From Fluviicola sp. (GTDB taxonomy: Bacteria > Bacteroidota > Bacteroidia > Flavobacteriales_D > Crocinitomicaceae): DNA of 64,000 nt. The stretch lies in contig JARWZO010000028.1 in assembly GCA_029866325.1 (NCBI GenBank), positions 1 to 64,000 of the forward strand. The letters run 5' to 3'. The notes below the pieces were generated by a model. That model did not search any database. It was not told where the DNA came from and saw only the letters and a list, made by a program, of their open reading frames with translations. This document shows positions 1-64,000 of the stretch, piece after piece; within the stretch, counting starts at the first letter, position 1, and each line of letters starts with the position of its first letter. The position numbers and the translations under genes were made by a program.

Positions 1-890
1 GACGGTTGTTGCTGCTGATGGCGCTGATGTACAACCTCCACTTGAACGCGTAACCGTATAATTCCCACTTGTTGTAACAGTAATCGATTGGGTAGTTGCA
101 CCATTCGACCACAGGTTTCCGGTTGCGGATGACGAAGTCAAGACAACACTTCCACCTGCACAGAAGGTAGTTGAACCACCGGCTGTGATTGTTGGTGCTG
201 ATGGAAGCGGTGTGACGGTAACAGTTGTTCCTGCTGAACTAGCTGATGTACAGCCACCACTTGTTACGGCAACAGTATATGTTCCAGCAGTTGAAACCGT
301 GATGGATTGAGTTGTTGCCCCTGTCGACCAAAGGTTTCCGGTTGCGGATGACGAAGTCAATACTACACTTCCACCCGCGCAGAAGGTAGTTGGACCACCT
401 GCCGTGATTGTTGGTGTTGAAGGAACAGGTGTTACGGTGACGGTTGTTGCTGTTGATGGAGCTGATGTACAACCTCCACTTGTGCGTGTAACCGTATAAT
501 TGCCACTTGATGTTACAGTAATCGATTGGGTGGTTGCACCATTCGACCAAAGGTTTCCGGTTGCGGATGACGAAGTCAATACAACACTTCCGCCTGCGCA
601 GAACGTAGTTGAACCACCTGCCGTGATTGTTGGTGCTGATGGAAGCGGTGTGACGGTAACAGTTGTTCCTGCTGAACTAGCTGATGTACAGCCACCACTT
701 GTTACGGCAACAGTATATGTTCCAGCAGTTGATACCGTGATGGATTGCGTTGTTGCTCCTGTCGACCAAACGTTACCTGCAGCAGATGAGGAAGTCAATA
801 CAACACTTCCGCCTGCACAGAAGGTAGTTGGACCACCTGCCGTGATTGTTGGTGCTGAGGGAGTTACTACCGTCATTGTGATACCACTTG
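1..890. repeat. Tandem 219-bp repeats encoding Ig-like modules
   Basis: The same segment recurs every 219 bp: GGTTGCGGATGACGAAGTCA begins at 121, 340 and 559, and a diverged copy aligns near 778. Each unit encodes 73 residues containing FCAGGSVVLTSSSA. Copies two units apart (438 bp) are closer to each other than neighbours are, so the array seems to have grown by duplicating pairs. It continues beyond position 1. Confidence 0.9.
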
Positions 891-2448
891 AAGTTGCATT
901 AGTAGGACTTGCACAGCTATTACTTGAAGTCAACACACAAGTGACAATTTGACCGTTGGTTAATGCGGATGTCGTGTAGGTTGGGGAATTTGTTCCAACA
1001 TTCACACCATTCACCTTCCATTGATAAGAGGGAGTAGTACCACCTTCAGTTGGGGTTGCTGTAAAAACAACTGATGTACCTGGGCAAATTGTGTTATCAG
1101 CATCATTTGAGGCAATTGAAACACTTGGAGTTGAAACTCGAGTGATCGTTCTTATTCCTGTAGGTATTCCGCTTGGAGTCCACATAAGTGCTTGTAATGC
1201 AGGAGAAATAGAAAAATAGTCTCCTGCAACATGTTCCGCAACTGAATTGGGCGACTGTGTATCAATTGTTCGTATTTCAATTTTACATTGATCAACAATA
1301 ATCCAACTAAACTGATAAAAACTTCCTGAAGCTTGAGTTAATCCAGGATGATCATCATCATTTGGTCTGAGGGTTCCCCAAGATCCTTCACCAATAAACG
1401 TAATTCCTTTATTTGCAGCTATACCAGCGGTTGTAAACCATGAATTTGAATTACCAGAAGCGGTAGCCATTGCAGGTTTTACCTCATTGGTTACTTTTAC
1501 CACGTGGGCATCACTTTCCATTACTAGACGCACACCGAGGTTGTAGAAATTATTGGCCCAATCGTTAAATTCATCTGCATAATCTGATTTACCTGCCTCG
1601 TGCGGAACGATAGGTCTATGATATTGCGCTGCTTTCCATATAGAATTGTCGGCTGTTAAAGTCGTCTGTAACCAATTCCGCTGAGCCGTCCTCTTCGCTG
1701 CATTTGGGATTTCACACCCGGGCATTAATTCGGTATTAAGAGAATAAATAGAAAATAAACCTCCAAAATTCACTCTGTAATAAGAATCACCTGGAACATC
1801 GAATAAATCATACAAAATTGTTGGTCCACCAGTACCATAATTTTCATGATTTCCATAAGAATGGACTACAGGAATAAGTTGATTGTCACTAGTAGTAGCA
1901 TAACTCCAATCATCTAACCATTGAGCCATGACTGAGTTACTAGGGGTGTTCATTAAATCTCCACCAAACAAAACTGCATGAGGGCGAATTTTAGCAACCA
2001 TTTTATTGGAATTAATTCGTTGCGTTGTACCTGATCTAGAATCTCCACCTGAAATCAATGACAATGGGGTGGATGGAGTATTTGGACAGGTTCTAAACCA
2101 ATAGCGCTGACTTGTACCTTCAGAGTCTTTAATCACGAAATAATAGATTGTATTAGGTGTTAGTCCGGTCAATTTAACAAACTGATTGTTCATACCCATG
2201 TAATTGACAGTTCGATAAGGAGCAGAGTTGGCCGGGTAACTTGCCCAAGCTGTTCCAAAATCAGTAGTACCGTAATAAACAGCTGGCGCACTACCTGAAT
2301 ATTGATCCCATGCTATTGTTATTTCAGTAGAAGGATCGCTATTAAACATAAGTCTGTAGCGTCTTGTAGCTGCGAATGTGGTATCTATTAAGGTGATTAG
2401 AAAAAATAACAGGCAAAGTTTTTTCCAAGTAGTAATTGAATTTTTCAT
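1..2448 (-). CDS. Secreted purple-acid-phosphatase-like metallophosphoesterase with Ig-like repeats (3' end outside window)
   Basis: The gene starts at ATG 2448 and is still open at position 1 after 816 codons. A signal peptide covers about residues 1-26. A fibronectin-like domain (about 30-120) precedes a calcineurin-type phosphoesterase with GGDSR (134-138), GGD (162-164), GNHE (199-202) and a late SDAHV motif, which would bind two metal ions. This arrangement is that of purple acid phosphatases. After about residue 440 come Ig/PKD-like modules rich in Ser, Thr and Gly, the last four or more being 73-residue near-identical repeats. Such modules usually lead to a T9SS sorting domain, which would lie outside the window. 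The substrate is unknown. Open frames on the opposite strand of the repeats are shadows. Confidence 0.85.
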   Translation of the reverse strand, partial: MKNSITTWKKLCLLFFLITLIDTTFAATRRYRLMFNSDPSTEITIAWDQYSGSAPAVYYGTTDFGTAWASYPANSAPYRTVNYMGMNNQFVKLTGLTPNTIYYFVIKDSEGTSQRYWFRTCPNTPSTPLSLISGGDSRSGTTQRINSNKMVAKIRPHAVLFGGDLMNTPSNSVMAQWLDDWSYATTSDNQLIPVVHSYGNHENYGTGGPTILYDLFDVPGDSYYRVNFGGLFSIYSLNTELMPGCEIPNAAKRTAQRNWLQTTLTADNSIWKAAQYHRPIVPHEAGKSDYADEFNDWANNFYNLGVRLVMESDAHVVKVTNEVKPAMATASGNSNSWFTTAGIAANKGITFIGEGSWGTLRPNDDDHPGLTQASGSFYQFSWIIVDQCKIEIRTIDTQSPNSVAEHVAGDYFSISPALQALMWTPSGIPTGIRTITRVSTPSVSIASNDADNTICPGTSVVFTATPTEGGTTPSYQWKVNGVNVGTNSPTYTTSALTNGQIVTCVLTSSNSCASPTNATSSGITMTVVTPSAPTITAGGPTTFCAGGSVVLTSSSAAGNVWSTGATTQSITVSTAGTYTVAVTSGGCTSASSAGTTVTVTPLPSAPTITAGGSTTFCAGGSVVLTSSSATGNLWSNGATTQSITVTSSGNYTVTRTSGGCTSAPSTATTVTVTPVPSTPTITAGGPTTFCAGGSVVLTSSSATGNLWSTGATTQSITVSTAGTYTVAVTSGGCTSASSAGTTVTVTPLPSAPTITAGGSTTFCAGGSVVLTSSSATGNLWSNGATTQSITVTTSGNYTVTRSSGGCTSAPSAATTV

Positions 2449-2627
2449 GAGCATTTCTAGTATTTAGTAAAGCAACTACAAAATAAAAGCCAATCACTAT
2501 ATCGTTTTAGTCCAAATTGTTATTTTTAAATCAATTAATTAATAATCTACCATTAAATATCACAGAACAGCATGAAATTCGCTGAATTAAGACATAATTT
2601 CGCTTCTTATTTGTTTTGCTCTATAAC

Positions 2628-3932
2628 ATGAAAAAATATATAGCCCTTTTTTACATTGCTATAAATCAATTAGTTGTGTTCGCTCAAGTGCCACATGACT
2701 ACCCACTTCATCCGCGGGGCAATGTAGAATCCCAACTAATGGCTTTACCATTTTATAACGAAGCGTGTATCCATTATAAAAATGGCGATCGAGCTAAGGC
2801 TAAATCAGCGCTTTATAAATCAATAAACATTGATTTTGCTTTGGTGGAGTCACAATTGTTTCTTGCTGATCTATTTTACGAAGAAGGACTTTTAGATTCT
2901 GCTTTTTTCTATTACAATTCCGGAATTGATTTCGTCATTGAACAACCCCCTCATTATTATTTCAAGCACTTCGAGTTAGGAATGGAGTTAGGTGAATACG
3001 ATTGGGTAAAACATACGCTCAAACATTTCAAGAAACTCTATGGAAAAAAAGACGACAATACACCTTATGAGGAGGGTTATCCCTATTGCAAAACTGATTT
3101 TGAATATTATGACGCCAGTCTTTTATTCGTCTATAATTACAAGTCCTGGATTCCAAGAGGGCAATTACTGTCTACTTCGAAACCGGTAATGTTAAACTCA
3201 TTTTGTGTTGCAAAAACGAAACGTTATGTTGTATCAAATGAAAAACTCTTTTATCAAAAATCCAAGGCAAAGATGAAGTTGATTAAAAACACTTCTTCAC
3301 TAAGTCAGTCAACTATTTTTGATAACGGCAGCAGGATTATATACACCAAAAACGAATCAGGAAAAACGCAGCTTTACATTGCTCAATTAAAAGGTAAGAA
3401 ACTTATTAACGAAATGCATCTGCCCGATAGCATTAATGCCGGCACTTGGCAAGGTTATCCTTTTATGACTGAAGATGGTAAAACGCTTTATTTCTCTTCA
3501 AACAAAAACGGTACTAAAGATTTGTTTCAAGTTTCGCTGAATTTAGAATTCAACACTTGTGGAGCAGTTTTACCCTTGAGTCGCATAAATACTGTAAAAG
3601 ACGAAATTGCTCCATTTCTGGATGAAAAAACGGGAGTATTCTATTTTTCTTCAAACGGTCATATTGGATTTGGTGGGTTTGGCGGATTTGATTTGTATCA
3701 AACGTTGGAATATGAGGTTATTAATGGTTCCCGATTCCCTATCAATGCCATTAACATGAAGGCTCCTTTTAATTCGAATGAAGATGAACTAATGGTTCAA
3801 TCTTTACCGAATGGCAATCTGTTGTTGATGCGGAAAAACTATTTATCAGCAGGTTTGTTGCACGAATATCTTCCTCTTGTGGTTGTTGAACGCAACCTAG
3901 ATTTACCTTATTCAACTAAATCAAACGAATAA
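2628..3932 (+). CDS. Secreted TPR/PD40 (WD40-like) protein
   Basis: I chose ATG 2628, which opens on a signal peptide (MKKYIALFYIAI, ending near VFAQ); a TTG four codons earlier is less likely. The first third looks helical and TPR-like. The second half has PD40 propeller motifs, such as GKTLYFSSNKNGTKDLFQ and the Gly-rich GHIGFGGFGGFDLYQ. Bacteroidota OmpA-family envelope proteins have this order, but here there is no C-terminal OmpA peptidoglycan-binding domain. The stop overlaps the next start by one base (TAATG), so the two genes are probably translated together. The likely place is the periplasm or cell surface; the exact role is unknown. Confidence 0.7.
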   Translation: MKKYIALFYIAINQLVVFAQVPHDYPLHPRGNVESQLMALPFYNEACIHYKNGDRAKAKSALYKSINIDFALVESQLFLADLFYEEGLLDSAFFYYNSGIDFVIEQPPHYYFKHFELGMELGEYDWVKHTLKHFKKLYGKKDDNTPYEEGYPYCKTDFEYYDASLLFVYNYKSWIPRGQLLSTSKPVMLNSFCVAKTKRYVVSNEKLFYQKSKAKMKLIKNTSSLSQSTIFDNGSRIIYTKNESGKTQLYIAQLKGKKLINEMHLPDSINAGTWQGYPFMTEDGKTLYFSSNKNGTKDLFQVSLNLEFNTCGAVLPLSRINTVKDEIAPFLDEKTGVFYFSSNGHIGFGGFGGFDLYQTLEYEVINGSRFPINAINMKAPFNSNEDELMVQSLPNGNLLLMRKNYLSAGLLHEYLPLVVVERNLDLPYSTKSNE

Positions 3933-4720
3933 TGGTTATTCAACAATTGTTAAACATTTCTCTATTCCTGCTTCTATTTTTTAAAGGGATCGTAATCTTG
4001 TTTAACCCCCATCATTTTAATCTTTTGTTTGCAAACGGTCAGTTGGCCCAAATCATCGTTGGTTCAATCTTGATTCTTTCAAGTCTTATTCCATTAATTC
4101 CTCGCAAACTATCTATCAAACTAAAGTTACATTTCATTTATGTTCTCTCGTTTCTGGCTCTTTTCATTCATACGTTAACAACATTCATTGATGCAAAATA
4201 TGTTCCGGAACAGTTTATTGAGCATGCATTGCAACTCTTTTTGCCAATTATTGCATTGAGTTTTTTGCTTTCGCGCAGACAAAATTTATCGAACTACACT
4301 ATACCTATGAAAATGCTGGTAGCACTCACATTTATCGGACATGGTATTTATGCTTTAGGTGTACATTATGTGCCTGACAATTTCATCTCAATGAGCGGAA
4401 ATATACTGGAAATCAATCAGCGACAATCTATTGCTTTTCTCTTTACAGTAGGCTTATTAGACTTATTGTTCTCCATAACGATGTTCATTAAACCGTTAGA
4501 AAAAATATCGCTCTATTATATGTTCATTTGGGGTGCTTTGACCTCAGTAGCAAGATTATGGTACGGATTTGATACTCATGCCACCTTTACGGAAATAATC
4601 GTCAACTATTTACCTAATACTCTTTATAGAGCACCTCATGCTATAATACCATTGATTTTACTCATTCAATTTCATAACAAGCAACACAAAAGCAGCGTTA
4701 AGCTAATTGAACAAACTTGA
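3932..4720 (+). CDS. Multi-pass membrane protein, faintly DoxX-like
   Basis: The 262-residue protein has about seven hydrophobic segments, beginning with LLNISLFLLLFFKGIVILF. No catalytic motif is visible. The size and the short loops containing FIGHGIYALG are faintly DoxX/TQO-like, but I cannot assign it. It begins on the last base of the PD40 gene's stop codon, so the two form a transcription unit. It ends 2 bp before the convergent ketosynthase gene, leaving no room for a separate terminator. Confidence 0.6.
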   Translation: MVIQQLLNISLFLLLFFKGIVILFNPHHFNLLFANGQLAQIIVGSILILSSLIPLIPRKLSIKLKLHFIYVLSFLALFIHTLTTFIDAKYVPEQFIEHALQLFLPIIALSFLLSRRQNLSNYTIPMKMLVALTFIGHGIYALGVHYVPDNFISMSGNILEINQRQSIAFLFTVGLLDLLFSITMFIKPLEKISLYYMFIWGALTSVARLWYGFDTHATFTEIIVNYLPNTLYRAPHAIIPLILLIQFHNKQHKSSVKLIEQT

Positions 4721-4722
4721 TT

Positions 4723-5787
4723 TCATACTCTATAACAAACCGCATTGATATTCATTCCGGCACCTACCGAAGCAAAAAGCACCACATCTCCTTCAGAAAT
4801 TTGATATCCGTTCATTTTACCGTTTTTTACCATATTGTACAATGTAGGAATAGTGGCTACAGAACTGTTTCCCAATTTATGAATATTCATCGGCATTAAG
4901 TGTTTGGGCATTTCGTTTTCTCCATACAATTTATACAATTCGCGAACGATGGCCTCGTCTAACTTTTCATTTGCTTGATGGATGAATATTTTTTTGATTT
5001 GTTTGATAGAAACTCCGGCCTTATCGATACAGTCTTTCATTGCAAGCGGTACATGCTTGATGGCATATTCGTACACCTTTCTTCCTCTCATTTTCACGTA
5101 ACGAATCCGCGGATCAGATTCCGGAAAGTTTGATTTCCCTAAATGCAGGTAATCCAGTTCATCCATGCAATGACTTTGGGCACTCATCGAAAGAATACCG
5201 CTTTGCGTTCCGTCTTTTAACTCAATAATCGATGCACCGGCACCATCCGCAAAAATCATACTGTCACGGTCATGTGGATCCAACACTCTGCTTAGTGCTT
5301 CTGCTCCGATCACCAAACAGCGTTTCGCCATACCAACTTGAAGAAAGGCATGTGCTTGAATCATTCCTTGTACCCATCCCGGACAACCGAACAACACATC
5401 ATAAGCAACGCAGTTCGGATTAACAATTCCCAATTTATGCTTAACGCGGGAAGCGATAGAAGGAACCGCATCCGTTTGAATAGTATGTTTGATTACGTCA
5501 CCGAAATTGTGTGCAACAATGATTTGGTCGATTTCCTCGCGTGAACAACCTGCATCTTTAATGGCTTCCTCGGCAGCTAAAGCCGCCATATCGGAACATT
5601 GTAAATCTGCAGATGCATAACGTCGTTCTTGAATGCCAGTAATGGATTCAAATTTCCGGGCAACAACTTCCGGTGACAGTTCGATTTTCTCATACTTTTC
5701 ATCGTAAAACTCATTTACCATGAAATCGCGATTGGTTTTTACGATGGTTGGAATGTAGGCCCCCGTACCTGTAATAATACTTCTCAT
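4723..5787 (-). CDS. 3-oxoacyl-ACP synthase III family protein (copy 1)
   Basis: This 354-residue KAS III-like thiolase-fold enzyme would condense an acyl thioester with malonyl-ACP. The triad is visible: C135 in FGCPGW, H270 in IFIHQAN and N307 in GNSSVATIPT. The Gly-rich C-terminus (FASVGAGMNINAV) is typical. It belongs to the flavobacterial subgroup with FGCPGW in place of the usual FabH Cys motif, so it is probably not the housekeeping FabH. ATG 5787 (MRSIITGTG) matches the start of its paralogue; a longer frame to 5838 adds residues unlike the family. It lies directly downstream of a second copy on the same strand, with its own promoter. Confidence 0.85.
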   Translation of the reverse strand: MRSIITGTGAYIPTIVKTNRDFMVNEFYDEKYEKIELSPEVVARKFESITGIQERRYASADLQCSDMAALAAEEAIKDAGCSREEIDQIIVAHNFGDVIKHTIQTDAVPSIASRVKHKLGIVNPNCVAYDVLFGCPGWVQGMIQAHAFLQVGMAKRCLVIGAEALSRVLDPHDRDSMIFADGAGASIIELKDGTQSGILSMSAQSHCMDELDYLHLGKSNFPESDPRIRYVKMRGRKVYEYAIKHVPLAMKDCIDKAGVSIKQIKKIFIHQANEKLDEAIVRELYKLYGENEMPKHLMPMNIHKLGNSSVATIPTLYNMVKNGKMNGYQISEGDVVLFASVGAGMNINAVCYRV

Positions 5788-5880
5788 TTTTAGTTTGTTT
5801 TTAACACAATCGCTTGATCGAGAAGTCGGGGGTCTCATGAGCGGTTAAACTCATCAATGGGGTGATTGTTTTAACGAGTA

Positions 5881-5914
5881 CAAATGTAACTATTTTCAGA
5901 ACTGAATACACAAA
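5881..5914 (-). promoter_or_regulatory. Promoter of ketosynthase copy 1
   Basis: On the minus strand TTTG (5911-5914) lies 22 nt before TACATTTG (5881-5888), matching the Bacteroidota -33/-7 pattern. It predicts a start near 5875 and a leader of about 88 nt. Confidence 0.55.
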
Positions 5915-5945
5915 AAGTAACACAGAATCTGAGTTGCAACGATTG

Positions 5946-7013
5946 TTAGTGCATTTTATAACATACCGCATTCACATTCATTCCTGCTCCAACTGAAGCA
6001 AAAACAATTACATCACCTGCTTTCAATTCTTGGTTTGGCAGTTGACCTTTTCTTACCAAATCAAATAACGTAGGAATCGTTGCAACAGAACTGTTTCCAA
6101 GGTACTGAATACTCATGGGCATAATGTGTTCAGGTATTTCATTTCTATCAAAAAAACGATACAATTCAACAAGAATAGCTTCGATGAGTTTTTGATTGGC
6201 TTGGTGAATAAAAATCTTGGAAACATCATCAATTGATAAGTTGGCTTGTTCGAGGCATTCTTTAATGGCAACGGGTGCGTTTTTAGTTGCGAAATCGAAC
6301 ACTTTACGACCTTTCATTTTTAAGTATCGTTCACTGTGAGATTGGGCAGGATTGTTGCTTTTACCAACAAATAAACTATCTACATCTTCTAGCGCAAAAC
6401 TTTGATTGCGAAAAGCCAGTATTCCGGATTCTGTTGCTGGATTTGATTCGAGTACCACGGCTCCTGCCCCATCGGCAAAAAACAAGCTATCACGATCAAA
6501 CGGATCGATTACTCTACTCAACGTTTCTGCACCGATGACCAAACAGTGTTGGGATACACCCGCTTTGATATTAATGTGTGCCTGAATTAATGCTTGTAAC
6601 CAACCCGGACAACCGAATATTAAATCGTAAGCAACACAATTCGGATTTTGAATGCCTAAATTATGTTTTACACGTGCGGCCAACGAAGGAACGTTATCAG
6701 ACTGGGTTGAATCCATGGCAACATCTCCAAAATTATGCGCCACGATGATTAAATCGATGGTTTCGCGATCAATTCCGGAATCAACTAAGGCTCTCTCTGC
6801 TGCAATGGAAGCGATATCCGAGCAAACTAGATCGGCTTCCAAATAACGTCGTTCTACAATTCCGGTGAGTGATTCAAATTTGGAGATCACTTCCGAAGTC
6901 GCCAATTCAATGGGCAAACCCTCATTTGAAAAAAAAATCTGATTTGTAAAATCAGCGTTTCCCATTTTAACAGAAGGAATAAACGAACCTGAGCCACTAA
7001 TTTTACTTTTCAA
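5946..7013 (-). CDS. 3-oxoacyl-ACP synthase III family protein (copy 2)
   Basis: This 355-residue paralogue of the next gene keeps the triad at the same positions (C135 in FGCPGW, H270, N307) and nearly the same length, so the pair arose by tandem duplication and then diverged along its whole length. The start is TTG 7013: I found no in-frame ATG just upstream, and the encoded start (MKSKISGSGS) aligns with copy 1. A -7 box, TACATTTG on the minus strand (7065-7072), sits about 50 nt upstream. The acyl substrate is unknown; two copies suggest different chain length or branching, or a specialised lipid. Confidence 0.83.
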   Translation of the reverse strand: MKSKISGSGSFIPSVKMGNADFTNQIFFSNEGLPIELATSEVISKFESLTGIVERRYLEADLVCSDIASIAAERALVDSGIDRETIDLIIVAHNFGDVAMDSTQSDNVPSLAARVKHNLGIQNPNCVAYDLIFGCPGWLQALIQAHINIKAGVSQHCLVIGAETLSRVIDPFDRDSLFFADGAGAVVLESNPATESGILAFRNQSFALEDVDSLFVGKSNNPAQSHSERYLKMKGRKVFDFATKNAPVAIKECLEQANLSIDDVSKIFIHQANQKLIEAILVELYRFFDRNEIPEHIMPMSIQYLGNSSVATIPTLFDLVRKGQLPNQELKAGDVIVFASVGAGMNVNAVCYKMH

Positions 7014-7105
7014 CGTATAGAATTTTGATACAACCGGATTTGGTAATAATCACCATCCGATAATCAAATGTAACGAAAGTTCTCTATTTCCTTCTGCAAA
7101 TCGTC

Positions 7106-8008
7106 TTACCTGCTTACACAAAAGCGTAAACTGTTCGTTTCACCGTTTTGACCGGTCAATTGCAGGATGTATAATCCTTCTGAAAGTGCTGAAATAGTTA
7201 GGTCGGATGTTTGTTCGGTTAACATTCCTTTTTCCATAACTTGTCCCGTTAGCGTCGTAATACGATAAGCTGCATTTCCTTTCGGAAGTGTCACATGCAA
7301 CACATTATTCGCCGGATTAGGAGAAAACTGAATTGGGTGGTCACCATCCGAAGTTCCATGCAAACCTGTACTACACCCTCCTGGCCAAGGTAAATATTCA
7401 ATATAATCCGGATCGGGGTTACTAAAATAACCTTCATAATCACACACCCAAGTGGAAAACTCAAAGTGATAAAGATATGGTCGGAATAAGCCTTGTATAC
7501 TCCCTAACTTTTCAATGATTTCATCACTATTAGACAAATAAAAATGTTTTACCGGTACATTATTCATTTGATCCATTCTAACTGAATCTACCGTTACCAA
7601 TGTAAGATCACCGACTCCTGTGTCATCACTCCAATACGCCGTATCGCCAGCCTCCATTGTGAAATCATAAAGCAAATACCAAGTATCCGGTTGGAAATCA
7701 AAAAATGAAAAAGCCGGACCGATACCTTGTCCTTTTTTATACCATACATGGGTAGAGTCCAACTTGATTAAACTCGCATTATTTTGGGAATCGAGCACCA
7801 AGTAAGTTGAATCACCAAATCCACTCGGTTCTATCAAGTACGATTCGTAATAATTCGTCTCCGGAGGGCTTGAAGCTGGATCATAAGATGTGTAAATCTC
7901 AGACCAATTGGCATATTCAGGAAATGCCAATAGTTGCTGAGCTGATGATGCATTTGATTCCAAAAGGAAACATAAAATTAGTATTAAAAGGCGCCGTTGA
8001 TTTTTCAT
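7106..8008 (-). CDS. Secreted protein with T9SS type A sorting domain
   Basis: Start ATG 8008 gives MKNQRRLLILILCFLLES, a clear signal peptide; upstream in-frame codons lack one. The roughly 160-residue middle, with repeated Trp/Tyr-Asp strands (WYLLYDFTMEAGDTAYW), has no recognised enzyme motif. The last 70 residues are a T9SS type A domain (SPNPANNVLHVTLPKGNAAY ... LSEGLYILQLTGQNG). The protein should cross the outer membrane by T9SS and be attached to or released from the surface. It is a paralogue of the next upstream gene: both contain a YDFSATEGD-like segment in the middle and almost the same C-terminus. Confidence 0.8.
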   Translation of the reverse strand: MKNQRRLLILILCFLLESNASSAQQLLAFPEYANWSEIYTSYDPASSPPETNYYESYLIEPSGFGDSTYLVLDSQNNASLIKLDSTHVWYKKGQGIGPAFSFFDFQPDTWYLLYDFTMEAGDTAYWSDDTGVGDLTLVTVDSVRMDQMNNVPVKHFYLSNSDEIIEKLGSIQGLFRPYLYHFEFSTWVCDYEGYFSNPDPDYIEYLPWPGGCSTGLHGTSDGDHPIQFSPNPANNVLHVTLPKGNAAYRITTLTGQVMEKGMLTEQTSDLTISALSEGLYILQLTGQNGETNSLRFCVSR

Positions 8009-8067
8009 AAGATTGTTGATTATCCTAAAAGTAACCAATGTTCTCTATTCCCATGTGAAAAATTATC

Positions 8068-8988
8068 TTACCTGCTTACACAAAAGCGTAAACTGTTCGT
8101 TTCACCGTTTTGACCGGTCAATTGCAGGATGTACATTCCTTCTGAAAGTGCTGAAATGTTCAGGTCGGATGTTTGTTCGGTCAGCTTTCCGGTTTCCATA
8201 ACTTGTCCAGTAAGTGTCGTTATGCGATAAGCTGCATTTCCTTTGGGAAGTGTCACATGCAACACATCATTCGCCGGATTGGGAGCTAATGTACCAGCGA
8301 AATCATTGTTTTCAGCTAAACCGAGGTGTGTCAATAAATACTCGCAGTCTTCACCTGAAGGGTTGTAGGTCAAGCTATCATCTTGAAAAGAACAAAAATC
8401 ATACATAAACCACTCTACAATAATAGTAGAATCGCAATTTCTGCCAGTTGGGAACAAGAATTCCTCCATTGCTCCAAAGTGAGAATTAACAGGCCCTTGT
8501 ATACCCAAAGAACTACCAATAGAATCAACAAGATTTAGTTGAATGGCTTGCTCACCATTCAAATTAACGGTTCCAACCGATTCGACTTTCGTGTACGATG
8601 AGTCATTGCATTCAAAATAAGTAGTACCGTGTTCAATCAACCAGGAATCTCCCTCCGTAGCAGAAAAATCATACAATATATGAAATTGCCAATTCTTCCA
8701 ATAATATACGGTATCGTTTGAAGCGCGTGTATACCATTCACCAAAGTCTGAAGCATCATGTGCCATGTCTCCGTTAGGTCCAGTTATGAAAAACCTATGC
8801 TTGATTCCATTGAGTTTTTGGCATAAAAAACCATTTATTACCGTATCACCGGTTTGTTCAATTTTGATGAAGCCACCTTCTGAGATGGTTGAGTATTTAT
8901 AGTGCCAAACAGGATTTGATTCAACCCACACTTGTGAAAAAAGTGAGAAAGTGAGAAAAACAAAGGCGGTGGTAAAAATTGTTTTCAT
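8068..8988 (-). CDS. Secreted protein with T9SS type A sorting domain (paralogue)
   Basis: Start ATG 8988 gives MKTIFTTAFVFLTFSLFSQ, a signal peptide. The middle resembles the downstream gene (LYDFSATEGDSWLIEHGT) and has several Cys, but no known catalytic motif. The C-terminal 70 residues are a T9SS type A sorting domain that differs from the neighbour's by only a few residues, and the DNA is near-identical too. The divergent helicase gene starts 73 bp away, so the gap must hold both promoters. Confidence 0.8.
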   Translation of the reverse strand: MKTIFTTAFVFLTFSLFSQVWVESNPVWHYKYSTISEGGFIKIEQTGDTVINGFLCQKLNGIKHRFFITGPNGDMAHDASDFGEWYTRASNDTVYYWKNWQFHILYDFSATEGDSWLIEHGTTYFECNDSSYTKVESVGTVNLNGEQAIQLNLVDSIGSSLGIQGPVNSHFGAMEEFLFPTGRNCDSTIIVEWFMYDFCSFQDDSLTYNPSGEDCEYLLTHLGLAENNDFAGTLAPNPANDVLHVTLPKGNAAYRITTLTGQVMETGKLTEQTSDLNISALSEGMYILQLTGQNGETNSLRFCVSR

Positions 8989-9048
8989 AATTAGGTATTT
9001 GCTCGAAAGATACACTAAAATTGAAAAGGTTGTAACGCAGCTATTTCC

Positions 9049-9056
9049 TATCTTTG
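9049..9056 (+). promoter_or_regulatory. -7 box of the helicase gene, predicting a near-leaderless mRNA
   Basis: TATCTTTG matches TAnnTTTG and ends 5 nt before ATG 9062. A TTG at 9030-9032, 16 nt upstream, could be the -33 element. Transcription would begin at or next to the start codon. Confidence 0.5.
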
Positions 9057-9061
9057 CCACT

Positions 9062-11359
9062 ATGGATTATTTGGATAGCCTGAACGAAAGCCAACGCGTT
9101 GCTGTAGAGAATATTGAAGGACCAACAATGGTAATTGCCGGTGCCGGTTCAGGGAAAACCCGTGTATTGACGTATCGTATAGCGTATATGATGCAAAAGG
9201 GCGTTGATCCGTTCAATATTCTGGCGCTTACCTTTACCAATAAAGCTGCAAAAGAAATGACCGAGCGAATCGGTTCTATTGTTGGTGGTGGCGAGGCCAA
9301 AAACATTACCATGGGTACTTTCCACTCGGTTTTTGCGCGCATTTTACGTTTCAATGCCGATCGATTGGGGTATCCGCAAAACTTTACCATTTACGATACA
9401 CAAGATACCAAAAGCTTACTAAAGGATATTGTCAAAGAACTAAACCTCGACGATAAAATCTACAAACCAAGTATGGTCTACGGACGTATTTCAGCAGCTA
9501 AAAACAACTTGATTTCTCCGGAAGCCTACGCTGAAAACACCGATATCATAGCCGAAGATCGCCAAAGTCAACGACCTGAACTGGCTCGAATTTATAAAAG
9601 CTATACGGTTCGTTGTTTTAAGGCCGGAGCCATGGATTTTGATGATTTATTGTACCAAACCAACGTACTCTTGCGTGACTTTCCGGATGTATTGCATTAT
9701 TACCAGCAAAAATTCCGCTACATTTTGGTAGATGAGTACCAGGATACAAACTATGCGCAGTACCTCATTGTGAAAAAATTAGCCGCCGTTTACGAAAACA
9801 TTTGTGTGGTGGGCGATGACGCTCAAAGTATCTACTCGTTTCGCGGGGCGAACATTCAGAATATCCTGAATTTCAAAAACGATTATCCCGATTTTAAGCT
9901 TTTTAAACTCGAACAAAATTACCGCAGCACGCAAACCATTGTAGAAGCGGCTAATAGCGTTATTTCGCGCAATAAAGAACAAATCAAGAAAAGCGTTTGG
10001 ACGGAGAATGAATTAGGAAATCCGATCAAGGTCATTCGCACGATGACCGACAATGAAGAAGGAAAAATCATTGCCAATAAGATTTTTGATGTGAAACATG
10101 CAGAGATCAGTAAATGGAGTGACTTTGCGATACTTTACCGCACCAATCGTCAATCGCGTTCGTTTGAGGAGGCTTTACGACGGTTGAACATGCCGTATAA
10201 AATCTACGGAGGATTGTCGTTTTATCAGCGCAAAGAAATCAAAGATTTGATGGCCTATTTTCGCCTGACAGCCAATCCGAAAGACGAAGAAGCACTGAAA
10301 CGTGTGATCAATTATCCAAAACGCGGAATCGGAAAAACATCCTGGGAAGGCATCATCATTGCTGCGAATCAATACAATGTTTCATTGTGGGACGTCATTT
10401 CCGACTTCATGAGTTATCCGGTAAATATCCCGGGAGCCACTCGCGCCAAGATCAGCGATTTTGTGACCATGATTCAAAGCTTTTCGGCGCAATTGCTTAC
10501 ACAATCGGCTTATGATTTGGCGCAGCACATTGCCAAGTCTTCCGGAATTTTAAAAGAACTTTATACCGACAAAGACAAAGGTCCGGAAGAAGTAGAGCGC
10601 TATCAGAATATCGAAGAACTCTTGGCGGGTATCAAAGAATTTACCGTGCAACGAGGCGAAGACGAACAGGCGATTCTTTCGGATTACATGATTGATGTTG
10701 CGTTATTGACGGATGCAGATAATGATAAAGACGACGATAAGAACAAAATCACGATGATGACCATTCACTCGAGCAAGGGATTGGAATTTCCGCACGTGTT
10801 TTTGGTTGGTTTGGAAGAAAACCTGTTTCCGTCGCAGTTATCCATCAATTCAAGAACGGAATTGGAAGAAGAACGTCGCTTGTTTTACGTAGCTGTTACG
10901 CGTGCTGAAAAGACTTGTACCATTTCGTATGCTTCGTCGCGGTTCCAATGGGGAAATCTGGTTTCCTCTGAGCCGAGTCGTTTTATCGCCGAAATTAATC
11001 AGGAATACTTGACGTTTGAAAACCCTTACGGATCTTCGATAGGTGGCGGTAGGTCGCTGAATTCAGGCAGACCTGTTACAGAACACGGATTTGTGGGCGG
11101 TTTGAACAAAACGACCGTGGCACCTTCGGCGCTTTCATTGAAAAGCTTGAGTGATTTGAGTAATAAGCCAAGCACTTCAGAATCCATGAATCTTGACCTG
11201 AAAGTGGGTTATAATGTTGAACACGACCGTTTCGGAAAAGGAAAAGTAACCAAACTTGAAGGAACGGGTGTTGATAAAAAAGCAACCATCTTTTTCCCGC
11301 ATGCCGGAGCAAAAACTTTGTTGCTGCGTTTTGCAAAACTGACTGTTTTAGAAGATTAA
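9062..11359 (+). CDS. UvrD/PcrA-type ATP-dependent 3'-5' DNA helicase
   Basis: The 765-residue SF1A helicase shows the whole motif series: Q-motif region (LNESQRVAV), motif I GAGSGKTRVL, Ia TFTNKAAKEM, motif II VDEYQDTN, motif III GDDAQSIYSFRGA, motif IV QNYRST, motif V MTIHSSKGLEFPHVF and motif VI VAVTRAEK. The C-terminus ends in the PcrA-type module (VGYNVEHDRFGKGKVTKLEG), which binds RNA polymerase in PcrA/UvrD proteins. It should act in nucleotide excision repair and replication-transcription conflicts. ATG 9062 gives the usual family N-terminus; the frame is open further upstream, but those residues overlap the divergent gene. Calling it uvrD or pcrA would need a tree. Confidence 0.95.
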   Translation: MDYLDSLNESQRVAVENIEGPTMVIAGAGSGKTRVLTYRIAYMMQKGVDPFNILALTFTNKAAKEMTERIGSIVGGGEAKNITMGTFHSVFARILRFNADRLGYPQNFTIYDTQDTKSLLKDIVKELNLDDKIYKPSMVYGRISAAKNNLISPEAYAENTDIIAEDRQSQRPELARIYKSYTVRCFKAGAMDFDDLLYQTNVLLRDFPDVLHYYQQKFRYILVDEYQDTNYAQYLIVKKLAAVYENICVVGDDAQSIYSFRGANIQNILNFKNDYPDFKLFKLEQNYRSTQTIVEAANSVISRNKEQIKKSVWTENELGNPIKVIRTMTDNEEGKIIANKIFDVKHAEISKWSDFAILYRTNRQSRSFEEALRRLNMPYKIYGGLSFYQRKEIKDLMAYFRLTANPKDEEALKRVINYPKRGIGKTSWEGIIIAANQYNVSLWDVISDFMSYPVNIPGATRAKISDFVTMIQSFSAQLLTQSAYDLAQHIAKSSGILKELYTDKDKGPEEVERYQNIEELLAGIKEFTVQRGEDEQAILSDYMIDVALLTDADNDKDDDKNKITMMTIHSSKGLEFPHVFLVGLEENLFPSQLSINSRTELEEERRLFYVAVTRAEKTCTISYASSRFQWGNLVSSEPSRFIAEINQEYLTFENPYGSSIGGGRSLNSGRPVTEHGFVGGLNKTTVAPSALSLKSLSDLSNKPSTSESMNLDLKVGYNVEHDRFGKGKVTKLEGTGVDKKATIFFPHAGAKTLLLRFAKLTVLED

Positions 11360-11369
11360 CCAATTGATC

Positions 11370-12242
11370 ATGAAAAAGATAACCTACTGCTTTTTACTCC
11401 TTTCCGTAATTGTATTCTCCTCTTGTGAATTCAACAAATCGGTAAAAGTCGACCTTACCACGGGCTTAACTTCCAAAGGATCCGGGCTTAGTTGCGAAGA
11501 TGTTTTCCTCACAGTAAATGACGAAAAAGCAAACCGGAACGTATTTGTCTTTGGCGAAGGTTTCAATATCAATTTCAACCAAATCGAAGGTTTTAAACGT
11601 CTCGGAAACGAAGTGTTTCCCGGAATGGAACTCCTGATTCTCGATAAGCAAGGAGATACCATTCTTTACAATCCGGATTTATATGCCGACTATCCTGATC
11701 CGATAACGAAAACACCCCTACTGTTAAGCACAATGATAACCATTGGAAATCCTTTCCGTTCGAATCGTTCTTACACAGCTACCGTTCATATTTGGGACAA
11801 AAAAGGAAAGGGAACTTTTGACACGAAATTCAAATTCACCACCATTCCGAACAAATCTATTGAAACCCGTAGCAATGGAATCACGGCAAACGAAGTTTAT
11901 TTGTACGATGAAGAAATCGATACAGTGATCGCATCCAACAAAATTCCTTATGACAATGAAATAATGCTTGCTTTTGACAATCTGAAAGGATTTAAAAGTA
12001 AAAACAATCTCTGCGAACTCGGTATGCGTATGGTTATTGAGGACAAAAACGGTGAGCCGGTCCTTAGCGAAGACGATTTGCTTAAAGATCAGACCATGGA
12101 TGCCACACAACCGAATAAACAGGTTTTCGGAAGTTTCAAGCTACCTAAAAGTGTTAAAGGTCCGGTGACACTCGAAGTGATTGTCTGGGACAAGATTGGG
12201 ACAGGAAAGATTACAACGAAGGCAATACTTGACTTGAAGTAA
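11370..12242 (+). CDS. Lipoprotein of unknown function
   Basis: ATG 11370 begins MKKITYCFLLLSVIVFSSC, a lipoprotein signal peptide with its lipobox Cys at residue 19. The remaining 270 residues look like two similar beta-rich halves: one around NVFVFGEGFNINFNQIEGFK and one around NEIMLAFDNLKGFKSKNN, each ending in a strand with WDK-x-GxG (WDKKGKGTF and WDKIGTGKI). That points to a duplicated domain. It starts 10 bp after the helicase stop and may be cotranscribed with it. A strong terminator follows. No function is assigned. Confidence 0.7.
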   Translation: MKKITYCFLLLSVIVFSSCEFNKSVKVDLTTGLTSKGSGLSCEDVFLTVNDEKANRNVFVFGEGFNINFNQIEGFKRLGNEVFPGMELLILDKQGDTILYNPDLYADYPDPITKTPLLLSTMITIGNPFRSNRSYTATVHIWDKKGKGTFDTKFKFTTIPNKSIETRSNGITANEVYLYDEEIDTVIASNKIPYDNEIMLAFDNLKGFKSKNNLCELGMRMVIEDKNGEPVLSEDDLLKDQTMDATQPNKQVFGSFKLPKSVKGPVTLEVIVWDKIGTGKITTKAILDLK

Positions 12243-12267
12243 ACTAGTTACTTACAATTTTCATAAC

Positions 12268-12310
12268 AAAAGAACGCCCGAGATCTCAAAGATTCCGGGC
12301 GTTCTTTTTT
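12268..12310. terminator. Bidirectional rho-independent terminator
   Basis: A 13-bp perfect stem (12268-12280 with 12296-12308, core GAACGCCCG/CGGGCGTTC) is flanked by A and T runs. It serves the convergent lipoprotein (+) and beta-barrel (-) genes. Confidence 0.9.
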
Positions 12311-12323
12311 AATCGTATCTGGT

Positions 12324-12986
12324 TTAGAATAAATCTATTCCTAAAAACACCGTGTTTTGTAAGTACATATCACTTGCTCCGCGTGAAAGGAAATCCAATT
12401 TGTCTGAGGTGAAATACCCGACATTCAGGTTATATCCGACATTAAACCGCTCATTTACGTAATAGCGAACGCCAATACCTGAATTGATGGTGAGGTAATT
12501 TCCTGCACCAACACAGTTCATTTTCATTCGGTCTGTGAGTTTATTCACGGCAACCCCCACGTAAACATAAGGTTTGATGCGTCTATCTTCGCGAAGAATG
12601 TAGCCATTATTGAATTTGTAGCGCATTTGAGCACCTGCAACATACATACGTGAGCTCAAATTGCCCAACCCAAGTCGATCAATGCATCCGTCACATCTGT
12701 CTTCTTCAGCTACAACCTGATTTTCCATATCGTGTGGCTGGCAATAACCGAAATCTCCAATGTAACCGTATCCACTGACATCAATTGACGGATTCAGATA
12801 AACATTCACATTGAGACCTACTCCACCTCTCCAAACTTCGTTTTTGAGTTTGAATCCATTTCCGAGGTCGCCGCTATACTTTTGAGAGCCGCCTCCGATT
12901 GTAATTCCGATGCGATGTTGGCTTGTTTGTGCAAAGCTTGATCCTACTAGTGCCAAACATGCAATGATTAGTATTCCTTTTTTCAT
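12324..12986 (-). CDS. Outer-membrane beta-barrel protein
   Basis: The 220-residue protein has a signal peptide (MKKGILIIACLALVGSSFAQ) and then alternating amphipathic strands, with loops bearing Gly and Tyr (GIGVRYYVNERFNVGYNLNVGYF), ending in NTVFLGIDLF, a typical C-terminal barrel strand. A Cys-containing loop (CQPHDMENQVVAEEDRCDGC) is unusual for such small barrels and may form disulfides. It probably has eight strands. Its ligand is unknown. It faces the lipoprotein gene across a shared terminator. Confidence 0.75.
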   Translation of the reverse strand: MKKGILIIACLALVGSSFAQTSQHRIGITIGGGSQKYSGDLGNGFKLKNEVWRGGVGLNVNVYLNPSIDVSGYGYIGDFGYCQPHDMENQVVAEEDRCDGCIDRLGLGNLSSRMYVAGAQMRYKFNNGYILREDRRIKPYVYVGVAVNKLTDRMKMNCVGAGNYLTINSGIGVRYYVNERFNVGYNLNVGYFTSDKLDFLSRGASDMYLQNTVFLGIDLF

Positions 12987-13063
12987 AATTGGTGATTCGT
13001 TAACATTGAACGAGCAATATAGAAAAAGAAAATCGAATCAAAAAAATAAAATTGCTTAATTGA

Positions 13064-13570
13064 TTATTTTTTCCAATCGCTTGGCAACTCCTGTTTTTCA
13101 AGAAAACGATCTTTTAAAGGACGCCAATCATGCATCACAATTTCAGTGATTTCTAACTCCTTGAATGTCGAATCAATAGCCGATTGATGATGCTCTTTCG
13201 AATAGATCAATAGCTCGGATGTTTTGGTGTTAACGATTAATAATCCTGAATACGAACCGCTCAACTTTGGCCAATATTGATTGGTATTTTCCAAAACAAT
13301 GATTGAATCTTTAATTCCCACGTTCGTTAATTCACTAAACTGAAACTCATCTCCGGACAACTTAAAATCGGGACCTGAAATAACAGGATGCTCTACAATC
13401 AAAAACCAATCATTCATATCGGAATTGGTTGCTGAAACAATTTCAAAAGGTTCAAGCAAAGGCACCCTCCACAAATCACCATCTTTGGAATACGAATAGA
13501 AATCGGCTGGCTCTTCTGACAAATACGAACATCCCGCAAAGAGCAGTACGCTAAACATCAATAATCGCAT
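13064..13570 (-). CDS. Small lipoprotein
   Basis: The protein has 168 residues and opens with MRLLMFSVLLFAGC, a lipobox with Cys at residue 14, so it should be an envelope lipoprotein. The rest is mixed alpha/beta without recognised motifs. It begins 17 bp after the stop of the GLPGLI gene and is probably the last gene of the TonB receptor-GLPGLI operon. No function can be read from sequence. Confidence 0.65.
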   Translation of the reverse strand: MRLLMFSVLLFAGCSYLSEEPADFYSYSKDGDLWRVPLLEPFEIVSATNSDMNDWFLIVEHPVISGPDFKLSGDEFQFSELTNVGIKDSIIVLENTNQYWPKLSGSYSGLLIVNTKTSELLIYSKEHHQSAIDSTFKELEITEIVMHDWRPLKDRFLEKQELPSDWKK

Positions 13571-13587
13571 CCGATTCTAACGAAACG

Positions 13588-14316
13588 CTACCAGAAAAAC
13601 AATTCCTGCACCACACGGTCACCGAACGGTTCACCTTTCAGCTTTTCTGTCATTTCGACTTTTAACGCCTCGGAAGTATAATCTTTTCCTTTCTTTTTTG
13701 GAGGAGCTAATTGCTCGGCGGTTGGATTTATGATATCTACACTTGTAGCGAAAAACACAACACCACCATCTTCTGTTGCCAAACCAAGTACGGCCCCGGG
13801 TAATCCTTGCACCGACTCGGGTCCAACAGTTGGAATAATATCAGTAGTAAACCATGCATAAATACGCGTGGTATCATCTTTCTGCCAAATAGCCCGTGTA
13901 CATTCGTAACCGGCTATCTTCCGGGTTTTGTCAGTGATTTTCCAGGTGCGATCTACCAACGAATCGGAAATGGTGAGTTGCGTACCCCACATATCCATAT
14001 ACACCACTCGCTCATCACTGGAACTATTAGCGTAAACCGTATTTTTGGTGGTTGCCCAGCTCATTTGATCTTGTTCTTCCGGTGTGATATAAGTAAACAT
14101 CGAAATCGAATCGTTGAAGTACAACGCGAATTTGTCGGTTTTGATTTTATCGGCTTCTTTGAGCCATTGACGCATGCGTTCATCGTCAAACTTCTTGTAC
14201 AAATTCGTTCTGCGCTCGTAGGTAATCTTACCGTACTGTACCAACTGGCCATGAACCGATTGTACCGTAAAAAGCGCAATCAATCCTAAGATAATGCTAC
14301 CACATTTCATTTTCAA
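13588..14316 (-). CDS. GLPGLI family secreted protein
   Basis: The 242-residue protein has a signal peptide (ending near VQSVHG) and the family signature in the variant form GLPGAVLGL, after a DTTRIYAWFTTDI strand. GLPGLI proteins of Bacteroidota are secreted, are often encoded directly after a TonB-dependent receptor, and are of unknown biochemical role. The gene overlaps the upstream receptor gene by 20 bp, so translation is probably coupled. Met 3 (14310) could be the real start. Confidence 0.85.
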   Translation of the reverse strand: MKMKCGSIILGLIALFTVQSVHGQLVQYGKITYERRTNLYKKFDDERMRQWLKEADKIKTDKFALYFNDSISMFTYITPEEQDQMSWATTKNTVYANSSSDERVVYMDMWGTQLTISDSLVDRTWKITDKTRKIAGYECTRAIWQKDDTTRIYAWFTTDIIPTVGPESVQGLPGAVLGLATEDGGVVFFATSVDIINPTAEQLAPPKKKGKDYTSEALKVEMTEKLKGEPFGDRVVQELFFW

Positions 14317-17050
14317 CTTCTTTTATGTGATTGTTATTGAATTTCAAGGTCATTTTCGCCATGAAATAACGACGGATAACCGTGCTTTGCTGATCCACGA
14401 TTACGTTATTGTTTACCGTTCGGTAATTACTGATATTTTGATTCAGGATATCATAAGCCTCAATTCCGAACAATAAATTCTCCGTTTTCAAGAACGAACG
14501 TTGAATGGATGCATTCCAAATCACGTAATTGAGGTTGTAGCTGTTGGTGCGTCCTGTATTGATGGTGTACGTTGCATCGGTATTGATGAACCAGCGATGT
14601 GGTAATGTCCAGCTCACATTCGCGCTAAAATCGTAATTCGTATACGGCTGATTACTAAATGTACTCAAGGTGTTACTTGGTGCATTGTAGTCAAAACCGG
14701 CACCAATTCCCAACATCAATGAGTCGCCGTTGTAATTAAGGCTGAAGTCTGTGCCAACCCCCATATTTCTGGATAAGTTTTGCTCAAGATTGATGTAATT
14801 TTCAGTGGATGAAAAATTCCCATTCATGTTGATATCCAAACGAAGGTCTTTTACTTTCTCAATCGGAATACCTGCTCCACCCCAAACGGATCCGAAATCG
14901 GCATGATCTACGTTGATTGCCTGCGACTCTGTTCCTCCAAAAGCGTTGTATATGGTTGATGTACTGAATGCATCTTTCTGACGTGAATAGTACATTCCCG
15001 AATAGATGTAAAATCCGGAAAGTCCTTTCCACATATTGTAGTTGGCCGTAATGGTATGCATGTAATTCGGTTTCAACTCTGAATTTCCGATTTGCACGAA
15101 GTTCGGGTTTGAATTGTCTCTTACCGGTTGCAATTGAGTTACAGAAGGTAAACTTGAATTGGTATTATACTGTATTCTCAAACGACTTGATTGCGTGAAC
15201 TTGAAGGTTAAAATCACACGCGGTAGCACATTGGTTAACCCTTGATTAATAATAGAATCTGTAAACAAGTTGCGGTTATCGATCCCGATTGTCCGTACGC
15301 GGGCACCAACTGAAATACGTGCTTTTGCATTCTCGAAAATACCGAATGCTCCTGCACGGTGTTGTTGTCTGTCGGTTGAAAATTGATTGGAGAAACTTGT
15401 GTCAACATCCGTATAATAACCGTTTAGAGGATTCAGGGTTGTTTTGCGTTGATCATTGTGATTGTCGTAAAACTCATAATCGAATTCAGCCTTAAATTTC
15501 TTTCCGATTGGTTCAACGTAGTTGAGATACCCCGTTTGGGAAATACTTTCGTATCGGTTTTCCTTTTTCTGGTCAAAACTAGAAGTTACCGTCTGTGTGC
15601 CCGCATCAACGTCTTCGGTCAGCAATGATCCGTCGGAACTATTATTGTCTGTAGCCACATTGTAGCGTGCCAATAATTTCCGGTTTTTCTTCTTAAAGTC
15701 TTTGTAATAACGCAAAGTAGTGTTCATTGAAAGTCCATCGGCAACAGATGAATTATCAATGGTTGTATAACGCGAGAGCGAATCGTTAAACGCACGGAAA
15801 TCGGTTTGTGACAAGGATGATTGTTCCGTTTGATTGATCGTTAACTTCGGTTCGAATTCGATGCGCGACAATGAATCGAGTTGCTGGGTGTATTTCACGC
15901 CAATACTGTGTTGCTTGTAATGTTCCTTTTTAGCGGAAGACACATCAGTGAAATAAGTCGTGTCTGTAAGGTTGTATTGTGAACGGCTATTGCCGACAGT
16001 CGTAATTTGATTATCTGCATAGGAATAATTCACCCGTACTTTTCCACCTTTCCACAATTTCTGATCCAGGTAAAATCCGGCCTTAAATGTTTGGGGCACA
16101 CCTTCGTTCGTATTGACTCCGCCTGAAGTTCCTGAATAATCCGGATCATCTGATTCATTCATCCAGTCACCGCCATCTTCAAACCCGAACTTAAATAGGT
16201 CGCGGAAGTTTAAATCGGCTTTCGGGGTATTTGATCCCAACGCGTATACGGCGATTTTCTGCTTATTGTTGTATTTATTGAGGAGTAAATCACCTTCGTA
16301 AAAGCCTTTATTACTAGGTATAAATTTATCGAGACCTCCGGCTAAATTTACCTTTCCGAAATAGCCTTTCTTGGCTTCTTCCTTGAGTTTGAGATCGAGT
16401 ACCTGAATTTTTTCATCACTTCCGTCTTCACTGTCTTTTTCATAAACCTGCACGGTTTCTACTCCATCTGCCGCAAGGTTTTTGGTAGCGATGGTCGGAT
16501 CATTTCCGAAGAATTCATCTCCATCTACCAACACCTGGCCTATTTCTTTTCCTTGTGAAGTGATTTTACCATTTTCATCGATCTTCATTCCGGGTAGCTT
16601 GCGAATCAAATCTTCTACTACAGCGTTTTCCTTCACTTTAAACGAATCGGCCACATAAATCAACGTGTCTCCACGGTAATATATCGGGTTTTTATTGGCG
16701 TAAATAACCACCTCACCCAAGCCAGTTGATTTCTCAGGCATTGGAATCTGTCCCAAATCAAATGAATTGTTTTCAGGACTTCCCAGGAAATAAGAGGTAA
16801 AATCTCCAAACAGTGGATGGCGGATGATTAATTGAAGTGTATCAATCGGCAATGAAAACGAAAACGATCCGTTTCTGTCAGTTCGCTTAAAATCTAACAA
16901 AGTAGAATCGCTCACACGCATAGCCATCACAATGGCATTGTTAACCGGTTGATTGAAGTTGGTGTCGATTACTGTTCCTGAAACGGTCATTCGTTGTGCA
17001 TACGACGAAAAGCAGAGGAATAATAGAACAAAAAGTAAACGCTGTTTCAA
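14297..17050 (-). CDS. TonB-dependent receptor-type outer-membrane protein (CarboxypepD_reg + plug + barrel)
   Basis: The 917-residue protein has a signal peptide (1-18), a carboxypeptidase-regulatory-like domain (about 20-105), a plug domain with LIRKLPGMKID-x-GKI and VLVDGDEFFGNDP, and a long OMP_b-brl_3-type barrel. It would import an unknown ligand or act in outer-membrane assembly; no SusD partner is encoded beside it. The start is TTG 17050 (TTG AAA CAG); the codons just upstream offer no ATG and this start gives an ideal signal peptide. A -7-like TACTATTG lies about 30 nt upstream. It is the first gene of the operon with the GLPGLI protein and the small lipoprotein. Confidence 0.9.
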   Translation of the reverse strand: MKQRLLFVLLFLCFSSYAQRMTVSGTVIDTNFNQPVNNAIVMAMRVSDSTLLDFKRTDRNGSFSFSLPIDTLQLIIRHPLFGDFTSYFLGSPENNSFDLGQIPMPEKSTGLGEVVIYANKNPIYYRGDTLIYVADSFKVKENAVVEDLIRKLPGMKIDENGKITSQGKEIGQVLVDGDEFFGNDPTIATKNLAADGVETVQVYEKDSEDGSDEKIQVLDLKLKEEAKKGYFGKVNLAGGLDKFIPSNKGFYEGDLLLNKYNNKQKIAVYALGSNTPKADLNFRDLFKFGFEDGGDWMNESDDPDYSGTSGGVNTNEGVPQTFKAGFYLDQKLWKGGKVRVNYSYADNQITTVGNSRSQYNLTDTTYFTDVSSAKKEHYKQHSIGVKYTQQLDSLSRIEFEPKLTINQTEQSSLSQTDFRAFNDSLSRYTTIDNSSVADGLSMNTTLRYYKDFKKKNRKLLARYNVATDNNSSDGSLLTEDVDAGTQTVTSSFDQKKENRYESISQTGYLNYVEPIGKKFKAEFDYEFYDNHNDQRKTTLNPLNGYYTDVDTSFSNQFSTDRQQHRAGAFGIFENAKARISVGARVRTIGIDNRNLFTDSIINQGLTNVLPRVILTFKFTQSSRLRIQYNTNSSLPSVTQLQPVRDNSNPNFVQIGNSELKPNYMHTITANYNMWKGLSGFYIYSGMYYSRQKDAFSTSTIYNAFGGTESQAINVDHADFGSVWGGAGIPIEKVKDLRLDINMNGNFSSTENYINLEQNLSRNMGVGTDFSLNYNGDSLMLGIGAGFDYNAPSNTLSTFSNQPYTNYDFSANVSWTLPHRWFINTDATYTINTGRTNSYNLNYVIWNASIQRSFLKTENLLFGIEAYDILNQNISNYRTVNNNVIVDQQSTVIRRYFMAKMTLKFNNNHIKEVENEMW

Positions 17051-17220
17051 GGATCTTGGGTTTATTTGGTTTTATAATGCAATAGTACAATCTATCCCCT
17101 TTTCAGCGTAGTGATTTGGGAACATCGGCACGAAGATATTATGAATGGAGATAAGTCAAGGTGTTTTGTTTGGTTACATACGTTAAAATTTGTTAGGTTA
17201 CTTTTTTTACATACCATAAA

Positions 17221-17583
17221 TCAGGTAATTCCCTGCTCGGAGCCGCCGTTAAAAAGATCTTTCATCACAATGGCGATAATTCCGAGAACATTGGCGGTAG
17301 TAGTTGTTAGCAACGCTATAAGAACACCATCGCTGAGTTCATGTTTTTTACTATTCATCACTAACTCGCCCACCTTCCAAAGCCAGCAACTGATAAGCAA
17401 TGAAGCCCAAATAGCCAAATAATACCGCAATCGTGTATTGGTCACAAACCGGTTAACTTTTGCCTTGGTGAGATCTTTATCAAGCTTTATAACGCTTTTC
17501 GAAGCACGTATCAACGAATTTTCATCAAGCGATTCATTGTCTCTCCCAGGAAGCCGGTCAAGATCGAGAATAGTGGTGTCCAT
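17221..17583 (-). CDS. Small two-helix membrane protein, likely toxin of a Panacea-type pair
   Basis: The protein has 120 residues: a charged cytoplasmic-looking N-terminus, a first membrane helix around YYLAIWASLLISCWLW, a polar loop and a second around LLTTTTANVLGIIAIVM, then a short Gly-rich tail. It starts 5 bp after the stop of the DUF4065 gene, so the pair is transcribed and probably translated together. Panacea antitoxins are known to pair with very different toxins, including small membrane proteins that damage the membrane. The toxin role is inferred from position and shape; a holin-like phage remnant is the alternative. Confidence 0.5.
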   Translation of the reverse strand: MDTTILDLDRLPGRDNESLDENSLIRASKSVIKLDKDLTKAKVNRFVTNTRLRYYLAIWASLLISCWLWKVGELVMNSKKHELSDGVLIALLTTTTANVLGIIAIVMKDLFNGGSEQGIT

Positions 17584-17588
17584 TGAAG

Positions 17589-18044
17589 TTAGCTGATTGG
17601 TTTAAGCATTGGCTCGTAATGATCCCGTATCAATGCGTCTGGGATTTTTATATTGGCTTTTGTTATGTAAGTTTCACTCCATGGAGTTCCGTCTTTGTGT
17701 GTAAGGGCACTAAGATAAACACCATCAAAATCACCATACATTTCCCATATTTTATCTAAAAATGCAGCATCCTCCGAGGAAATGATTTCTGTGGATGTGT
17801 AAGGTATCGGTTCGTTAACTTCCACTTTACCATATTTTTTCAAACTCTCATAAAGTGTTGGGAAAACAGGGCCGTAATCCCATGCTTCCGGTGATTCGTT
17901 TAAAAGGCGTTTACCATCTGTAAGCGCCAAATACCAACCGTATGAAACATAAGTTAGTTTAATGAGTTTCATTGGGGTTAACGCACCCAATTTAGAGTAT
18001 CGTTTCACAAAATAATTAGCGACTGTGGAAGGGCTGTAAAGCAT
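17589..18044 (-). CDS. Panacea/SocA (DUF4065) domain protein, probable antitoxin
   Basis: The 151-residue protein matches the Panacea fold: ANYFVKRYSKLGALTPMKLIKLTYVSYGWYLAL, then the hallmark EAWDYGPVFPTLYESLKKYG, then a late SALTHKDGTPWSETY. Such proteins neutralise toxins and include SocA, the ClpXP adaptor-antitoxin of Caulobacter. I use ATG 18044 (MLYSPSTVANY) because a promoter lies immediately upstream and would exclude the longer frame to 18110. It is the first gene of a two-gene operon with the small membrane protein. Confidence 0.75.
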   Translation of the reverse strand: MLYSPSTVANYFVKRYSKLGALTPMKLIKLTYVSYGWYLALTDGKRLLNESPEAWDYGPVFPTLYESLKKYGKVEVNEPIPYTSTEIISSEDAAFLDKIWEMYGDFDGVYLSALTHKDGTPWSETYITKANIKIPDALIRDHYEPMLKPIS

Positions 18045-18075
18045 CTTGAATTGAAAGTTATTGTTCTTATTCAAA

Positions 18076-18107
18076 CGAAGATAAGAACTTATGAAGAGAA
18101 CTCCAAA
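18076..18107 (-). promoter_or_regulatory. Promoter of the Panacea operon
   Basis: On the minus strand TTTG (18104-18107) and TATCTTCG (18076-18083) are 20 nt apart, close to the Bacteroidota consensus. A start near 18070 gives a leader of about 25 nt to ATG 18044. Confidence 0.6.
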
Positions 18108-18154
18108 CATAATTTTAGCAGTTAAAAAAGGTGCTTTTAATGTGTCAATAGTTG

Positions 18155-18190
18155 AAAAAGAAGCGAGTATGGGGCACCTCGCTTCTTTTT
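18155..18190. terminator. Rho-independent terminator after the ssb cluster
   Basis: GAAGCGAG (18160-18167) pairs with CTCGCTTC (18178-18185), extended by flanking A and T runs. It insulates the ssb cluster from the downstream Panacea operon. Confidence 0.8.
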
Positions 18191-18202
18191 ACTGCATACC
18201 GT

Positions 18203-18526
18203 CTATGATTTTAAAATCACCACCTGACGGACTTCTACTTCTGTAACTTTTCGCGGAATTCCTTCCGCATTCATGTATGTTCTGTTGACCAGTCTTCCGG
18301 TAACGGCAACACGCTTTCCGCTGCGACAGTATTTGTTGACAAACTCTGCCGTTGTACCCCAAGCAAACATACTGAACCGATGAATGCGGGTGCTCAACCG
18401 TTTTGATTCGTCATTGTCTGTCCTCACCGAAAAACGTGTTACCATCGCACCACTCTCAAAAACTGTAACCAAGGGATTTTTCCCGAAGTCACCTACAATT
18501 GTTACCTGATTTCGAATAGCGTTCAT
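18203..18526 (-). CDS. Single-stranded DNA-binding protein paralogue, OB fold only
   Basis: The 107-residue protein has the SSB OB-fold pattern: NQVTIVGDFGKNPLVTVFESG, then VTRFSVRT, MFAWGTTAEFVNKYCRSGKRVAVTGRLVNRTY and a last strand TEVEVRQVVIL. It stops right after the fold, so it lacks the flexible linker and acidic DDDIPF-type tip that recruits partner proteins in housekeeping SSB. It is the third of three tandem relatives, 11 bp after the second. Confidence 0.85.
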   Translation of the reverse strand: MNAIRNQVTIVGDFGKNPLVTVFESGAMVTRFSVRTDNDESKRLSTRIHRFSMFAWGTTAEFVNKYCRSGKRVAVTGRLVNRTYMNAEGIPRKVTEVEVRQVVILKS

Positions 18527-18537
18527 GATCTTTTATT

Positions 18538-18888
18538 TTAAAGGATAATCAGGTCATTGACTTCAATTTCAGAAATCATCTGACGTTTTCCGTTCTCAAG
18601 ACGATAAAACCTGGATACCAATTTCCCTTCTATAGCCAAACTTGCACCTTTTGTGCACAATTCTTCCAACACACTCACCCATCTGCCCCAGGCGGTCATG
18701 CGGTGCCAGTTTTGTCTGACACACACATTCCCGTCTTCATCGAGGTACGACTCATTGGTCGAGAGTGAAAATTGAGCGACTTTCCTTCCGCCGGGCAATA
18801 CTGCGATTCGTGGGTCGGAGGTCATTTTACCAATGAGATTTACGTGATTCATGTGAAATTGCTGCGTAGTGATTGCATGATTACTCAT
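18538..18888 (-). CDS. Single-stranded DNA-binding protein paralogue, OB fold only
   Basis: The 116-residue protein shows HVNLIGKMTSDPRIAVLPGG, VAQFSLST, QNWHRMTAWGRWVSVLEELCTKGASLAIEGKLVSR and SEIEVNDLII, the normal SSB strand order, and ends without an acidic tail. The start at 18888 leaves a 13-bp gap from the previous gene; an internal Met at 18852 (MNHVNLIGKM) matches the family start better and may be the real one. It is the middle member of the tandem trio. Confidence 0.85.
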   Translation of the reverse strand: MSNHAITTQQFHMNHVNLIGKMTSDPRIAVLPGGRKVAQFSLSTNESYLDEDGNVCVRQNWHRMTAWGRWVSVLEELCTKGASLAIEGKLVSRFYRLENGKRQMISEIEVNDLIIL

Positions 18889-18901
18889 AATGAAAGCCGG
18901 T

Positions 18902-19246
18902 TTAGTTGGTTGCTTTTGATGTTAGTACCAAAAACCCGCTCATTTCAATCTCTGTACTAAAGCGTTTTTCACCTGTTTTGGTTTCGTAGCTTTTGTTCAC
19001 CAAACGACCTTCCACAATTATCTCTGTGCCTTTGTTTAATAACTTAGAGATATTGTCTACTTGTTTTCCCCAAGCAACTACATTGTGCCATTGTGTGTTA
19101 TCAACCCATTCACCATTTTTGTCTTTGTACGGTTCACGGGTTGCAAGGCTCATTTTAGCTACTTGAGTTCCCGATTGGAATTTTGTGATTTCAGGTTGTT
19201 TGCCAAGACGACCGATCAAGCTTACTTTGTTACGTAATGTGTTCAT
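18902..19246 (-). CDS. Single-stranded DNA-binding protein paralogue, OB fold only
   Basis: This 114-residue protein is the most canonical of the three: NKVSLIGRLGKQPEITKFQSG, AKMSLATREPYKDKNGEWVDNTQWHNVVAWGKQ, then NKGTEIIVEGRLVNKSYETKTGEKRF and a last strand TEIEMSGFLVL. It ends in a few polar residues and not in the acidic tip of housekeeping SSB. It leads the cluster. A complete Tn7-like transposon is inserted 193 bp upstream, so any regulatory site further away has been displaced. Confidence 0.87.
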   Translation of the reverse strand: MNTLRNKVSLIGRLGKQPEITKFQSGTQVAKMSLATREPYKDKNGEWVDNTQWHNVVAWGKQVDNISKLLNKGTEIIVEGRLVNKSYETKTGEKRFSTEIEMSGFLVLTSKATN

Positions 19247-19439
19247 ACTGTTTGTGTTTTAAACGTTTGTAAATAATTTGTTTTGTTACGACCAATCCTT
19301 GTAACTGATTGATGATGCAAAGTTGTAGTTGTCTCAAAATCAGATTCGGTTAAAATTCAATTACTGTCGATTATTTTTCGTTTGTAAACGGTTATAATCG
19401 TTTTTAAATCTGATTATCAAGTATTTGTTTAGAATATTA
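19247..19439. other. Chromosomal upstream region of the ssb cluster, cut by the transposon
   Basis: This AT-rich stretch must hold the ssb promoter. A CAACTTTG on the minus strand, around 19320, is close to the -7 consensus. TATTA at 19435-19439 is the left copy of the target-site duplication. No gene is seen. Confidence 0.5.
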
Positions 19440-19497
19440 TGTCCGATACAAAAGAAAATGAAACAGGGAATAGAAGATGGTGAAACAAATCTTATAG
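19440..19497. repeat. Left transposon end with TnsB-like sites
   Basis: The 11-bp terminal repeat is followed by two copies of a TGAAACA-type motif in the same orientation: 19459-19473 and 19481-19497 (TGAAACAAATCTTATAG). The second closely resembles a site in the right end. Tn7 ends carry several TnsB sites of this kind; binding here is inferred. Confidence 0.8.
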
Positions 19498-19519
19498 ATG
19501 CAAAAAAATGATAATCAAA

Positions 19520-19549
19520 AAGGACTGTTTCTTTACTGAAACAGTCCTT
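19520..19549 (-). terminator. Rho-independent terminator of the exported-protein gene
   Basis: A perfect 12-bp stem (19520-19531 with 19538-19549, AAGGACTGTTTC and its complement) with a 6-nt loop is followed by T residues on the minus strand. It lies just inside the left end and would keep cargo transcription from leaving the element. Confidence 0.85.
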
Positions 19550-19615
19550 AGAATAAGAATAGAGTCTACTTTAAAGATCTCTCAAATTAATTACTGAAAA
19601 TTTTTAATCAAAAAT

Positions 19616-21487
19616 CTACTTGTCTGTAAAGGCTCCTTTATTGGTTTCAAACAAAGTTTTAAGACGAACCTCGACAATATCGTTTGTTTCATTAATAGCT
19701 AAATTGCATTTCGTAATTAAACTATTGATATCAGCAATATCAGTCGATGAAAAATAAGGTTTTGCTAAAATCTCATTAAGCATTTCTTTGTTTGCCTTCA
19801 AATTCTTGAGCGTTTGCTCGAATAAAGTTGGATTTACTGGAATCGGTATCGTTGGAGCATTCGTGTCAGGATTTTTAGTCTTTTCAATAGTAAATAATAA
19901 GCGTTGAAGCGCAGCATAGCCTTTAGAATAAACTTCGTTTGATTGTTCAACCACCTGTAATATTTGGTTTCTTCTAGATTTTTCGTTGTTAACCAAATCA
20001 TTGTAAACCTTTTCAGCTTTTTGTGATTCTTCAAAGCATCTTCTGCACTTATCATTCTTGTTTTTTAAATCTATAAGATTTGTTACATCACTTTTCAATC
20101 TTTCATTTACAATATCTGACCTAATAATTGATTTAACCAATTCCTCAAACTTTGTGGAAAAGATATAGTTTTCAGCCATACTTTGTAGATTCAAAACATT
20201 TGAATGAAATGTCGTCTCAAGAATGAAGTCAAGCTCTTTTGTCGTTTCAATGTAGCTTGAGATGACGGCTAAATCAGAATTGTCAACTTTCGCCAGTTCC
20301 TTATCCATGATATTGAATACAGGTAACAATAAGCGATACATAGCAAGAGAATTTGCAGTTTGGCTAACGCAGGTAGTTAAATCTGTATAAATTATTTCAT
20401 AATGCTGTTGTTTAAGAATGGTGTTTATTTTGGTTTGATTAACCCTCGTTCGGAAATCATATAGAGCATTGTATGCCAATTTAAGCTTTTCAGTATTAAG
20501 TTCACTTCCCTGAGCCGCAACACCTTCAGCAATTATTAGCTTACTTTTGTAAAAGCTCAATAGGTTTTCTTCCGCTGCTAATTGTTGAACTGAAAGTCTT
20601 GACTTAATCATTCCAAAATCAGCTGTCAATTTTTCCAATTCATCTTTTGTAATATCACAACTACCCTTTTCACGATTAAATCTTGATGGTAAGCCTTTTT
20701 CGTCTAAATAATTTGATAATCCAGTTTCAATAATGATATAAGGATACTCCGTATATAATGTGTTGTTAACGTATAAATTCAATCTCCCTCCATGGTCTGG
20801 TGCTATTTTAAGACCTGATTTCGGAACAGGATTTGGAATATTTGGGCAAATAAAGACTACTTTGTATGAATGAGGTTGTATTCCTAATTCTGCTGGTTTG
20901 AACGCATCAAAGCTTACAGATGCATTAATGGTTTTTGAGGAACTAAGATTCGTAACAACATCATTCAAAAAGCCAAAAACCATTTTGGCAGCAGCAGGAC
21001 CATAAATAGATGCCGGATTCTCTATAATAGGTCCAACTTTATCTGAAACTTTTTTTATGATCTCAATTGGCTCATTCTTTAATTTGGTTTCTACACCTAC
21101 ATTAACCGTAGGCAAATCCGCAGAAAACTTGCTTATTGGGATTTTACGCACCACCGTCTTGTCAGAAAAAATGGCTACCGAAAACTTTCCTTTTTCTTTT
21201 TCCAATAAATACAATGGTGAGCTTTCAGATTTCCCATTGTAGGTAATTGATAATTCGGCAAAAAAGAACTCCATTTTATTGAACTTCCCTAGAAATTCTT
21301 TATCTCTTAATTTGTCCTCATTTCTAAAAAGAACGGACACGGCATAATAGGGATAATCATCAAGGTTTGGCTTAGTGGTTGCATCAGGCCGTGGAACATT
21401 ATCATTTTGAGAGGTCCCAAGATCAGTTTTTTGAGCGAACAAATTTGCTGAAATCGCACAAAAAAGAATTAATAAATTTCTTTTCAT
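19616..21487 (-). CDS. Exported protein of unknown function (transposon cargo)
   Basis: The 623-residue protein has a signal peptide (MKRNLLILFCAISANLFAQ), a beta-rich first 270 residues (YYAVSVLFRNEDKL; YNGKSESSPLYLLEKEKGKF) and a long helical, coiled-coil-like second half with a lone CRRC pair. No enzyme or sorting domain is recognised. Export is unusual for defence cargo, so the protein may act in the envelope or be unrelated to defence. It is the outermost cargo gene, transcribed toward the left end and closed by its own terminator. A 16-bp palindrome lies 68 bp upstream of its start, in the gap shared with the RNA gene. Confidence 0.6.
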   Translation of the reverse strand: MKRNLLILFCAISANLFAQKTDLGTSQNDNVPRPDATTKPNLDDYPYYAVSVLFRNEDKLRDKEFLGKFNKMEFFFAELSITYNGKSESSPLYLLEKEKGKFSVAIFSDKTVVRKIPISKFSADLPTVNVGVETKLKNEPIEIIKKVSDKVGPIIENPASIYGPAAAKMVFGFLNDVVTNLSSSKTINASVSFDAFKPAELGIQPHSYKVVFICPNIPNPVPKSGLKIAPDHGGRLNLYVNNTLYTEYPYIIIETGLSNYLDEKGLPSRFNREKGSCDITKDELEKLTADFGMIKSRLSVQQLAAEENLLSFYKSKLIIAEGVAAQGSELNTEKLKLAYNALYDFRTRVNQTKINTILKQQHYEIIYTDLTTCVSQTANSLAMYRLLLPVFNIMDKELAKVDNSDLAVISSYIETTKELDFILETTFHSNVLNLQSMAENYIFSTKFEELVKSIIRSDIVNERLKSDVTNLIDLKNKNDKCRRCFEESQKAEKVYNDLVNNEKSRRNQILQVVEQSNEVYSKGYAALQRLLFTIEKTKNPDTNAPTIPIPVNPTLFEQTLKNLKANKEMLNEILAKPYFSSTDIADINSLITKCNLAINETNDIVEVRLKTLFETNKGAFTDK

Positions 21488-21554
21488 AATTATACGTAAT
21501 AGTGATTAAAAACCTAATCTAGAAAAAAAAAGAATAAAGGTCTCATTTCTAAAT

Positions 21555-21570
21555 AAATAGTTAACTATTT
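21555..21570. promoter_or_regulatory. 16-bp palindrome in a divergent promoter region
   Basis: AAATAGTTAACTATTT is perfectly self-complementary. It lies between the exported-protein gene (-) and the tRNA-like RNA (+), where an operator would be expected. No regulator is assigned. Another 6-bp inverted repeat (AGTACC 21595-21600, GGTACT 21628-21633) lies between it and the RNA. Confidence 0.35.
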
Positions 21571-21621
21571 TATTCAAATGACTTTTGATGTACAAGTACC
21601 GTGTGTTTTAAAAAAAAGCGC

Positions 21622-21643
21622 TATCTTGGTACTAATACTTTTA
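21622..21643 (+). promoter_or_regulatory. Candidate promoter of the tRNA-like RNA
   Basis: Two possible -7 boxes are present, TATCTTGG (21622-21629) and TACTTTTA (21636-21643). The second would start the RNA almost at the acceptor stem; the first would need 5' processing. Neither has a good -33 TTTG. Confidence 0.35.
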
Positions 21644-21646
21644 GAT

Positions 21647-21788
21647 GTCTCAATAGTTTAATTGGAAAAAACATGGCGGCATTTAAACAAGGAGCGATGA
21701 TTTTTAACCATCATATGTAGGTTCGATTCCTGCTTGAGACACTAATGCTCCTTGTTATAGACTGATTCTTTATGTATCAGTCTTTTTT
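21647..21788 (+). ncRNA. tRNA-like RNA with 22-nt insertion, predicted pseudoknot and own terminator
   Basis: The fold reads: acceptor GTCTCAA (21647-21653) with TTGAGAC (21734-21740); U8, A9; D-stem GTTT/AAAC (21656-21659, 21669-21672) with GG in the loop; T-stem GTAGG/CCTGC with loop TTCGATT (21717-21733); discriminator A and no encoded CCA. A 17-nt arm at 21696-21712 has loop TTTTTAA, giving anticodon UUU (Lys type), with an A-C mismatch at pair 31-39. Between positions 26 and 27 lie 22 extra nt (21674-21695), of which AACAAGGAGC (21686-21695) is perfectly complementary to GCTCCTTGTT (21747-21756), just 3' of the acceptor. The helices cross, so a pseudoknot or a switch is predicted. A terminator hairpin follows. 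An ordinary tRNA would have neither feature. Confidence 0.7.
21759..21788 (+). terminator. Terminator of the tRNA-like RNA
   Basis: AGACTGAT (21759-21766) pairs with ATCAGTCT (21776-21783), followed by a run of six T. It lies 11 nt before the nuclease start codon, so that gene needs readthrough or its own promoter. Confidence 0.85.
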
Positions 21789-21795
21789 ATTTTTG
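21788..21795 (+). promoter_or_regulatory. -7 box embedded in the terminator T-tract
   Basis: TATTTTTG fits TAnnTTTG exactly and ends 4 nt before ATG 21800, predicting a leaderless nuclease mRNA. No -33 TTTG is seen; that position falls in the terminator hairpin. Confidence 0.4.
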
Positions 21796-21799
21796 GTAT

Positions 21800-22486
21800 A
21801 TGAGTAATTTAAAAAATATACAAAGGAAGTTAAGCGAAGGTGTTTCAGGTTGGTTGTTATTTGAATTCAACTGCTTTAGAGGATATCTTTTTAATGAAAA
21901 ATATTTATCCTACCCAGTAGGACAAATACTAAACAGTATCACTGAATATAAAACACTTACGGAAATTAATCACCCATGCGGCAATGCTGGACAAGGAAGA
22001 CCACTACAGATTGACTTCGTTTTAACTGACAATCAACCATCATGGAAATTTGCATTTGAATCGAAATGGATAGGTAACACAATGATTTCACTTGGCTCCA
22101 TTATATGGGATTTAATACGACTTCAAAATCTAGATGCCCATCATCAGGGTATAAGATCATATTTTATCTTGGCAGGGTTTGATAAGAAAATCAATATTTT
22201 ATTTCAAGACTTTGATGTCTGTTATATTGTTGGTTCACAAAAGGAAAACAAATTAACTAACGTTAATTCAACGTATTTGGTTTTTGACTTATGTAAACTT
22301 GATTCAACAACAAAAACATACATCAATGAAAAAATGAGAAAATACCCGAATTTTAATCTATATTCAAAAATACGTTGTAGACCTGCTCATAGATTCCCTA
22401 AAAATGACATTATAAATATGACATTCTCAACTTACATATTTGAAGTTTTCAAACCTGACAGAACTCACAAGATTAAAACCCTCTAA
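21800..22486 (+). CDS. Small PD-(D/E)XK nuclease-like protein next to the tRNA-like RNA
   Basis: The 228-residue protein carries a restriction-endonuclease-type signature: D72 in LQIDFVLTD, then E87-S-K89 in WKFAFESKW, followed by a helix (IIWDLIRLQNL) and a strand (SYFILAGF), the order of the PD-(D/E)XK core. There is no DNA-binding or ATPase domain and no signal peptide, so it is probably a cytoplasmic nuclease whose specificity comes from a partner. The gene begins 11 nt after the RNA's terminator, on the same strand. I infer that the RNA and the protein act together; the order RNA, terminator, protein also occurs in type III toxin-antitoxin loci, but there the RNA is a set of repeats. Confidence 0.6.
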   Translation: MSNLKNIQRKLSEGVSGWLLFEFNCFRGYLFNEKYLSYPVGQILNSITEYKTLTEINHPCGNAGQGRPLQIDFVLTDNQPSWKFAFESKWIGNTMISLGSIIWDLIRLQNLDAHHQGIRSYFILAGFDKKINILFQDFDVCYIVGSQKENKLTNVNSTYLVFDLCKLDSTTKTYINEKMRKYPNFNLYSKIRCRPAHRFPKNDIINMTFSTYIFEVFKPDRTHKIKTL

Positions 22487-22513
22487 TACGAAGCTCCAAT
22501 AGATTTTATTAGG

Positions 22514-22543
22514 TTGATTTCTAAATTCTCTTTGTTATCTTGC
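22514..22543 (+). promoter_or_regulatory. Promoter of the SEC-C nuclease gene
   Basis: TTG (22514-22516) and TATCTTGC (22536-22543) are 19 nt apart. A start near 22550 gives a 5' leader of about 70 nt to ATG 22623. Its -7 sequence resembles TATCTTGG upstream of the tRNA-like RNA, so the two units may be expressed alike. Confidence 0.5.
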
Positions 22544-22622
22544 ATAGTAGTTAGAATTCAATAATTTAACAAAAATACTATTCTACATACTTGAACCAGC
22601 CATAATACTATTCAATCTAGAC

Positions 22623-25600
22623 ATGAAATTAGGACGAAATGATCGTTGCTTTTGCGGAAGCGGCAAAAAGTACAAAAAATGTTGTCTTGGAAAAGCGACG
22701 CCACCTGAGTTAAGTCCTTCAGAGATTTTTTTCAGAAGATACAACACAATTGATTTATTAAAGTCATTTGCTGGTCTTTCTTTACTTCCTGAAAATCATG
22801 GGAAGAACTTTCGACTAGAAGAACTTGCATTTTTAGTGTCAAAAAACAGCAATTCAAATACTGAATTGGCAAATCAAAAGGAGTTAAAAAACTTCTTGGA
22901 TGAAGAACATTCCTATCATCTCATGGAAGATTATCCAACGAATTTATTCACTGACTTGGTGACATTTTATGGTGGGGATTATTTGATTTTCCCTGGAATC
23001 ACTGAATATGGCTCTTTTCCTCTTTCCAGCTTATTTAAAGCTATATTTCATTGGCCAACAGATAGTATTCCTGATGATTTCAGGAACAATTGTATTCATT
23101 TAAGTCTCTTCATTTTATCACTGTCCGATCAAATTGCACAGCGATTGGATACTAAACGTTACACGAAGGGCATTATTGAGGAGACTGAAATTTATATTCC
23201 CTCAAAGGATATATTTGATAAGTTAAAGTCTGCTGTTTCTTTCTCCAAAACTGAAATAATCGATCTTTTGAAAAGAAATCAAATAGCTCCTGAAGCTATG
23301 GCACCTTTCATATTCGATTCCGATTTGGAAAGTAATCCAAATGAAAGTGTAAATCCGATATGGTACAAACCAATCATTAGAATTGAAGATGAGTTCATAG
23401 TTGTTTCTCCAACCACTATGAGTTTAGCTTTGACGGACTTCATATGGTCTGAGGCTGAACGACGAGGATGTATAAAGGAAGTGAATGATGCCTACCACAA
23501 CTTTATTTGGAATCAACTTCAAGGGCAGCTAGGAATCATTGGATTTGACAATTTAGATTTCGTCATTTCATCAGAACAGGAGTTAAATTCAAAAATTGGT
23601 CTCTACAGGTTTGATAGTGACAAAATTGCACTTGTTCAATATATATACGATTCCGGTGAAAATTATAAAACTGCAGGATTTACATTAGATCTCAAAGGTC
23701 TTAGTATCCAAGCTAAAAGTGTCTTCACGAATTTAAAAGAGAACCTCGAATTCAAAGATTACGAGTTTTTTCATCTAATAGTTATTTCCCCGATAGGAAG
23801 AGAATTTATGATCCCTTTAAGGGGAGATGAGCAAATACCATGTATTGCGCTAACTCCATTCGAAATAGATGTATTATGGAATTCGGGTGATACAAAAGCC
23901 ATTGATTTATGGAAATTCGCGGTCGCGAGATCGAAAACATTATCTTCCAATGGAGGACTTTCATATTCGCTTCTTGATCAGTTTAAATTCTATAAAGAAC
24001 ACCATGAATCTTTTTATTGGAACGACAACACAAAATCTGCATGGATTGATATTGAACCAGGATATGCAGCTGAATTAATTTATGAATCAAAACTCAAAAA
24101 AGACGCTCATTCTGTTCCCAAAAAAGTCAACGGCAGGGTCGTTAATGTCGAGGTACTGAGAAAAGATGAATATGAACCCGTATATGTTGATTTATCTAGT
24201 TTAGCTAGTGGAGAACTCGAATTTATGATGGAAGGATTTTCTCAAGCTGTTTGGGTGAGACCAAAAAATACGGTGAAAGGTAAAAACGATCGTCTTCGTC
24301 ACATTTACTGGGAGATAAATTGCCTGATATCTTATTGGTTATGGCAAATACAAGATGATATCAAGGGCGATTTAAAATTTCTCGGAGAATCACCAATCGA
24401 GATTTTATTTGATTTAATTCTAGAAAGAGACTTCGATGCTAATGACATGGGTATCGAACGAGTCGATAACTTATTAGATTTCTTTCAATACAAAGTTTTA
24501 TCTGATGGCATTATTATTTCTGTTCCAAAAGAACTAATGCCATACTTGTACGGGACCGATAATGCAGGTGAAAGGGTCTTAGTTCAAGTTTTGCTATTGG
24601 CTCTAAATGAATTATTTAATTCCAAGAGTAGTCCTTTAATTGATACTGTTAGGATCGCTCAAATTATCGAGCAAAAGGCTCCTTTGGGGCATAAGAAAAA
24701 AATGCTCATGCTTGATCCAAATGACAACATCTTAATCCTACCAGATAACTTAAGTGATCATAGACTTGTTCAGGAATATGATTGTAGTATTGTACTAGAT
24801 ACAATCTGCCCCAAATTAGGAACTGACTGTCCTCCAGTTGGAAAAATCACGAATATAGATGATAAAAGAAAACTATCCTCAGAGATTGTTCAAAAGGCAT
24901 TATTACCATTACTAAGAGAAAAAATTAACTTGTTTAATGGTGAAGATCTTTTAAAGGAACTGATTTCCTTAAACGAAAGCCTGATAAAAAGAAAGGAAGA
25001 ACTCCGAATCTTCACTCCTACTCGAATTGCTTGTTATGTATCAGTAGAGCAGCATCAGATTGATTTGTCGTCAGAAATGGGCTTATTGGATAGAACAAGT
25101 ATTGCCACACGTTGCTTAATAGAGCACATCGCTGCCGAAGGGTGTACAGGGAACAAAATCGTTTCAACTGCCGGACTTGATGAATTGATCGCTATTATGG
25201 ATCAAATTAATATCTGGGGCTCACTCAGTGATCAAATTAACTTTAATCTAGTCGATATAGATTTGGGGATATTAGCTTCAGGTAGAGTCGGAACCAGCAA
25301 AGGACATAAAGATGTTTTTGAGGCGTACTATACAGGAAAAACGAATGAAAATATCGAGGATGCCGTTGATCACTACAGTCAAGTTTTCCCGCAAATAGAG
25401 GGCATCGAAGGTGAGGATATACCTATAGCACTTGATGATGCATTTAAAGCTGATTTTGGAGTTACACTGACACGAATTTGCGAATTTATCGATACAATTG
25501 CATTAATTGGTCACTTCCAAAAAGCAGCTTGGGCGTCTTTCGAACTTAAATTACTTCGGGATAAAATAAACGAATACGCATCTTTTGACGAAAGTGAATT

Positions 25601-26357
25601 TCAAAACGCAATTTCGTATTTAAGCCTTACTAATCGAGGTAAGGTGGAAAACATACCTACTGGGTATGATTATTTAGATATATTCCCCTGGAGGTTTAAT
25701 AGAATGTTATCTCTCCTAAGAAAACCAATTGTAATTGTAAAAAACCCTGATTCAGAATCAGAAATAGTATATTGGGGAGTTCGACAGTCCGTACTTTGTA
25801 AGCGATTCATATCCGAACAATTATTTTCCGATCGCTTTAGAGCTCTAAAAGATAGTAAAGTCAAAAAGTATTTGGGAACATTCGCACAGAAAAGAGGTGC
25901 AGAATTAGTGCAAACTATTTTAGCTACAATCAAGGAACCTGAATTAATAATTGATACTGATGTTTACATTGGTCCTAAACATTCATTAAAGAACGAAAAG
26001 GATATAGGAGATATTGATATTCTGATTATTGATGCATCTAGAAGACTTCTTTTTAGCATTGAATGCAAAAGCATGTCGCCAAGTCGAAATATTAAAGAAA
26101 TGGTAGAAGAACTCAATAAAATTTTCGGTGGAGAAAAAGGGTGGTTGAAGAAACATGAAATAAGGCATGATTGGATAAAAAACAATCGCGAACAGATTAC
26201 TAAAAAGTATCAAATTGACGTCTCGGATTTTGAGATCAGATCTTTCTTTGTAACCCAAGAAGAGATGTTAACTCCTCACATCAAAGAAGAATTATCGATG
26301 CCATTTTTAACGAGTTACGATATCACAAAAGACGGCTATAATACTCTAGTTAGATAA
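22623..26357 (+). CDS. Giant SEC-C / PD-(D/E)XK nuclease protein, probable defence effector
   Basis: The 1244-residue protein opens with a textbook SEC-C zinc motif, GRNDRCFCGSGKKYKKCC (residues 4-21, ligands C9, C11, C20, C21), as in the SecA C-terminus and many nuclease-linked proteins. Residues 30-1100 are unassigned. The C-terminus has a PD-(D/E)XK core: GDIDILIID (D1130, D1132), then E1147-C-K1149 in FSIECKSM, resembling Mrr/NERD-type nucleases. No Walker motif is seen. I infer a defence nuclease with a large sensing middle region. It lies on the same strand as the small nuclease, 136 bp downstream, with its own promoter, and its stop region overlaps the 3' end of the convergent Avs-like gene by 12 bp. 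Confidence 0.65.
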   Translation: MKLGRNDRCFCGSGKKYKKCCLGKATPPELSPSEIFFRRYNTIDLLKSFAGLSLLPENHGKNFRLEELAFLVSKNSNSNTELANQKELKNFLDEEHSYHLMEDYPTNLFTDLVTFYGGDYLIFPGITEYGSFPLSSLFKAIFHWPTDSIPDDFRNNCIHLSLFILSLSDQIAQRLDTKRYTKGIIEETEIYIPSKDIFDKLKSAVSFSKTEIIDLLKRNQIAPEAMAPFIFDSDLESNPNESVNPIWYKPIIRIEDEFIVVSPTTMSLALTDFIWSEAERRGCIKEVNDAYHNFIWNQLQGQLGIIGFDNLDFVISSEQELNSKIGLYRFDSDKIALVQYIYDSGENYKTAGFTLDLKGLSIQAKSVFTNLKENLEFKDYEFFHLIVISPIGREFMIPLRGDEQIPCIALTPFEIDVLWNSGDTKAIDLWKFAVARSKTLSSNGGLSYSLLDQFKFYKEHHESFYWNDNTKSAWIDIEPGYAAELIYESKLKKDAHSVPKKVNGRVVNVEVLRKDEYEPVYVDLSSLASGELEFMMEGFSQAVWVRPKNTVKGKNDRLRHIYWEINCLISYWLWQIQDDIKGDLKFLGESPIEILFDLILERDFDANDMGIERVDNLLDFFQYKVLSDGIIISVPKELMPYLYGTDNAGERVLVQVLLLALNELFNSKSSPLIDTVRIAQIIEQKAPLGHKKKMLMLDPNDNILILPDNLSDHRLVQEYDCSIVLDTICPKLGTDCPPVGKITNIDDKRKLSSEIVQKALLPLLREKINLFNGEDLLKELISLNESLIKRKEELRIFTPTRIACYVSVEQHQIDLSSEMGLLDRTSIATRCLIEHIAAEGCTGNKIVSTAGLDELIAIMDQINIWGSLSDQINFNLVDIDLGILASGRVGTSKGHKDVFEAYYTGKTNENIEDAVDHYSQVFPQIEGIEGEDIPIALDDAFKADFGVTLTRICEFIDTIALIGHFQKAAWASFELKLLRDKINEYASFDESEFQNAISYLSLTNRGKVENIPTGYDYLDIFPWRFNRMLSLLRKPIVIVKNPDSESEIVYWGVRQSVLCKRFISEQLFSDRFRALKDSKVKKYLGTFAQKRGAELVQTILATIKEPELIIDTDVYIGPKHSLKNEKDIGDIDILIIDASRRLLFSIECKSMSPSRNIKEMVEELNKIFGGEKGWLKKHEIRHDWIKNNREQITKKYQIDVSDFEIRSFFVTQEEMLTPHIKEELSMPFLTSYDITKDGYNTLVR

Positions 26358-29300
26358 TAAGAGTTCATTCAACTCTTGGGTCCAGGCAGTTATGTTAGAA
26401 AGAACTTCTTCTTGACTGATCTTCTGCCGATTTTCAACAAATTTTGTCACAGTTTGACAAATGGGTTTATATTTTTTTTCGCTCAAAGTACTAGACAATT
26501 CTTGTAAAGAAGCTTTGATATTAGTAGCTAGTTTGGTTTCTTTTTTATCTAATAACTGTTTTTCATATGGCTTTTGACGATTAAGATAAGTGCGGTACTG
26601 TTGCAATCTCCATATATCATACATCATGGTTATGTATGCGTCAGTCTCCTGTTGACTTTCTAATGGTTCGAAGAATATTCCTTCTAAAACATCTAGAGGA
26701 ACTTTATCTAACTCAATAGATATTGGATTTCCATAAATGCCTTGATCAAACTCTTCATCTTTTTCATAAGACATCTTAATACGTTCAAAATAGTTTCTGT
26801 GGCATCTGAACGCGCCAATGGCACGTCCATTCTTTGTATTCACAAAAGTGAACCAGTCTATCTCAGTTTCAGAAAGTCCCCTTAGGCTGATACTCATTTC
26901 TATCAAATCATTGCCATCGGACAGATCTAGGTAATCGACTCCAATAATTGCGTGCAAATTTTTATCTATTTCAAGAAGCTGATTTGGTTCTTGGAAAAAC
27001 AAATAGGATTCTGCAGAACTAATTATTGAATGTAACTGACTGATCCTTTTGAAATCTCGCTGATCAATCCATTTTAACAAAGAATCTCTAGAGTTTTTAA
27101 TAATAGCAGTATTGCCAGATGGGGTGAAAACTGCTATAAAGTACTCAAGTGCATTGAACAAACGTCTATACCATTCAAGTTCATCACAATTGATTTGATC
27201 TGTATTTACATATTGTGTTGTAAGATTGAGAATCGTATCAAAACCTTTCTGCATATTCGAAATCTCGTGTAAGGCCGATTCAAAATTGCGATAAGCCACG
27301 TTTCGCGAGTTATCGTTTTGCGGTTTTATTAACCAAACGAATTGATTAGCAAAATTGGTAATTGCTGACGACCATGTATCAATTTTCTTTAATTCCAAGG
27401 TCAATGATTCAGCAATTGAGGTCCTTTTATACTCTGGATATGTTTTTAGTAATTTGGAATAATCAATGAAGTTGGAAGAAGATTGAATTAATGGTTCCGC
27501 GGTTGCTTTAATACGTGAAGAATTATTTTCAATAATAGCTTCAAAATAACGGGTACAGATTTTTACAAATTCGAATGCGTAATTACGTTTTTTAATGATT
27601 TGCTCCTGCCATTCAAATGTAGAAGCAGCACGGTATTTATCAAGAATTGTTTTTCTCCATATCTGATTAAGATGTATTTCAAAGAAGTTGTTGATATTCT
27701 CTGGAGGCATAGCTTTTTCGGCATTTTGAAGAACAAGTTTATACATATCAATAGTAGGGAATGGCAATATGACTGCCTCTGATCTATATTTGCTGTAAAA
27801 GGGTAAAAAACTGTAAATAGTTTCTATCCTGGAAACACTGGATTCGTTCGAGGTTGTTATTTCATCATTTTCCAGCAGGTACTTTACAAGTATGTCTTCA
27901 CCCATTTCTTCAATCACAATCGAGTCTGTAATGTTCTTTAATAATGAAAAGATTTCTGATTTATTTTTTTTACAAAAAGTGAAATAGTCTTGGTCTTGGA
28001 GAATAATGAAATACTTGGATAATTCACTCACTTTTGTAAAGTCGGTATCAGAAATCAATTCTCTAAAAATACTCTCTACAAAAGGCAACTTATGTTTGAT
28101 CGGAATGCCTAATACCGTAAACCAGCCGATAAGAAAATTCAATGAATCATAGTCCTGAATGGATTCGTAATCACAAGGTAACTGATCTTCAATCGAGTCG
28201 GCAAATTTCCAAACCTCTGTTGTATTTAGATCAAATGATGAAAAGTTTTCTTTTCGTTGATTTAAGTCGCGAAAACCATTTCCTTCAACCCCGGATAATG
28301 TATTCCCTAAATTCTCAAGAATACCCAGTTTTTTGAATGGAATCATATCCATCACAAATAGATCAAGTGAGCCAGTTTCAAAAACTTCATTAAATGCAGC
28401 TTGATTTATTTTCCAATAATTATGTACATCAAAGAATAATAAGCCGTCAAGCGCTTTTACCTTCCATATGAAACTCTTTTTGGCTAGAATTGGAGCCAAT
28501 GATTTATACAATCCCTGAATCTGTTCAGTATTTCTGTCCACTGCAAGGTTAGCGAAGAAGTCGAAAACATCTGTTTGCTCAATTATCTGAAAGAGCGATA
28601 CTAACGAACCATTCAACGAAATTGTTTCATGTAAAGCATCTACAAGATGACGAGAGCGAACCGGATGTAACCCTTCAACATAATGCTCGCTAAACTTCAA
28701 ATAGTACTCATTTTCTAGTTGTTTATAGACTTCTCCGCGATCTTCTTCAAATCGGACAGTACTTTGGATGAACTCGGTTAAGCTCTGTGTAGAGATTCGG
28801 ATATTTAAGATATCTGCTAAGGAAATCAATCGAAGTATCTCTAATTTGGCTGCAGCTCCTCTTGACATTCGATTGAGCTCTTTGATTTGATGAGTTATGC
28901 GCTCCGCAATCATTTCACCTCGTGTTAATAAGAACACGTACTCAATCAACAACTTTTTCTCCTCAATAGTTTCCCAAGCCGGCTGCCATGAACTTGTGGA
29001 GTCGCTCAGTTTATTCTTTAACTGAAGTTGTTTAAAAATTTCTTCGGCCTCCTCCATTGAGAGGTAAATGTTAATGACCTGCAAACGAACTTTAGAAGCA
29101 TCACATCCGTAACGGTACCAATCCTCTTCTCTAGTAGTGACAATTACTTTCACAGGAATACCTTGTAACTGTTCAATGAGTTTACTCCAATTAGCGACCC
29201 CAGCACTAAGTCCGTCGATGACCAGAATAGGAGTTTCACCTATTTTTAACCTGGTGCATAGAAAATCAAATATGCCTGCAATTTGTGACTGATCTTCACA

Positions 29301-30275
29301 ATTCTGCAATTCGTATATACTATAGCCCTGAGCTTTCAAGTTTTGAGCTGCACACCAGGCTAAAGTAGATTTACCTTGGCCACTCGATGATTTTATTACA
29401 GTAACATCGAATGAATTTGCGCTTTCTTCAATCTGAGCTTCCCAAGTTGGGCGACGAACAGGTAACCCCTGCACAATATGATGCGGTTTAGCTGCTTTAC
29501 CTTCAAAATAGCCATCCTCCCCACTTGTTGATACCGCAGTAAACGAAATACTTCGAATCCAGTTGTATTGTATCGCCGGATTCACAATAGACTTTGAGAA
29601 AGAATCGGTTACCTCTTGAAGAATCTGAGAAAGATGAGTAAAGTCAATTATTTCACTGCTTTTCGACCAGAAAAGTATGTTATAAAATAATGCATGCAAG
29701 TAGCGGTCCTGAACTCCTTCATTTAACTGAAACCTTTCTGTCAATTGATGAATTATACTTTTACTGAGCTCATCTTCCGTATAGAACTTGTAATTAACTG
29801 CAGACAAGAATTGACTGAAATCGATTCCTTCAAGATCTATAGAGGATTCCAGAAATTTCTGTTTCCAAAATTCATCAGCACCAGGTTTGGCTTTAATCAA
29901 ATCATCTAAATGACCTTTTGAGATCTGCGCATTGTGAACGAGCAGAAATTTCGCGTTTGGATCCAACTTAAACACATCCATGAAGTTCTTTAAAACCCCC
30001 ATGTTCCAAAATCCTGATGCATCAATTGGATTAACAGAGGTTTTTAGCTGAACAAATTCGTTTCCAAGAACATTAACCACATCAACATCTTCCAATCCTT
30101 CCAACTGTATCTTTGTTTCCGATGCCTCAGTTAGTTCTAATAATGACCTGTGACAAGCGTATAACAATTGAAAACCAATTCCGCGGAGGTTAATCGCACC
30201 ACCGGTCCTTTTAGACTGTAGTGAGTTTAAATCTTCGTTCTTACTATTATTTCTTTTCTTTTTAGATTTTCCCAT
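26346..30275 (-). CDS. Avs-like antiviral protein: Cap4/DUF4297-type nuclease + STAND-like NTPase + long C-terminal region
   Basis: The 1309-residue protein has three parts. The N-terminus (about 24-130) resembles the Cap4/DUF4297 PD-(D/E)XK nuclease: GIGFQLLYA, then QLEGLEDVDV (E59, D63, D65) and VQLKTS (Q76, K78). An NTPase follows with Walker A SSSGQGKST (296-304), Walker B ILVIDG (350-355) and a sensor-like VIVTTREED (377-385). The last 800 residues are helical and probably recognise the trigger. This is the plan of Avs proteins, in which a phage protein binds the C-terminus and the nuclease degrades DNA. A tetratricopeptide repeat is not obvious by eye. The trigger is unknown. Confidence 0.75.
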   Translation of the reverse strand: MGKSKKKRNNSKNEDLNSLQSKRTGGAINLRGIGFQLLYACHRSLLELTEASETKIQLEGLEDVDVVNVLGNEFVQLKTSVNPIDASGFWNMGVLKNFMDVFKLDPNAKFLLVHNAQISKGHLDDLIKAKPGADEFWKQKFLESSIDLEGIDFSQFLSAVNYKFYTEDELSKSIIHQLTERFQLNEGVQDRYLHALFYNILFWSKSSEIIDFTHLSQILQEVTDSFSKSIVNPAIQYNWIRSISFTAVSTSGEDGYFEGKAAKPHHIVQGLPVRRPTWEAQIEESANSFDVTVIKSSSGQGKSTLAWCAAQNLKAQGYSIYELQNCEDQSQIAGIFDFLCTRLKIGETPILVIDGLSAGVANWSKLIEQLQGIPVKVIVTTREEDWYRYGCDASKVRLQVINIYLSMEEAEEIFKQLQLKNKLSDSTSSWQPAWETIEEKKLLIEYVFLLTRGEMIAERITHQIKELNRMSRGAAAKLEILRLISLADILNIRISTQSLTEFIQSTVRFEEDRGEVYKQLENEYYLKFSEHYVEGLHPVRSRHLVDALHETISLNGSLVSLFQIIEQTDVFDFFANLAVDRNTEQIQGLYKSLAPILAKKSFIWKVKALDGLLFFDVHNYWKINQAAFNEVFETGSLDLFVMDMIPFKKLGILENLGNTLSGVEGNGFRDLNQRKENFSSFDLNTTEVWKFADSIEDQLPCDYESIQDYDSLNFLIGWFTVLGIPIKHKLPFVESIFRELISDTDFTKVSELSKYFIILQDQDYFTFCKKNKSEIFSLLKNITDSIVIEEMGEDILVKYLLENDEITTSNESSVSRIETIYSFLPFYSKYRSEAVILPFPTIDMYKLVLQNAEKAMPPENINNFFEIHLNQIWRKTILDKYRAASTFEWQEQIIKKRNYAFEFVKICTRYFEAIIENNSSRIKATAEPLIQSSSNFIDYSKLLKTYPEYKRTSIAESLTLELKKIDTWSSAITNFANQFVWLIKPQNDNSRNVAYRNFESALHEISNMQKGFDTILNLTTQYVNTDQINCDELEWYRRLFNALEYFIAVFTPSGNTAIIKNSRDSLLKWIDQRDFKRISQLHSIISSAESYLFFQEPNQLLEIDKNLHAIIGVDYLDLSDGNDLIEMSISLRGLSETEIDWFTFVNTKNGRAIGAFRCHRNYFERIKMSYEKDEEFDQGIYGNPISIELDKVPLDVLEGIFFEPLESQQETDAYITMMYDIWRLQQYRTYLNRQKPYEKQLLDKKETKLATNIKASLQELSSTLSEKKYKPICQTVTKFVENRQKISQEEVLSNITAWTQELNELLLSN

Positions 30276-30323
30276 TCTAATGCGTTGTGGTTAAAGTCAA
30301 GACGAAAGTTAATCATCTTATCC

Positions 30324-30331
30324 CAAAAATA
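30324..30331 (-). promoter_or_regulatory. -7 box of the Avs-like gene
   Basis: TATTTTTG on the minus strand matches TAnnTTTG exactly, about 50 nt before ATG 30275. No clear -33 element is seen. Confidence 0.45.
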
Positions 30332-30383
30332 TTCTGTAAAAACTTAAAGCTTATGAACTGCGAAGAATTATTCGTAGCCTTAT

Positions 30384-31445
30384 TTAGTCGACCAATTCCT
30401 CTTCCTCATTTTGAGTTACTGGCGATGAGCTCGATTCAGTATGCAACGAGGTCTGACCAGTATTGGCTTTAACTAACTCTCGTTTCAACTTCATAGGAAC
30501 ATGCCCGTCAACCTTTTGGATAAAGCCCATAATTAACTTATAGAATGCCTTATTTCGAATGAAAATATTCGCTTCTTCTTTCGAAATATGAAATTCATCT
30601 TCATTAACAGAAGAGAACGTTTGTTTTAAGCTATCCTGATCACCTGAGAGCATTGCAAAAAGCAATTTGATTCCCCCTGCTTTTGAAAAAACGGTCTTTC
30701 TTAGATTTGCAACTGATAGAAACTTGGCCATTATCCAGTTTACGGTTTTATCGCTATAAAAATCTCGAAAGTCATCCTGAGTAAAGGGGGTTTTGGGTTT
30801 TAAACTATTATTAATCAGTTTAACGAGAAATTCAGGAACTTCACTGATCAGATCACTATCCTCTTCCAGTTCTTTTACCCCTTTTAGATGTTTATCCAAA
30901 ACCTTCCTCACGCTTCTTCTTTCCTTACGAGGAAGATGTTTAACGGTATCTAAAATAATTTCTTCAATCGTTTCCAATAACTCATCCAGCACCGGAATGA
31001 TAATCTCTTTGCTGACATCATTTTCAATAATTCGACTCTGTAAAATAGGAGTGAATACTTCTTTATTAGTTTTGTTAAAGCTATCCAAAGAACCTTCCAA
31101 TTTATGGAAGAGTGCAATATCTATTTCTTTCAGATTTTCAATAGATAAAAGAAATGATTTGTTCATTTTCTTCAACTTCCTTTGATCTACACTAAAGAAC
31201 TTCTCGGCTAATTCAGGTACTTGATAAATTGCAGAATTGGTAGGATCATTACTTTTTAGGAATCGCTCAAGTTTGGCGTATTCATTCCAAATTAAAAGTA
31301 AATCAGAAACCGTGAGTCGTATTTTCTTATAATGCTCCTGATTGAGATCAAACCGTTTCTGTCTCATTCCGAACCAATAAGTAACAGCGGCTCCGACAAT
31401 TGCCGTAGGGGCAAGTAAATTGTATGTTTCCTTCAAAAAGTCCAT
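30384..31445 (-). CDS. Membrane-anchored protein of unknown function (second gene of a pair)
   Basis: The 353-residue protein has one N-terminal membrane helix (LLAPTAIVGAAVTYWFGM) followed by a basic stop (RQKR), so the rest faces the cytoplasm. The soluble part is helical, with a Lys/Arg-rich middle (HLPRKERRSVRKVLDKHLKG) and an acidic tail. No enzyme motif is recognised. It starts 5 bp after the stop of the 392-residue gene, and the two surely form one operon. In the middle of defence cargo a membrane-anchored partner could be an abortive-infection effector, but this is inference from location. Confidence 0.5.
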   Translation of the reverse strand: MDFLKETYNLLAPTAIVGAAVTYWFGMRQKRFDLNQEHYKKIRLTVSDLLLIWNEYAKLERFLKSNDPTNSAIYQVPELAEKFFSVDQRKLKKMNKSFLLSIENLKEIDIALFHKLEGSLDSFNKTNKEVFTPILQSRIIENDVSKEIIIPVLDELLETIEEIILDTVKHLPRKERRSVRKVLDKHLKGVKELEEDSDLISEVPEFLVKLINNSLKPKTPFTQDDFRDFYSDKTVNWIMAKFLSVANLRKTVFSKAGGIKLLFAMLSGDQDSLKQTFSSVNEDEFHISKEEANIFIRNKAFYKLIMGFIQKVDGHVPMKLKRELVKANTGQTSLHTESSSSPVTQNEEEELVD

Positions 31446-31450
31446 TCTTA

Positions 31451-32629
31451 CTACAATAAGGTGAATATCTCTTCCTGACTTAATTCAAAAAAATGTGGAT
31501 CCCCGACATTGTAGCGAATGTAATAATCACAGGTGTAGCACTTTACCCAATCAATATTAATGATTTCTCCTTCATGAAAAAAATCATCCATCGAATGGCG
31601 ATAATGTACCAAAGAATCTAATCCACAGCAGGGGCATCCTAATATCCTCTTGAAATCCGGATGCAATTTCTCAGCATTTGCAAATCGCATTCCTCTTCCA
31701 TTCACATCATTATAATTGAGTTCGTAAGTTGCTTTATTGTTGCGAGTATATAAATTCATGTTGAGATTAGCCCTGCCAAGTTCTTTGAGGTGACCTAAAT
31801 ACAATAACAAAACGAAATTCCTATGCTGTTCTTTTTTTTGTCTTAAATCCTTGAAATCAAACTGGATTCTTGTAATGTGATCAAGTAAATCAATACCGGT
31901 AACTGTCTTTAAATAAAACATTGACTTTCCCAACTCTCCTTTTCTAGCTTCAATGATTTGTTGGACAATAGGTATTATTCTTTGTGAGATCATATAATCC
32001 AAAAACCATAAAGAAGGAAGTTTGTTTCCATTATGGAGAATTCGATCTCTATACCATGAAAGCAAATGCAGTGTCGTTTGATATTGCTTGGAATCTAGAA
32101 AAGAATATTGATTAATTATTCTCCGGAACTTTTTAACTATTGGATCAGGATCAGATTCTTTTTCCAATTCAATTAAACCATAAAACCTATCCAGGGAATC
32201 TCTAAATGTTGCTGACAGATATTTATTGTTATGTTTTTTAGGTTTAAAAGTGTTATCCCGAATTTTTGAAATTAAGGCCTTTGCTCTATTTCCATTTCCC
32301 GTTTTGGAATGGGTATAAGTCAACTTTGGGCTAGTTTTCCTGAGTAAATCCTTTAAAAACAACTCAAAAAATCGTTCGAAGGCAATTATTGTAAGCACGG
32401 TATTATCCTGATCCAGGTATTGATCATTCAATTTCCTGTTATACACGTATGACATTCCCATGGAGTATTCTTCATAGAAACGACTTTGAGTTTGAAAGGT
32501 GTTGAAATAATAACTAAACGCATGACGTAACGAATCATAGTAGTATTCCGGTATACGTTTAGTTTTACCCCTATTAGATACTCTGATTTCATTCTTTTCG
32601 GCAAGATTGATCAATTGATTAATGTTCAT
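31451..32629 (-). CDS. Protein with C-terminal zinc-ribbon-like cysteines (first gene of a pair)
   Basis: The 392-residue protein is mostly helical and Tyr/Phe/Arg-rich, and ends in a metal-binding-type module: GCPCCG, a His-rich spacer (HYRHSMDDFFH), then CYTCDYY. Cys pairs 45 residues apart suggest a zinc ribbon. Around residues 190-230 a segment with RDRILHNGNK recalls the RxxxxH motif of HEPN ribonucleases: R-D-R-I-L-H fits Rx4H. The HEPN reading is tentative, but would make this gene the toxin-like partner of the membrane protein behind it. Confidence 0.5.
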   Translation of the reverse strand: MNINQLINLAEKNEIRVSNRGKTKRIPEYYYDSLRHAFSYYFNTFQTQSRFYEEYSMGMSYVYNRKLNDQYLDQDNTVLTIIAFERFFELFLKDLLRKTSPKLTYTHSKTGNGNRAKALISKIRDNTFKPKKHNNKYLSATFRDSLDRFYGLIELEKESDPDPIVKKFRRIINQYSFLDSKQYQTTLHLLSWYRDRILHNGNKLPSLWFLDYMISQRIIPIVQQIIEARKGELGKSMFYLKTVTGIDLLDHITRIQFDFKDLRQKKEQHRNFVLLLYLGHLKELGRANLNMNLYTRNNKATYELNYNDVNGRGMRFANAEKLHPDFKRILGCPCCGLDSLVHYRHSMDDFFHEGEIINIDWVKCYTCDYYIRYNVGDPHFFELSQEEIFTLL

Positions 32630-32752
32630 AAATAGAGGCCTTACTAATTGTAAGCATGAAGATAATAAACATTCAATGATCTTAGTATCTCATGTTCAAA
32701 AGTCGGAAAGCTCCCTTTACATTGATTGCAGAGAATGTACAATTTTAATGCT

Positions 32753-33538
32753 TCACTGCTTTCTAATCAATTCCGTAATCGCTACTTTTTCCCCAGGTGC
32801 ATTCAACAGAATAATGGTGTCTTTTGAAACATGGAATATCTCATAATCCAAGGATATTCCGTTTTTGTGCATTGCATGAAGGAAACCGTCCACTTTATAT
32901 TCTCCATCTACTCTGAGAGCAGCATCCCCAAAGTTGTCATAATATGGAGCCCACAGTTGGAATGATCCGTTCTTTCCAAAGATCATTGATGTTTGTCGTT
33001 CACCTTCAATATCCCAGGTTCCAATAAACTCTTGGCAAACCTCATTTTTAAACGTGAGCTGAAATGAGTCCTTTGAATCGTCCAAATAACAGGTCCATTT
33101 CCCTGTAGGTTTACCTTTTTCGAAATATGATTCGCGAAGTTTCTTCCCGGTACCAGTGAAGTATTGTTGTTTTCCATCTAGAACCCCATTAGAGAAGTTT
33201 TCACGGGATAAAATGACTCCATTTGGTAACTTTGTCTCCTGCTGGCCATCAAGCTTTCCATTGTTGTAGTTGTTGGTATGGATTTGACCGTTTTCTGCAT
33301 AAAAAACGCAACTTCCATGAAGTGAATCAGCCTGGTAATGTAACTCCGCAATCTTCTTGCCGGCAGCATCCCATTCAACGTATTCTCCGTCCTTTATTTT
33401 TTGTCCGGAATCATCTGTGTAGTATTCGTAACGCTTAAGAAGCTTGCCAGTTGTTGGGTCTTGTATTTCTTCAATATCATTGCCACAAGAAGTTAGGAAT
33501 AGTGTTAGTGCAATTAGTGGTAAAAAGGTTGTTTTCAT
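32753..33538 (-). CDS. MORN-repeat lipoprotein
   Basis: The 261-residue protein opens with MKTTFLPLIALTLFLTSC, a lipoprotein signal with Cys at residue 18. At least five MORN/YwqK-type repeats follow (DGEYVEWDAAGKKIAELHY; GKLDGQQETKLPNG; GVLDGKQQYFTGTGKKL; GKPTGKWTCYLDD). The C-terminal 90 residues look like a separate beta domain. Databases often label this family a YwqK antitoxin, without good support. Its start codon overlaps the stop of the IS3 OrfA-like gene (ATGA), an unusual partner. Confidence 0.7.
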   Translation of the reverse strand: MKTTFLPLIALTLFLTSCGNDIEEIQDPTTGKLLKRYEYYTDDSGQKIKDGEYVEWDAAGKKIAELHYQADSLHGSCVFYAENGQIHTNNYNNGKLDGQQETKLPNGVILSRENFSNGVLDGKQQYFTGTGKKLRESYFEKGKPTGKWTCYLDDSKDSFQLTFKNEVCQEFIGTWDIEGERQTSMIFGKNGSFQLWAPYYDNFGDAALRVDGEYKVDGFLHAMHKNGISLDYEIFHVSKDTIILLNAPGEKVAITELIRKQ

Positions 33539-33816
33539 TTTTCTAAGAATTTTGCTAGTTCGTAATTATGAGCTGAAAGATTGATGTATAATCGACGAAG
33601 TGTTTGATTCTCGCTTTCTGCACTTTGATTTGATCCGTTGGATTCGATTAAAACAGAGTGTTTCTCTTCGATACCTGAAAGACTTCGTTTCCAAGAATAA
33701 TATGTCGGAATGCTTATTCTGTATCTCTTGCAAATTTCTCGAACTGTAATCCCTTCAAGATCTCTTTCGTTCAAAATTTGTCTTTTCTTTTCGTCAGTGA
33801 AATTGGATGATCTCAT
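33535..33816 (-). CDS. IS3-type OrfA-like helix-turn-helix protein, orphan
   Basis: The 93-residue protein contains the HTH_Tnp_1 pattern DEKKRQILNERDLEGITVREICKRYRISIPTYYSWKRSLSG. No OrfB or integrase follows, so it is a remnant of an IS3 element or a domesticated DNA-binding protein. ATG 33816 is preceded by a -7 box; a GTG one codon earlier is also open. It overlaps the lipoprotein gene by 4 bp, which suggests a retained cotranscribed gene and not a random scar. Confidence 0.65.
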   Translation of the reverse strand: MRSSNFTDEKKRQILNERDLEGITVREICKRYRISIPTYYSWKRSLSGIEEKHSVLIESNGSNQSAESENQTLRRLYINLSAHNYELAKFLEK

Positions 33817-33831
33817 CACTCATTTTGGTTT

Positions 33832-33839
33832 CAAATATA
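33832..33839 (-). promoter_or_regulatory. -7 box of the OrfA-like/lipoprotein operon
   Basis: TATATTTG on the minus strand matches the consensus exactly, 15 nt before ATG 33816. It lies in the 93-bp gap shared with the divergent XRE gene. Confidence 0.45.
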
Positions 33840-33909
33840 AAAAATATACTGATAAGCTGTTAGTTTATGAGCGGTTGACCGATAAGTATTCAGAATGTTC
33901 CTTTGTTTT

Positions 33910-34158
33910 ATGAATAAAGAACCAGCAAATTTGGTCAAACATAATGAAGCTCTCAAGAAACTTGGAACGCGTCTCAAAGAGATTCGTATTAGTAAGGGTT
34001 ACAAAAGTGCTGAAGCTGCAGCCCTTGAATTAAAAGTAAATAGGGTTCAATATGCACGATATGAAGCAGGAAAGAATATTGAATACTTAACATTGTTTGA
34101 TTTACTGGAGAAGATGGGCGTCTCCGTTACTGAGTTTTTTTCAACAGGGTTTGATTAG
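33910..34158 (+). CDS. XRE-family helix-turn-helix regulator
   Basis: The 82-residue protein has one XRE domain: LGTRLKEIRISKGYKSAEAAALELKVNRVQYARYEAGKNIEYLTLFDLLEKMGV, the usual five helices and no extra domain. ATG 33910 is preferred to 33895 because TTCCTTTG (33897-33904), close to a -7 box, lies between them. It precedes the TnsE-like gene by 8 bp and probably controls that gene and perhaps the divergent operon. Confidence 0.8.
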   Translation: MNKEPANLVKHNEALKKLGTRLKEIRISKGYKSAEAAALELKVNRVQYARYEAGKNIEYLTLFDLLEKMGVSVTEFFSTGFD

Positions 34159-34166
34159 TCAACTTC

Positions 34167-36092
34167 TTGCTAAACAATAGTAACCATTCCACCAAAGCCA
34201 ATGAAGAAATAAAACCCACTATAAACTTTCGAATTTTGAAACTCACTGATATTATTAACTACCCATTTCCGGATAATGAAGGATATCGATTAGTCGATAT
34301 TCAAAAAATCATTAAAAAGGATAAGGTGTATAAACTACTATTATCCTTTCAAAAAGTTGAAAATGCACGGAATCGAATTAATGAGAAAGATCTTACGTTA
34401 AGAGCATTCCTTCCAGGGGAATCTATCCTCAGAGAAAGTAATATTGCTTATGCAAGACTTTTTGTAATAGGAAGCATTTGGTGGAATAAGGAAAAACCAC
34501 AAGTCGTTCTACCTGAATATCTATTTCGATATTCCTTCAGTTCCAAGATCATTGACTTTAGCAAACTGACATCATGTAAGACTTCCGAATTCTTAGAAAT
34601 CCATTCGATGGCGGCACAGTATTACAAAGATGGAAATCTTCAAACCAGATACCCTCAAATACTATGCTTTGAACTTAATGAGATGGTATTCCATCATCAG
34701 AAAAACGAAGGTGTTTTCCCTCTTCTCCAAGAAATGCCTAATTGGTCAAATCCGGCAAAAACTCAATTTATTGCCTTTCATCCTTATGAGATATTCAGGT
34801 ACTTTTTTACTGCCTCAAGTATTTCAGATTTAAATGATCGATTATGTAACCAACAATACATCTCGTACAAACAAAATGAACTATACGAGGCAGAAAAATC
34901 AAAACTTGAAAATGGAAAACATTACATCCATTTGATGAGAAATTACGATTTGCAAGATGCTCATTTACTAGGCAACATTGCATACTACTCATTATTTAGG
35001 AATACTGTTCGAAAAATACAGAATTACCTCAATAGCGGTGGCTATTTTGGATTTCACTCCATTGATAGGTTACCTGTTACAGGTTTTCAATCCATGGTTG
35101 TAACTGCCGTCAAAGTCAAAAGAAAATCTGACGGAGCTGATGGTTTACTAGTACTACAAATCCAATCCTGTAAAAACTACATCAACCATTCTTATTCCCC
35201 CGTGATTCCTGTTTCAGAACACGAAAATGGTAGTAAGCCAGGAACTGGTACTAGAGGCGGTGGTGGAACTAAAGGAAAACCGGAGGGGAATGAACCTAAG
35301 GTTAACCAAGATGTGACTACTACAATGGGCTTTGATACTGTAGATTTAGAACTTCTTGGTTTAGCAAAACTTTTCGATCCTAATCAGGATGTTATTCTAG
35401 ATGAAACGTTATACAAACGTGTTAATAGAGACGGGAGTATTTTTCTCTTTCCAACAGGTTCTGGTGATGACACAGTTTATCCTCCCGGATCTAATCCAGA
35501 TGGTAATGGACCAAGACCAAAAAATAAAATCGAAGTTGAGCGAACTAATTATTTTGAGTTTTTCCCTGAAATAGTGCGCATAGTTTGCGATAAAATAAAA
35601 GAGCATCACTTAGCGGTAGATTTATCCTATATAAGTGATGATTTGTTGAGTTATTATGAATCAACAATAATAGATGCTACAAAAATTAAAACAATCACAT
35701 TATTAGAAGGCGAACCGAAATGGGAATTATATCTGGCAGAAATAAAAGTATCAGGGCCAGATTCCAATACACGTTATTATTATCTATTTGAGAAATATTC
35801 AGAAACTCACACCTCTTCAAGGACTTGGCTTTATTCTCCATCAAACTTTAGATCATTAGGTGACGAAGAATTAATTGAAACAATTAAACAGTATCTTTTC
35901 CAACAAAAGAACAGCTCACCACAACGTCTAGAACCTGATAATAAATTCAACCACTTACAAAGCGAGAAAGTTGAATTAAAAGATGGTATCGAAACGTATA
36001 CTTCAGTAAAAAGGGATAAAGCCCTCAATAAACATATTGAAAAAATAGCCAATCGAATTCTTAAAGTGTATGGTTTCCGTTTACCTGGATAA
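34167..36092 (+). CDS. Possible TnsE-like target-selection protein of the Tn7-like element
   Basis: The 641-residue protein has an N-terminal half rich in Phe and Tyr (HPYEIFRYFFTASS), a Gly-rich linker (TGTRGGGGTKGKPEGNEP) and a C-terminal domain starting NYFEFFPEIVRIVCDKI and ending KHIEKIANRIL. The layout (N domain, long linker, C domain beginning NY-xx-F, terminal amphipathic helix) recalls Tn7 TnsE, which sends transposition to conjugal plasmids through the sliding clamp. The likeness is by eye and weak. The start must be TTG 34167: an in-frame TGA at 34152 blocks extension and no other start codon lies between. It shares an operon with the XRE gene and overlaps the 3' end of convergent tniQ by 32 bp. 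Confidence 0.45.
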   Translation: MLNNSNHSTKANEEIKPTINFRILKLTDIINYPFPDNEGYRLVDIQKIIKKDKVYKLLLSFQKVENARNRINEKDLTLRAFLPGESILRESNIAYARLFVIGSIWWNKEKPQVVLPEYLFRYSFSSKIIDFSKLTSCKTSEFLEIHSMAAQYYKDGNLQTRYPQILCFELNEMVFHHQKNEGVFPLLQEMPNWSNPAKTQFIAFHPYEIFRYFFTASSISDLNDRLCNQQYISYKQNELYEAEKSKLENGKHYIHLMRNYDLQDAHLLGNIAYYSLFRNTVRKIQNYLNSGGYFGFHSIDRLPVTGFQSMVVTAVKVKRKSDGADGLLVLQIQSCKNYINHSYSPVIPVSEHENGSKPGTGTRGGGGTKGKPEGNEPKVNQDVTTTMGFDTVDLELLGLAKLFDPNQDVILDETLYKRVNRDGSIFLFPTGSGDDTVYPPGSNPDGNGPRPKNKIEVERTNYFEFFPEIVRIVCDKIKEHHLAVDLSYISDDLLSYYESTIIDATKIKTITLLEGEPKWELYLAEIKVSGPDSNTRYYYLFEKYSETHTSSRTWLYSPSNFRSLGDEELIETIKQYLFQQKNSSPQRLEPDNKFNHLQSEKVELKDGIETYTSVKRDKALNKHIEKIANRILKVYGFRLPG

Positions 36093-36759
36093 TTCCAAAT
36101 TGCAAAAATGTTAAGTACCTAATATTTGTAGGATCTTCATTATATGAACGGTCAATTTTAACTAGTTGATCAACTTCTTGAAGGTTCATCTTTATTGATT
36201 TCGATTTTCTCAGATCAAACGCACAGTACCAACAATGAAAGATTGGATTGATACCGCTTTCAACTGTAAATCGAAGATCTGCTTTTAATGGAGAAGACGT
36301 TCGTCCACATTTTGAGCAACAATCAATCAGGTAACAGCCACATTCAATACAACCAACGAAAAGGTTTAGCTTCCATTTTAATTGGTAATACCCTTTTTCC
36401 TTCAAACATTTTGGACAGAACTTCGAAAACGAATTAAGACCCGAATGTCCCTTTCGGTTAGGCTCTATTAACCATTTCGACCTACCACGATCCCACTTAA
36501 AATGGGGAACCTTATCCTTTAATACGTTAGGCAAACCTATCTGAATATTCAGATTGTTCTGAATCAACAACAGATTGCCTTCAACATCTATCGAAGATTT
36601 TAATAGACTTTCAAGTCCATAAAAAGCACAAAAACTCTTAGTATTACAATAATGTCGTCTTGATAAACGAATTAACCAAGAAGAAAGACTTTCATCCTGT
36701 CCTGGAATTACCAAATAAGGGAGTCTATCTTTAATAAGCTGTAATGATTGAATTGTCAA
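36061..36759 (-). CDS. tniQ: TniQ/TnsD-family target-site protein
   Basis: The 232-residue protein begins with the TniQ motif region PGQDESLSSWLIRLSRRHY and has zinc-finger cysteines: FCPKCLKEKG, VGCIECGCYLIDCCSKCG and HCWYCAF. TniQ/TnsD proteins choose the target and recruit the TnsC ATPase. At 232 residues it is much shorter than Tn7 TnsD (about 500), nearer the small TniQ of Tn5053-like and CRISPR-linked elements, so it may lack a large attachment-site reader. It overlaps tnsC by 29 bp and is the last gene of the operon. Confidence 0.87.
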   Translation of the reverse strand: MTIQSLQLIKDRLPYLVIPGQDESLSSWLIRLSRRHYCNTKSFCAFYGLESLLKSSIDVEGNLLLIQNNLNIQIGLPNVLKDKVPHFKWDRGRSKWLIEPNRKGHSGLNSFSKFCPKCLKEKGYYQLKWKLNLFVGCIECGCYLIDCCSKCGRTSSPLKADLRFTVESGINPIFHCWYCAFDLRKSKSIKMNLQEVDQLVKIDRSYNEDPTNIRYLTFLQFGIIQVNGNHTL

Positions 36760-37603
36760 ATGGTGATTGATAATTAAGGGCCACTAAAGTCTTTGAAGTG
36801 ATCTTTTCTTCTCCTGATTCAATCGATTCAATTGCTGCCATTTTCAAGATCTTCAAAACCTCTCCCAATATTCCATGACTCATTTGGTATATTTTAAGCG
36901 ACAACCGGTAATCGATCAAATCACTTTGCTTCTCCAAAGGAAGAATCTTTTCAATGGTTGCTAGAAGTCTGAGAAAATCATCATCGTAGTTCCACTTAGG
37001 GATAACTATTTTATCGAATCGGGTATCTAACTGTCTTTCTGCCTTCAATGCAAAACTAGCTTCATTCGTGCCCAAAGCGACTATAGAAACTTGTACCTCA
37101 TTGGAAATGTACTTAATCAGATTAAGGAATTCCCGTTGCTTGGCAGCACTTCCTGAAAGGATATGGTGAATCTCGTCCAAAATGAGGATTTTCACCTTCA
37201 TATCTTTCATTGCATTAATCACCATTTGCTTTAGGTATTCCGCTTTCGTAGTCTTTCTGAAAGGAAGATTCAATTGATCCAAAATACTATAATACAAACT
37301 CTTCTCATGAGGAATATGAGGACATTGGATCATGATAACTGGTCTTACAACAATCTCGATTGGAAGGTTATTTTCTTCGAAGTCAACCGTTTCAAGATAT
37401 GGAGGATGTGCGTTAACAAATCGTCTGGCCAAAGTGGTTTTCCCATTATTTGATTCACCCATTATCAACAAATTCTGCATCCTGTCGGATTTGTGAAAGC
37501 GAAGTAACATTTCCAGCGCCTTGAGTATTTGACCCGCTTTTGGATAATTGATCCACCCGTTTTTCAATACCTGATCTATTCTTTCGTTGTTGTTGACTTT
37601 CAT
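36731..37603 (-). CDS. tnsC: TnsC/TniB-type AAA+ ATPase
   Basis: The 290-residue protein has Walker A GESNNGKTT (49-57), Walker B LILDEIHH (140-147) and a sensor region with VSIVALGTNEA, placing it in the TnsC/TniB group. In Tn7-like systems this ATPase forms filaments on target DNA and links the target-site protein to the transposase. The protein is shorter than Tn7 TnsC (555 residues) and close to TniB size. It starts in an ATGA overlap with tnsB and overlaps tniQ, showing tight coexpression. Confidence 0.9.
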   Translation of the reverse strand: MKVNNNERIDQVLKNGWINYPKAGQILKALEMLLRFHKSDRMQNLLIMGESNNGKTTLARRFVNAHPPYLETVDFEENNLPIEIVVRPVIMIQCPHIPHEKSLYYSILDQLNLPFRKTTKAEYLKQMVINAMKDMKVKILILDEIHHILSGSAAKQREFLNLIKYISNEVQVSIVALGTNEASFALKAERQLDTRFDKIVIPKWNYDDDFLRLLATIEKILPLEKQSDLIDYRLSLKIYQMSHGILGEVLKILKMAAIESIESGEEKITSKTLVALNYQSPFDNSIITAY

Positions 37604-39498
37604 AATTCTTCATCAAAATCAAATGGTTCAATCATTTTCTTCTTTACAGGTTCCAACTGCAACAGTTCGGAATCAGTAGAAACCTCGGGTTGTGTTTTTT
37701 TCAAGGAATCATTGAATTCAGCGACCTTTCGTTTCCGTTCTACTCGCTTTGCTTCTTTTTTCGATGCCTTTGAATTTTCTTCAATTTCTCGTAAACGGTT
37801 ATGGGCATCAAAAATGATGTCTTCCGTAATCTTTGAGTGAGGATAAAATTCCTGTACTCTTTTCAGCGCAGCTCTATGTTCCCAAATACTCATTGGTGGT
37901 CTTCGCATATCGGCATACGGAACCTCTGCATAACGAGCCTCTTTTTCATCCAAAAAATAGATCTTACTTATATCTCTCGGATCACGCTTAAATATAAAGT
38001 TGGTTCCACCTCGATTCTTTGCAAACTGCTCTGATCCAACTGCAGCTCTTTCGTACAAATAAGTCTTGAAGATGTCTGAAAAATAACGAATATGGTCTAT
38101 TACTACTCCAGTTCTTTGGATCGTTCGCTCAATCATTGGAAGAAAATCCAATTTCACTTTATCCGGATGAAATTGCATTAACGGAATTCCGATTCCTTCT
38201 TTTCGATCTGAACCAAATATTCCTTCGTTGTATTTGTTCAAAGGAGACATCTTGATTCCAGAATGTTTCTCATTGTGGTAAACATCTGCAATCTGTATAT
38301 GTAACCACTTCTCCAATTCACCTAATGTCATCGTGGCTTTTGCTTCCGAATCATAATTGTGACGGTATTTTATTAATTCAAATGTTGTTCCTGGTAGCGA
38401 ATGAATCTTTCGAGCGAGTGTTCCTAATAATCGTTCGACATGAGCTCCATACCTAGATTTAGCTTTTGGTCTCCAATTAATAGTAAAACCATACTCTTCT
38501 CCGGCACGCTTCAACATTTTACCTCTAAACTCTTTTGCATTATCCATGTGAAGATTACGCATAATACCCCAAAGTGGCCAACTAGATTTCAGCTGGTACT
38601 TTGCACAAATGTCTTCTTTTGGAAGAATTGCATTCGACAGACAAATACCCGTACCTAATACTCCCGGAGGATCCAATGAAATGTACAATCCTGCTACCAT
38701 TCTACTGTAAACATCAATCGCGAGTGTTATAAAGGGGCGACAAATTGGCATTCGATCTTCTTCGGAAACGACGAAGATATCCAAAAGCGTATGATCAATT
38801 TGAACTACATCCAGCGGATTCTTTGCGTCTGTATATTCGCCTGGAGTGGGTGCAATTGTTTGACTTACTTCGAGATGCCCCAGTCTACTTGTAAGCACTT
38901 TTTTCTTATCAATGAGTTTAATCCGATTATAGATTGTATTCGTATGCGGTGCTTCTAAGCCTGCATTTTTACAACAACGAATAACTTCAATAGCTGTATT
39001 TTTCTTAGACCTTTTTTGTGCATTCAAATAATGAGTTTGTATTGTGCTATCCATTAAAAGAACCACTTCTTCAGATAAACGACTCTTATCTTTTCCTCCA
39101 TCTCTTTTAGTAGGAACCAATGATGATAACAATCCTGTGTTGTTATACGCTGACAGCCATCGATAAATCGTGACATAACCAACATGGTGTTCCTCTGAAA
39201 GATTTCGAACCAAAACCGTTTTATTGATTTCAAGTTTCATTCCACGTTCGACTTCAATCAATGGTTTTATAATACTGTATCGGCGGTTGGCTTCTATCCA
39301 ATCTTCATCGCTAATAGAGTCTATGTATTGCTCATTGACAATTGGTTTGTCATCAAAATCAAGTTCTGAAATTTCTCTCACATGTAATTCTCCGGTAGCA
39401 TCCTCCTGAACAATTACCTTCTTGAAATCAATAAATTTTTGAATCGTTGCGCGCTTTCCTTCAAAAGAACACGATGATCCTGGAACAATATTTTTCAT
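37600..39498 (-). CDS. tnsB: TnsB-type DDE transposase
   Basis: The 632-residue transposase has an N-terminal DNA-binding region with an HTH (HVGYVTIYRWLSAYNNTG, about 105-122), then an RNase-H-like core with D235 (VVQIDHTLLDIF), D319 (LHMDNAKEF) and E355 (GAHVERLLGT); D319 and E355 are 36 apart, the DD(35)E spacing. A Mu-type C-terminal beta-barrel and a Lys/Glu-rich tail follow; the tail would contact TnsC. It joins 3' ends to target DNA and binds sites in both ends. It overlaps tnsA and tnsC by 4 bp each. Confidence 0.93.
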   Translation of the reverse strand: MKNIVPGSSCSFEGKRATIQKFIDFKKVIVQEDATGELHVREISELDFDDKPIVNEQYIDSISDEDWIEANRRYSIIKPLIEVERGMKLEINKTVLVRNLSEEHHVGYVTIYRWLSAYNNTGLLSSLVPTKRDGGKDKSRLSEEVVLLMDSTIQTHYLNAQKRSKKNTAIEVIRCCKNAGLEAPHTNTIYNRIKLIDKKKVLTSRLGHLEVSQTIAPTPGEYTDAKNPLDVVQIDHTLLDIFVVSEEDRMPICRPFITLAIDVYSRMVAGLYISLDPPGVLGTGICLSNAILPKEDICAKYQLKSSWPLWGIMRNLHMDNAKEFRGKMLKRAGEEYGFTINWRPKAKSRYGAHVERLLGTLARKIHSLPGTTFELIKYRHNYDSEAKATMTLGELEKWLHIQIADVYHNEKHSGIKMSPLNKYNEGIFGSDRKEGIGIPLMQFHPDKVKLDFLPMIERTIQRTGVVIDHIRYFSDIFKTYLYERAAVGSEQFAKNRGGTNFIFKRDPRDISKIYFLDEKEARYAEVPYADMRRPPMSIWEHRAALKRVQEFYPHSKITEDIIFDAHNRLREIEENSKASKKEAKRVERKRKVAEFNDSLKKTQPEVSTDSELLQLEPVKKKMIEPFDFDEEL

Positions 39499-40214
39499 TC
39501 ATCAACAAGGTTAAAATTCAACTTTTCCGATAACCAGATTTCGGAGTTCATCGAAATCTTCTCGTTTACAAGGTCGCACCCAATATCATTCATTTTGATT
39601 GCATACCATAAAGCATATAAACATCTGCCTTTTATATTAAACTCGGCATCTTGGACCGTTAACATGAACTCTTTGGGGGAAGTAATCCCTAGATCACTTA
39701 TTGTTCGAATCACTAACTTATAACAAGCTCCATCCAAGTCGTTGTAGTTGTATCTGCTTAAAAAGTTGATGTTCTCCAAAAATGGTGTTCGGATATATTC
39801 ATCCGTGAATATTTTGAACTCCCAACCCTCATTTTCACAATACTCTTTGGCTGCTTTGAAACGGGGTTTGAGTTTTGAGAACTTCTCTCTCAATTCGGAT
39901 TTGAATTTGATCTCACATAACCAAGACTTGATACCACTCTCATCTTTGAATTGAACGAAGAAATCTGGTGTATAAACTCGCGTTTTTCCTTCAAAAAAGT
40001 ATTCGATAGTTAATGGCTGATCTTCAAAAAAAGATACATCCGGATTATGCTCTACTATCAACGCAAAATCTCTTTCCAATGCGGACTCGAACCAAATACC
40101 ATTTTCATTTTTGGTACTTGGAACTATTCCCGAAAGGGAACTACTTTTCATGATCATTCGTCGTTTTCTCACCGGATCAAATTCTTCAATAAATTTAATG
40201 TTTTGCTTTTTCAT
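39495..40214 (-). CDS. tnsA: TnsA-type endonuclease
   Basis: The 239-residue protein has the TnsA nuclease core: SALERDFALIVEHNPDVSFFEDQP, then D84 (YTPDFFV) and E101-x-K103 (LCEIKF). TnsA cuts the 5' ends, so the presence of tnsA implies cut-and-paste movement, in agreement with the clean 5-bp duplication. It is a little shorter than Tn7 TnsA (273). It leads the tnsABC-tniQ operon; ATG 40214 lies 139 bp from the right tip, and a TnsB-like site sits 6-23 bp upstream of the start. Confidence 0.9.
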   Translation of the reverse strand: MKKQNIKFIEEFDPVRKRRMIMKSSSLSGIVPSTKNENGIWFESALERDFALIVEHNPDVSFFEDQPLTIEYFFEGKTRVYTPDFFVQFKDESGIKSWLCEIKFKSELREKFSKLKPRFKAAKEYCENEGWEFKIFTDEYIRTPFLENINFLSRYNYNDLDGACYKLVIRTISDLGITSPKEFMLTVQDAEFNIKGRCLYALWYAIKMNDIGCDLVNEKISMNSEIWLSEKLNFNLVDE

Positions 40215-40219
40215 TTCAC

Positions 40220-40353
40220 AATGCTATTTGGTTTCAATTACTTCTGTTATTTTGCAATTTTGTATCGCCAACTAATAGCATTTGTTTCATCCACTTTCGT
40301 GGAAATTTGGTGGAAAACCTGCGGTTTTGTTTCGAATTCCGATGTATCGGACA
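40220..40353. repeat. Right transposon end with TnsB-like sites
   Basis: Reading inward from 40353, the 11-bp terminal repeat is followed by TTCGAAACAAAACC (40323-40336), TGAAACAAATGCTATTAG (40272-40289) and TTGAAACCAAATAGCATT (40220-40237), all in the same orientation relative to the tip. The middle one matches the left-end site at 19481-19497 closely. The innermost touches the tnsA start region. Confidence 0.8.
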
Positions 40354-40511
40354 TATTAATTTCTAAAAAAATCACTTCAAAAAACCAATTAATACCGTTT
40401 TACCTTTGATAACGCCGGAATAAAATTCCAACGTAACCAAAGCTACGACGGCATTATACCCATTTTTAACTACCAGTAAATTCAAATTGAAAATGGTATA
40501 ACTTTATCCGT
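40354..40511. other. Chromosomal flank and promoter region of the NAD(P)-binding protein gene
   Basis: TATTA (40354-40358) is the right target-site duplication. A -7-like TAACTTTA (40499-40506) lies just before ATG 40512, predicting a very short leader. No gene is seen. Confidence 0.55.
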
Positions 40512-41156
40512 ATGAAAAAAGCGCTAGTAGCAGGTGGTACCGGATTGATTGGAAATACCTTGGTGGAACAACTTATCGCACATCCGGAATACGATGAAAT
40601 ACATTGCCTCGTGCGTAAATCCGGGAATTGGTCGAATGAAAAGGTGAAAGAACACGTTGTTGACTTCGGGCAAATAGCGGATAATTTCCCGAAAGTAGAT
40701 GCAGATTGCGCCTTTTGTTGCTTGGGAACTACTTTAAAAACCGCAGGAAGCAAAGATCGGCAGTATCAGATTGATCACGATTATGTGGTTGATTTTGCAC
40801 AATACTGTTTCACTATGGGAATCAAGCGATTTATTGTGATTTCTTCTATCGGTGCGTCGGTTGAAACGCGCAATTTTTACCTGCGGACAAAAGGCGACAT
40901 GGAACGTGATTGTTTGGCTGTTGGATTTGAGAGTACGATCATCCTTCGACCTTCATTCTTGATGGGAAATCGCAAGGAATTCAGATTAGGCGAGAAATTT
41001 GCGGGTATATTTATGAAAGGCTTGGGCTTTCTTTTTATAGGAAAATGGCGCAAATACAGAGGCATTCACGTGAATCGAATCGCTGAACGGATGATTGCCT
41101 TATCGTTGGCCAAGCAACTTCCGCATACAGAGATCATTGCGTCTGATAAAATATAA
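40512..41156 (+). CDS. NAD(P)-binding short-chain dehydrogenase-like protein
   Basis: The 214-residue Rossmann protein has the dinucleotide motif AGGTGLIGNTLVE (residues 7-19), CCLGTTLKTAGSK and FIVISSIGASVETRNFYLRTKGDME (with the Y-x3-K pair). This matches the HTATIP2/YwnB-type atypical SDRs often called oxidoreductase or NAD-dependent epimerase. The substrate is unknown. It lies immediately right of the transposon and ends 33 bp before the histidine kinase start. Confidence 0.8.
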   Translation: MKKALVAGGTGLIGNTLVEQLIAHPEYDEIHCLVRKSGNWSNEKVKEHVVDFGQIADNFPKVDADCAFCCLGTTLKTAGSKDRQYQIDHDYVVDFAQYCFTMGIKRFIVISSIGASVETRNFYLRTKGDMERDCLAVGFESTIILRPSFLMGNRKEFRLGEKFAGIFMKGLGFLFIGKWRKYRGIHVNRIAERMIALSLAKQLPHTEIIASDKI

Positions 41157-41189
41157 AAACGCGAATCGTTTTTAATGTTAATATTGCCT

Positions 41190-44171
41190 ATGGCTTTTAA
41201 GCGAATTTCTGCTATTATTTGCACACTGATCTGCGTACTTTCTTTCGCACAGAAAGGAGGCCGTTTTGTAGAAGCCAGTCAAGACATTCACTATCATTTT
41301 ACTGTAACTTCTTATTCTACCAACCACGGACTTCCTGAAAGTCAAGTTATCGACATCATTCCAACCAACAGCGGAACTTTGATGCTAGCAACAGCCGACG
41401 GAATTGTGTTGTATGACGGTCAGGAATTTACCGAGTTCATTGAGGATCAACGTTACAAAAACCACTATCCCAACAACTTGATGTGGGACGAATACAGCAA
41501 ACGGTTGTTTATGAATGAGTATGGTGGAAATTTATTCATCTTTCACCCCTATTATCAAAAATTGCAATCGTGTCGAACAGCAACATTGACCAATCATACG
41601 CTCTATTCTATAGATGAATGGGGCAATTTGTTTACGGCCGACACCAAAAAGCTGATCTTTAAAAAAACTGCCAAAACCGGGATCAAAAAAGCGATAAGCA
41701 TGCATGTTGCCTTTCCGTTGGTATATGTGGGCACGGATACCGGACTTACGGTTTACAACATGACCACCAAAAAAGTCACACAGTTCCTCAACAACGGCCC
41801 TATCACCGGTTTTTATGAGAATCCGTACAATGGAAAACTGTTTGCATCCGGGATCAGGCAAATCTATGAACTGACCGGCAGATCGGCAACTCCTTCTCTA
41901 AACATTGACAAGGTTGATCCCCAAACCATCATTAAAGAAATGGTCGCCATTTCTTCAAACGAATATTACATCGCTACAAATCAGGGCTTGTACTACCTTA
42001 CTCCCGATTATCAGGAATACTTCCAAACTGATGTACTTCCTTCTGACAATCTGATTTCACTTCATTACAATAAGGAAGAAGATTGTTTGTTTGCCGGAAG
42101 TATTGAAAAAGGGCTGTTGCGGTTACTTCATAAAACATGTTACAGTTACAAATGCAGCACCGGTGAAGGTAGTTTGTTGCAATCATCCTGTACTTCAATT
42201 ATCAGTACCTACGCCAATGAAACATTGGTTGCAGGATCCGATGGCAGGATTTTGGAAATTGGTATCGGTGAAACGTATGATTACTGGAAATATTCCACCC
42301 ATTTTGTAAGTCTGGCAGCCATCGATTCATTTGTTTATGCCGGTACGTGGAATGATGGCCTTTACATTTTGAAAGACCGGAAACTAGTTTACCATTTAAC
42401 AAAGACCTTATTGGGAACAGGGTCGGGAGATGTGCATGCCGCTTTCAAAGATTCTCAGGGAACAATTTGGGTTGGCACAGGGGCAGGAATCTCTAAAGGC
42501 AATAACTTCAAAACCCTCAAACCGTATTTACCCAAATCGGTGACCGGTGTTATCATTTGCTTTTACGAGCTTGACAATGGCAATATCTGCATTGGCGGAA
42601 GTGATGGGGTTTTCATCCTAGATAAACAGCATAGACTGATCAAGAAAATTGGAGCAAAGCAAGGTTTAATCGGCAAAGAAGTGCGTTGTTTTTATGAGGA
42701 TGCTGACAAAAAAATCTGGATCGGCACGTATAACGGAGGCTTGTATTGTTACGATCATGGAAAACTCACTTCAATTAACCAAAAAAAGAATTGTAAACTA
42801 TACGATGATGTGTTTACGCTAGCCAAAGATCGGTACGGATACCTGAATATGACCTCTAATTTCGGCTTGTGGAAAATTGCAGAAGACGATTTGAATGATT
42901 TTTACTCAGGTAAACTAGATCGCCTGATTCCGTTTTTCTTTGGTGAGGAAACCGGAATTCTTAATACCGAGTTCAATGGAGGTTTTCAAAACAATTACCT
43001 CTTAACAAAACACCACCATTTTTATTTCCCAGGCCTGCAAGGGGTTGTCATTCACACACCCGAACAATTTACTTATAGCAAGTCGAACCCACGAGTCTTG
43101 CGCATTTGGGTAAATGACACCTTGTATTCGGGAAAATCGCACCTATTTGAGCGCTCAACACATACCCTACAGTTTGATTTTTCAAGTCCACGTTTCTGCA
43201 GAAAGTACAATTCCTTTTATCAATACAAATTGTTGGGCAACAATTTTCCGGATCATTGGAGCAAACCTGAAAAACACCCTTTTGTTTCATTCAAAATGCT
43301 TCCACCGGGAAAATACACCTTAAAAGTTCGTGTGGTAAACGCTTTCAATGATCGTCATCCGAAAGAAATTAGTTATTCATTTGAAATTAAGCCGTATTTC
43401 TATGAAACAGCCTGGTTTAGGGTTGCAAGTATCATTCTACTGCTTTTGCTCATTATTCTGCTTGTTCGCATGCGGATTTCCTATATCAGTAACAAAGACC
43501 GTCATCTGAATTCCATCAACAATACCATTCTGGAATTGAAGCTGAAAGCCATACAGGCAAAGATGAATCCGCACTTCATTTTTAATGCCCTCAACAACAT
43601 ACAATACCTGATCGTATTAAAAGAATTGGAAACGGCAGAAACGGCCATCAATGAATTTTCGCAATTACTACGCAAATTCCTGCAACAAAGTGACCAGTCG
43701 TTTGTTACAATCGAAGAGGAATTCGAAATGCTGCGTTTGTATGTAGCCATCGAAAAGTTCCGGTTCAATAATCAATTGGTGTCACGCTTTAAAATTGACT
43801 ACAAAATAGGGCAGTATTACATACCTTCCATGATCTTGCAACCGGTGATAGAAAATGCGTTGAAACACGGTTTATTGCATTCGGAAAAAGAAAGAACCCT
43901 TGGCATAAACGCTTTTATGCACAACGAAAAGGTACGAATTACGATCGAAGACAATGGAATTGGAAGAGAAGCATCAACTGAAATTAACAAATCACGACAT
44001 GAACATATCTCACACGGATTTAATCTTGTGCTTGAAAAGATAAAGATTGTGCGTGAAAAATACGGCATTGTTATAAACTATGAAATAAAGGACATCACGG
44101 AAGATTCTGAAACAGGAACACGCGTGATTTTTGACATACCTATTTTAAAAGAACTTTTTATAGAGGCATAA
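41190..44171 (+). CDS. Propeller-Y_Y_Y sensor histidine kinase (LytS type)
   Basis: Start ATG 41190 gives MAFKRISAIICTLICVLSFAQ, a clean signal peptide; ATG 41175 is also possible. A periplasmic two-component propeller follows (repeats such as DSQGTIWVGTGAGISKG and EDADKKIWIGTYNGGLY), then a Y_Y_Y domain (YKLLGNNFPDHWSKP ... LPPGKYTLKVRV), one membrane helix (VASIILLLLLIILLV), and a LytS-type kinase with KMNPHFIFNALNN and the ATPase site ILQPVIENALKHGL. It should sense an external signal and phosphorylate the LytTR regulator encoded 65 bp downstream. No sugar-utilisation genes lie beside it, so the signal is not evident. Confidence 0.9.
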   Translation: MAFKRISAIICTLICVLSFAQKGGRFVEASQDIHYHFTVTSYSTNHGLPESQVIDIIPTNSGTLMLATADGIVLYDGQEFTEFIEDQRYKNHYPNNLMWDEYSKRLFMNEYGGNLFIFHPYYQKLQSCRTATLTNHTLYSIDEWGNLFTADTKKLIFKKTAKTGIKKAISMHVAFPLVYVGTDTGLTVYNMTTKKVTQFLNNGPITGFYENPYNGKLFASGIRQIYELTGRSATPSLNIDKVDPQTIIKEMVAISSNEYYIATNQGLYYLTPDYQEYFQTDVLPSDNLISLHYNKEEDCLFAGSIEKGLLRLLHKTCYSYKCSTGEGSLLQSSCTSIISTYANETLVAGSDGRILEIGIGETYDYWKYSTHFVSLAAIDSFVYAGTWNDGLYILKDRKLVYHLTKTLLGTGSGDVHAAFKDSQGTIWVGTGAGISKGNNFKTLKPYLPKSVTGVIICFYELDNGNICIGGSDGVFILDKQHRLIKKIGAKQGLIGKEVRCFYEDADKKIWIGTYNGGLYCYDHGKLTSINQKKNCKLYDDVFTLAKDRYGYLNMTSNFGLWKIAEDDLNDFYSGKLDRLIPFFFGEETGILNTEFNGGFQNNYLLTKHHHFYFPGLQGVVIHTPEQFTYSKSNPRVLRIWVNDTLYSGKSHLFERSTHTLQFDFSSPRFCRKYNSFYQYKLLGNNFPDHWSKPEKHPFVSFKMLPPGKYTLKVRVVNAFNDRHPKEISYSFEIKPYFYETAWFRVASIILLLLLIILLVRMRISYISNKDRHLNSINNTILELKLKAIQAKMNPHFIFNALNNIQYLIVLKELETAETAINEFSQLLRKFLQQSDQSFVTIEEEFEMLRLYVAIEKFRFNNQLVSRFKIDYKIGQYYIPSMILQPVIENALKHGLLHSEKERTLGINAFMHNEKVRITIEDNGIGREASTEINKSRHEHISHGFNLVLEKIKIVREKYGIVINYEIKDITEDSETGTRVIFDIPILKELFIEA

Positions 44172-44236
44172 TAATTCACTACTTCAACGACGGATCGCAA
44201 CGATTGCATCCATTGAGTAAAACCTAAGTAAAAAAG

Positions 44237-44956
44237 ATGAATACATTAATTGTAGACGATGTTAAATTGAGCCGCGACGGATTAAGCGCCCTGATCAACA
44301 CACACCTGCCGGAAGCAATCATCATGGGTAGCGTACCCTCTGTTGAGGCAGCAAAAAAACTCTTGAAATCCGAACAAATTGATCTATTATTCCTTGATAT
44401 TCAACTGCAAGACGGTTTGAGCTTTGATATATTAGACGATGTTTCACTGAATTCGAAAGTGATTTTTATCACTGCCTACGAAAAATACGCCATTGAAGCC
44501 ATCCGGAAAGGTGCTTTCGATTATTTGTTGAAACCGATCAATATTACCGAACTCAAAAAATGCATCGAGCGTATTCGTGAGTTGCGGGAATTGGAAAACG
44601 AACACCTGGCAAAAGCTTCTGATTCAATTGTTTTTAAGGGTAAAATCGGCATTTCCAGCATGGAAGGAATTGAGTATGTGAATACCACCGAAATCAATTA
44701 CCTGAAAGCTGATGGAAAATACACCCTGGTTTGCTTAAAAAACACAACCATCACCAGTTCTAAAAATCTAAAAATGTTTGAAGTGATTCTGCCCGAATCA
44801 TCTTTTATGCGGGTGCATCATTCTTACTTGGTCAATCTATCGGAAGTGATCCGTTTTAAGAAAGAAGATGCCATGCTGATTTTGTCAGACGGCGCGGAAA
44901 TTCCGGTAGCGAAATCACGCAAAGATTTACTCACCCGAAGGTTGATTCATGTGTAA
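44237..44956 (+). CDS. LytTR-family response regulator
   Basis: The 239-residue protein has a receiver domain with acidic DD at 7-8, phosphoacceptor D54 (LFLDIQL) and a conserved K in YLLKPI, followed by a LytTR DNA-binding domain (about 135-237; EINYLKADGKYTLV, FMRVHHSYLVNL). It is the partner of the upstream kinase. LytTR proteins bind imperfect direct repeats upstream of targets; none was identified here. Confidence 0.93.
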   Translation: MNTLIVDDVKLSRDGLSALINTHLPEAIIMGSVPSVEAAKKLLKSEQIDLLFLDIQLQDGLSFDILDDVSLNSKVIFITAYEKYAIEAIRKGAFDYLLKPINITELKKCIERIRELRELENEHLAKASDSIVFKGKIGISSMEGIEYVNTTEINYLKADGKYTLVCLKNTTITSSKNLKMFEVILPESSFMRVHHSYLVNLSEVIRFKKEDAMLILSDGAEIPVAKSRKDLLTRRLIHV

Positions 44957-44958
44957 TA

Positions 44959-47088
44959 TTATCTTACAACGATTACATTAAACGTATCATCAAACGCCAA
45001 CGAACCTTCTATTACCTGAGCAGCACCGGGAATCATCAATCCTTTCATTTTGGCGGTTTTTCCTTTTTGAATCAAATCCAATAATTGTTTTTCGGTGAGT
45101 TTTTTGCCCAATAACTCAAACGGAACCAGAAAACCGCATACTTTGTAATTCGCGCACCCTACTCCGGTGCGACCTTCCATGAGCTTGTGTTGTTTGCATT
45201 TCGGGCAATCGAGGTTGGCGAGGCTCACTTTTTCGGCAGGTTTGCGTTCGCGCTTTGGTTTTTCGGTTGCTATCGGCTCGTCAGTATGAAGCTGAATGCG
45301 AATGGGCGCCTGCGAAAAAATCACCTCATCGGTGAGTTGACGCACCATGATGGTTAATTCCTGTTTGAATTGTTCCAAATCGTACTCACCCTTTTCAATC
45401 AGACGCAATTTGCGTTCCCACTGTCCGGTTAGTTCGGCGCTTTTCAGCAATTCGTTTTGAATGGTATCGATTAGCCCTACTCCTGTAGGAGTGGCCATGA
45501 GGTTTTTGCGTTTTTTCTCAATATACTTTCGCTTGAACAAGGTTTCGATGATGTTGGCGCGGGTTGCCGGTCGACCAATCCCATTTTCCTTCATCATATC
45601 ACGGATTTCTTCATCTTCTACCTGTTTACCGGCGGTTTCCATCGCCCGCAGCAAGGTGGCTTCGGTATAGGGTTTCGGCGGACTTGTTTTTCCGTGATGC
45701 AAACGCGGTTCGTGCGGTCCTGATTCACCTTCAGTAAACACAGGCATGGTTTGTTCGGGTTTTTCCTTTTCGGGTTTTTTATCGTCAGAATCGGATTCTT
45801 TGGTTTCTTCCCACACAACACGCCATCCCGGTTCAATGATTTGTTTTCCGGTGGCTTTAAACCCGATTTGGTCTACTTTTCCTAAAACGGTTGTATTAGA
45901 AACCTTACACTCCGGATAAAATGCCGCGATAAAACGTCGCACAATCAGTTCATACACCTGACTTTCGGGCTGTGAAATACCACTGGGCTGAATGCCCGTT
46001 GGGATAATCGCGTGGTGATCGGTCACTTTTTTATCATCGAATACCGATTTTAATTTCGGAATGGGTTTTTCCATCAACGGAGCGGTAAACCGCTGATAAT
46101 AGGTCAGCCCTTTCATGATATTCGGAATCTTCGGATGCAAATCTTCGGATAGATATGTTGTATCAACACGTGGATAGGTCACAAATTTCTTTTCGTACAA
46201 TCCTTGAACGTATTTGAGTGTCTCTTCTGCCGAAAAGCCGAATTTCTTGTTGCCTTCTACTTGCAACGAGGTCAAGTCAAACAACCGCGGATTGCCTTCT
46301 TTTCCTTCTTTTTGTTCGAAAGATGTAATCTCAAACGGATGTCCTTTCAGGTATTCCACTCCTTTCACTGCTCGGTCTTCGGTACGAATACGATCAATGG
46401 TAGCGGTAAATTCCGTTTCGCGGTAGTTGGTTTTCAACTCCCAGTATTCTTCCGAACGAAATGCTTCTATTTCTTTATGTCGACCCACAATCATAGCCAG
46501 CGTGGGAGTTTGCACCCGCCCAATAGACAACGTAGCTTTCCCCTGACCGAATTTTTTGGTAAACAAACGGGTTGCGTTCATCCCCAATAACCAATCGCCG
46601 ATTGCCCGGGCGCTTCCGGCAGCGTATAAATTTTGGTATTGCTCACCATTTTTTAATGATTGAAATCCTTCACGAATGGCTTCTTCGGTCAAGGAAGAAA
46701 TCCACAAACGTTTGATCGGAACTTTGCATTTAGCTTTGGCCAAAACCCAGCGTTGGATCAGTTCCCCTTCTTGCCCGGCATCCCCGCAATTGATCACTTC
46801 TTCGCATTGTTCCACCAACTTTTCGATCACCGAAAACTGTCGTTTTACCCCCTGATCTTCGATGAGTTTAATCCCGAATTTCTCTGGAATCATTGGTAAA
46901 TCTTCAAGACGCCAGTATTTCCATTTTTCGTTGTAATCGTGGGGTTCTTTGAGTGTACACAGATGACCGAATGTCCAAGTCACCCAATAACCGTTTCCTT
47001 CATAGTAGCCGTCGTGGCGCTGTTTGGCACCTATTACTTCCGCAATATCACGGGCAACTGAAGGTTTTTCGGCAATACACAATTTCAT
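44959..47088 (-). CDS. topB: DNA topoisomerase III
   Basis: The 709-residue type IA topoisomerase starts with the Toprim domain (LCIAEKPSVARDIAEVIGA; GDAGQEGELI), contains SIGRVQTPTLAMIVGR and the active-site Tyr in FVTYPRVDTTYL, and has a Lys/Pro-rich C-terminal part with a CPKCKQHKLMEG zinc-type module. Topoisomerase III decatenates replication and recombination intermediates. The C-terminal GKKLTEKQLLDLIQKGKT motif is common in TopB-like enzymes, including plasmid-linked ones. It converges with the response regulator, 2 bp apart. Confidence 0.95.
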   Translation of the reverse strand: MKLCIAEKPSVARDIAEVIGAKQRHDGYYEGNGYWVTWTFGHLCTLKEPHDYNEKWKYWRLEDLPMIPEKFGIKLIEDQGVKRQFSVIEKLVEQCEEVINCGDAGQEGELIQRWVLAKAKCKVPIKRLWISSLTEEAIREGFQSLKNGEQYQNLYAAGSARAIGDWLLGMNATRLFTKKFGQGKATLSIGRVQTPTLAMIVGRHKEIEAFRSEEYWELKTNYRETEFTATIDRIRTEDRAVKGVEYLKGHPFEITSFEQKEGKEGNPRLFDLTSLQVEGNKKFGFSAEETLKYVQGLYEKKFVTYPRVDTTYLSEDLHPKIPNIMKGLTYYQRFTAPLMEKPIPKLKSVFDDKKVTDHHAIIPTGIQPSGISQPESQVYELIVRRFIAAFYPECKVSNTTVLGKVDQIGFKATGKQIIEPGWRVVWEETKESDSDDKKPEKEKPEQTMPVFTEGESGPHEPRLHHGKTSPPKPYTEATLLRAMETAGKQVEDEEIRDMMKENGIGRPATRANIIETLFKRKYIEKKRKNLMATPTGVGLIDTIQNELLKSAELTGQWERKLRLIEKGEYDLEQFKQELTIMVRQLTDEVIFSQAPIRIQLHTDEPIATEKPKRERKPAEKVSLANLDCPKCKQHKLMEGRTGVGCANYKVCGFLVPFELLGKKLTEKQLLDLIQKGKTAKMKGLMIPGAAQVIEGSLAFDDTFNVIVVR

Positions 47089-47106
47089 TTTTAAAATCAG
47101 TTACTT

Positions 47107-47620
47107 AAGTTTTTTGAGTTTCTGAGTTTCAGTTGGGGCTTCAAAGTTAAAGTTATTTTACCTTGTTGAGGTATGCGATGAACCCTGAAATCATTTTATT
47201 TATTTCAACCAGCGATTCATCCAAATTACTGTACTGTTCCAATGAAATATAATTCAAGTCTTTTGAAAGTAGCAGCTGAGATCTTAGTTCCGTACTGGAG
47301 GCCTTCGCAATAATCAAATACCGAATAAACTCTTTCTTACCTCCTCCTTCATAACCTTCGGCTATATTAGACGATACTGAAACCGAACATCTTCTCATTT
47401 GATCTTTTAAACCAAAATCTTTTGTCAATTCAGTGGTGTTTGTCAGTTTATAAATTTCCAACGAAATCAAATGGGCTTTTTGCCAAACTTTAATTTCTTT
47501 GAATGAAGTAATTGTGGGCATTTTGTATCGTCATTTTTTGAGTTTGTTACTGTTTTTACACTTTAAGATAACCAAAACAGCTTATTAACAAACTTAAAAA
47601 CTCAGAAACTCAAAAAACTT
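47107..47620. repeat. 23-bp perfect inverted repeats framing the four-helix-bundle gene
   Basis: The 23-mer at 47107-47129 (starting AAGTTTTTTGAGTTTC) is the exact reverse complement of 47598-47620. Further partial copies of the GAAACTTA unit follow to about 47635. The enclosed 47130-47597 segment holds a single gene. Confidence 0.85.
47153..47521 (-). CDS. Four-helix-bundle protein (23S rRNA intervening-sequence type)
   Basis: The 122-residue protein has the family pattern FKEIKVWQKAHLISLEIYKLT, DFGLKDQMRRCSVSVSSNIAEGYEGG, then KKEFIRYLIIAKASSTELRSQL. These small pentamer-forming bundles were first found in rRNA insertions and now occur widely at isolated loci in Bacteroidota; their molecular role is unclear. 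It is flanked by long inverted repeats and separated from neighbours on both sides, so it may travel as a small unit. Confidence 0.87.
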   Translation of the reverse strand: MPTITSFKEIKVWQKAHLISLEIYKLTNTTELTKDFGLKDQMRRCSVSVSSNIAEGYEGGGKKEFIRYLIIAKASSTELRSQLLLSKDLNYISLEQYSNLDESLVEINKMISGFIAYLNKVK

Positions 47621-47678
47621 AGAAACTTAGAAACTGACTAGTCGTACAGCACGAAATTTGAACAAAAACTAGAAGTGA

Positions 47679-48503
47679 TTAATAGACAACGACTTTTTGA
47701 GACCAATTTTTTCCTGAAAGCGTTCCGCGGATAAAATAGACACCTTTGCTAAGTCCTGATTGAGCGGTGAAGATGTTTCCTGTTTTGATCAAAGCAATTT
47801 CTTCTCCTGTAATCGAATAAAGTGATACTACATCACTATTCCCAATCAGTTCAAACTGATCATTGCCAATATACGCAACAGAGGTATTGGTCAGCAACTG
47901 ATTATCAAGACCGGTGACATCACAGATTGTTGTTGTGAATGAAATGTGATCGATATCAACTAAGGTATCTTCAGCGAACGACGAAGGCTGTCCCTGAATA
48001 CCAAACAGCACCATTATTTGATTTCCTTCAACAATACCAGAGTTCCATTTTGAAATCAAGGTTTGAATCAATGCCGAACTATTTCCATTAACCGTTGTGT
48101 AATCGTAGCTAATTGGTGTATAAATCACATAAGGAAATCCATTGGGGATTTGATTGATCATATCATTCATGCCTGCTAATTGCGTGGAATCACTGTATTG
48201 AAAAATGAAATATGCTTCATCGCGTGGCCGACAAGCGCCATTCGTATTAAAATTACCAAACTCATTCATTGGATTTGAACCTTGATAATTGGTTTTCCAG
48301 GGCAAGCAGGTAGAAGGATCAAAAACGCTAAGATAAAAAGCAGGTTCTGTTGAACAAAGGCCGTATTCTACAATATCATTGTTAAGCGACACACTATTGT
48401 AAATTGTGTTTTCAGGATAACAATTCACTGTAAGTTCAGATTGCGCATTCAGTGAAGAAATGATACTTGAAAATGCAAAAAAGGCGATGTATAGGTTTTT
48501 CAT
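47679..48503 (-). CDS. Secreted protein with T9SS-type C-terminal domain
   Basis: The 274-residue protein has a signal peptide (MKNLYIAFFAFSSIISSLNAQ), a Cys-containing central region without known motif (CSTEPAFYLSVFDPSTCLPW), and a short C-terminal module (VVSLYSITGEEIALIKTG ... LSKGVYFIRGTLSGKNWSQKVVVY) that fits the second half of a type A T9SS domain. The usual NPxP start is missing, replaced by NTSVAYIGNDQFEL, so the sorting signal is atypical. Confidence 0.65.
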   Translation of the reverse strand: MKNLYIAFFAFSSIISSLNAQSELTVNCYPENTIYNSVSLNNDIVEYGLCSTEPAFYLSVFDPSTCLPWKTNYQGSNPMNEFGNFNTNGACRPRDEAYFIFQYSDSTQLAGMNDMINQIPNGFPYVIYTPISYDYTTVNGNSSALIQTLISKWNSGIVEGNQIMVLFGIQGQPSSFAEDTLVDIDHISFTTTICDVTGLDNQLLTNTSVAYIGNDQFELIGNSDVVSLYSITGEEIALIKTGNIFTAQSGLSKGVYFIRGTLSGKNWSQKVVVY

Positions 48504-48584
48504 AACGATTGTTTTTTGGCAATATAAGGTCTGTCAACTAAAACGAATCGAGTAGATGAACGTTTCCGCTTGTTACTTGAATAA

Positions 48585-49091
48585 TCAAACCGTTCGGTGA
48601 AGCATTATTCTAAAATCAACGGCATTTTTCTCATCAGCCGCATGATCCATCACCACTTCAGATATCCAGTCTGATAGATCGATTTCCGGAAAAAAAGTAT
48701 CTGCTCCATAAACATGGTTCACATGCGTAATGTACATTTCCGTCACAACACCACTTTTCAACGCTTCCTGATAAATTTGTCCGCCGCCAATGATGAAAAT
48801 GGTTCGCTCCGTTTCATCTTTATAATGATCCAGGCAATCTTCAAGCGAAGAAAACACTACACAACCTTCAGCTACATAATTTTCCGCTCGACTCAACACT
48901 GCATTTTCTCGATTGGGAAGTGGTCTGAAACGCTCAGGTATGGATTCGTAGTTTTTCCGACCCATTACCACAATATGACCGGTGGTAGTTTCTTTGAAAA
49001 ACTTCATATCTGCCGGCAAATGCCACATCAAATCGTTGTTTTTGCCTATGCCTCGCTCGCGATCCATGGCCACTATCAGGCTTACCTTCAT
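48585..49091 (-). CDS. folA: Dihydrofolate reductase
   Basis: The 168-residue enzyme has the DHFR signature from the start: SLIVAMDRERGIGKNNDLMWHLPADMKFFKETT, then VVMGRKNYESIP, and FIIGGGQIYQEAL, with the WHLPAD acidic substrate residue. It reduces dihydrofolate with NADPH in the folate cycle. It starts on the last base of the upstream gene's stop (TAATG), so both are translated from one message. No thymidylate synthase gene is in the window. Confidence 0.95.
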   Translation of the reverse strand: MKVSLIVAMDRERGIGKNNDLMWHLPADMKFFKETTTGHIVVMGRKNYESIPERFRPLPNRENAVLSRAENYVAEGCVVFSSLEDCLDHYKDETERTIFIIGGGQIYQEALKSGVVTEMYITHVNHVYGADTFFPEIDLSDWISEVVMDHAADEKNAVDFRIMLHRTV

Positions 49092-50470
49092 TAATCTCCT
49101 ACTATTGTTACTTCTTTCGGTGTCACAAACACCAACTGTGGCGCAGCGGTTTGGGTTTTGGTCCAGAAAGCCAGAATTTCTCCTGCTTGTTCGGGTGATG
49201 AAAACAGTCCGCTCACCAAATGATAATTGCCATCCGGTGCCAAAATACGCGTTGTGGAAGCTTGCTGTTCAGGTGAAAGTTTGGTCCAATCCGTTCCAAG
49301 CACGGCATCTAACTGAACAGTATAATAGCCTTCGAGCAACAAATCGTAGCGTTGATGTGCCAACACATCTTGCCCAACAAATTGCTCCACCGTTCCTTTG
49401 GCATGTTGACTAAACAATGTGCGCGAATCAGTGAAAAACAGATTCATTTTTGCCAACGATGCCTCATCCAAAAATCCGGATCGGTGTGCATTGTAATCAA
49501 AATCGGGGAGAATGTAATACGGTTTCACTAATGCCTCTTGGCGTGGAAATACCCACGTAAAACAATGTTCCACTTTCTGAAAAACAACCGAATTGCTATC
49601 CACCGCAACTGTTGTGCGCAACATCATTCCACCATCTGTGTAGCGATCACGCTGATTGGAAACAAAATTCCCTAACGACCAGGCTGTTAGTTTTTCTTCA
49701 CCCGCTACCGTTTTCTGAATCACCGGCTGTAATACGTGCGGATGACCTCCGATCACCATATCGGCACCTTGACGGTAACAAAACGCTTCCCATTTTTTCT
49801 GGTAATCATTTGGCAGCGATTGGTATTCGGTTCCCCAGTGCATGGTACAAATAATCAAATCAGCACCGAGGTTTTTTGCTTTTTTGAAGTCGGCTTTCAT
49901 CACCGTACTATCGATGTAATTGATAATAAGAGGTGCTGCCACCGACAAACCGTTTGTTCCGTAGGTGTAATTCAACACCGCCACTTTCAATCCGTTTTTC
50001 TCAACAATTAGCGGATAATTTTTTTCACGTTCCGCTTTGCTACGAAAAGTTCCGGTATGTTTTACGCCCAATTTATCCAATACATCGAGGGTTTTGGTCA
50101 CACCTTTGGCTCCGCCGTCGCAAGAGTGATTGTTGCAGGTAAGAATTACATCAAATCCGGCATCTACCAGACCTTCCGACAACTCAGGTGGCGCCGAAAA
50201 TTGTGGATAACCTTTATAGGGTTTCCCGGCATGTGTGACTTCCAAATTCGCAATTGCAATATCTGCTTCGCTGATCAGGGGTTTCACAAACTGAAAACAA
50301 TCGCGGTAATCATAGGCATCTTTTTTGGTATTGTGTGCCCCTTGAATTTGCCCGCCGTGCTGCATCACATCGCCCACAAACAAAAGATTTACTTGTTTGG
50401 AAGGCACATCCTGAGCCCAAAAACTCAATGAAGAGGCAAAGGAAATGAATGCAATAAATTGTTTGATCAT
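49091..50470 (-). CDS. CapA-family (PGA_cap) secreted metallophosphatase-like protein
   Basis: ATG 50470 gives a signal peptide (MIKQFIAFISFASSLSFWAQ); the open frame reaches 50530 without one. The domain shows LLFVGDVMQHGGQ, ANLEVTHAG, LTCNNHSCDGG, CTMHWGTEY and GGHPHVLQPV, the CapA set linked to poly-gamma-glutamate synthesis proteins and calcineurin-like enzymes. No capsule genes lie nearby, so its activity is unknown. The C-terminal 60 residues (RILAPDGNYHLVSGLFSSPEQAGEIL) look like a SPOR domain, which would target septal peptidoglycan. It is cotranscribed with folA. Confidence 0.8.
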   Translation of the reverse strand: MIKQFIAFISFASSLSFWAQDVPSKQVNLLFVGDVMQHGGQIQGAHNTKKDAYDYRDCFQFVKPLISEADIAIANLEVTHAGKPYKGYPQFSAPPELSEGLVDAGFDVILTCNNHSCDGGAKGVTKTLDVLDKLGVKHTGTFRSKAEREKNYPLIVEKNGLKVAVLNYTYGTNGLSVAAPLIINYIDSTVMKADFKKAKNLGADLIICTMHWGTEYQSLPNDYQKKWEAFCYRQGADMVIGGHPHVLQPVIQKTVAGEEKLTAWSLGNFVSNQRDRYTDGGMMLRTTVAVDSNSVVFQKVEHCFTWVFPRQEALVKPYYILPDFDYNAHRSGFLDEASLAKMNLFFTDSRTLFSQHAKGTVEQFVGQDVLAHQRYDLLLEGYYTVQLDAVLGTDWTKLSPEQQASTTRILAPDGNYHLVSGLFSSPEQAGEILAFWTKTQTAAPQLVFVTPKEVTIVGD

Positions 50471-50711
50471 ACCATTATAATTGGGTGCTAAAAGTACGAA
50501 AGTTGTACTAAAATGATGCCGATCATTCATTTATGGTAATCAAGTACATTTTTTTATTTATTGAGACCACAAAATAAAGCACTTTCCTTCTTCCGTTTAA
50601 ACCACTCGTTTTCAATTGGTTTTAATGCTATAAATCCAAAATGTAATTAATTGTAATATCGGCTGTAAGTCATTGTAAGAGCTGTTTTTATACGTGAGAA
50701 AAGCACACATC

Positions 50712-50719
50712 TACCTTTG
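50712..50719 (+). promoter_or_regulatory. -7 box of the SDR gene
   Basis: TACCTTTG matches TAnnTTTG and overlaps a TTG that could otherwise be read as the start, so the true start is ATG 50741. A T-rich stretch about 22 nt upstream may replace the -33 element. Confidence 0.5.
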
Positions 50720-50740
50720 TTTCACACAAAATACAGAACT

Positions 50741-51880
50741 ATGAAACAGGCTGAAAACACGCACTTTATTCTTACGGGAGCCACCGGAATACTCGGATCA
50801 CACATTTTATACGAACTCTTGTACCGCATTCATAAAAACGATTACAACGGAAGTGTGGTGCTGTTGCTTCGGTCGCGGAAAGACAAAACCGCAATTGAAC
50901 GATATGATGAGCTTTTCGATGAAGCATTGGTGCCGGATTATTTCCACGCAGTGGATCGTTCGCGGATTGATGATTGTGTTGTACTGATCGATACGGACAT
51001 TACCAACGTGCAACACGCAAGTTTAGCGAAACTGAACAAAGAGGTTCGTTATCAACTCATTCACTGCGCTGCATCGGTCAACTTGGGAACGAATGAAGCA
51101 ACATTCGACGAAATAAAACGCAACAATTACCTCGGAACACTCAACATCATTCACACCCTTTTACCTTACTTGTTTAAAGTCAGCTTTATAAGCACGGCTT
51201 TTTCTTCAGGGCATAAAAGCGGATTGATCGATGGCGGACTTTCGGATGAATCGCCGAAGAGTTTCCGTAATCCGTATGAGCAATTCAAAGCGCAAACCGA
51301 ACTCGAGGTTGTTCAAACCTGCAAAGGTTACGGGTTAGAATGGCAGATTTTCAGACCGAGCATTATTTGCGGGCGATTAGTGGATCACCCGCACCATGTG
51401 ATTCCGAAATTTCTGGTATTTTACCTTTTCGGTGCTTTTTTCTACCGCATAAAAGAAGGATATGGTGACCAAACCATTCGGATTACGATGAATCAAGAAT
51501 CGGGATTGAATCTGGTGCCGGTTGATTATGCAGCTAAAGCCATCGTGCGTGCTTTGGACACAGATATTCAGGAAATGAACATTGCCAACAGAACGTGTTT
51601 GCCAAACAATTATGCCGTGCCACACATGCTAAAAAAAGTGGGCTGGAAAAATTACGAATTCACCGATCACATTCCCGAAGATCAAAATCCATTAGAAAAA
51701 CTCTACTACCGTACAGTTGGCGCGCAGTTACACGAATACCTAGTGACTCCAGATCATGAATTCAACATCGGGAATCTGACAGACCTTATGAAAGACATGA
51801 AAGAGCCGGATGTGTTTGAACACTACCTACAACTCTGCGATTACGCAGTGGATAAAGAATTCAACCACCTGCTTTCCTAA
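50741..51880 (+). CDS. Thioester-reductase-like SDR (NAD_binding_4 type)
   Basis: The 379-residue protein has the nucleotide motif TGATGILGSHILYEL, LLLRSRKDKTAIERYDELF, IHCAASVNLG, VSFISTAFSSGHK and the catalytic Y-x3-K in NPYEQFKAQTELEV. This is the family of fatty acyl-CoA/ACP reductases and male-sterility proteins, which reduce acyl thioesters or act as free dehydrogenases. A carrier-protein domain is absent. Whether it uses products of the two ketosynthases is only speculation, since they are 45 kb away. Confidence 0.8.
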   Translation: MKQAENTHFILTGATGILGSHILYELLYRIHKNDYNGSVVLLLRSRKDKTAIERYDELFDEALVPDYFHAVDRSRIDDCVVLIDTDITNVQHASLAKLNKEVRYQLIHCAASVNLGTNEATFDEIKRNNYLGTLNIIHTLLPYLFKVSFISTAFSSGHKSGLIDGGLSDESPKSFRNPYEQFKAQTELEVVQTCKGYGLEWQIFRPSIICGRLVDHPHHVIPKFLVFYLFGAFFYRIKEGYGDQTIRITMNQESGLNLVPVDYAAKAIVRALDTDIQEMNIANRTCLPNNYAVPHMLKKVGWKNYEFTDHIPEDQNPLEKLYYRTVGAQLHEYLVTPDHEFNIGNLTDLMKDMKEPDVFEHYLQLCDYAVDKEFNHLLS

Positions 51881-51944
51881 ATCATTAAGTAGTCGTGAAG
51901 TGCTCTTTTGTAGCAGTTAGAGCCTTCCTGTTTGTTGAATAGCG

Positions 51945-51973
51945 AACGCATCACCGAGTTTTGGTGGTGCGTT
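51945..51973. terminator. Terminator between SDR and sensor-regulator genes
   Basis: An 11-bp stem with one wobble pair (51945-51955 with 51963-51973, AACGCATCACC) is followed by GT/T-rich sequence on the plus strand. It lies between convergent genes. Confidence 0.75.
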
Positions 51974-51984
51974 TGTTTTTGTTG

Positions 51985-53715
51985 CTACAATTGACGAATA
52001 AACACCTCTAAATCGGTTTCCCTGTTCAGATCGAGTTTCTTGCGCAAACGGCTTCTGGCAACGTTCGTAGCATTGGTCGACGATTTCAGCAAGGCTGCAA
52101 TTTCTTTGTTCGACAAATTGAGTTTGATGAGCGTACACAATTCGCGCTCGGTTTTGGTGAGATTCGGGTATTTTTCAACCAATCGTTGATGAAATTCGGC
52201 ATTCACTTTTTCCGATTCACTTTCCAACGTATTCAAGCGTTCGTTCATTCCCAATTGCTGCTTCAAATCAGAAACCAACAGTTTGAGTGACAATTTGATG
52301 TTCTGGTCTTCGCGCTGCAATTGTTCCAGCGACGTCACCAGTGTTTTCGTAATCTCGTGCTTCACTTGATTATTGGCACTTACCGATTCCAAATCGCGCT
52401 GTTTGAATTCCAATTCCATCGCATGGGCACGTTGTTCGGTTTCAAGTAATTGCTGCGTTCTGCGCGAAACCAGGTTTTCGAGGTTTTCATTCTGAACCTC
52501 TAGTGTGGCATTGGCAATTTGCAACTGTTCTGAAAAAAAGCGCACTTGTTTAAACGCAAAAGCGGTTTGACGAGAGAGCACAAACGTGAGGTAAAGCGCG
52601 TATAAAAATAACCCGTAGTGACTCGCAATTAATCCGCCAACGTGTTTGTGTACAAACAAGAGATCACTCAACACCACCACAAACATGATTGCGTTACAGA
52701 TCAAAATCGGTAAACTTCCTTCTTTTTTAAGCCGAAGGGCGACTACTGAAATGATAGTAATGTATCCCGCCACCGCTATTGCATTGTAGGGGATCATATT
52801 TACCATTCGCGACCCTAAAGAAATTGGCGCTACAAGCACCAACACAATTTGACCGACCCAAAAAACACCGCTGATCCAATTAAAAACACGCCCAGACTGA
52901 ATATTTAAAAAGAATTCAGCTGTTTTCTGCATCAGAAAAAGTGCCGCAATGATACTGATCAATTCAATCTGCAATGCCAAGGCCCAATTGCCCTCTCCTA
53001 AAAAAGCATACAACCAGCGCTCGTTCATGCATAAAAAATGTAGACTCATTAAAAGACAGGTTCCGGCATAATAAAAATGGTAGAAATTATTTTTTCTAAA
53101 AAACCCGAAACCAATATGAAACAATCCACAAAAGAGAATTGCTCCCGTTATAAGAAACCCTAACATCGATGCACTTCCGGTAGCGCGATTCAAGGTGGTT
53201 TCTTCCCCCAATTGAATTGCTCCCAAAATACCACCTTCAAAATTCTGGTTATTTGATACATGAATGGTAATCCACAAACTATCGGATGCTTCAATCGGTT
53301 TAATTATATGAACGTATCCGGCCTTCACCAAACGCTGATCTTTGGCTGTTTTTCCACCTGAAAGCACCAACTTGTCATTGGCATACAATTGAAAAGCAGT
53401 TGCTATATCACCTGTCTTAATGGCTAATGTTCGATGTTTCTTCGGAAGTATTACCAACAAACGATAGGTTCCGAAACGGACATTTTTTTTCCACCCACCC
53501 GGTACTGTAATCGGTTCTGCATTGGAAAGCGGAACATTTGGAGCAACAAATGCTCCGGGTTGAAAGAACCAATCACCGTTTAGCTCCAACGAACCATTCA
53601 TTTCAAAACCGTGTGATCGGGCATCGAGCACTCCGTTTATTACCTTTGGCTCACCTGATGCCGAAAGCCCCCAAAAAGGAAGTGTCAAAAAAAAGAAAAT
53701 CAGAAAACGTGTCAT
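51985..53715 (-). CDS. 7TMR-DISM sensor with C-terminal LuxR-type HTH
   Basis: The protein starts with a signal peptide (MTRFLIFFFLTLPFWGLSA), an extracellular 7TMR-DISM beta-sandwich (about 25-175; LELNGDWFFQPGAF), seven membrane helices (about 185-400), a long coiled coil (EQLQIANATLEVQNENLENLV) and a LuxR-type HTH (YPNLTKTERELCTLIKLNLSNKEIAALLKSSTNATNVARSRLRKK). It would couple an outside ligand directly to DNA binding from the membrane. This one-component plan occurs in Bacteroidota. ATG 53739 is the alternative start. Confidence 0.85.
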   Translation of the reverse strand: MTRFLIFFFLTLPFWGLSASGEPKVINGVLDARSHGFEMNGSLELNGDWFFQPGAFVAPNVPLSNAEPITVPGGWKKNVRFGTYRLLVILPKKHRTLAIKTGDIATAFQLYANDKLVLSGGKTAKDQRLVKAGYVHIIKPIEASDSLWITIHVSNNQNFEGGILGAIQLGEETTLNRATGSASMLGFLITGAILFCGLFHIGFGFFRKNNFYHFYYAGTCLLMSLHFLCMNERWLYAFLGEGNWALALQIELISIIAALFLMQKTAEFFLNIQSGRVFNWISGVFWVGQIVLVLVAPISLGSRMVNMIPYNAIAVAGYITIISVVALRLKKEGSLPILICNAIMFVVVLSDLLFVHKHVGGLIASHYGLFLYALYLTFVLSRQTAFAFKQVRFFSEQLQIANATLEVQNENLENLVSRRTQQLLETEQRAHAMELEFKQRDLESVSANNQVKHEITKTLVTSLEQLQREDQNIKLSLKLLVSDLKQQLGMNERLNTLESESEKVNAEFHQRLVEKYPNLTKTERELCTLIKLNLSNKEIAALLKSSTNATNVARSRLRKKLDLNRETDLEVFIRQL

Positions 53716-53933
53716 CGACTGTTGTTGGAACGATTTCAAAAATACGGTTTCTATTTTTTTATGCTCTTATTGAAATACGAAATTTCTTCTTTCCTACGTA
53801 TTTATTAAGTGTTGCGGTATTTAGAAAGAAAGTCCAACCTAAACACTTAAGTCAGTAGAACCTACATTCAGATACATACAATTTTTTTATCTAACAATCA
53901 TTGTCTATTTTTACAACAAAATATTACTTAGCT

Positions 53934-55811
53934 ATGAAAAAAGTTTACTTACTAGCAGGTGCTCTTGCTGCTGGTTTTGCTGTGAATGCACAGTACAACA
54001 ATGCGAGCGTCGCTGCAAAAAACAATCGTAACCTACCTGGTTACGCGAATAAAAAAGGTCCTTCTGTTGAAAAAGCTGAAGGTGACGTACTTTACACAAA
54101 CACTTTCAGCACTCCGTCTGACTGGGTATTCTCTAACGCAGGTGCTGCCGGAGTTCCTCCTCACACAGCTGGCGATTGGGCTATCGTGAATGCAATGCCA
54201 GCCGGCTTGACATCTCAAATTCCTACTTACGGTTTCCCAGGTGCTATGTTGTCTAATTCAGGTGGCAACTTTGCATTGGTGAACTCAGACGCTGCCGGTG
54301 CTTCTGCAACTCAAAATGCTTACTTAACAACTGCTGCGGGTATCGATTTAGCAGCATTGTTGACTACAAACGGTTCAGCTGCTAACGCACCGATGTACCT
54401 TGAGTTTACTGAAATTTACCGTCACTTCTTAGAGGAGTTTTACGTGTCTATTTCAAATGACGGTGGTACAACATGGGTTGAGTTTCAAGTAAACCCGGAA
54501 GCTGAAGTTCCTGTAAACACCAATTCTGGTAATCCGGAAGAAGAAGTGGTAAACATTACTTCGGTAATCGGTGGTGGTAACTGGGGATCTGATGTACGTA
54601 TCCGTTTCCGTTACCAAGGTGCTTATGACTGGTTCTGGGGAGTTGATGATGTGAAATTGGTTGAAGCATGGGATAACGATGTGAAAGTGACAAACTTCTA
54701 CCAAGCTACGGATGTTACAACAACCAATGGTTTCGATTATTTTATTATCAATCAATCTCAAACTAGTTTTCCTGGTGCAACTTTCGGTGCTGAAATTTTG
54801 AACAACGGAACCCTAGCTCAAGCTGGTGTGGCTCTTAATGCTAACGCTCCTTCAGCTAGCGCTTACAATCAAACCGGTACTGCCGTAGCACTTCCATTTG
54901 CTGCAACTGATTCTATTTCTGTTACTGTACCAATGATGATCCCTGCAGCCGTTGGTGACTATCCTGTTACATTGACTACACAGCTTACCGGAGTAACAGA
55001 CAGCGAATTGACGAACAATACGAAAGTTATGACTATCCGTCGTGACCAATGGTTATATGGTCGCGATGACAACAACAGAACAGGTGCCATCTCTCAGGTA
55101 ACTTCTCAAACTGATGCAGCACTTAGTATTGGTAATGTTATGGACATTTTCGATCCAATGGATATTACCATAATTTCTGCTCGATTAATTAATCAAGCAG
55201 CTGCTGAAGGCCAAGAGATTTACGGTCAAGTCTACCTATATGATGTTCCGACTGACGACTGGGTGATTTTAGCTGAAACAGATCCACACGCAATTGTTGC
55301 TTCTGATTTGGATAACTTTGTAAACATGCCGTTGATTGGTGGTGCTGTTACCGTAAATGCAGGAGACTTGTTATTGGTTGTTGCAGGACACTACGGTGGT
55401 ACAAATGAAGTTGCTTTCGGTTTAGCTCAACCATGCGAAGAGCAAAGTGTGATTGGATTCACTGCTGATGGTCAGTCTTTTGCTTTAACTACCCCAAATG
55501 CAGTAATGGTGCGTATTTCTGACCAACCATTGAGCGTAGACGAAAACACAGCTGATTTCTCAGTAAACGTTTTCCCTAACCCTGCGGTTAACGAGGCTAC
55601 GGTTTCTTTTGAATTGACAAACACTTCTGATGTTACATTAACTGTTACTGACCTTGCAGGTAAAGTGGTTTACACAAACAACTTGGGTAACACAACTGCT
55701 GGAAAACACAATGTAGAAATCAACACTGCTGTATTGGCAGGTGGTATCTACGCTGTAAACTTCAGCGCAAACAACTCAGTAGTTACTAAGAAATTGGTAG
55801 TGAAAAAATAA
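53934..55811 (+). CDS. Large secreted T9SS protein with choice-of-anchor-like domain
   Basis: Start ATG 53934 gives MKKVYLLAGALAAGFAVNAQ. The first 200 residues resemble a jelly-roll choice-of-anchor J domain (DWVFSNAGAAGVPPHTAGDWAIV ... WFWGVDDVKLVEAW). A middle Ig-like region and a third beta domain follow, then a type A sorting domain (VNVFPNPAVNEATVSFELTN ... GGIYAVNFSANNSVVTKKLVVKK). Codon choice is plainly more uniform than in its neighbours, rich in GCT, GGT and AAC, suggesting high expression. It is probably an abundant surface or secreted protein. A terminator follows. Confidence 0.85.
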   Translation: MKKVYLLAGALAAGFAVNAQYNNASVAAKNNRNLPGYANKKGPSVEKAEGDVLYTNTFSTPSDWVFSNAGAAGVPPHTAGDWAIVNAMPAGLTSQIPTYGFPGAMLSNSGGNFALVNSDAAGASATQNAYLTTAAGIDLAALLTTNGSAANAPMYLEFTEIYRHFLEEFYVSISNDGGTTWVEFQVNPEAEVPVNTNSGNPEEEVVNITSVIGGGNWGSDVRIRFRYQGAYDWFWGVDDVKLVEAWDNDVKVTNFYQATDVTTTNGFDYFIINQSQTSFPGATFGAEILNNGTLAQAGVALNANAPSASAYNQTGTAVALPFAATDSISVTVPMMIPAAVGDYPVTLTTQLTGVTDSELTNNTKVMTIRRDQWLYGRDDNNRTGAISQVTSQTDAALSIGNVMDIFDPMDITIISARLINQAAAEGQEIYGQVYLYDVPTDDWVILAETDPHAIVASDLDNFVNMPLIGGAVTVNAGDLLLVVAGHYGGTNEVAFGLAQPCEEQSVIGFTADGQSFALTTPNAVMVRISDQPLSVDENTADFSVNVFPNPAVNEATVSFELTNTSDVTLTVTDLAGKVVYTNNLGNTTAGKHNVEINTAVLAGGIYAVNFSANNSVVTKKLVVKK

Positions 55812-55833
55812 GATTCTTTCTTTAGAGAATATC

Positions 55834-55869
55834 AAACGCTCTGTTGACTTCGGTTGGCAGAGCGTTTTT
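55834..55869 (+). terminator. Rho-independent terminator
   Basis: AAACGCTCTG (55834-55843) pairs perfectly with CAGAGCGTTT (55858-55867), followed by T residues. It ends the large T9SS gene. Confidence 0.9.
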
Positions 55870-55878
55870 CCTTTTAGC

Positions 55879-55957
55879 ATAATCCCACTAATAACTAACC
55901 ACTAAAAACTAGCCACTAAAAACTAACCACTAATCACTAACGACTAATCACTAATCT
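55879..55957. repeat. Short tandem repeat, degenerate CACTAA units
   Basis: About ten copies of a 6-8-bp unit around CACTAA or GACTAA run through this interval, ending next to the fabD -7 box. It has no coding function and may be polymorphic by slippage. Confidence 0.8.
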
Positions 55958-55960
55958 ATT

Positions 55961-55968
55961 TATCTTTA
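55961..55968 (+). promoter_or_regulatory. -7 box of fabD
   Basis: TATCTTTA fits TAnnTTTG at all but the last base. It is directly downstream of the CACTAA repeats, which occupy the -33 position and could tune this promoter. Confidence 0.45.
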
Positions 55969-55988
55969 CCGCCACTAATTATGAACAC

Positions 55989-56870
55989 ATGAAAGCATAC
56001 GTATTTCCCGGTCAGGGAGCTCAGTTTCCCGGAATGGGAAAGGATTTGTACGAATCATCCGATATTGCAAAAGCACTTTTTCAGCAAGCAAACGACATTT
56101 TAGGATTCAACATCCAACAAATTATGTTTGAAGGAACGGAAGAAGAACTGAAACAAACCAAGGTAACTCAACCTGCTATTTTTCTACATTCAACCATACT
56201 TGCAGCTTGTCTGGGCGAGAGCTTTCAACCCGACATGGTTGCAGGACATTCATTGGGTGAAATTTCGGCATTGGTAGCCAACAAAACTCTGTCGTTTGAA
56301 GACGGCTTGCGATTGGTATCAAAACGCGCTCTAGCAATGCAAGAAGCATGCGAACGCGAACCGTCGACAATGGCAGCGATCTTAGGTTTGGAAGACAGCT
56401 TAGTGGAAGAAATCTGTGCAAGCATCAACGGTGTTGTGGTTCCGGCCAATTACAACTGTCCGGGACAATTGGTTATTTCGGGAAGTGTTGCAGCAGTTGA
56501 AGAAGCCTGTGCAAAATTGACCGAAGCAGGCGCTAAGCGTGCGTTGATTTTACCTGTCGGTGGTGCTTTCCATTCTCCATTGATGGAACCGGCCCGTGAG
56601 GAATTAGCCGCAGCGATTAAAACAACAACCTTCCACACACCTATTTGTCCGGTTTACCAAAACGTTACCGCAAATGGTGTAACCGATCCTGTTGCCATTC
56701 AGGAAAACCTGGTTGCACAATTAACCGCCCCGGTTCGTTGGACACAAACCATGAATCAGATGATCGCCGATGGTTGTACCGAAGTTATTGAGGTCGGTCC
56801 GGGCAAAGTATTGCAAGGATTATTCAAGAAAGTAGATCGCGCATTCCCAACATCCAGCGCAGAATTATAA
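55989..56870 (+). CDS. fabD: Malonyl-CoA:ACP transacylase
   Basis: The 293-residue enzyme has PGQGAQFPGMG (7-17), the active serine S88 in VAGHSLGEISAL, and GGAFHSPLM with the catalytic His. It loads malonyl groups on acyl carrier protein for fatty-acid synthesis, supplying condensing enzymes such as KAS III. It stands alone and not in a fab cluster. An ATG at 55981 is out of frame, so 55989 is the start. Confidence 0.95.
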   Translation: MKAYVFPGQGAQFPGMGKDLYESSDIAKALFQQANDILGFNIQQIMFEGTEEELKQTKVTQPAIFLHSTILAACLGESFQPDMVAGHSLGEISALVANKTLSFEDGLRLVSKRALAMQEACEREPSTMAAILGLEDSLVEEICASINGVVVPANYNCPGQLVISGSVAAVEEACAKLTEAGAKRALILPVGGAFHSPLMEPAREELAAAIKTTTFHTPICPVYQNVTANGVTDPVAIQENLVAQLTAPVRWTQTMNQMIADGCTEVIEVGPGKVLQGLFKKVDRAFPTSSAEL

Positions 56871-56891
56871 TAGTATTGTAAATGTATGTGT

Positions 56892-56923
56892 GATGTGGCT
56901 CGGGACGCATCCCGAGCCACATC
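56892..56923. repeat. Perfect hairpin (14-bp stem, 4-nt loop)
   Basis: GATGTGGCTCGGGA (56892-56905) and its exact complement (56910-56923) enclose CGCA. No T run follows, so it is a repeat-type palindrome and not a standard terminator. Confidence 0.85.
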
Positions 56924-56971
56924 ACCCATATCGTCATAATTGCGAGGTCGCGATTAATCACACACACCAAC

Positions 56972-57005
56972 AAAAAAGGTTTCCATGACATGGAAACCTT
57001 TTTTT
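56972..57005. terminator. Bidirectional terminator between fabD and the PDH E1 beta gene
   Basis: A long perfect stem (GGTTTCCATG with CATGGAAACC, flanked by A6 and T7 runs) serves both convergent genes. Confidence 0.9.
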
Positions 57006-57024
57006 ATGAATACAATAGTTGTGA

Positions 57025-57056
57025 TTGTGGGGTCGCGATTAATCGCGACCCCACAA
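57025..57056. repeat. 32-bp perfect palindrome
   Basis: Positions 57025-57040 are the exact reverse complement of 57041-57056; the centre is GCGATTAATCGC. A partial copy (GGTCGCGATTAATC) is present near 56946-56959. It lies 9 bp after the stop of the convergent E1 beta gene. Confidence 0.9.
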
Positions 57057-57064
57057 CATAATCA

Positions 57065-58045
57065 TCAATTTCTAGACAACGTCGTTTTAATTGCCTTGAT
57101 CAATTTATCCAAATTTGGCAAAGCCGCATCAATCAGGGTTGGTGAAAATGCAAACGGTGTATCAGTTTGAGTCACACGCATTACAGGCGCATCCAAATAA
57201 TCAAATGCATATCGTTGCAAGTGGTAAGCCATTTCAGATGAAATAGACGCCAACGGGAACGATTCTTCCAAAATAACGCAACGATTGGTTTTCTTAACCG
57301 ATTCTACTACGGTAGTGTAATCGATCGGGCGAACAGTACGCAAATCAATTACCTCGACAGAGATGCCTTCTTTTTCAAGAATTTCGGCTGCTTCGTAAGC
57401 TACTTTAATCACTTTTCCGAAAGACACAACTGTTACGTCAGTTCCTTTTCGTTTAATATCAGCTACTCCAATCGGAATGATGTATTCACCTTCCGGAATC
57501 TCACCTTTATCACCGTACATTTTCTCCGATTCAAAGAATACCACCGGGTCGTTGTCGCGGATAGCCGCTTTCAACAAACCTTTGGCATCATACGGGTTGG
57601 ATGGAGTAATGACTTTCAATCCCGGGAAATGCGCATAAAACGCTTCAAAACTTTGAGAATGGGTGGCTCCCAATTGTCCGGCAGTACCGTTTCCACCACG
57701 AAAGACAATCGGACAACCGTATTGACCTCCCGACATCTGCATCATTTTTGCAGCAGAATTGATGATTTGATCGGCAGCAAGGATGGCAAAGTTCCAGGTC
57801 ATGAATTCCACAATAGGGCGTAAACCGTTCATGGAAGCACCTACGGCAATTCCGGCAAATCCCAACTCGGCAATCGGTGTATCGATTACTCGTTTCGAGC
57901 CGAATTCATCCAACATTCCCTGAGAAACCTTATACGCACCGTTGTATTCGGCAACTTCCTCCCCCATTAAAAATACGTTTTCATCGCGACGCATTTCCTC
58001 TGTCATGGCTTCTCTAAGTGCCTCTCTAAATTGAACTGTTTTCAT
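57065..58045 (-). CDS. pdhB: Pyruvate dehydrogenase E1 component, beta subunit
   Basis: The 326-residue protein has FLMGEEVAEYNGAYKVSQGM, then RVIDTPIAELGFAGIAVGA (with the conserved catalytic-site Glu), PIVFRGGNGTAGQLGATHSQS and VEVIDLRTVRPID. It pairs with E1 alpha to decarboxylate pyruvate with thiamine diphosphate. E1 alpha is not adjacent, so the genes are split, as is common in Bacteroidota. A branched-chain 2-oxoacid dehydrogenase subunit is an alternative, though GATHSQS and overall length favour pyruvate. Confidence 0.9.
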   Translation of the reverse strand: MKTVQFREALREAMTEEMRRDENVFLMGEEVAEYNGAYKVSQGMLDEFGSKRVIDTPIAELGFAGIAVGASMNGLRPIVEFMTWNFAILAADQIINSAAKMMQMSGGQYGCPIVFRGGNGTAGQLGATHSQSFEAFYAHFPGLKVITPSNPYDAKGLLKAAIRDNDPVVFFESEKMYGDKGEIPEGEYIIPIGVADIKRKGTDVTVVSFGKVIKVAYEAAEILEKEGISVEVIDLRTVRPIDYTTVVESVKKTNRCVILEESFPLASISSEMAYHLQRYAFDYLDAPVMRVTQTDTPFAFSPTLIDAALPNLDKLIKAIKTTLSRN

Positions 58046-58081
58046 GCTTTTTCTAACTTAATTCTTCCTAAGGAAGGTCGC

Positions 58082-58089
58082 CAAAATTA
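58082..58089 (-). promoter_or_regulatory. -7 box of pdhB
   Basis: TAATTTTG on the minus strand matches TAnnTTTG exactly, about 37 nt before ATG 58045. A CTTCC/GGAAG inverted repeat lies between box and gene. Confidence 0.5.
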
Positions 58090-58409
58090 CAAAAAATACA
58101 ATTCCACCGTTGCTATTTGGTACGCGAAATACGGAATTACATCATTCATCTCTAATAATGTGCGTTAGTAATAAGAATTACAGTCAGAATTTAGAAAAAC
58201 CGATGGATTCAAAATTGTTTTTAAATCCATTATAAAACAGCTAATTGTACTTGGCAATTCAACCTATCACATTTGTGCTGTAAACAACGTTTACAATATT
58301 CGCTTTAATTGTACAAAACACTTCATTCGTTTATTCGTGGTGGAAAAAGTTAAGTACATTTTATCGCTAGTTTATAGCTCTTTCACTTGAAAACAGCAAT
58401 CTTCTTCCT

Positions 58410-58451
58410 ATAAACAGTATCAAAATAACCCGTTATTCCGATACTGTTTAT
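58410..58451. promoter_or_regulatory. 42-nt nested inverted repeat upstream of etfB
   Basis: ATAAACAGTATC (58410-58421) and its perfect complement (58440-58451) enclose a second inverted repeat AATAAC/GTTATT. No T run follows. It is an operator candidate or a structured RNA element, about 150 bp before etfB. Confidence 0.5.
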
Positions 58452-58572
58452 CGTCGAATCTTACCATTTTCAAGCGATCTGACGAAATTCCTATTACTAA
58501 CTCACATTAAAAAAGGACAAATTCGTTCAATTTTCTCTCTTAACGCACCGTTAATTTGCGAACTGAATTGCT

Positions 58573-58580
58573 TACATTTG
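58573..58580 (+). promoter_or_regulatory. -7 box of etfB
   Basis: TACATTTG matches the consensus, 24 nt before ATG 58604. A TTTG at 58555-58558 is only 14 nt upstream, shorter than normal, so the -33 element is doubtful. Confidence 0.5.
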
Positions 58581-58603
58581 CAACCGTAAAATCTGTTGAA
58601 AAC

Positions 58604-59344
58604 ATGAAAATTCTTGTTTGTATAAGCAAATCTCCTGATACAACATCTAAAATTGCCTTTACCGACGGTAACAAGCAGTTTGATGAAAACGGAGTGCAAT
58701 ATATTGTCAATCCTTACGACGAGTGGTATGCCCTTGTACGCGGATTGGAATTAAAGGAAACCCTTGGTGGAAATCTGACAATCATTACCGTTGGCACTGC
58801 TGCCGATGAGGCCGTGATCCGTAAAGCATTGGCGATTGGTGCAGATGACGCGGTGCGAGTGGATGCAGATGCAAAAGATGCTTATTTCACTGCGATGCAG
58901 ATTGCAGAATACGCAAAAACAAATGCTTTTGATTTGATCCTTACAGGTAAAGAAACCATCAATTACAACGGTTCGCAAGTAGGTGGAATGATTGCCGAAG
59001 CATTGGATTTACCGTTTGTTTCATTGGCAACTAAATTGGACATCACCGGCACCACTGCTCGTATGGAGCGCGAAATTGTTGGTGGTTTGCAAGTCGTAGA
59101 AGCGAATCTTCCGTTAGTGGTTTCGTGTGCAAAAGGAATGGCGGAACAACGCATTCCGAACATGCGCGGTATCATGGCGGCTCGTACAAAACCACTTCAA
59201 GTGGTAGCGGCAACTGCTGTTGAAGATCTTACAACTTATGTTGAATACGGTTTACCTGCTGCTAAATCGGCAGTAAAAATGATTGATCCGAACAACATGG
59301 ATGAGTTGGTTGAATTGTTACACAACGAGGCGAAAGTCATCTAA
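58604..59344 (+). CDS. etfB: Electron transfer flavoprotein, beta subunit
   Basis: ATG 58604 gives the family start MKILVCISKSPDTTSKI. The protein has VNPYDEWYALVRGLELKE, a nucleotide-binding fold with VRKALAIGADDAVRV-like sequence, and the signature VEANLPLVVSCAKGMAEQRIPNMRGIM. With the alpha subunit it passes electrons from acyl-CoA dehydrogenases to the quinone pool, in fatty-acid and amino-acid breakdown. An upstream in-frame codon run to 58556 precedes the promoter and is not used. etfA follows after 12 bp. Confidence 0.95.
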   Translation: MKILVCISKSPDTTSKIAFTDGNKQFDENGVQYIVNPYDEWYALVRGLELKETLGGNLTIITVGTAADEAVIRKALAIGADDAVRVDADAKDAYFTAMQIAEYAKTNAFDLILTGKETINYNGSQVGGMIAEALDLPFVSLATKLDITGTTARMEREIVGGLQVVEANLPLVVSCAKGMAEQRIPNMRGIMAARTKPLQVVAATAVEDLTTYVEYGLPAAKSAVKMIDPNNMDELVELLHNEAKVI

Positions 59345-59356
59345 TTTCTCGAAGAC

Positions 59357-60304
59357 ATGAATATTCTAGTATATATCAATACTGCCAGCAACTTGGCAAA
59401 AAGTGCATTGGAAGCCGTTACTTACGCCTCAAAAATAGGCGGTTCGGTTTCAGTAGTAGCTACAGGAAACGCTGATGATACAACATTGGCAACATTGGGC
59501 GAATACGGTGCTCAAAAAGTAATGATCGACCGTTCGGCTTCTGCAGACGATGCGCAACAGGTTACCCGTTTGGTAGCAAAAGCAACTGAAGCCGTAAATG
59601 CGGATGTGGTTATTTTCTCGCACGATTTGATCGCAAAAGCAGTAGCTCCGCGTTTATCCGTTCGTTTGAAAGCAGGTTATATTTCAGGCGCGGTTGCCGT
59701 TCCGGATATGAGCAACGGTTTTTCTTGTAAAGTGAACGTTTTCTCCGGAAAAGCATTTGCGCAAGTAGCCGTGAATTCTGCTAAAAAAATCATTTCATTA
59801 TTGCCAAACTCCATTCAACCGGAAAAAGCAGGAGCTGCTTGTGCAGTGGAAGCATTCGACGGAGCAGTGGGTTCTGCTGCCATTAAAGTAGTAGACACCA
59901 AAAAGCCGGAAGGTGAAATTCCATTGCCGGAAGCAGAATTGGTTGTTTCTGCCGGTCGTGGTATGAAAGGTCCTGAGAACTGGGGAATTGTAGAAGACTT
60001 GGCAAAAGCCTTGGGCGCTGCAACAGCTTGTTCACGTCCGGTGGCGGATATCGGTTGGAGACCTCACCACGAACACGTTGGACAAACCGGTGTTGCCATT
60101 CGTCCGAACTTGTACATTGCTGCGGGCATTTCCGGGGCTATTCAGCACCTTGCGGGTGTGAACGGATCGAAGGTAATTGTGGTGATCAACACCGATGCTG
60201 AAGCTCCATTCTTTAAGGCTGCTGACTACGGTGTAGTGGGTGATGTTTTTGACGTATTGCCGAAGTTAACAGCGGCTGTTAAAAAATTCCACGCTGCGCA
60301 GTAA
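59357..60304 (+). CDS. etfA: Electron transfer flavoprotein, alpha subunit
   Basis: The 315-residue protein carries the FAD-binding C-terminal domain: SAGRGMKGPENWGIVEDLAKALGAATACSRPVADIGWRPHHEHVGQTG and LYIAAGISGAIQHLAG. It forms the heterodimer with EtfB, encoded 12 bp upstream in the same operon. No ETF:quinone oxidoreductase or acyl-CoA dehydrogenase gene is in the window. A hairpin follows the gene. Confidence 0.95.
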   Translation: MNILVYINTASNLAKSALEAVTYASKIGGSVSVVATGNADDTTLATLGEYGAQKVMIDRSASADDAQQVTRLVAKATEAVNADVVIFSHDLIAKAVAPRLSVRLKAGYISGAVAVPDMSNGFSCKVNVFSGKAFAQVAVNSAKKIISLLPNSIQPEKAGAACAVEAFDGAVGSAAIKVVDTKKPEGEIPLPEAELVVSAGRGMKGPENWGIVEDLAKALGAATACSRPVADIGWRPHHEHVGQTGVAIRPNLYIAAGISGAIQHLAGVNGSKVIVVINTDAEAPFFKAADYGVVGDVFDVLPKLTAAVKKFHAAQ

Positions 60305-60349
60305 TTGCATTTGCACATTTTGGTTATTTTTACCAATGAATTACTATAC

Positions 60350-60377
60350 GAGGGAAGCACACACAACTGCTTCCCTC
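60350..60377 (+). terminator. Hairpin after etfA
   Basis: GAGGGAAGCA (60350-60359) and TGCTTCCCTC (60368-60377) pair perfectly. The following T run is poor, so termination may be partial and leave the next gene within the transcript. Confidence 0.6.
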
Positions 60378-60411
60378 ATTGTTTAAACCCTTCGCAACGT
60401 CAAGCGACCGA

Positions 60412-60984
60412 ATGGATAAAATAAAATTGGAAATCGTTGGGCTGTCTTACAGCCAGACTCAGTCAGGAGCCTACGCGTTAGTGCTTTCGGAGGCTGGTGG
60501 GAAGCGCCGTTTACCGATCATCATCGGAGGGTTCGAAGCGCAAGCTATTGCCATTGAACTCGAAAAAATGGTGCCTACCCGACCGCTTACGCATGATTTA
60601 TTCAAAACATTTGCCACTTCTTTCGGCATCAAAGTGAAGGAAGTGATCATTTATAACCTACAGGAAGGTATTTTCTTTGCCAAACTGGTGTGCGAACGCG
60701 ACGGACAATTATCGGATATCGATGCCCGTACTTCAGATGCAATTGCCTTGGCCGTGCGGTTTGAATGTCCCATTTTCACCTTTGAAACGATTTTATCTTC
60801 AGCCGGTATTTTGTCGGATGAGTTTATGGATGAAGACGATGATACGGATGATGATACTTCCGAAGAAAACGAGTTTCAGCGCATGTCGAAAGACGAACTG
60901 GAGCAAGCCATCACCGAAGCTATTGAAAACGAAGACTATGAGCGGGCGTCCATGCTGAGAGACGAGATCAATAAACGGTCGTAA
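60412..60984 (+). CDS. DUF151 (bifunctional-nuclease-fold) protein with UVR motif
   Basis: ATG 60412 gives MDKIKLEIVGLSYSQTQSGAY. The 190-residue protein has the DUF151 fold (LPIIIGGFEAQAIAIELEKM, RPLTHDLFKTFA, SDAIALAVRFECPIF), an acidic Asp/Glu-rich linker, and a UvrB/C motif at the end (LEQAITEAIENEDYERASMLRDEI). This combination is normal in Bacteroidota. Plant homologues have RNase and DNase activity; the bacterial role is uncertain. It lies between etfA and the transporter. Confidence 0.88.
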   Translation: MDKIKLEIVGLSYSQTQSGAYALVLSEAGGKRRLPIIIGGFEAQAIAIELEKMVPTRPLTHDLFKTFATSFGIKVKEVIIYNLQEGIFFAKLVCERDGQLSDIDARTSDAIALAVRFECPIFTFETILSSAGILSDEFMDEDDDTDDDTSEENEFQRMSKDELEQAITEAIENEDYERASMLRDEINKRS

Positions 60985-61002
60985 CTACTAAAACCCTACT
61001 AC

Positions 61003-62265
61003 ATGCAACTTTCGATCAAGAATCGCTTAATCTTCATGAGTTTTATGCAATTCTTTGTGTGGGGCGCATGGTTGATTACGATAGCCAATTATTGTTCTAC
61101 TACCAAAGGCTGGACCTTTAGCCAATTTGGCGCTATCTTTTCAACTATGGGGTTTGCAGCATTGTTTATGCCTACCATAACAGGAATTGTTGCAGATAGA
61201 TGGATCAATGCAGAGCGGTTATTAGGAATATTGCATTTGCTAGGTGGCATTGCCTTAGCATGCATTCCGGCCATTGATGACCCGAACACTTTTTTTTGGG
61301 TTATTTTCTTTGCAATGATTTGTTATATGCCTACCATTTCTTTATCAAACTCGGTGGCTTATCATATCTTAAAATCGAATAACTTCAATGTTGTAAAGTC
61401 ATTCCCTCCCATTCGTGTGTGGGGAACCGTTGGTTTTATTGCAGCTATGTGGACCACCAATCTTACGGGAAGCAAAGCAAATGCCAATCAGTTTTACATT
61501 GCCGCTATTGCCGCGGCTGTATTGGCTATCTATGCGTTTACATTGCCAAAATGTACCCCACAGGGAAAAACAACCGGTACAGGATCAGTTAAAGAAGTTC
61601 TTGGCCTCAATGCCTTCAAGTTATTTGGACAGTACAAGATGTTGCTTTTCTTTTTGTTTTCCATGTTACTGGGAGCATCATTGCAATTGACCAACATGTA
61701 TGGTGATGTTTATTTTTCCGAATTTGAAAAGATTCCTAAATATGCCGATTTATGGGTAGTAGAGCACTCCACTATTATCATGTCCATTTCTCAGATTTCC
61801 GAAACGTTGTTTATTCTGGCGATTCCATTTTTTCTGAAACGCTTTGGCATCAAACAAGTAATGTTAATCAGTATGGCAGCCTGGGTGCTCCGCTTCGGAT
61901 TATTGGCATACGGCAACCCGGCAGATGGTTTGTGGATGATCGTAATGTCTTGCATTGTCTATGGAATGGCATTTGATTTTTTCAATATTTCAGGATCGTT
62001 ATTCGTTGAAACAAGTGTTTCGCCTAAAATCCGTTCCAGCGCTCAAGGCCTTTTTATGATGATGACAAATGGAATTGGTGCCGTACTCGGAAGTTATATC
62101 AGTGGTTGGGTGATTGACAGTTATTTCTTATTGGAAAACGGGGATAAAAACTGGAGACCTATCTGGATTACTTTTGCTCTCTATGCACTTGTCATTACGA
62201 TTCTCTTTGCTTTACTTTTCCGCCACAAACACAACCCAGCCGAGCTGGAAAACGTGCAGCACTAA
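61003..62265 (+). CDS. Nucleoside:H+ symporter-type MFS transporter
   Basis: The 420-residue protein has about twelve membrane segments and begins with the NupG-like LIFMSFMQFFVWGAWLIT, then PTITGIVADRWINAERLL, PPIRVWGTVGFIAAMW and VETSVSPKIRSSAQGLFMMMTNGIGAVLGSYISG. These fit the nucleoside:H+ symporter family (NupG/XapB). It should take up nucleosides across the inner membrane. It starts 18 bp after the DUF151 gene and may be cotranscribed with it. Confidence 0.88.
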   Translation: MQLSIKNRLIFMSFMQFFVWGAWLITIANYCSTTKGWTFSQFGAIFSTMGFAALFMPTITGIVADRWINAERLLGILHLLGGIALACIPAIDDPNTFFWVIFFAMICYMPTISLSNSVAYHILKSNNFNVVKSFPPIRVWGTVGFIAAMWTTNLTGSKANANQFYIAAIAAAVLAIYAFTLPKCTPQGKTTGTGSVKEVLGLNAFKLFGQYKMLLFFLFSMLLGASLQLTNMYGDVYFSEFEKIPKYADLWVVEHSTIIMSISQISETLFILAIPFFLKRFGIKQVMLISMAAWVLRFGLLAYGNPADGLWMIVMSCIVYGMAFDFFNISGSLFVETSVSPKIRSSAQGLFMMMTNGIGAVLGSYISGWVIDSYFLLENGDKNWRPIWITFALYALVITILFALLFRHKHNPAELENVQH

Positions 62266-62742
62266 TTCACCTTATTTTCAACACAATTCTTACGCTAAAG
62301 CTACAGCGAAGGCGCAAAGACACAAAGTTTTTTTGAAGGATAGACGTGTTAAGATCACAAAGGCGTTCTAAGGAAATCTTTTTCTTCTACCTATAAAAAG
62401 TGTCTCTCTTTGTGAAGGTAACATACACCCTACTACCGGAATCCCTTTTGTGTTCTTAACAAGTCAAGCCTGTACTATTTTTTTTGTGCTTTTTCGGTGA
62501 AAAGTCTTTTCGTGTAATTCACAATACATCTCCGGTTCTAAAGGAAACACAGAACTACTACCATAATCCCTTTGTGTTCTTAACAGGTCAAGTCTGTCCT
62601 ATTTCTTTGTGCCTTTGTGGTGAATAGCCCCCCCTTAATTCCTTCGTTTCAAGCATTGTAATTAGTTGATCTTTACTCAAATTTGATTTTTAAGAATAAT
62701 ATTAGTAGCTTTCGGCTTCAAAATGAATCTTAGATTACAGCA
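62266..62742. repeat. Gene-free region with a 70-bp direct repeat
   Basis: Two diverged copies of a 70-bp unit (62430-62501 and 62555-62624) share CTACTACC-xxATCCC, TTTGTGTTCTTAACA and GTCAAG-C/T-CTGT. A further GCGCAAAGACACAAAG stretch lies at 62311-62326. These CAAAG-rich units resemble decayed intergenic repeats common in Bacteroidota. No gene is seen. The promoter of the following lipoprotein gene must lie in the last 80 bp. Confidence 0.7.
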
Positions 62743-63213
62743 ATGAAAAAAACAACCTATTTACGGCTACTGCGTTTGAACGCTCCGCTGTTTATTTTTG
62801 CGATCCTTTTTGTAGGCCTTTCCGCTTGTCATCGCGACATCAAAAAAGACAAGGGAATTATTGTAAATGAATTGGGTGACGCTTGTCCTACATTGAACTC
62901 TGCTGACGGTGACGAGTATGTAGTGACTTCATCTTCTCAATTGAGCACTATTCTTGGAGCTTCCGGATGCACTGCCTCTACTTTCGGCGTAGATTTCTCT
63001 AAAAACACCTTGTTGGGGAAATACGTGAAAGGAAAATGTAAGATGAAAATCTACAACCAGGTAAAACGCGAAGATGGTTCGAAACGAATTTTGTTTAAAA
63101 TTCTTGCCAACAGCAAAGGCTTCTGCGATACGGATTATTACGAATGGACATGGGTGGTTGTTCCAAACTTCCCAAGTGACTATGAAGTATTTTTCGTTGT
63201 AGAAAAACGATAA
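62743..63213 (+). CDS. Small lipoprotein
   Basis: The 156-residue protein has a long signal region (MKKTTYLRLLRLNAPLFIF then AILFVGLSAC), with the lipobox Cys near residue 29. The mature part has several Cys (DACP, SGCTA, GKCKMK, KGFCDTDYY) that could form disulfides, and a C-terminal WTWVVVPNF strand. No family is recognised. Confidence 0.65.
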   Translation: MKKTTYLRLLRLNAPLFIFAILFVGLSACHRDIKKDKGIIVNELGDACPTLNSADGDEYVVTSSSQLSTILGASGCTASTFGVDFSKNTLLGKYVKGKCKMKIYNQVKREDGSKRILFKILANSKGFCDTDYYEWTWVVVPNFPSDYEVFFVVEKR

Positions 63214-63231
63214 TAGAAATTCACTTTCTTT

Positions 63232-63275
63232 AAGCAATGGTTTGTCAGTATCTCTTGACAAATCGTTGCTTTTTA
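63232..63275 (+). terminator. Rho-independent terminator
   Basis: A 16-bp stem with two wobble pairs (63232-63247 with 63256-63271, AAGCAA...TTGTCA) is followed by T residues. Confidence 0.85.
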
Positions 63276-63366
63276 GTTGAGCGAGGATTGAAGAGTCTTA
63301 TAGTCGTTAATCAACAACAAACGTGAGTTCGGGATACGAATTCGCATTAAACAAGTTCTCCATACG

Positions 63367-63792
63367 ATGAAAAACGCCATCTTACTCACATTCCTCTTTT
63401 TCTCCGGCTGGGCAGCTGCTCAAGTTTCCGACACGACCGTAGCGCGTGCTTTCTGGAACGATAACATTCAGACAATTGTAAAAGCCAATGTGACGAAAGT
63501 GCTCACACAAACCCACTACCCGTTGGAAGTCAAAACCGGTCAAAAGCGTGAGAAATTGACCAAGGAACAGTTCAAGACGCGTTATAAATCCATTTTCACT
63601 TCCACAATTGTAGCTGAACTTGCTTCGGAAGATATCGATGCCATTGATGCCTTTACAATGGGTGATGACGAAACGGAGACCTATATGTTGGCATGCATGC
63701 TTTCGGAAGAAAGCGATGCGGCGATAGTGCTGTGTTTTAAGCAATTCAATGGCAAATGGCAGTTGTATCTGGTCGATTATCATTTGGAATGA
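63367..63792 (+). CDS. Small secreted protein of unknown function
   Basis: The 141-residue protein has a signal peptide (MKNAILLTFLFFSGWAAAQ) and a compact alpha/beta domain ending in VLCFKQFNGKWQLYLVDYHLE, a pattern seen in small NTF2-like or DUF4348-like domains; this is a weak resemblance. It stands alone with a terminator on each side. Confidence 0.6.
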   Translation: MKNAILLTFLFFSGWAAAQVSDTTVARAFWNDNIQTIVKANVTKVLTQTHYPLEVKTGQKREKLTKEQFKTRYKSIFTSTIVAELASEDIDAIDAFTMGDDETETYMLACMLSEESDAAIVLCFKQFNGKWQLYLVDYHLE

Positions 63793-63832
63793 TAAAACCA
63801 AACAACAACAAAATCAGCCTCTTGGCAAGTCG

Positions 63833-63866
63833 GCAGAAAAATACCTTCAACTTTTCTGCATTTTTT
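63833..63866 (+). terminator. Probable terminator
   Basis: GCAGAAAA (63833-63840) pairs with TTTTCTGC (63852-63859), followed by T6. It closes the small secreted-protein gene. Confidence 0.7.
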
Positions 63867-63878
63867 CCGTTTCAAGGC

Positions 63879-63908
63879 TTTGATTTTAAAAAATACTTTC
63901 TACATTTG
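63879..63908 (+). promoter_or_regulatory. Promoter of the tRNA gene
   Basis: TTTG (63879-63882) and TACATTTG (63901-63908) are 18 nt apart, the best promoter match in the window. It starts transcription about 50 nt before the tRNA. Confidence 0.75.
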
Positions 63909-63965
63909 TCCCCCGTAACAAACGTGTTGCGGTAGTTGCGAAAGCAACGATTGAAATAAAAATAA

Positions 63966-64000
63966 GCGAGAGTAGCTCAGTTGGTAGAGCACAACCTTGC
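63966..64000 (+). tRNA. tRNA-Gly (probable GCC anticodon), 3' part outside window
   Basis: GCGAGAG, TA, the D-arm GCTC-AGTTGGTA-GAGC, A and the anticodon stem CAACC followed by TTGC are present when the window ends. The loop is consistent with TTGCCAA, anticodon GCC. The anticodon's last base is outside, so glycine is inferred from the sequence being that of a typical tRNA-Gly. Confidence 0.8.

Follow-up and report, generated by a model that had tools for sequence, protein, structure and literature searches.

Type III toxin-antitoxin systems are composed of a pseudoknotted RNA, a Rho-independent terminator, and a toxin, and belong to a phage-defence setting, according to the accessible part of the source (PMC5086642). 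The locus described here lies in a 64,000-nt stretch of Fluviicola sp. DNA (GCA_029866325.1, contig JARWZO010000028.1, positions 1-64,000, forward strand), hereafter the window. Like the type III systems ToxIN, AbiQ, CptIN, and TenpIN, it has an upstream RNA, a terminator, and a nuclease gene, with the terminator in this order in two of the three genomes that carry the RNA. Its crossing helices covary and meet the criterion for a pseudoknot, although their simultaneous formation is not shown. Unlike type III systems, it has a single tRNA-like RNA unit, and no tandem-repeat array is present in any of the three copies. The partner protein is modelled as a PD-(D/E)XK nuclease, not as the ToxN/AbiQ fold, and no family in Pfam, NCBIfam, or PADLOC reaches cut-off for it. 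As tests for repeats and for the ToxN fold both came out negative, the module is not classed as type III.

AbiF/RCd22 of C. difficile shares the RNA-terminator-toxin plan with this module: a 132-nt RNA and its terminator sit just upstream of the toxin gene, and the RNA neutralises the toxin by direct binding (PMC12373285, seen in part). The C. difficile pair differs in its two repeated abiF motifs and its Abi_2 (AbiD/F) protein, and the available portion of the article mentions no tRNA-like fold (PMC12373285).

With tRNA-Lys(UUU) (RF00005), the RNA shares the acceptor, D-arm, T-arm, and UUU loop. Unlike a tRNA, it has a 22-nt insert that pairs with the trailer, a terminator of its own, and a linked gene. 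The tmRNA and bacterial Y RNA (YrlA) carry tRNA-like domains, and tmRNA has pseudoknots. Both differ from this RNA in topology and partner; ARAGORN finds no tmRNA, and tRNA is the only Rfam match within the window.

PrrC and AriB (of PARIS) act on tRNA-Lys(UUU), the tRNA that is mimicked, and a PrrC gene adjoins one copy of the RNA. The fold of PrrC differs from that of the PD-(D/E)XK partner. AriB has a Toprim fold, which is also unlike the partner (PMC12409363, in the part available). The accessible text of the two sources mentions no tRNA-mimic RNA partner for PrrC or AriB (PMC2610378, PMC12409363).

The module is proposed to work like a type III system and looks like a tRNA, and it is classed as neither. 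That the knotted tRNA-Lys(UUU)-like RNA and the nuclease form a two-part module working like a type III toxin-antitoxin pair is given an even chance of being correct. If true, a tRNA scaffold can serve as the basis of an RNA antitoxin, and a nuclease can be controlled by mimicking tRNA.

Layout and covariation of the RNA

The earlier note on this DNA had described a tRNA-like RNA with acceptor stem, U8/A9, D-arm, T-arm, and UUU anticodon loop, in which 22 extra nt separate the D-arm from the anticodon arm and ten of these pair perfectly with a strand beyond the acceptor stem. All of these elements can be read directly in 21644-21788 (Table 1), and the ten-pair helix (H3) crosses the acceptor stem. 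The anticodon arm of the window RNA has an A31-C39 mismatch. For each of the three copies, the crossing two-helix layout outscores every one of 300 dinucleotide shuffles and is not a product of chance. The minimum free energy of 21640-21795, a span that includes the terminator, has a z-score of -3.97. A leader 5' of the acceptor pairs with GGCAUUUA in the window fold and, by eye, in relative L021; this pairing is absent from relative L023.

Table 1. Positions of the RNA, its partner gene, and the surrounding transposon in the window
Feature	Positions	Strand	Basis or detail
Tn7-like transposon holding RNA and gene	19440..40353	.	ends TGTCCGATACA / TGTATCGGACA; TATTA target duplication (5 bp) flanking each end
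tRNA-like body with 22-nt insert	21647..21741	+	direct reading and Rfam tRNA, 43.3 bits
Acceptor 5' strand GTCTCAA	21647..21653	+	pairs with 21734-21740
U8/A9	21654-21655	+	direct reading
D-arm	21656..21672	+	4-bp stem 21656-21659/21669-21672; 11/12 cells paired in three-row alignment
Insert, 22 nt, D-arm to anticodon arm	21674..21695	+	direct reading
GGCAUUUA within insert	21678..21685	+	identical in 3/3 RNA copies
H3, 5' strand AACAAGGAGC	21686..21695	+	10/10 pairs with GCTCCTTGTT
Anticodon-like arm, loop UUUUUAA, anticodon UUU	21696..21712	+	direct reading
T-arm with GGUUCGA, 5 bp	21717..21733	+	Rfam match and three-row alignment
Acceptor 3' strand TTGAGAC	21734..21740	+	pairs with 21647-21653
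A73	21741	+	direct reading
H3, 3' strand GCTCCTTGTT, trailer	21747..21756	+	beyond acceptor stem
Intrinsic-terminator-like hairpin and U tracts	21760..21794	+	hairpin 21760-21782, then TTTTTTATTTTT; by eye
Partner gene (228 aa), product modelled as PD-(D/E)XK-type nuclease with D72 and E87-x-K89	21800..22486	+	AlphaFold, Foldseek, alignment
TniQ, TniB, Mu-C-type transposase, and TnsA genes	36061-40214	-	inside Tn7-like transposon

Relatives were sought with the gene directly downstream of the RNA as bait. A scan of genome contigs with the partner protein returned one relative, L021 (73% identical), from a Marinilabiliaceae MAG. The same RNA lies directly upstream of its partner gene, with letters changed and pairs kept. 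A phylum sample added L023 (44% identical), from another family of the same class as the window, and the distant L024 (26%; range 22-26%); a later genome sample added L286, with a 31% identical protein. A covariance model built from the window and L021 only, with acceptor pairs excluded (R1), finds the third RNA copy directly upstream of the L023 partner gene at E=2.8e-9. The RNA is thus directly upstream of a partner-family gene in all three genomes that carry it. The earlier note had mentioned neither this gene, nor the mobile settings, nor the Lys identity of two of the three copies.

The three-row alignment of these copies was fitted to H3 and not to the acceptor, so the covariation figures for the acceptor do not depend on the fit. 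Pairing is complete in the acceptor stem (21/21 cells; 7/7 pairs in all three copies), and four of the seven pairs have changed on both sides. H3 is paired in 30/30 cells (10/10 in each copy) with two-sided change in 7/10 pairs, and in the raw sequences it is exact over 10 bp in the window, 10 bp in L021, and at least 13 bp in L023. Across the whole alignment, standard pairs fill 95.6% of the pair cells, and 16 pairs show two-sided change; sliding the 3' partners by 1-3 columns, as a control, leaves 39-54% standard with 1-3 two-sided changes. A covariance search for compensatory changes in both helices had been proposed beforehand, and such changes are present on three sequences. The refutation offered with it, loss of the ten-pair complementarity in homologues, failed, as H3 is kept by covariation. 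Two of the three sequences are close, and most two-sided changes separate L023 from the other two.

Constant in all three copies are GGCAUUUA, GA[U/G]UUUUAACC around the anticodon, the T-loop GGUUCGA, GG in the D-loop, and A-C after the acceptor. A guide-RNA reading was rejected, since the strands that vary can pair with one another, which is unlike a spacer.

The two remaining relatives are without a recognisable copy. In L286 the best score of covariance model R2 is 7.7 bits (E=0.81), and L024 has no R2 match at E 0.1. The RNA is therefore found with three of the five family members, and it looks as if it belongs to one branch of the partner protein family. Upstream of the L024 gene (1930-2050, minus strand), ACGGCGC/GCGCCGT and GGAAAGCT/AGCTTTCC stand in the same crossing order, and an A follows the first helix. 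The score of this crossing pair is reached by 2/3000 shuffles but by 5/461 real GC-matched windows, and its resemblance to the pair of the mimics, seen in sequence, is only suggestive.

In all three copies, nested folding favours H3 together with a different helix, in which UGG(N)GGC from the insert pairs with the 5' strand of the acceptor. This competing helix is paired in 17/17 scored cells and has zero two-sided changes. As the acceptor has four and the competing helix none, the tRNA form appears, from the aligned copies, to be under selection. A two-state fold switch is possible. Both crossing helices are conserved, but whether they form simultaneously is not shown, with three sequences of which two are close and a nested fold in competition.

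The competing helix also bears on cis-regulation. Here the RNA would be a tRNA-like leader to which the nuclease, as a tRNA-binding protein, attaches to repress its own mRNA, or else a switch of fold would set terminator read-through; either way there would be no free RNA function. The known tRNA mimicry of the E. coli thrS leader is a precedent, and RNA, terminator, and gene are in line in the window and L021. The complete pairing of the competing 5' helix fits as well, although its changes are one-sided only. H3 and the acceptor end at 21756 and the terminator stem starts at 21760, so no anti-terminator is evident, and the tRNA elbow and crossing helix exceed the needs of a leader. Cis-regulation is considered unlikely, though it too is kept as an alternative.

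A short ORF (21673-21720) begins with an AUG at the edge of the insert and is open, by eye, in all three RNA copies; L024 has a similar one, also by eye. Between the window and L021, six of its codons have changed and four of these alter the residue (by eye), so a coding role is not favoured, nor is it excluded.

Likeness to tRNA-Lys

The Rfam tRNA model scores the window RNA at 43.3 bits, L021 at 40.7, and L023 at 16.5 (cut-off 29). The window RNA is the second-lowest of 41 tRNA matches across its genome, and the L023 copy keeps the crossing layout despite its score. ARAGORN calls no tRNA for the intact RNA in any of the three, and its scan of the window comes back empty. With the insert removed, tRNA-Lys(ttt) is named in the window and L021 (2/3), and nothing is called for L023. 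Of four scored anticodon-stem pairs, the window keeps four, L021 three, and L023 two.

The two scores above cut-off and the two Lys(UUU) calls could indicate a functional but unusual tRNA-Lys, or a tRNA gene in decay that carries an insertion. A normal intron-bearing tRNA or a pseudogene had been named in advance as a refutation, and it has partial support, in that the window and L021 do pass the Rfam cut-off, each scored as a tRNA bearing a long insertion. Against it are the position of the insert, which precedes the anticodon arm and is outside the anticodon loop, and the 16.5 bits of L023. The host moreover carries an ordinary tRNA-Lys(UUU), the insert and trailer covary, and three genomes share this layout in front of the same gene. 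An ordinary tRNA, pseudogene, or intron-bearing tRNA is unlikely given the covariation, the recurrence, and the place of the insert, and an odd or decaying tRNA-Lys is given hardly any credence.

The ordinary tRNA-Lys(UUU) of the window's host has U39, and all three mimics have C39 (numbering our own), which is mismatched with A31. AriB of PARIS cuts tRNA-Lys, and replacing U39 by A is by itself enough to prevent this, as stated in the accessible part of the source (PMC12409363). The parallel between C39 and the U39 dependence of AriB rests on analogy and is suggestive only.

These features can be read as those of a bait or sensor, in which anticodon nucleases (of PrrC type or phage-provoked) would cut the mimic, and the cut, or the change of fold that it brings about, would activate the partner. 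The RNA would then be an active guard, beyond a mere antitoxin. The UUU loop and GA[U/G]UUUUAACC are kept in 3/3 copies, the alternative 5' fold is available to all three, and one copy adjoins PrrC, which cuts tRNA-Lys in E. coli (PMC2610378, in part). The C39 of the mimics against the host's U39 would fit with the U39 dependence of AriB (PMC12409363, in part), but could equally mean resistance to cutting. The PrrC linkage occurs once, and the window's genome has no PrrC-like match in a search without a positive control. A bait or sensor is considered unlikely, though it is kept as an alternative.

A broader proposal is also doubtful, namely that the knotted tRNA-Lys decoy is a new class of immune RNA that watches over the state of the cell's tRNA. 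The decoy would be acted on by anticodon nucleases or by phage tRNA processing, its fold would flip, and the dedicated PD-(D/E)XK nuclease would be released, such that the cell would sense an attack on translation via an imitation tRNA. In homologues without the RNA, an ATPase would have taken the place of this guard (L286, TrlF/Ppl-like). If the type III-like reading is right, the effect of tRNA-Lys-cutting defence systems, and of the phages that counteract them, on tRNA decoys made by the cell itself becomes a directly testable question.

A tRNA cluster at G000:C12:392100-392620 (L127) contains Cys, Gln, and Leu genes and two odd Pro(TGG) genes called by ARAGORN.

Predicted partner nuclease, gene order, and proposed mechanism

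No Pfam or NCBIfam family reaches its cut-off for the partner protein, and searches of PADLOC and PHROGs returned nothing of note. An AlphaFold model from a five-row alignment has pLDDT 81.2 and pTM 0.83; a three-row input gave pLDDT 36 and no usable model. The PD-(D/E)XK core has the order alpha-beta-beta-beta-alpha-beta with D and ExK. The modelled core is H34-47, E51-57, E70-76 (D72), E82-91 (E87, K89), H98-113, and E119-127, and D72, E87, and K89 are invariant in 5/5 family proteins. The core order and D/ExK residues meet the criterion for the superfamily, while the fold matches are weak in E-value. Foldseek gives the restriction enzymes DrdV (0.96) and BsaXI (0.93) the highest probability in the PDB, with a TM to query of 0.31, and a viral PD-(D/E)XK nuclease a probability of 0.99 (TM to query about 0.3). 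E-values are about 0.006-0.06; the best is 0.033 in the PDB and 0.0064 in BFVD, and no match reaches 0.001. Two unrelated proteins of low probability are among the first four PDB rows. The partner is predicted from this model to be a PD-(D/E)XK nuclease.

The RNA had been said to end in its own terminator. The hairpin and U tracts are seen by eye and the hairpin is kept in L021, but the automatic terminator scan lists no site at 21760-21794; its loop limit is 8, and the loop of this hairpin is 9. No clear terminator is seen in L023. The order RNA-terminator-gene is therefore observed, by eye, in the window and L021 (2/3), and L023 has the same order without a clear terminator. The ATG stands 17 nt past the terminator stem in the window and 13 nt past it in L021, too close for a promoter to fit in between. 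A 9-of-12 sigma-70-like site lies within the RNA (21734-21763; 2 sites found versus 1.9 expected). A second promoter inside the RNA is not excluded, and the site is at chance level. L023 has sigma-70-like sites upstream of the RNA on the same strand (2349-2376 and 2379-2406; 4 sites in the whole stretch scanned versus 1.4 expected), and none is listed upstream of the RNA in the window or L021. The scan does not cover Bacteroidota-type promoters.

In the type III-like module, transcription of the knotted tRNA-Lys(UUU)-like RNA from one promoter would end at the terminator, and occasional read-through would yield the nuclease message. With the message made by read-through, the RNA would be in excess of it. 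The excess RNA, a stable imitation of the tRNA on which the nuclease acts, would bind the enzyme and keep it inactive. Loss of the RNA, by phage transcription shut-off or by cutting of the mimic, would free the nuclease and stop both cell and phage. The simplest reading of the likeness to tRNA-Lys would be that the nuclease acts on, or recognises, tRNA.

The module has an observed basis in the RNA layout, the covariation, the linkage in three genomes, the Lys identity in 2/3, the gene order in 2/3, the nuclease model, and the mobile and defence settings. Transcription, RNA-protein binding, inhibition, tRNA as the target, and the trigger are all inferred, without expression or binding data. Against the module stand L286 without the RNA, L024 without an R2 match, and L023, which has no clear terminator, keeps 2/4 pairs of the anticodon stem, and gets no tRNA call from ARAGORN when the insert is removed. 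The absence of tandem repeats, the second promoter that is not excluded, the weak Foldseek E-values, and the single PrrC linkage also count against it. The covarying crossing helices offer a clean structural target of one short RNA and one 228-aa protein.

Genomic settings and searches for further copies

The three copies lie in a transposon, a cassette-like unit, and a restriction locus, and the module is thus portable. The Tn7-like transposon of the window is apparently complete and carries several defence-like cargo genes. The cargo beside the module includes a remote Upx relative, matched by PADLOC at E=3.2e-43 but given 166.5 bits by NCBIfam, where the cut-off is 1900; another cargo protein has weak nSTAND and LmuA matches.

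In L021, the RNA and a 228-aa gene lie between two 131-nt direct repeats (2-132 and 1046-1176) that are 1044 nt apart. RNA and gene are the only features recognised between them; the other ORFs of at least 50 aa are two on the minus strand that overrun a repeat. The repeats look like integron attC sites. The term integron rests on the repeats alone, as no integrase was looked for or seen and the contig is short. Toxin-antitoxin cassettes in integrons carry their own promoters, according to the part of the source available (PMC11023631), and by analogy this would fit the setting of L021.

The L023 module is convergent with hsdM, the last gene of hsdR-hsdS-PrrC-hsdM (PADLOC PrrC E=1.1e-91). PrrC is a tRNA-Lys nuclease silenced by its type I enzyme, as far as the accessible text describes it (PMC2610378). 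The L286 gene starts 36 nt after a gene for a TrlF/Ppl-like ATPase. From the defence and mobile settings, L286 included, the partner family looks like a defence-associated nuclease.

No further copy was found in plasmids and phages by DNA or by the window and L024 proteins, in plasmids by the L023 protein, or in viral contigs by protein. Two RNA patterns gave none in viral contigs either, for the second pattern among the matches listed. Among the best 25 of 97 pattern places, a 5-pair T-arm, H3 of at least 10 pairs, and a 7-pair acceptor occur together only in the window's own copies, L021, and L023. R2 finds nothing at E 0.1 in 93 first-scan loci and L024, nor in 117 new second-scan loci.

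Genomes with matches numbered 3/395, 2/395, 1/244, 1/14, 1/27, 3/100, and 2/223 in the samples searched. The samples overlap, hold a few hundred genomes each, and count the query's own genome where it was sampled; two of the three matches in the sample of 100 are marginal (E 0.007 and 0.009). On 395 genomes, R2 marks 36 places in 34 genomes, of which two are strong (G000 and G348) and 34 weak. The 14 weak places examined, one of them in G480, are all ordinary tRNAs by ARAGORN. A DNA search matched 180/200 genomes at E up to 1; among the matches listed, those other than the window's own are short, with E 4.4e-4 or weaker. Metagenomes were outside the scope. No published tRNA-like antitoxin or defence RNA that matches was found in titles and abstract openings, which is weak evidence of absence with subscription papers and preprints mostly uncovered.

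Three genes or gene groups near the module and its relatives are recorded here. A 623-aa protein with no Pfam or PADLOC match is encoded within the transposon at 19616-21487 (minus strand), divergent from the RNA. Just outside the left end of the transposon are three consecutive SSB-like genes (18203-19246, minus strand; by eye). The TrlF/Ppl-like anti-phage ATPase (L287:3030-6578) and the adjoining relative of the partner possibly form an unnamed two-gene defence system.
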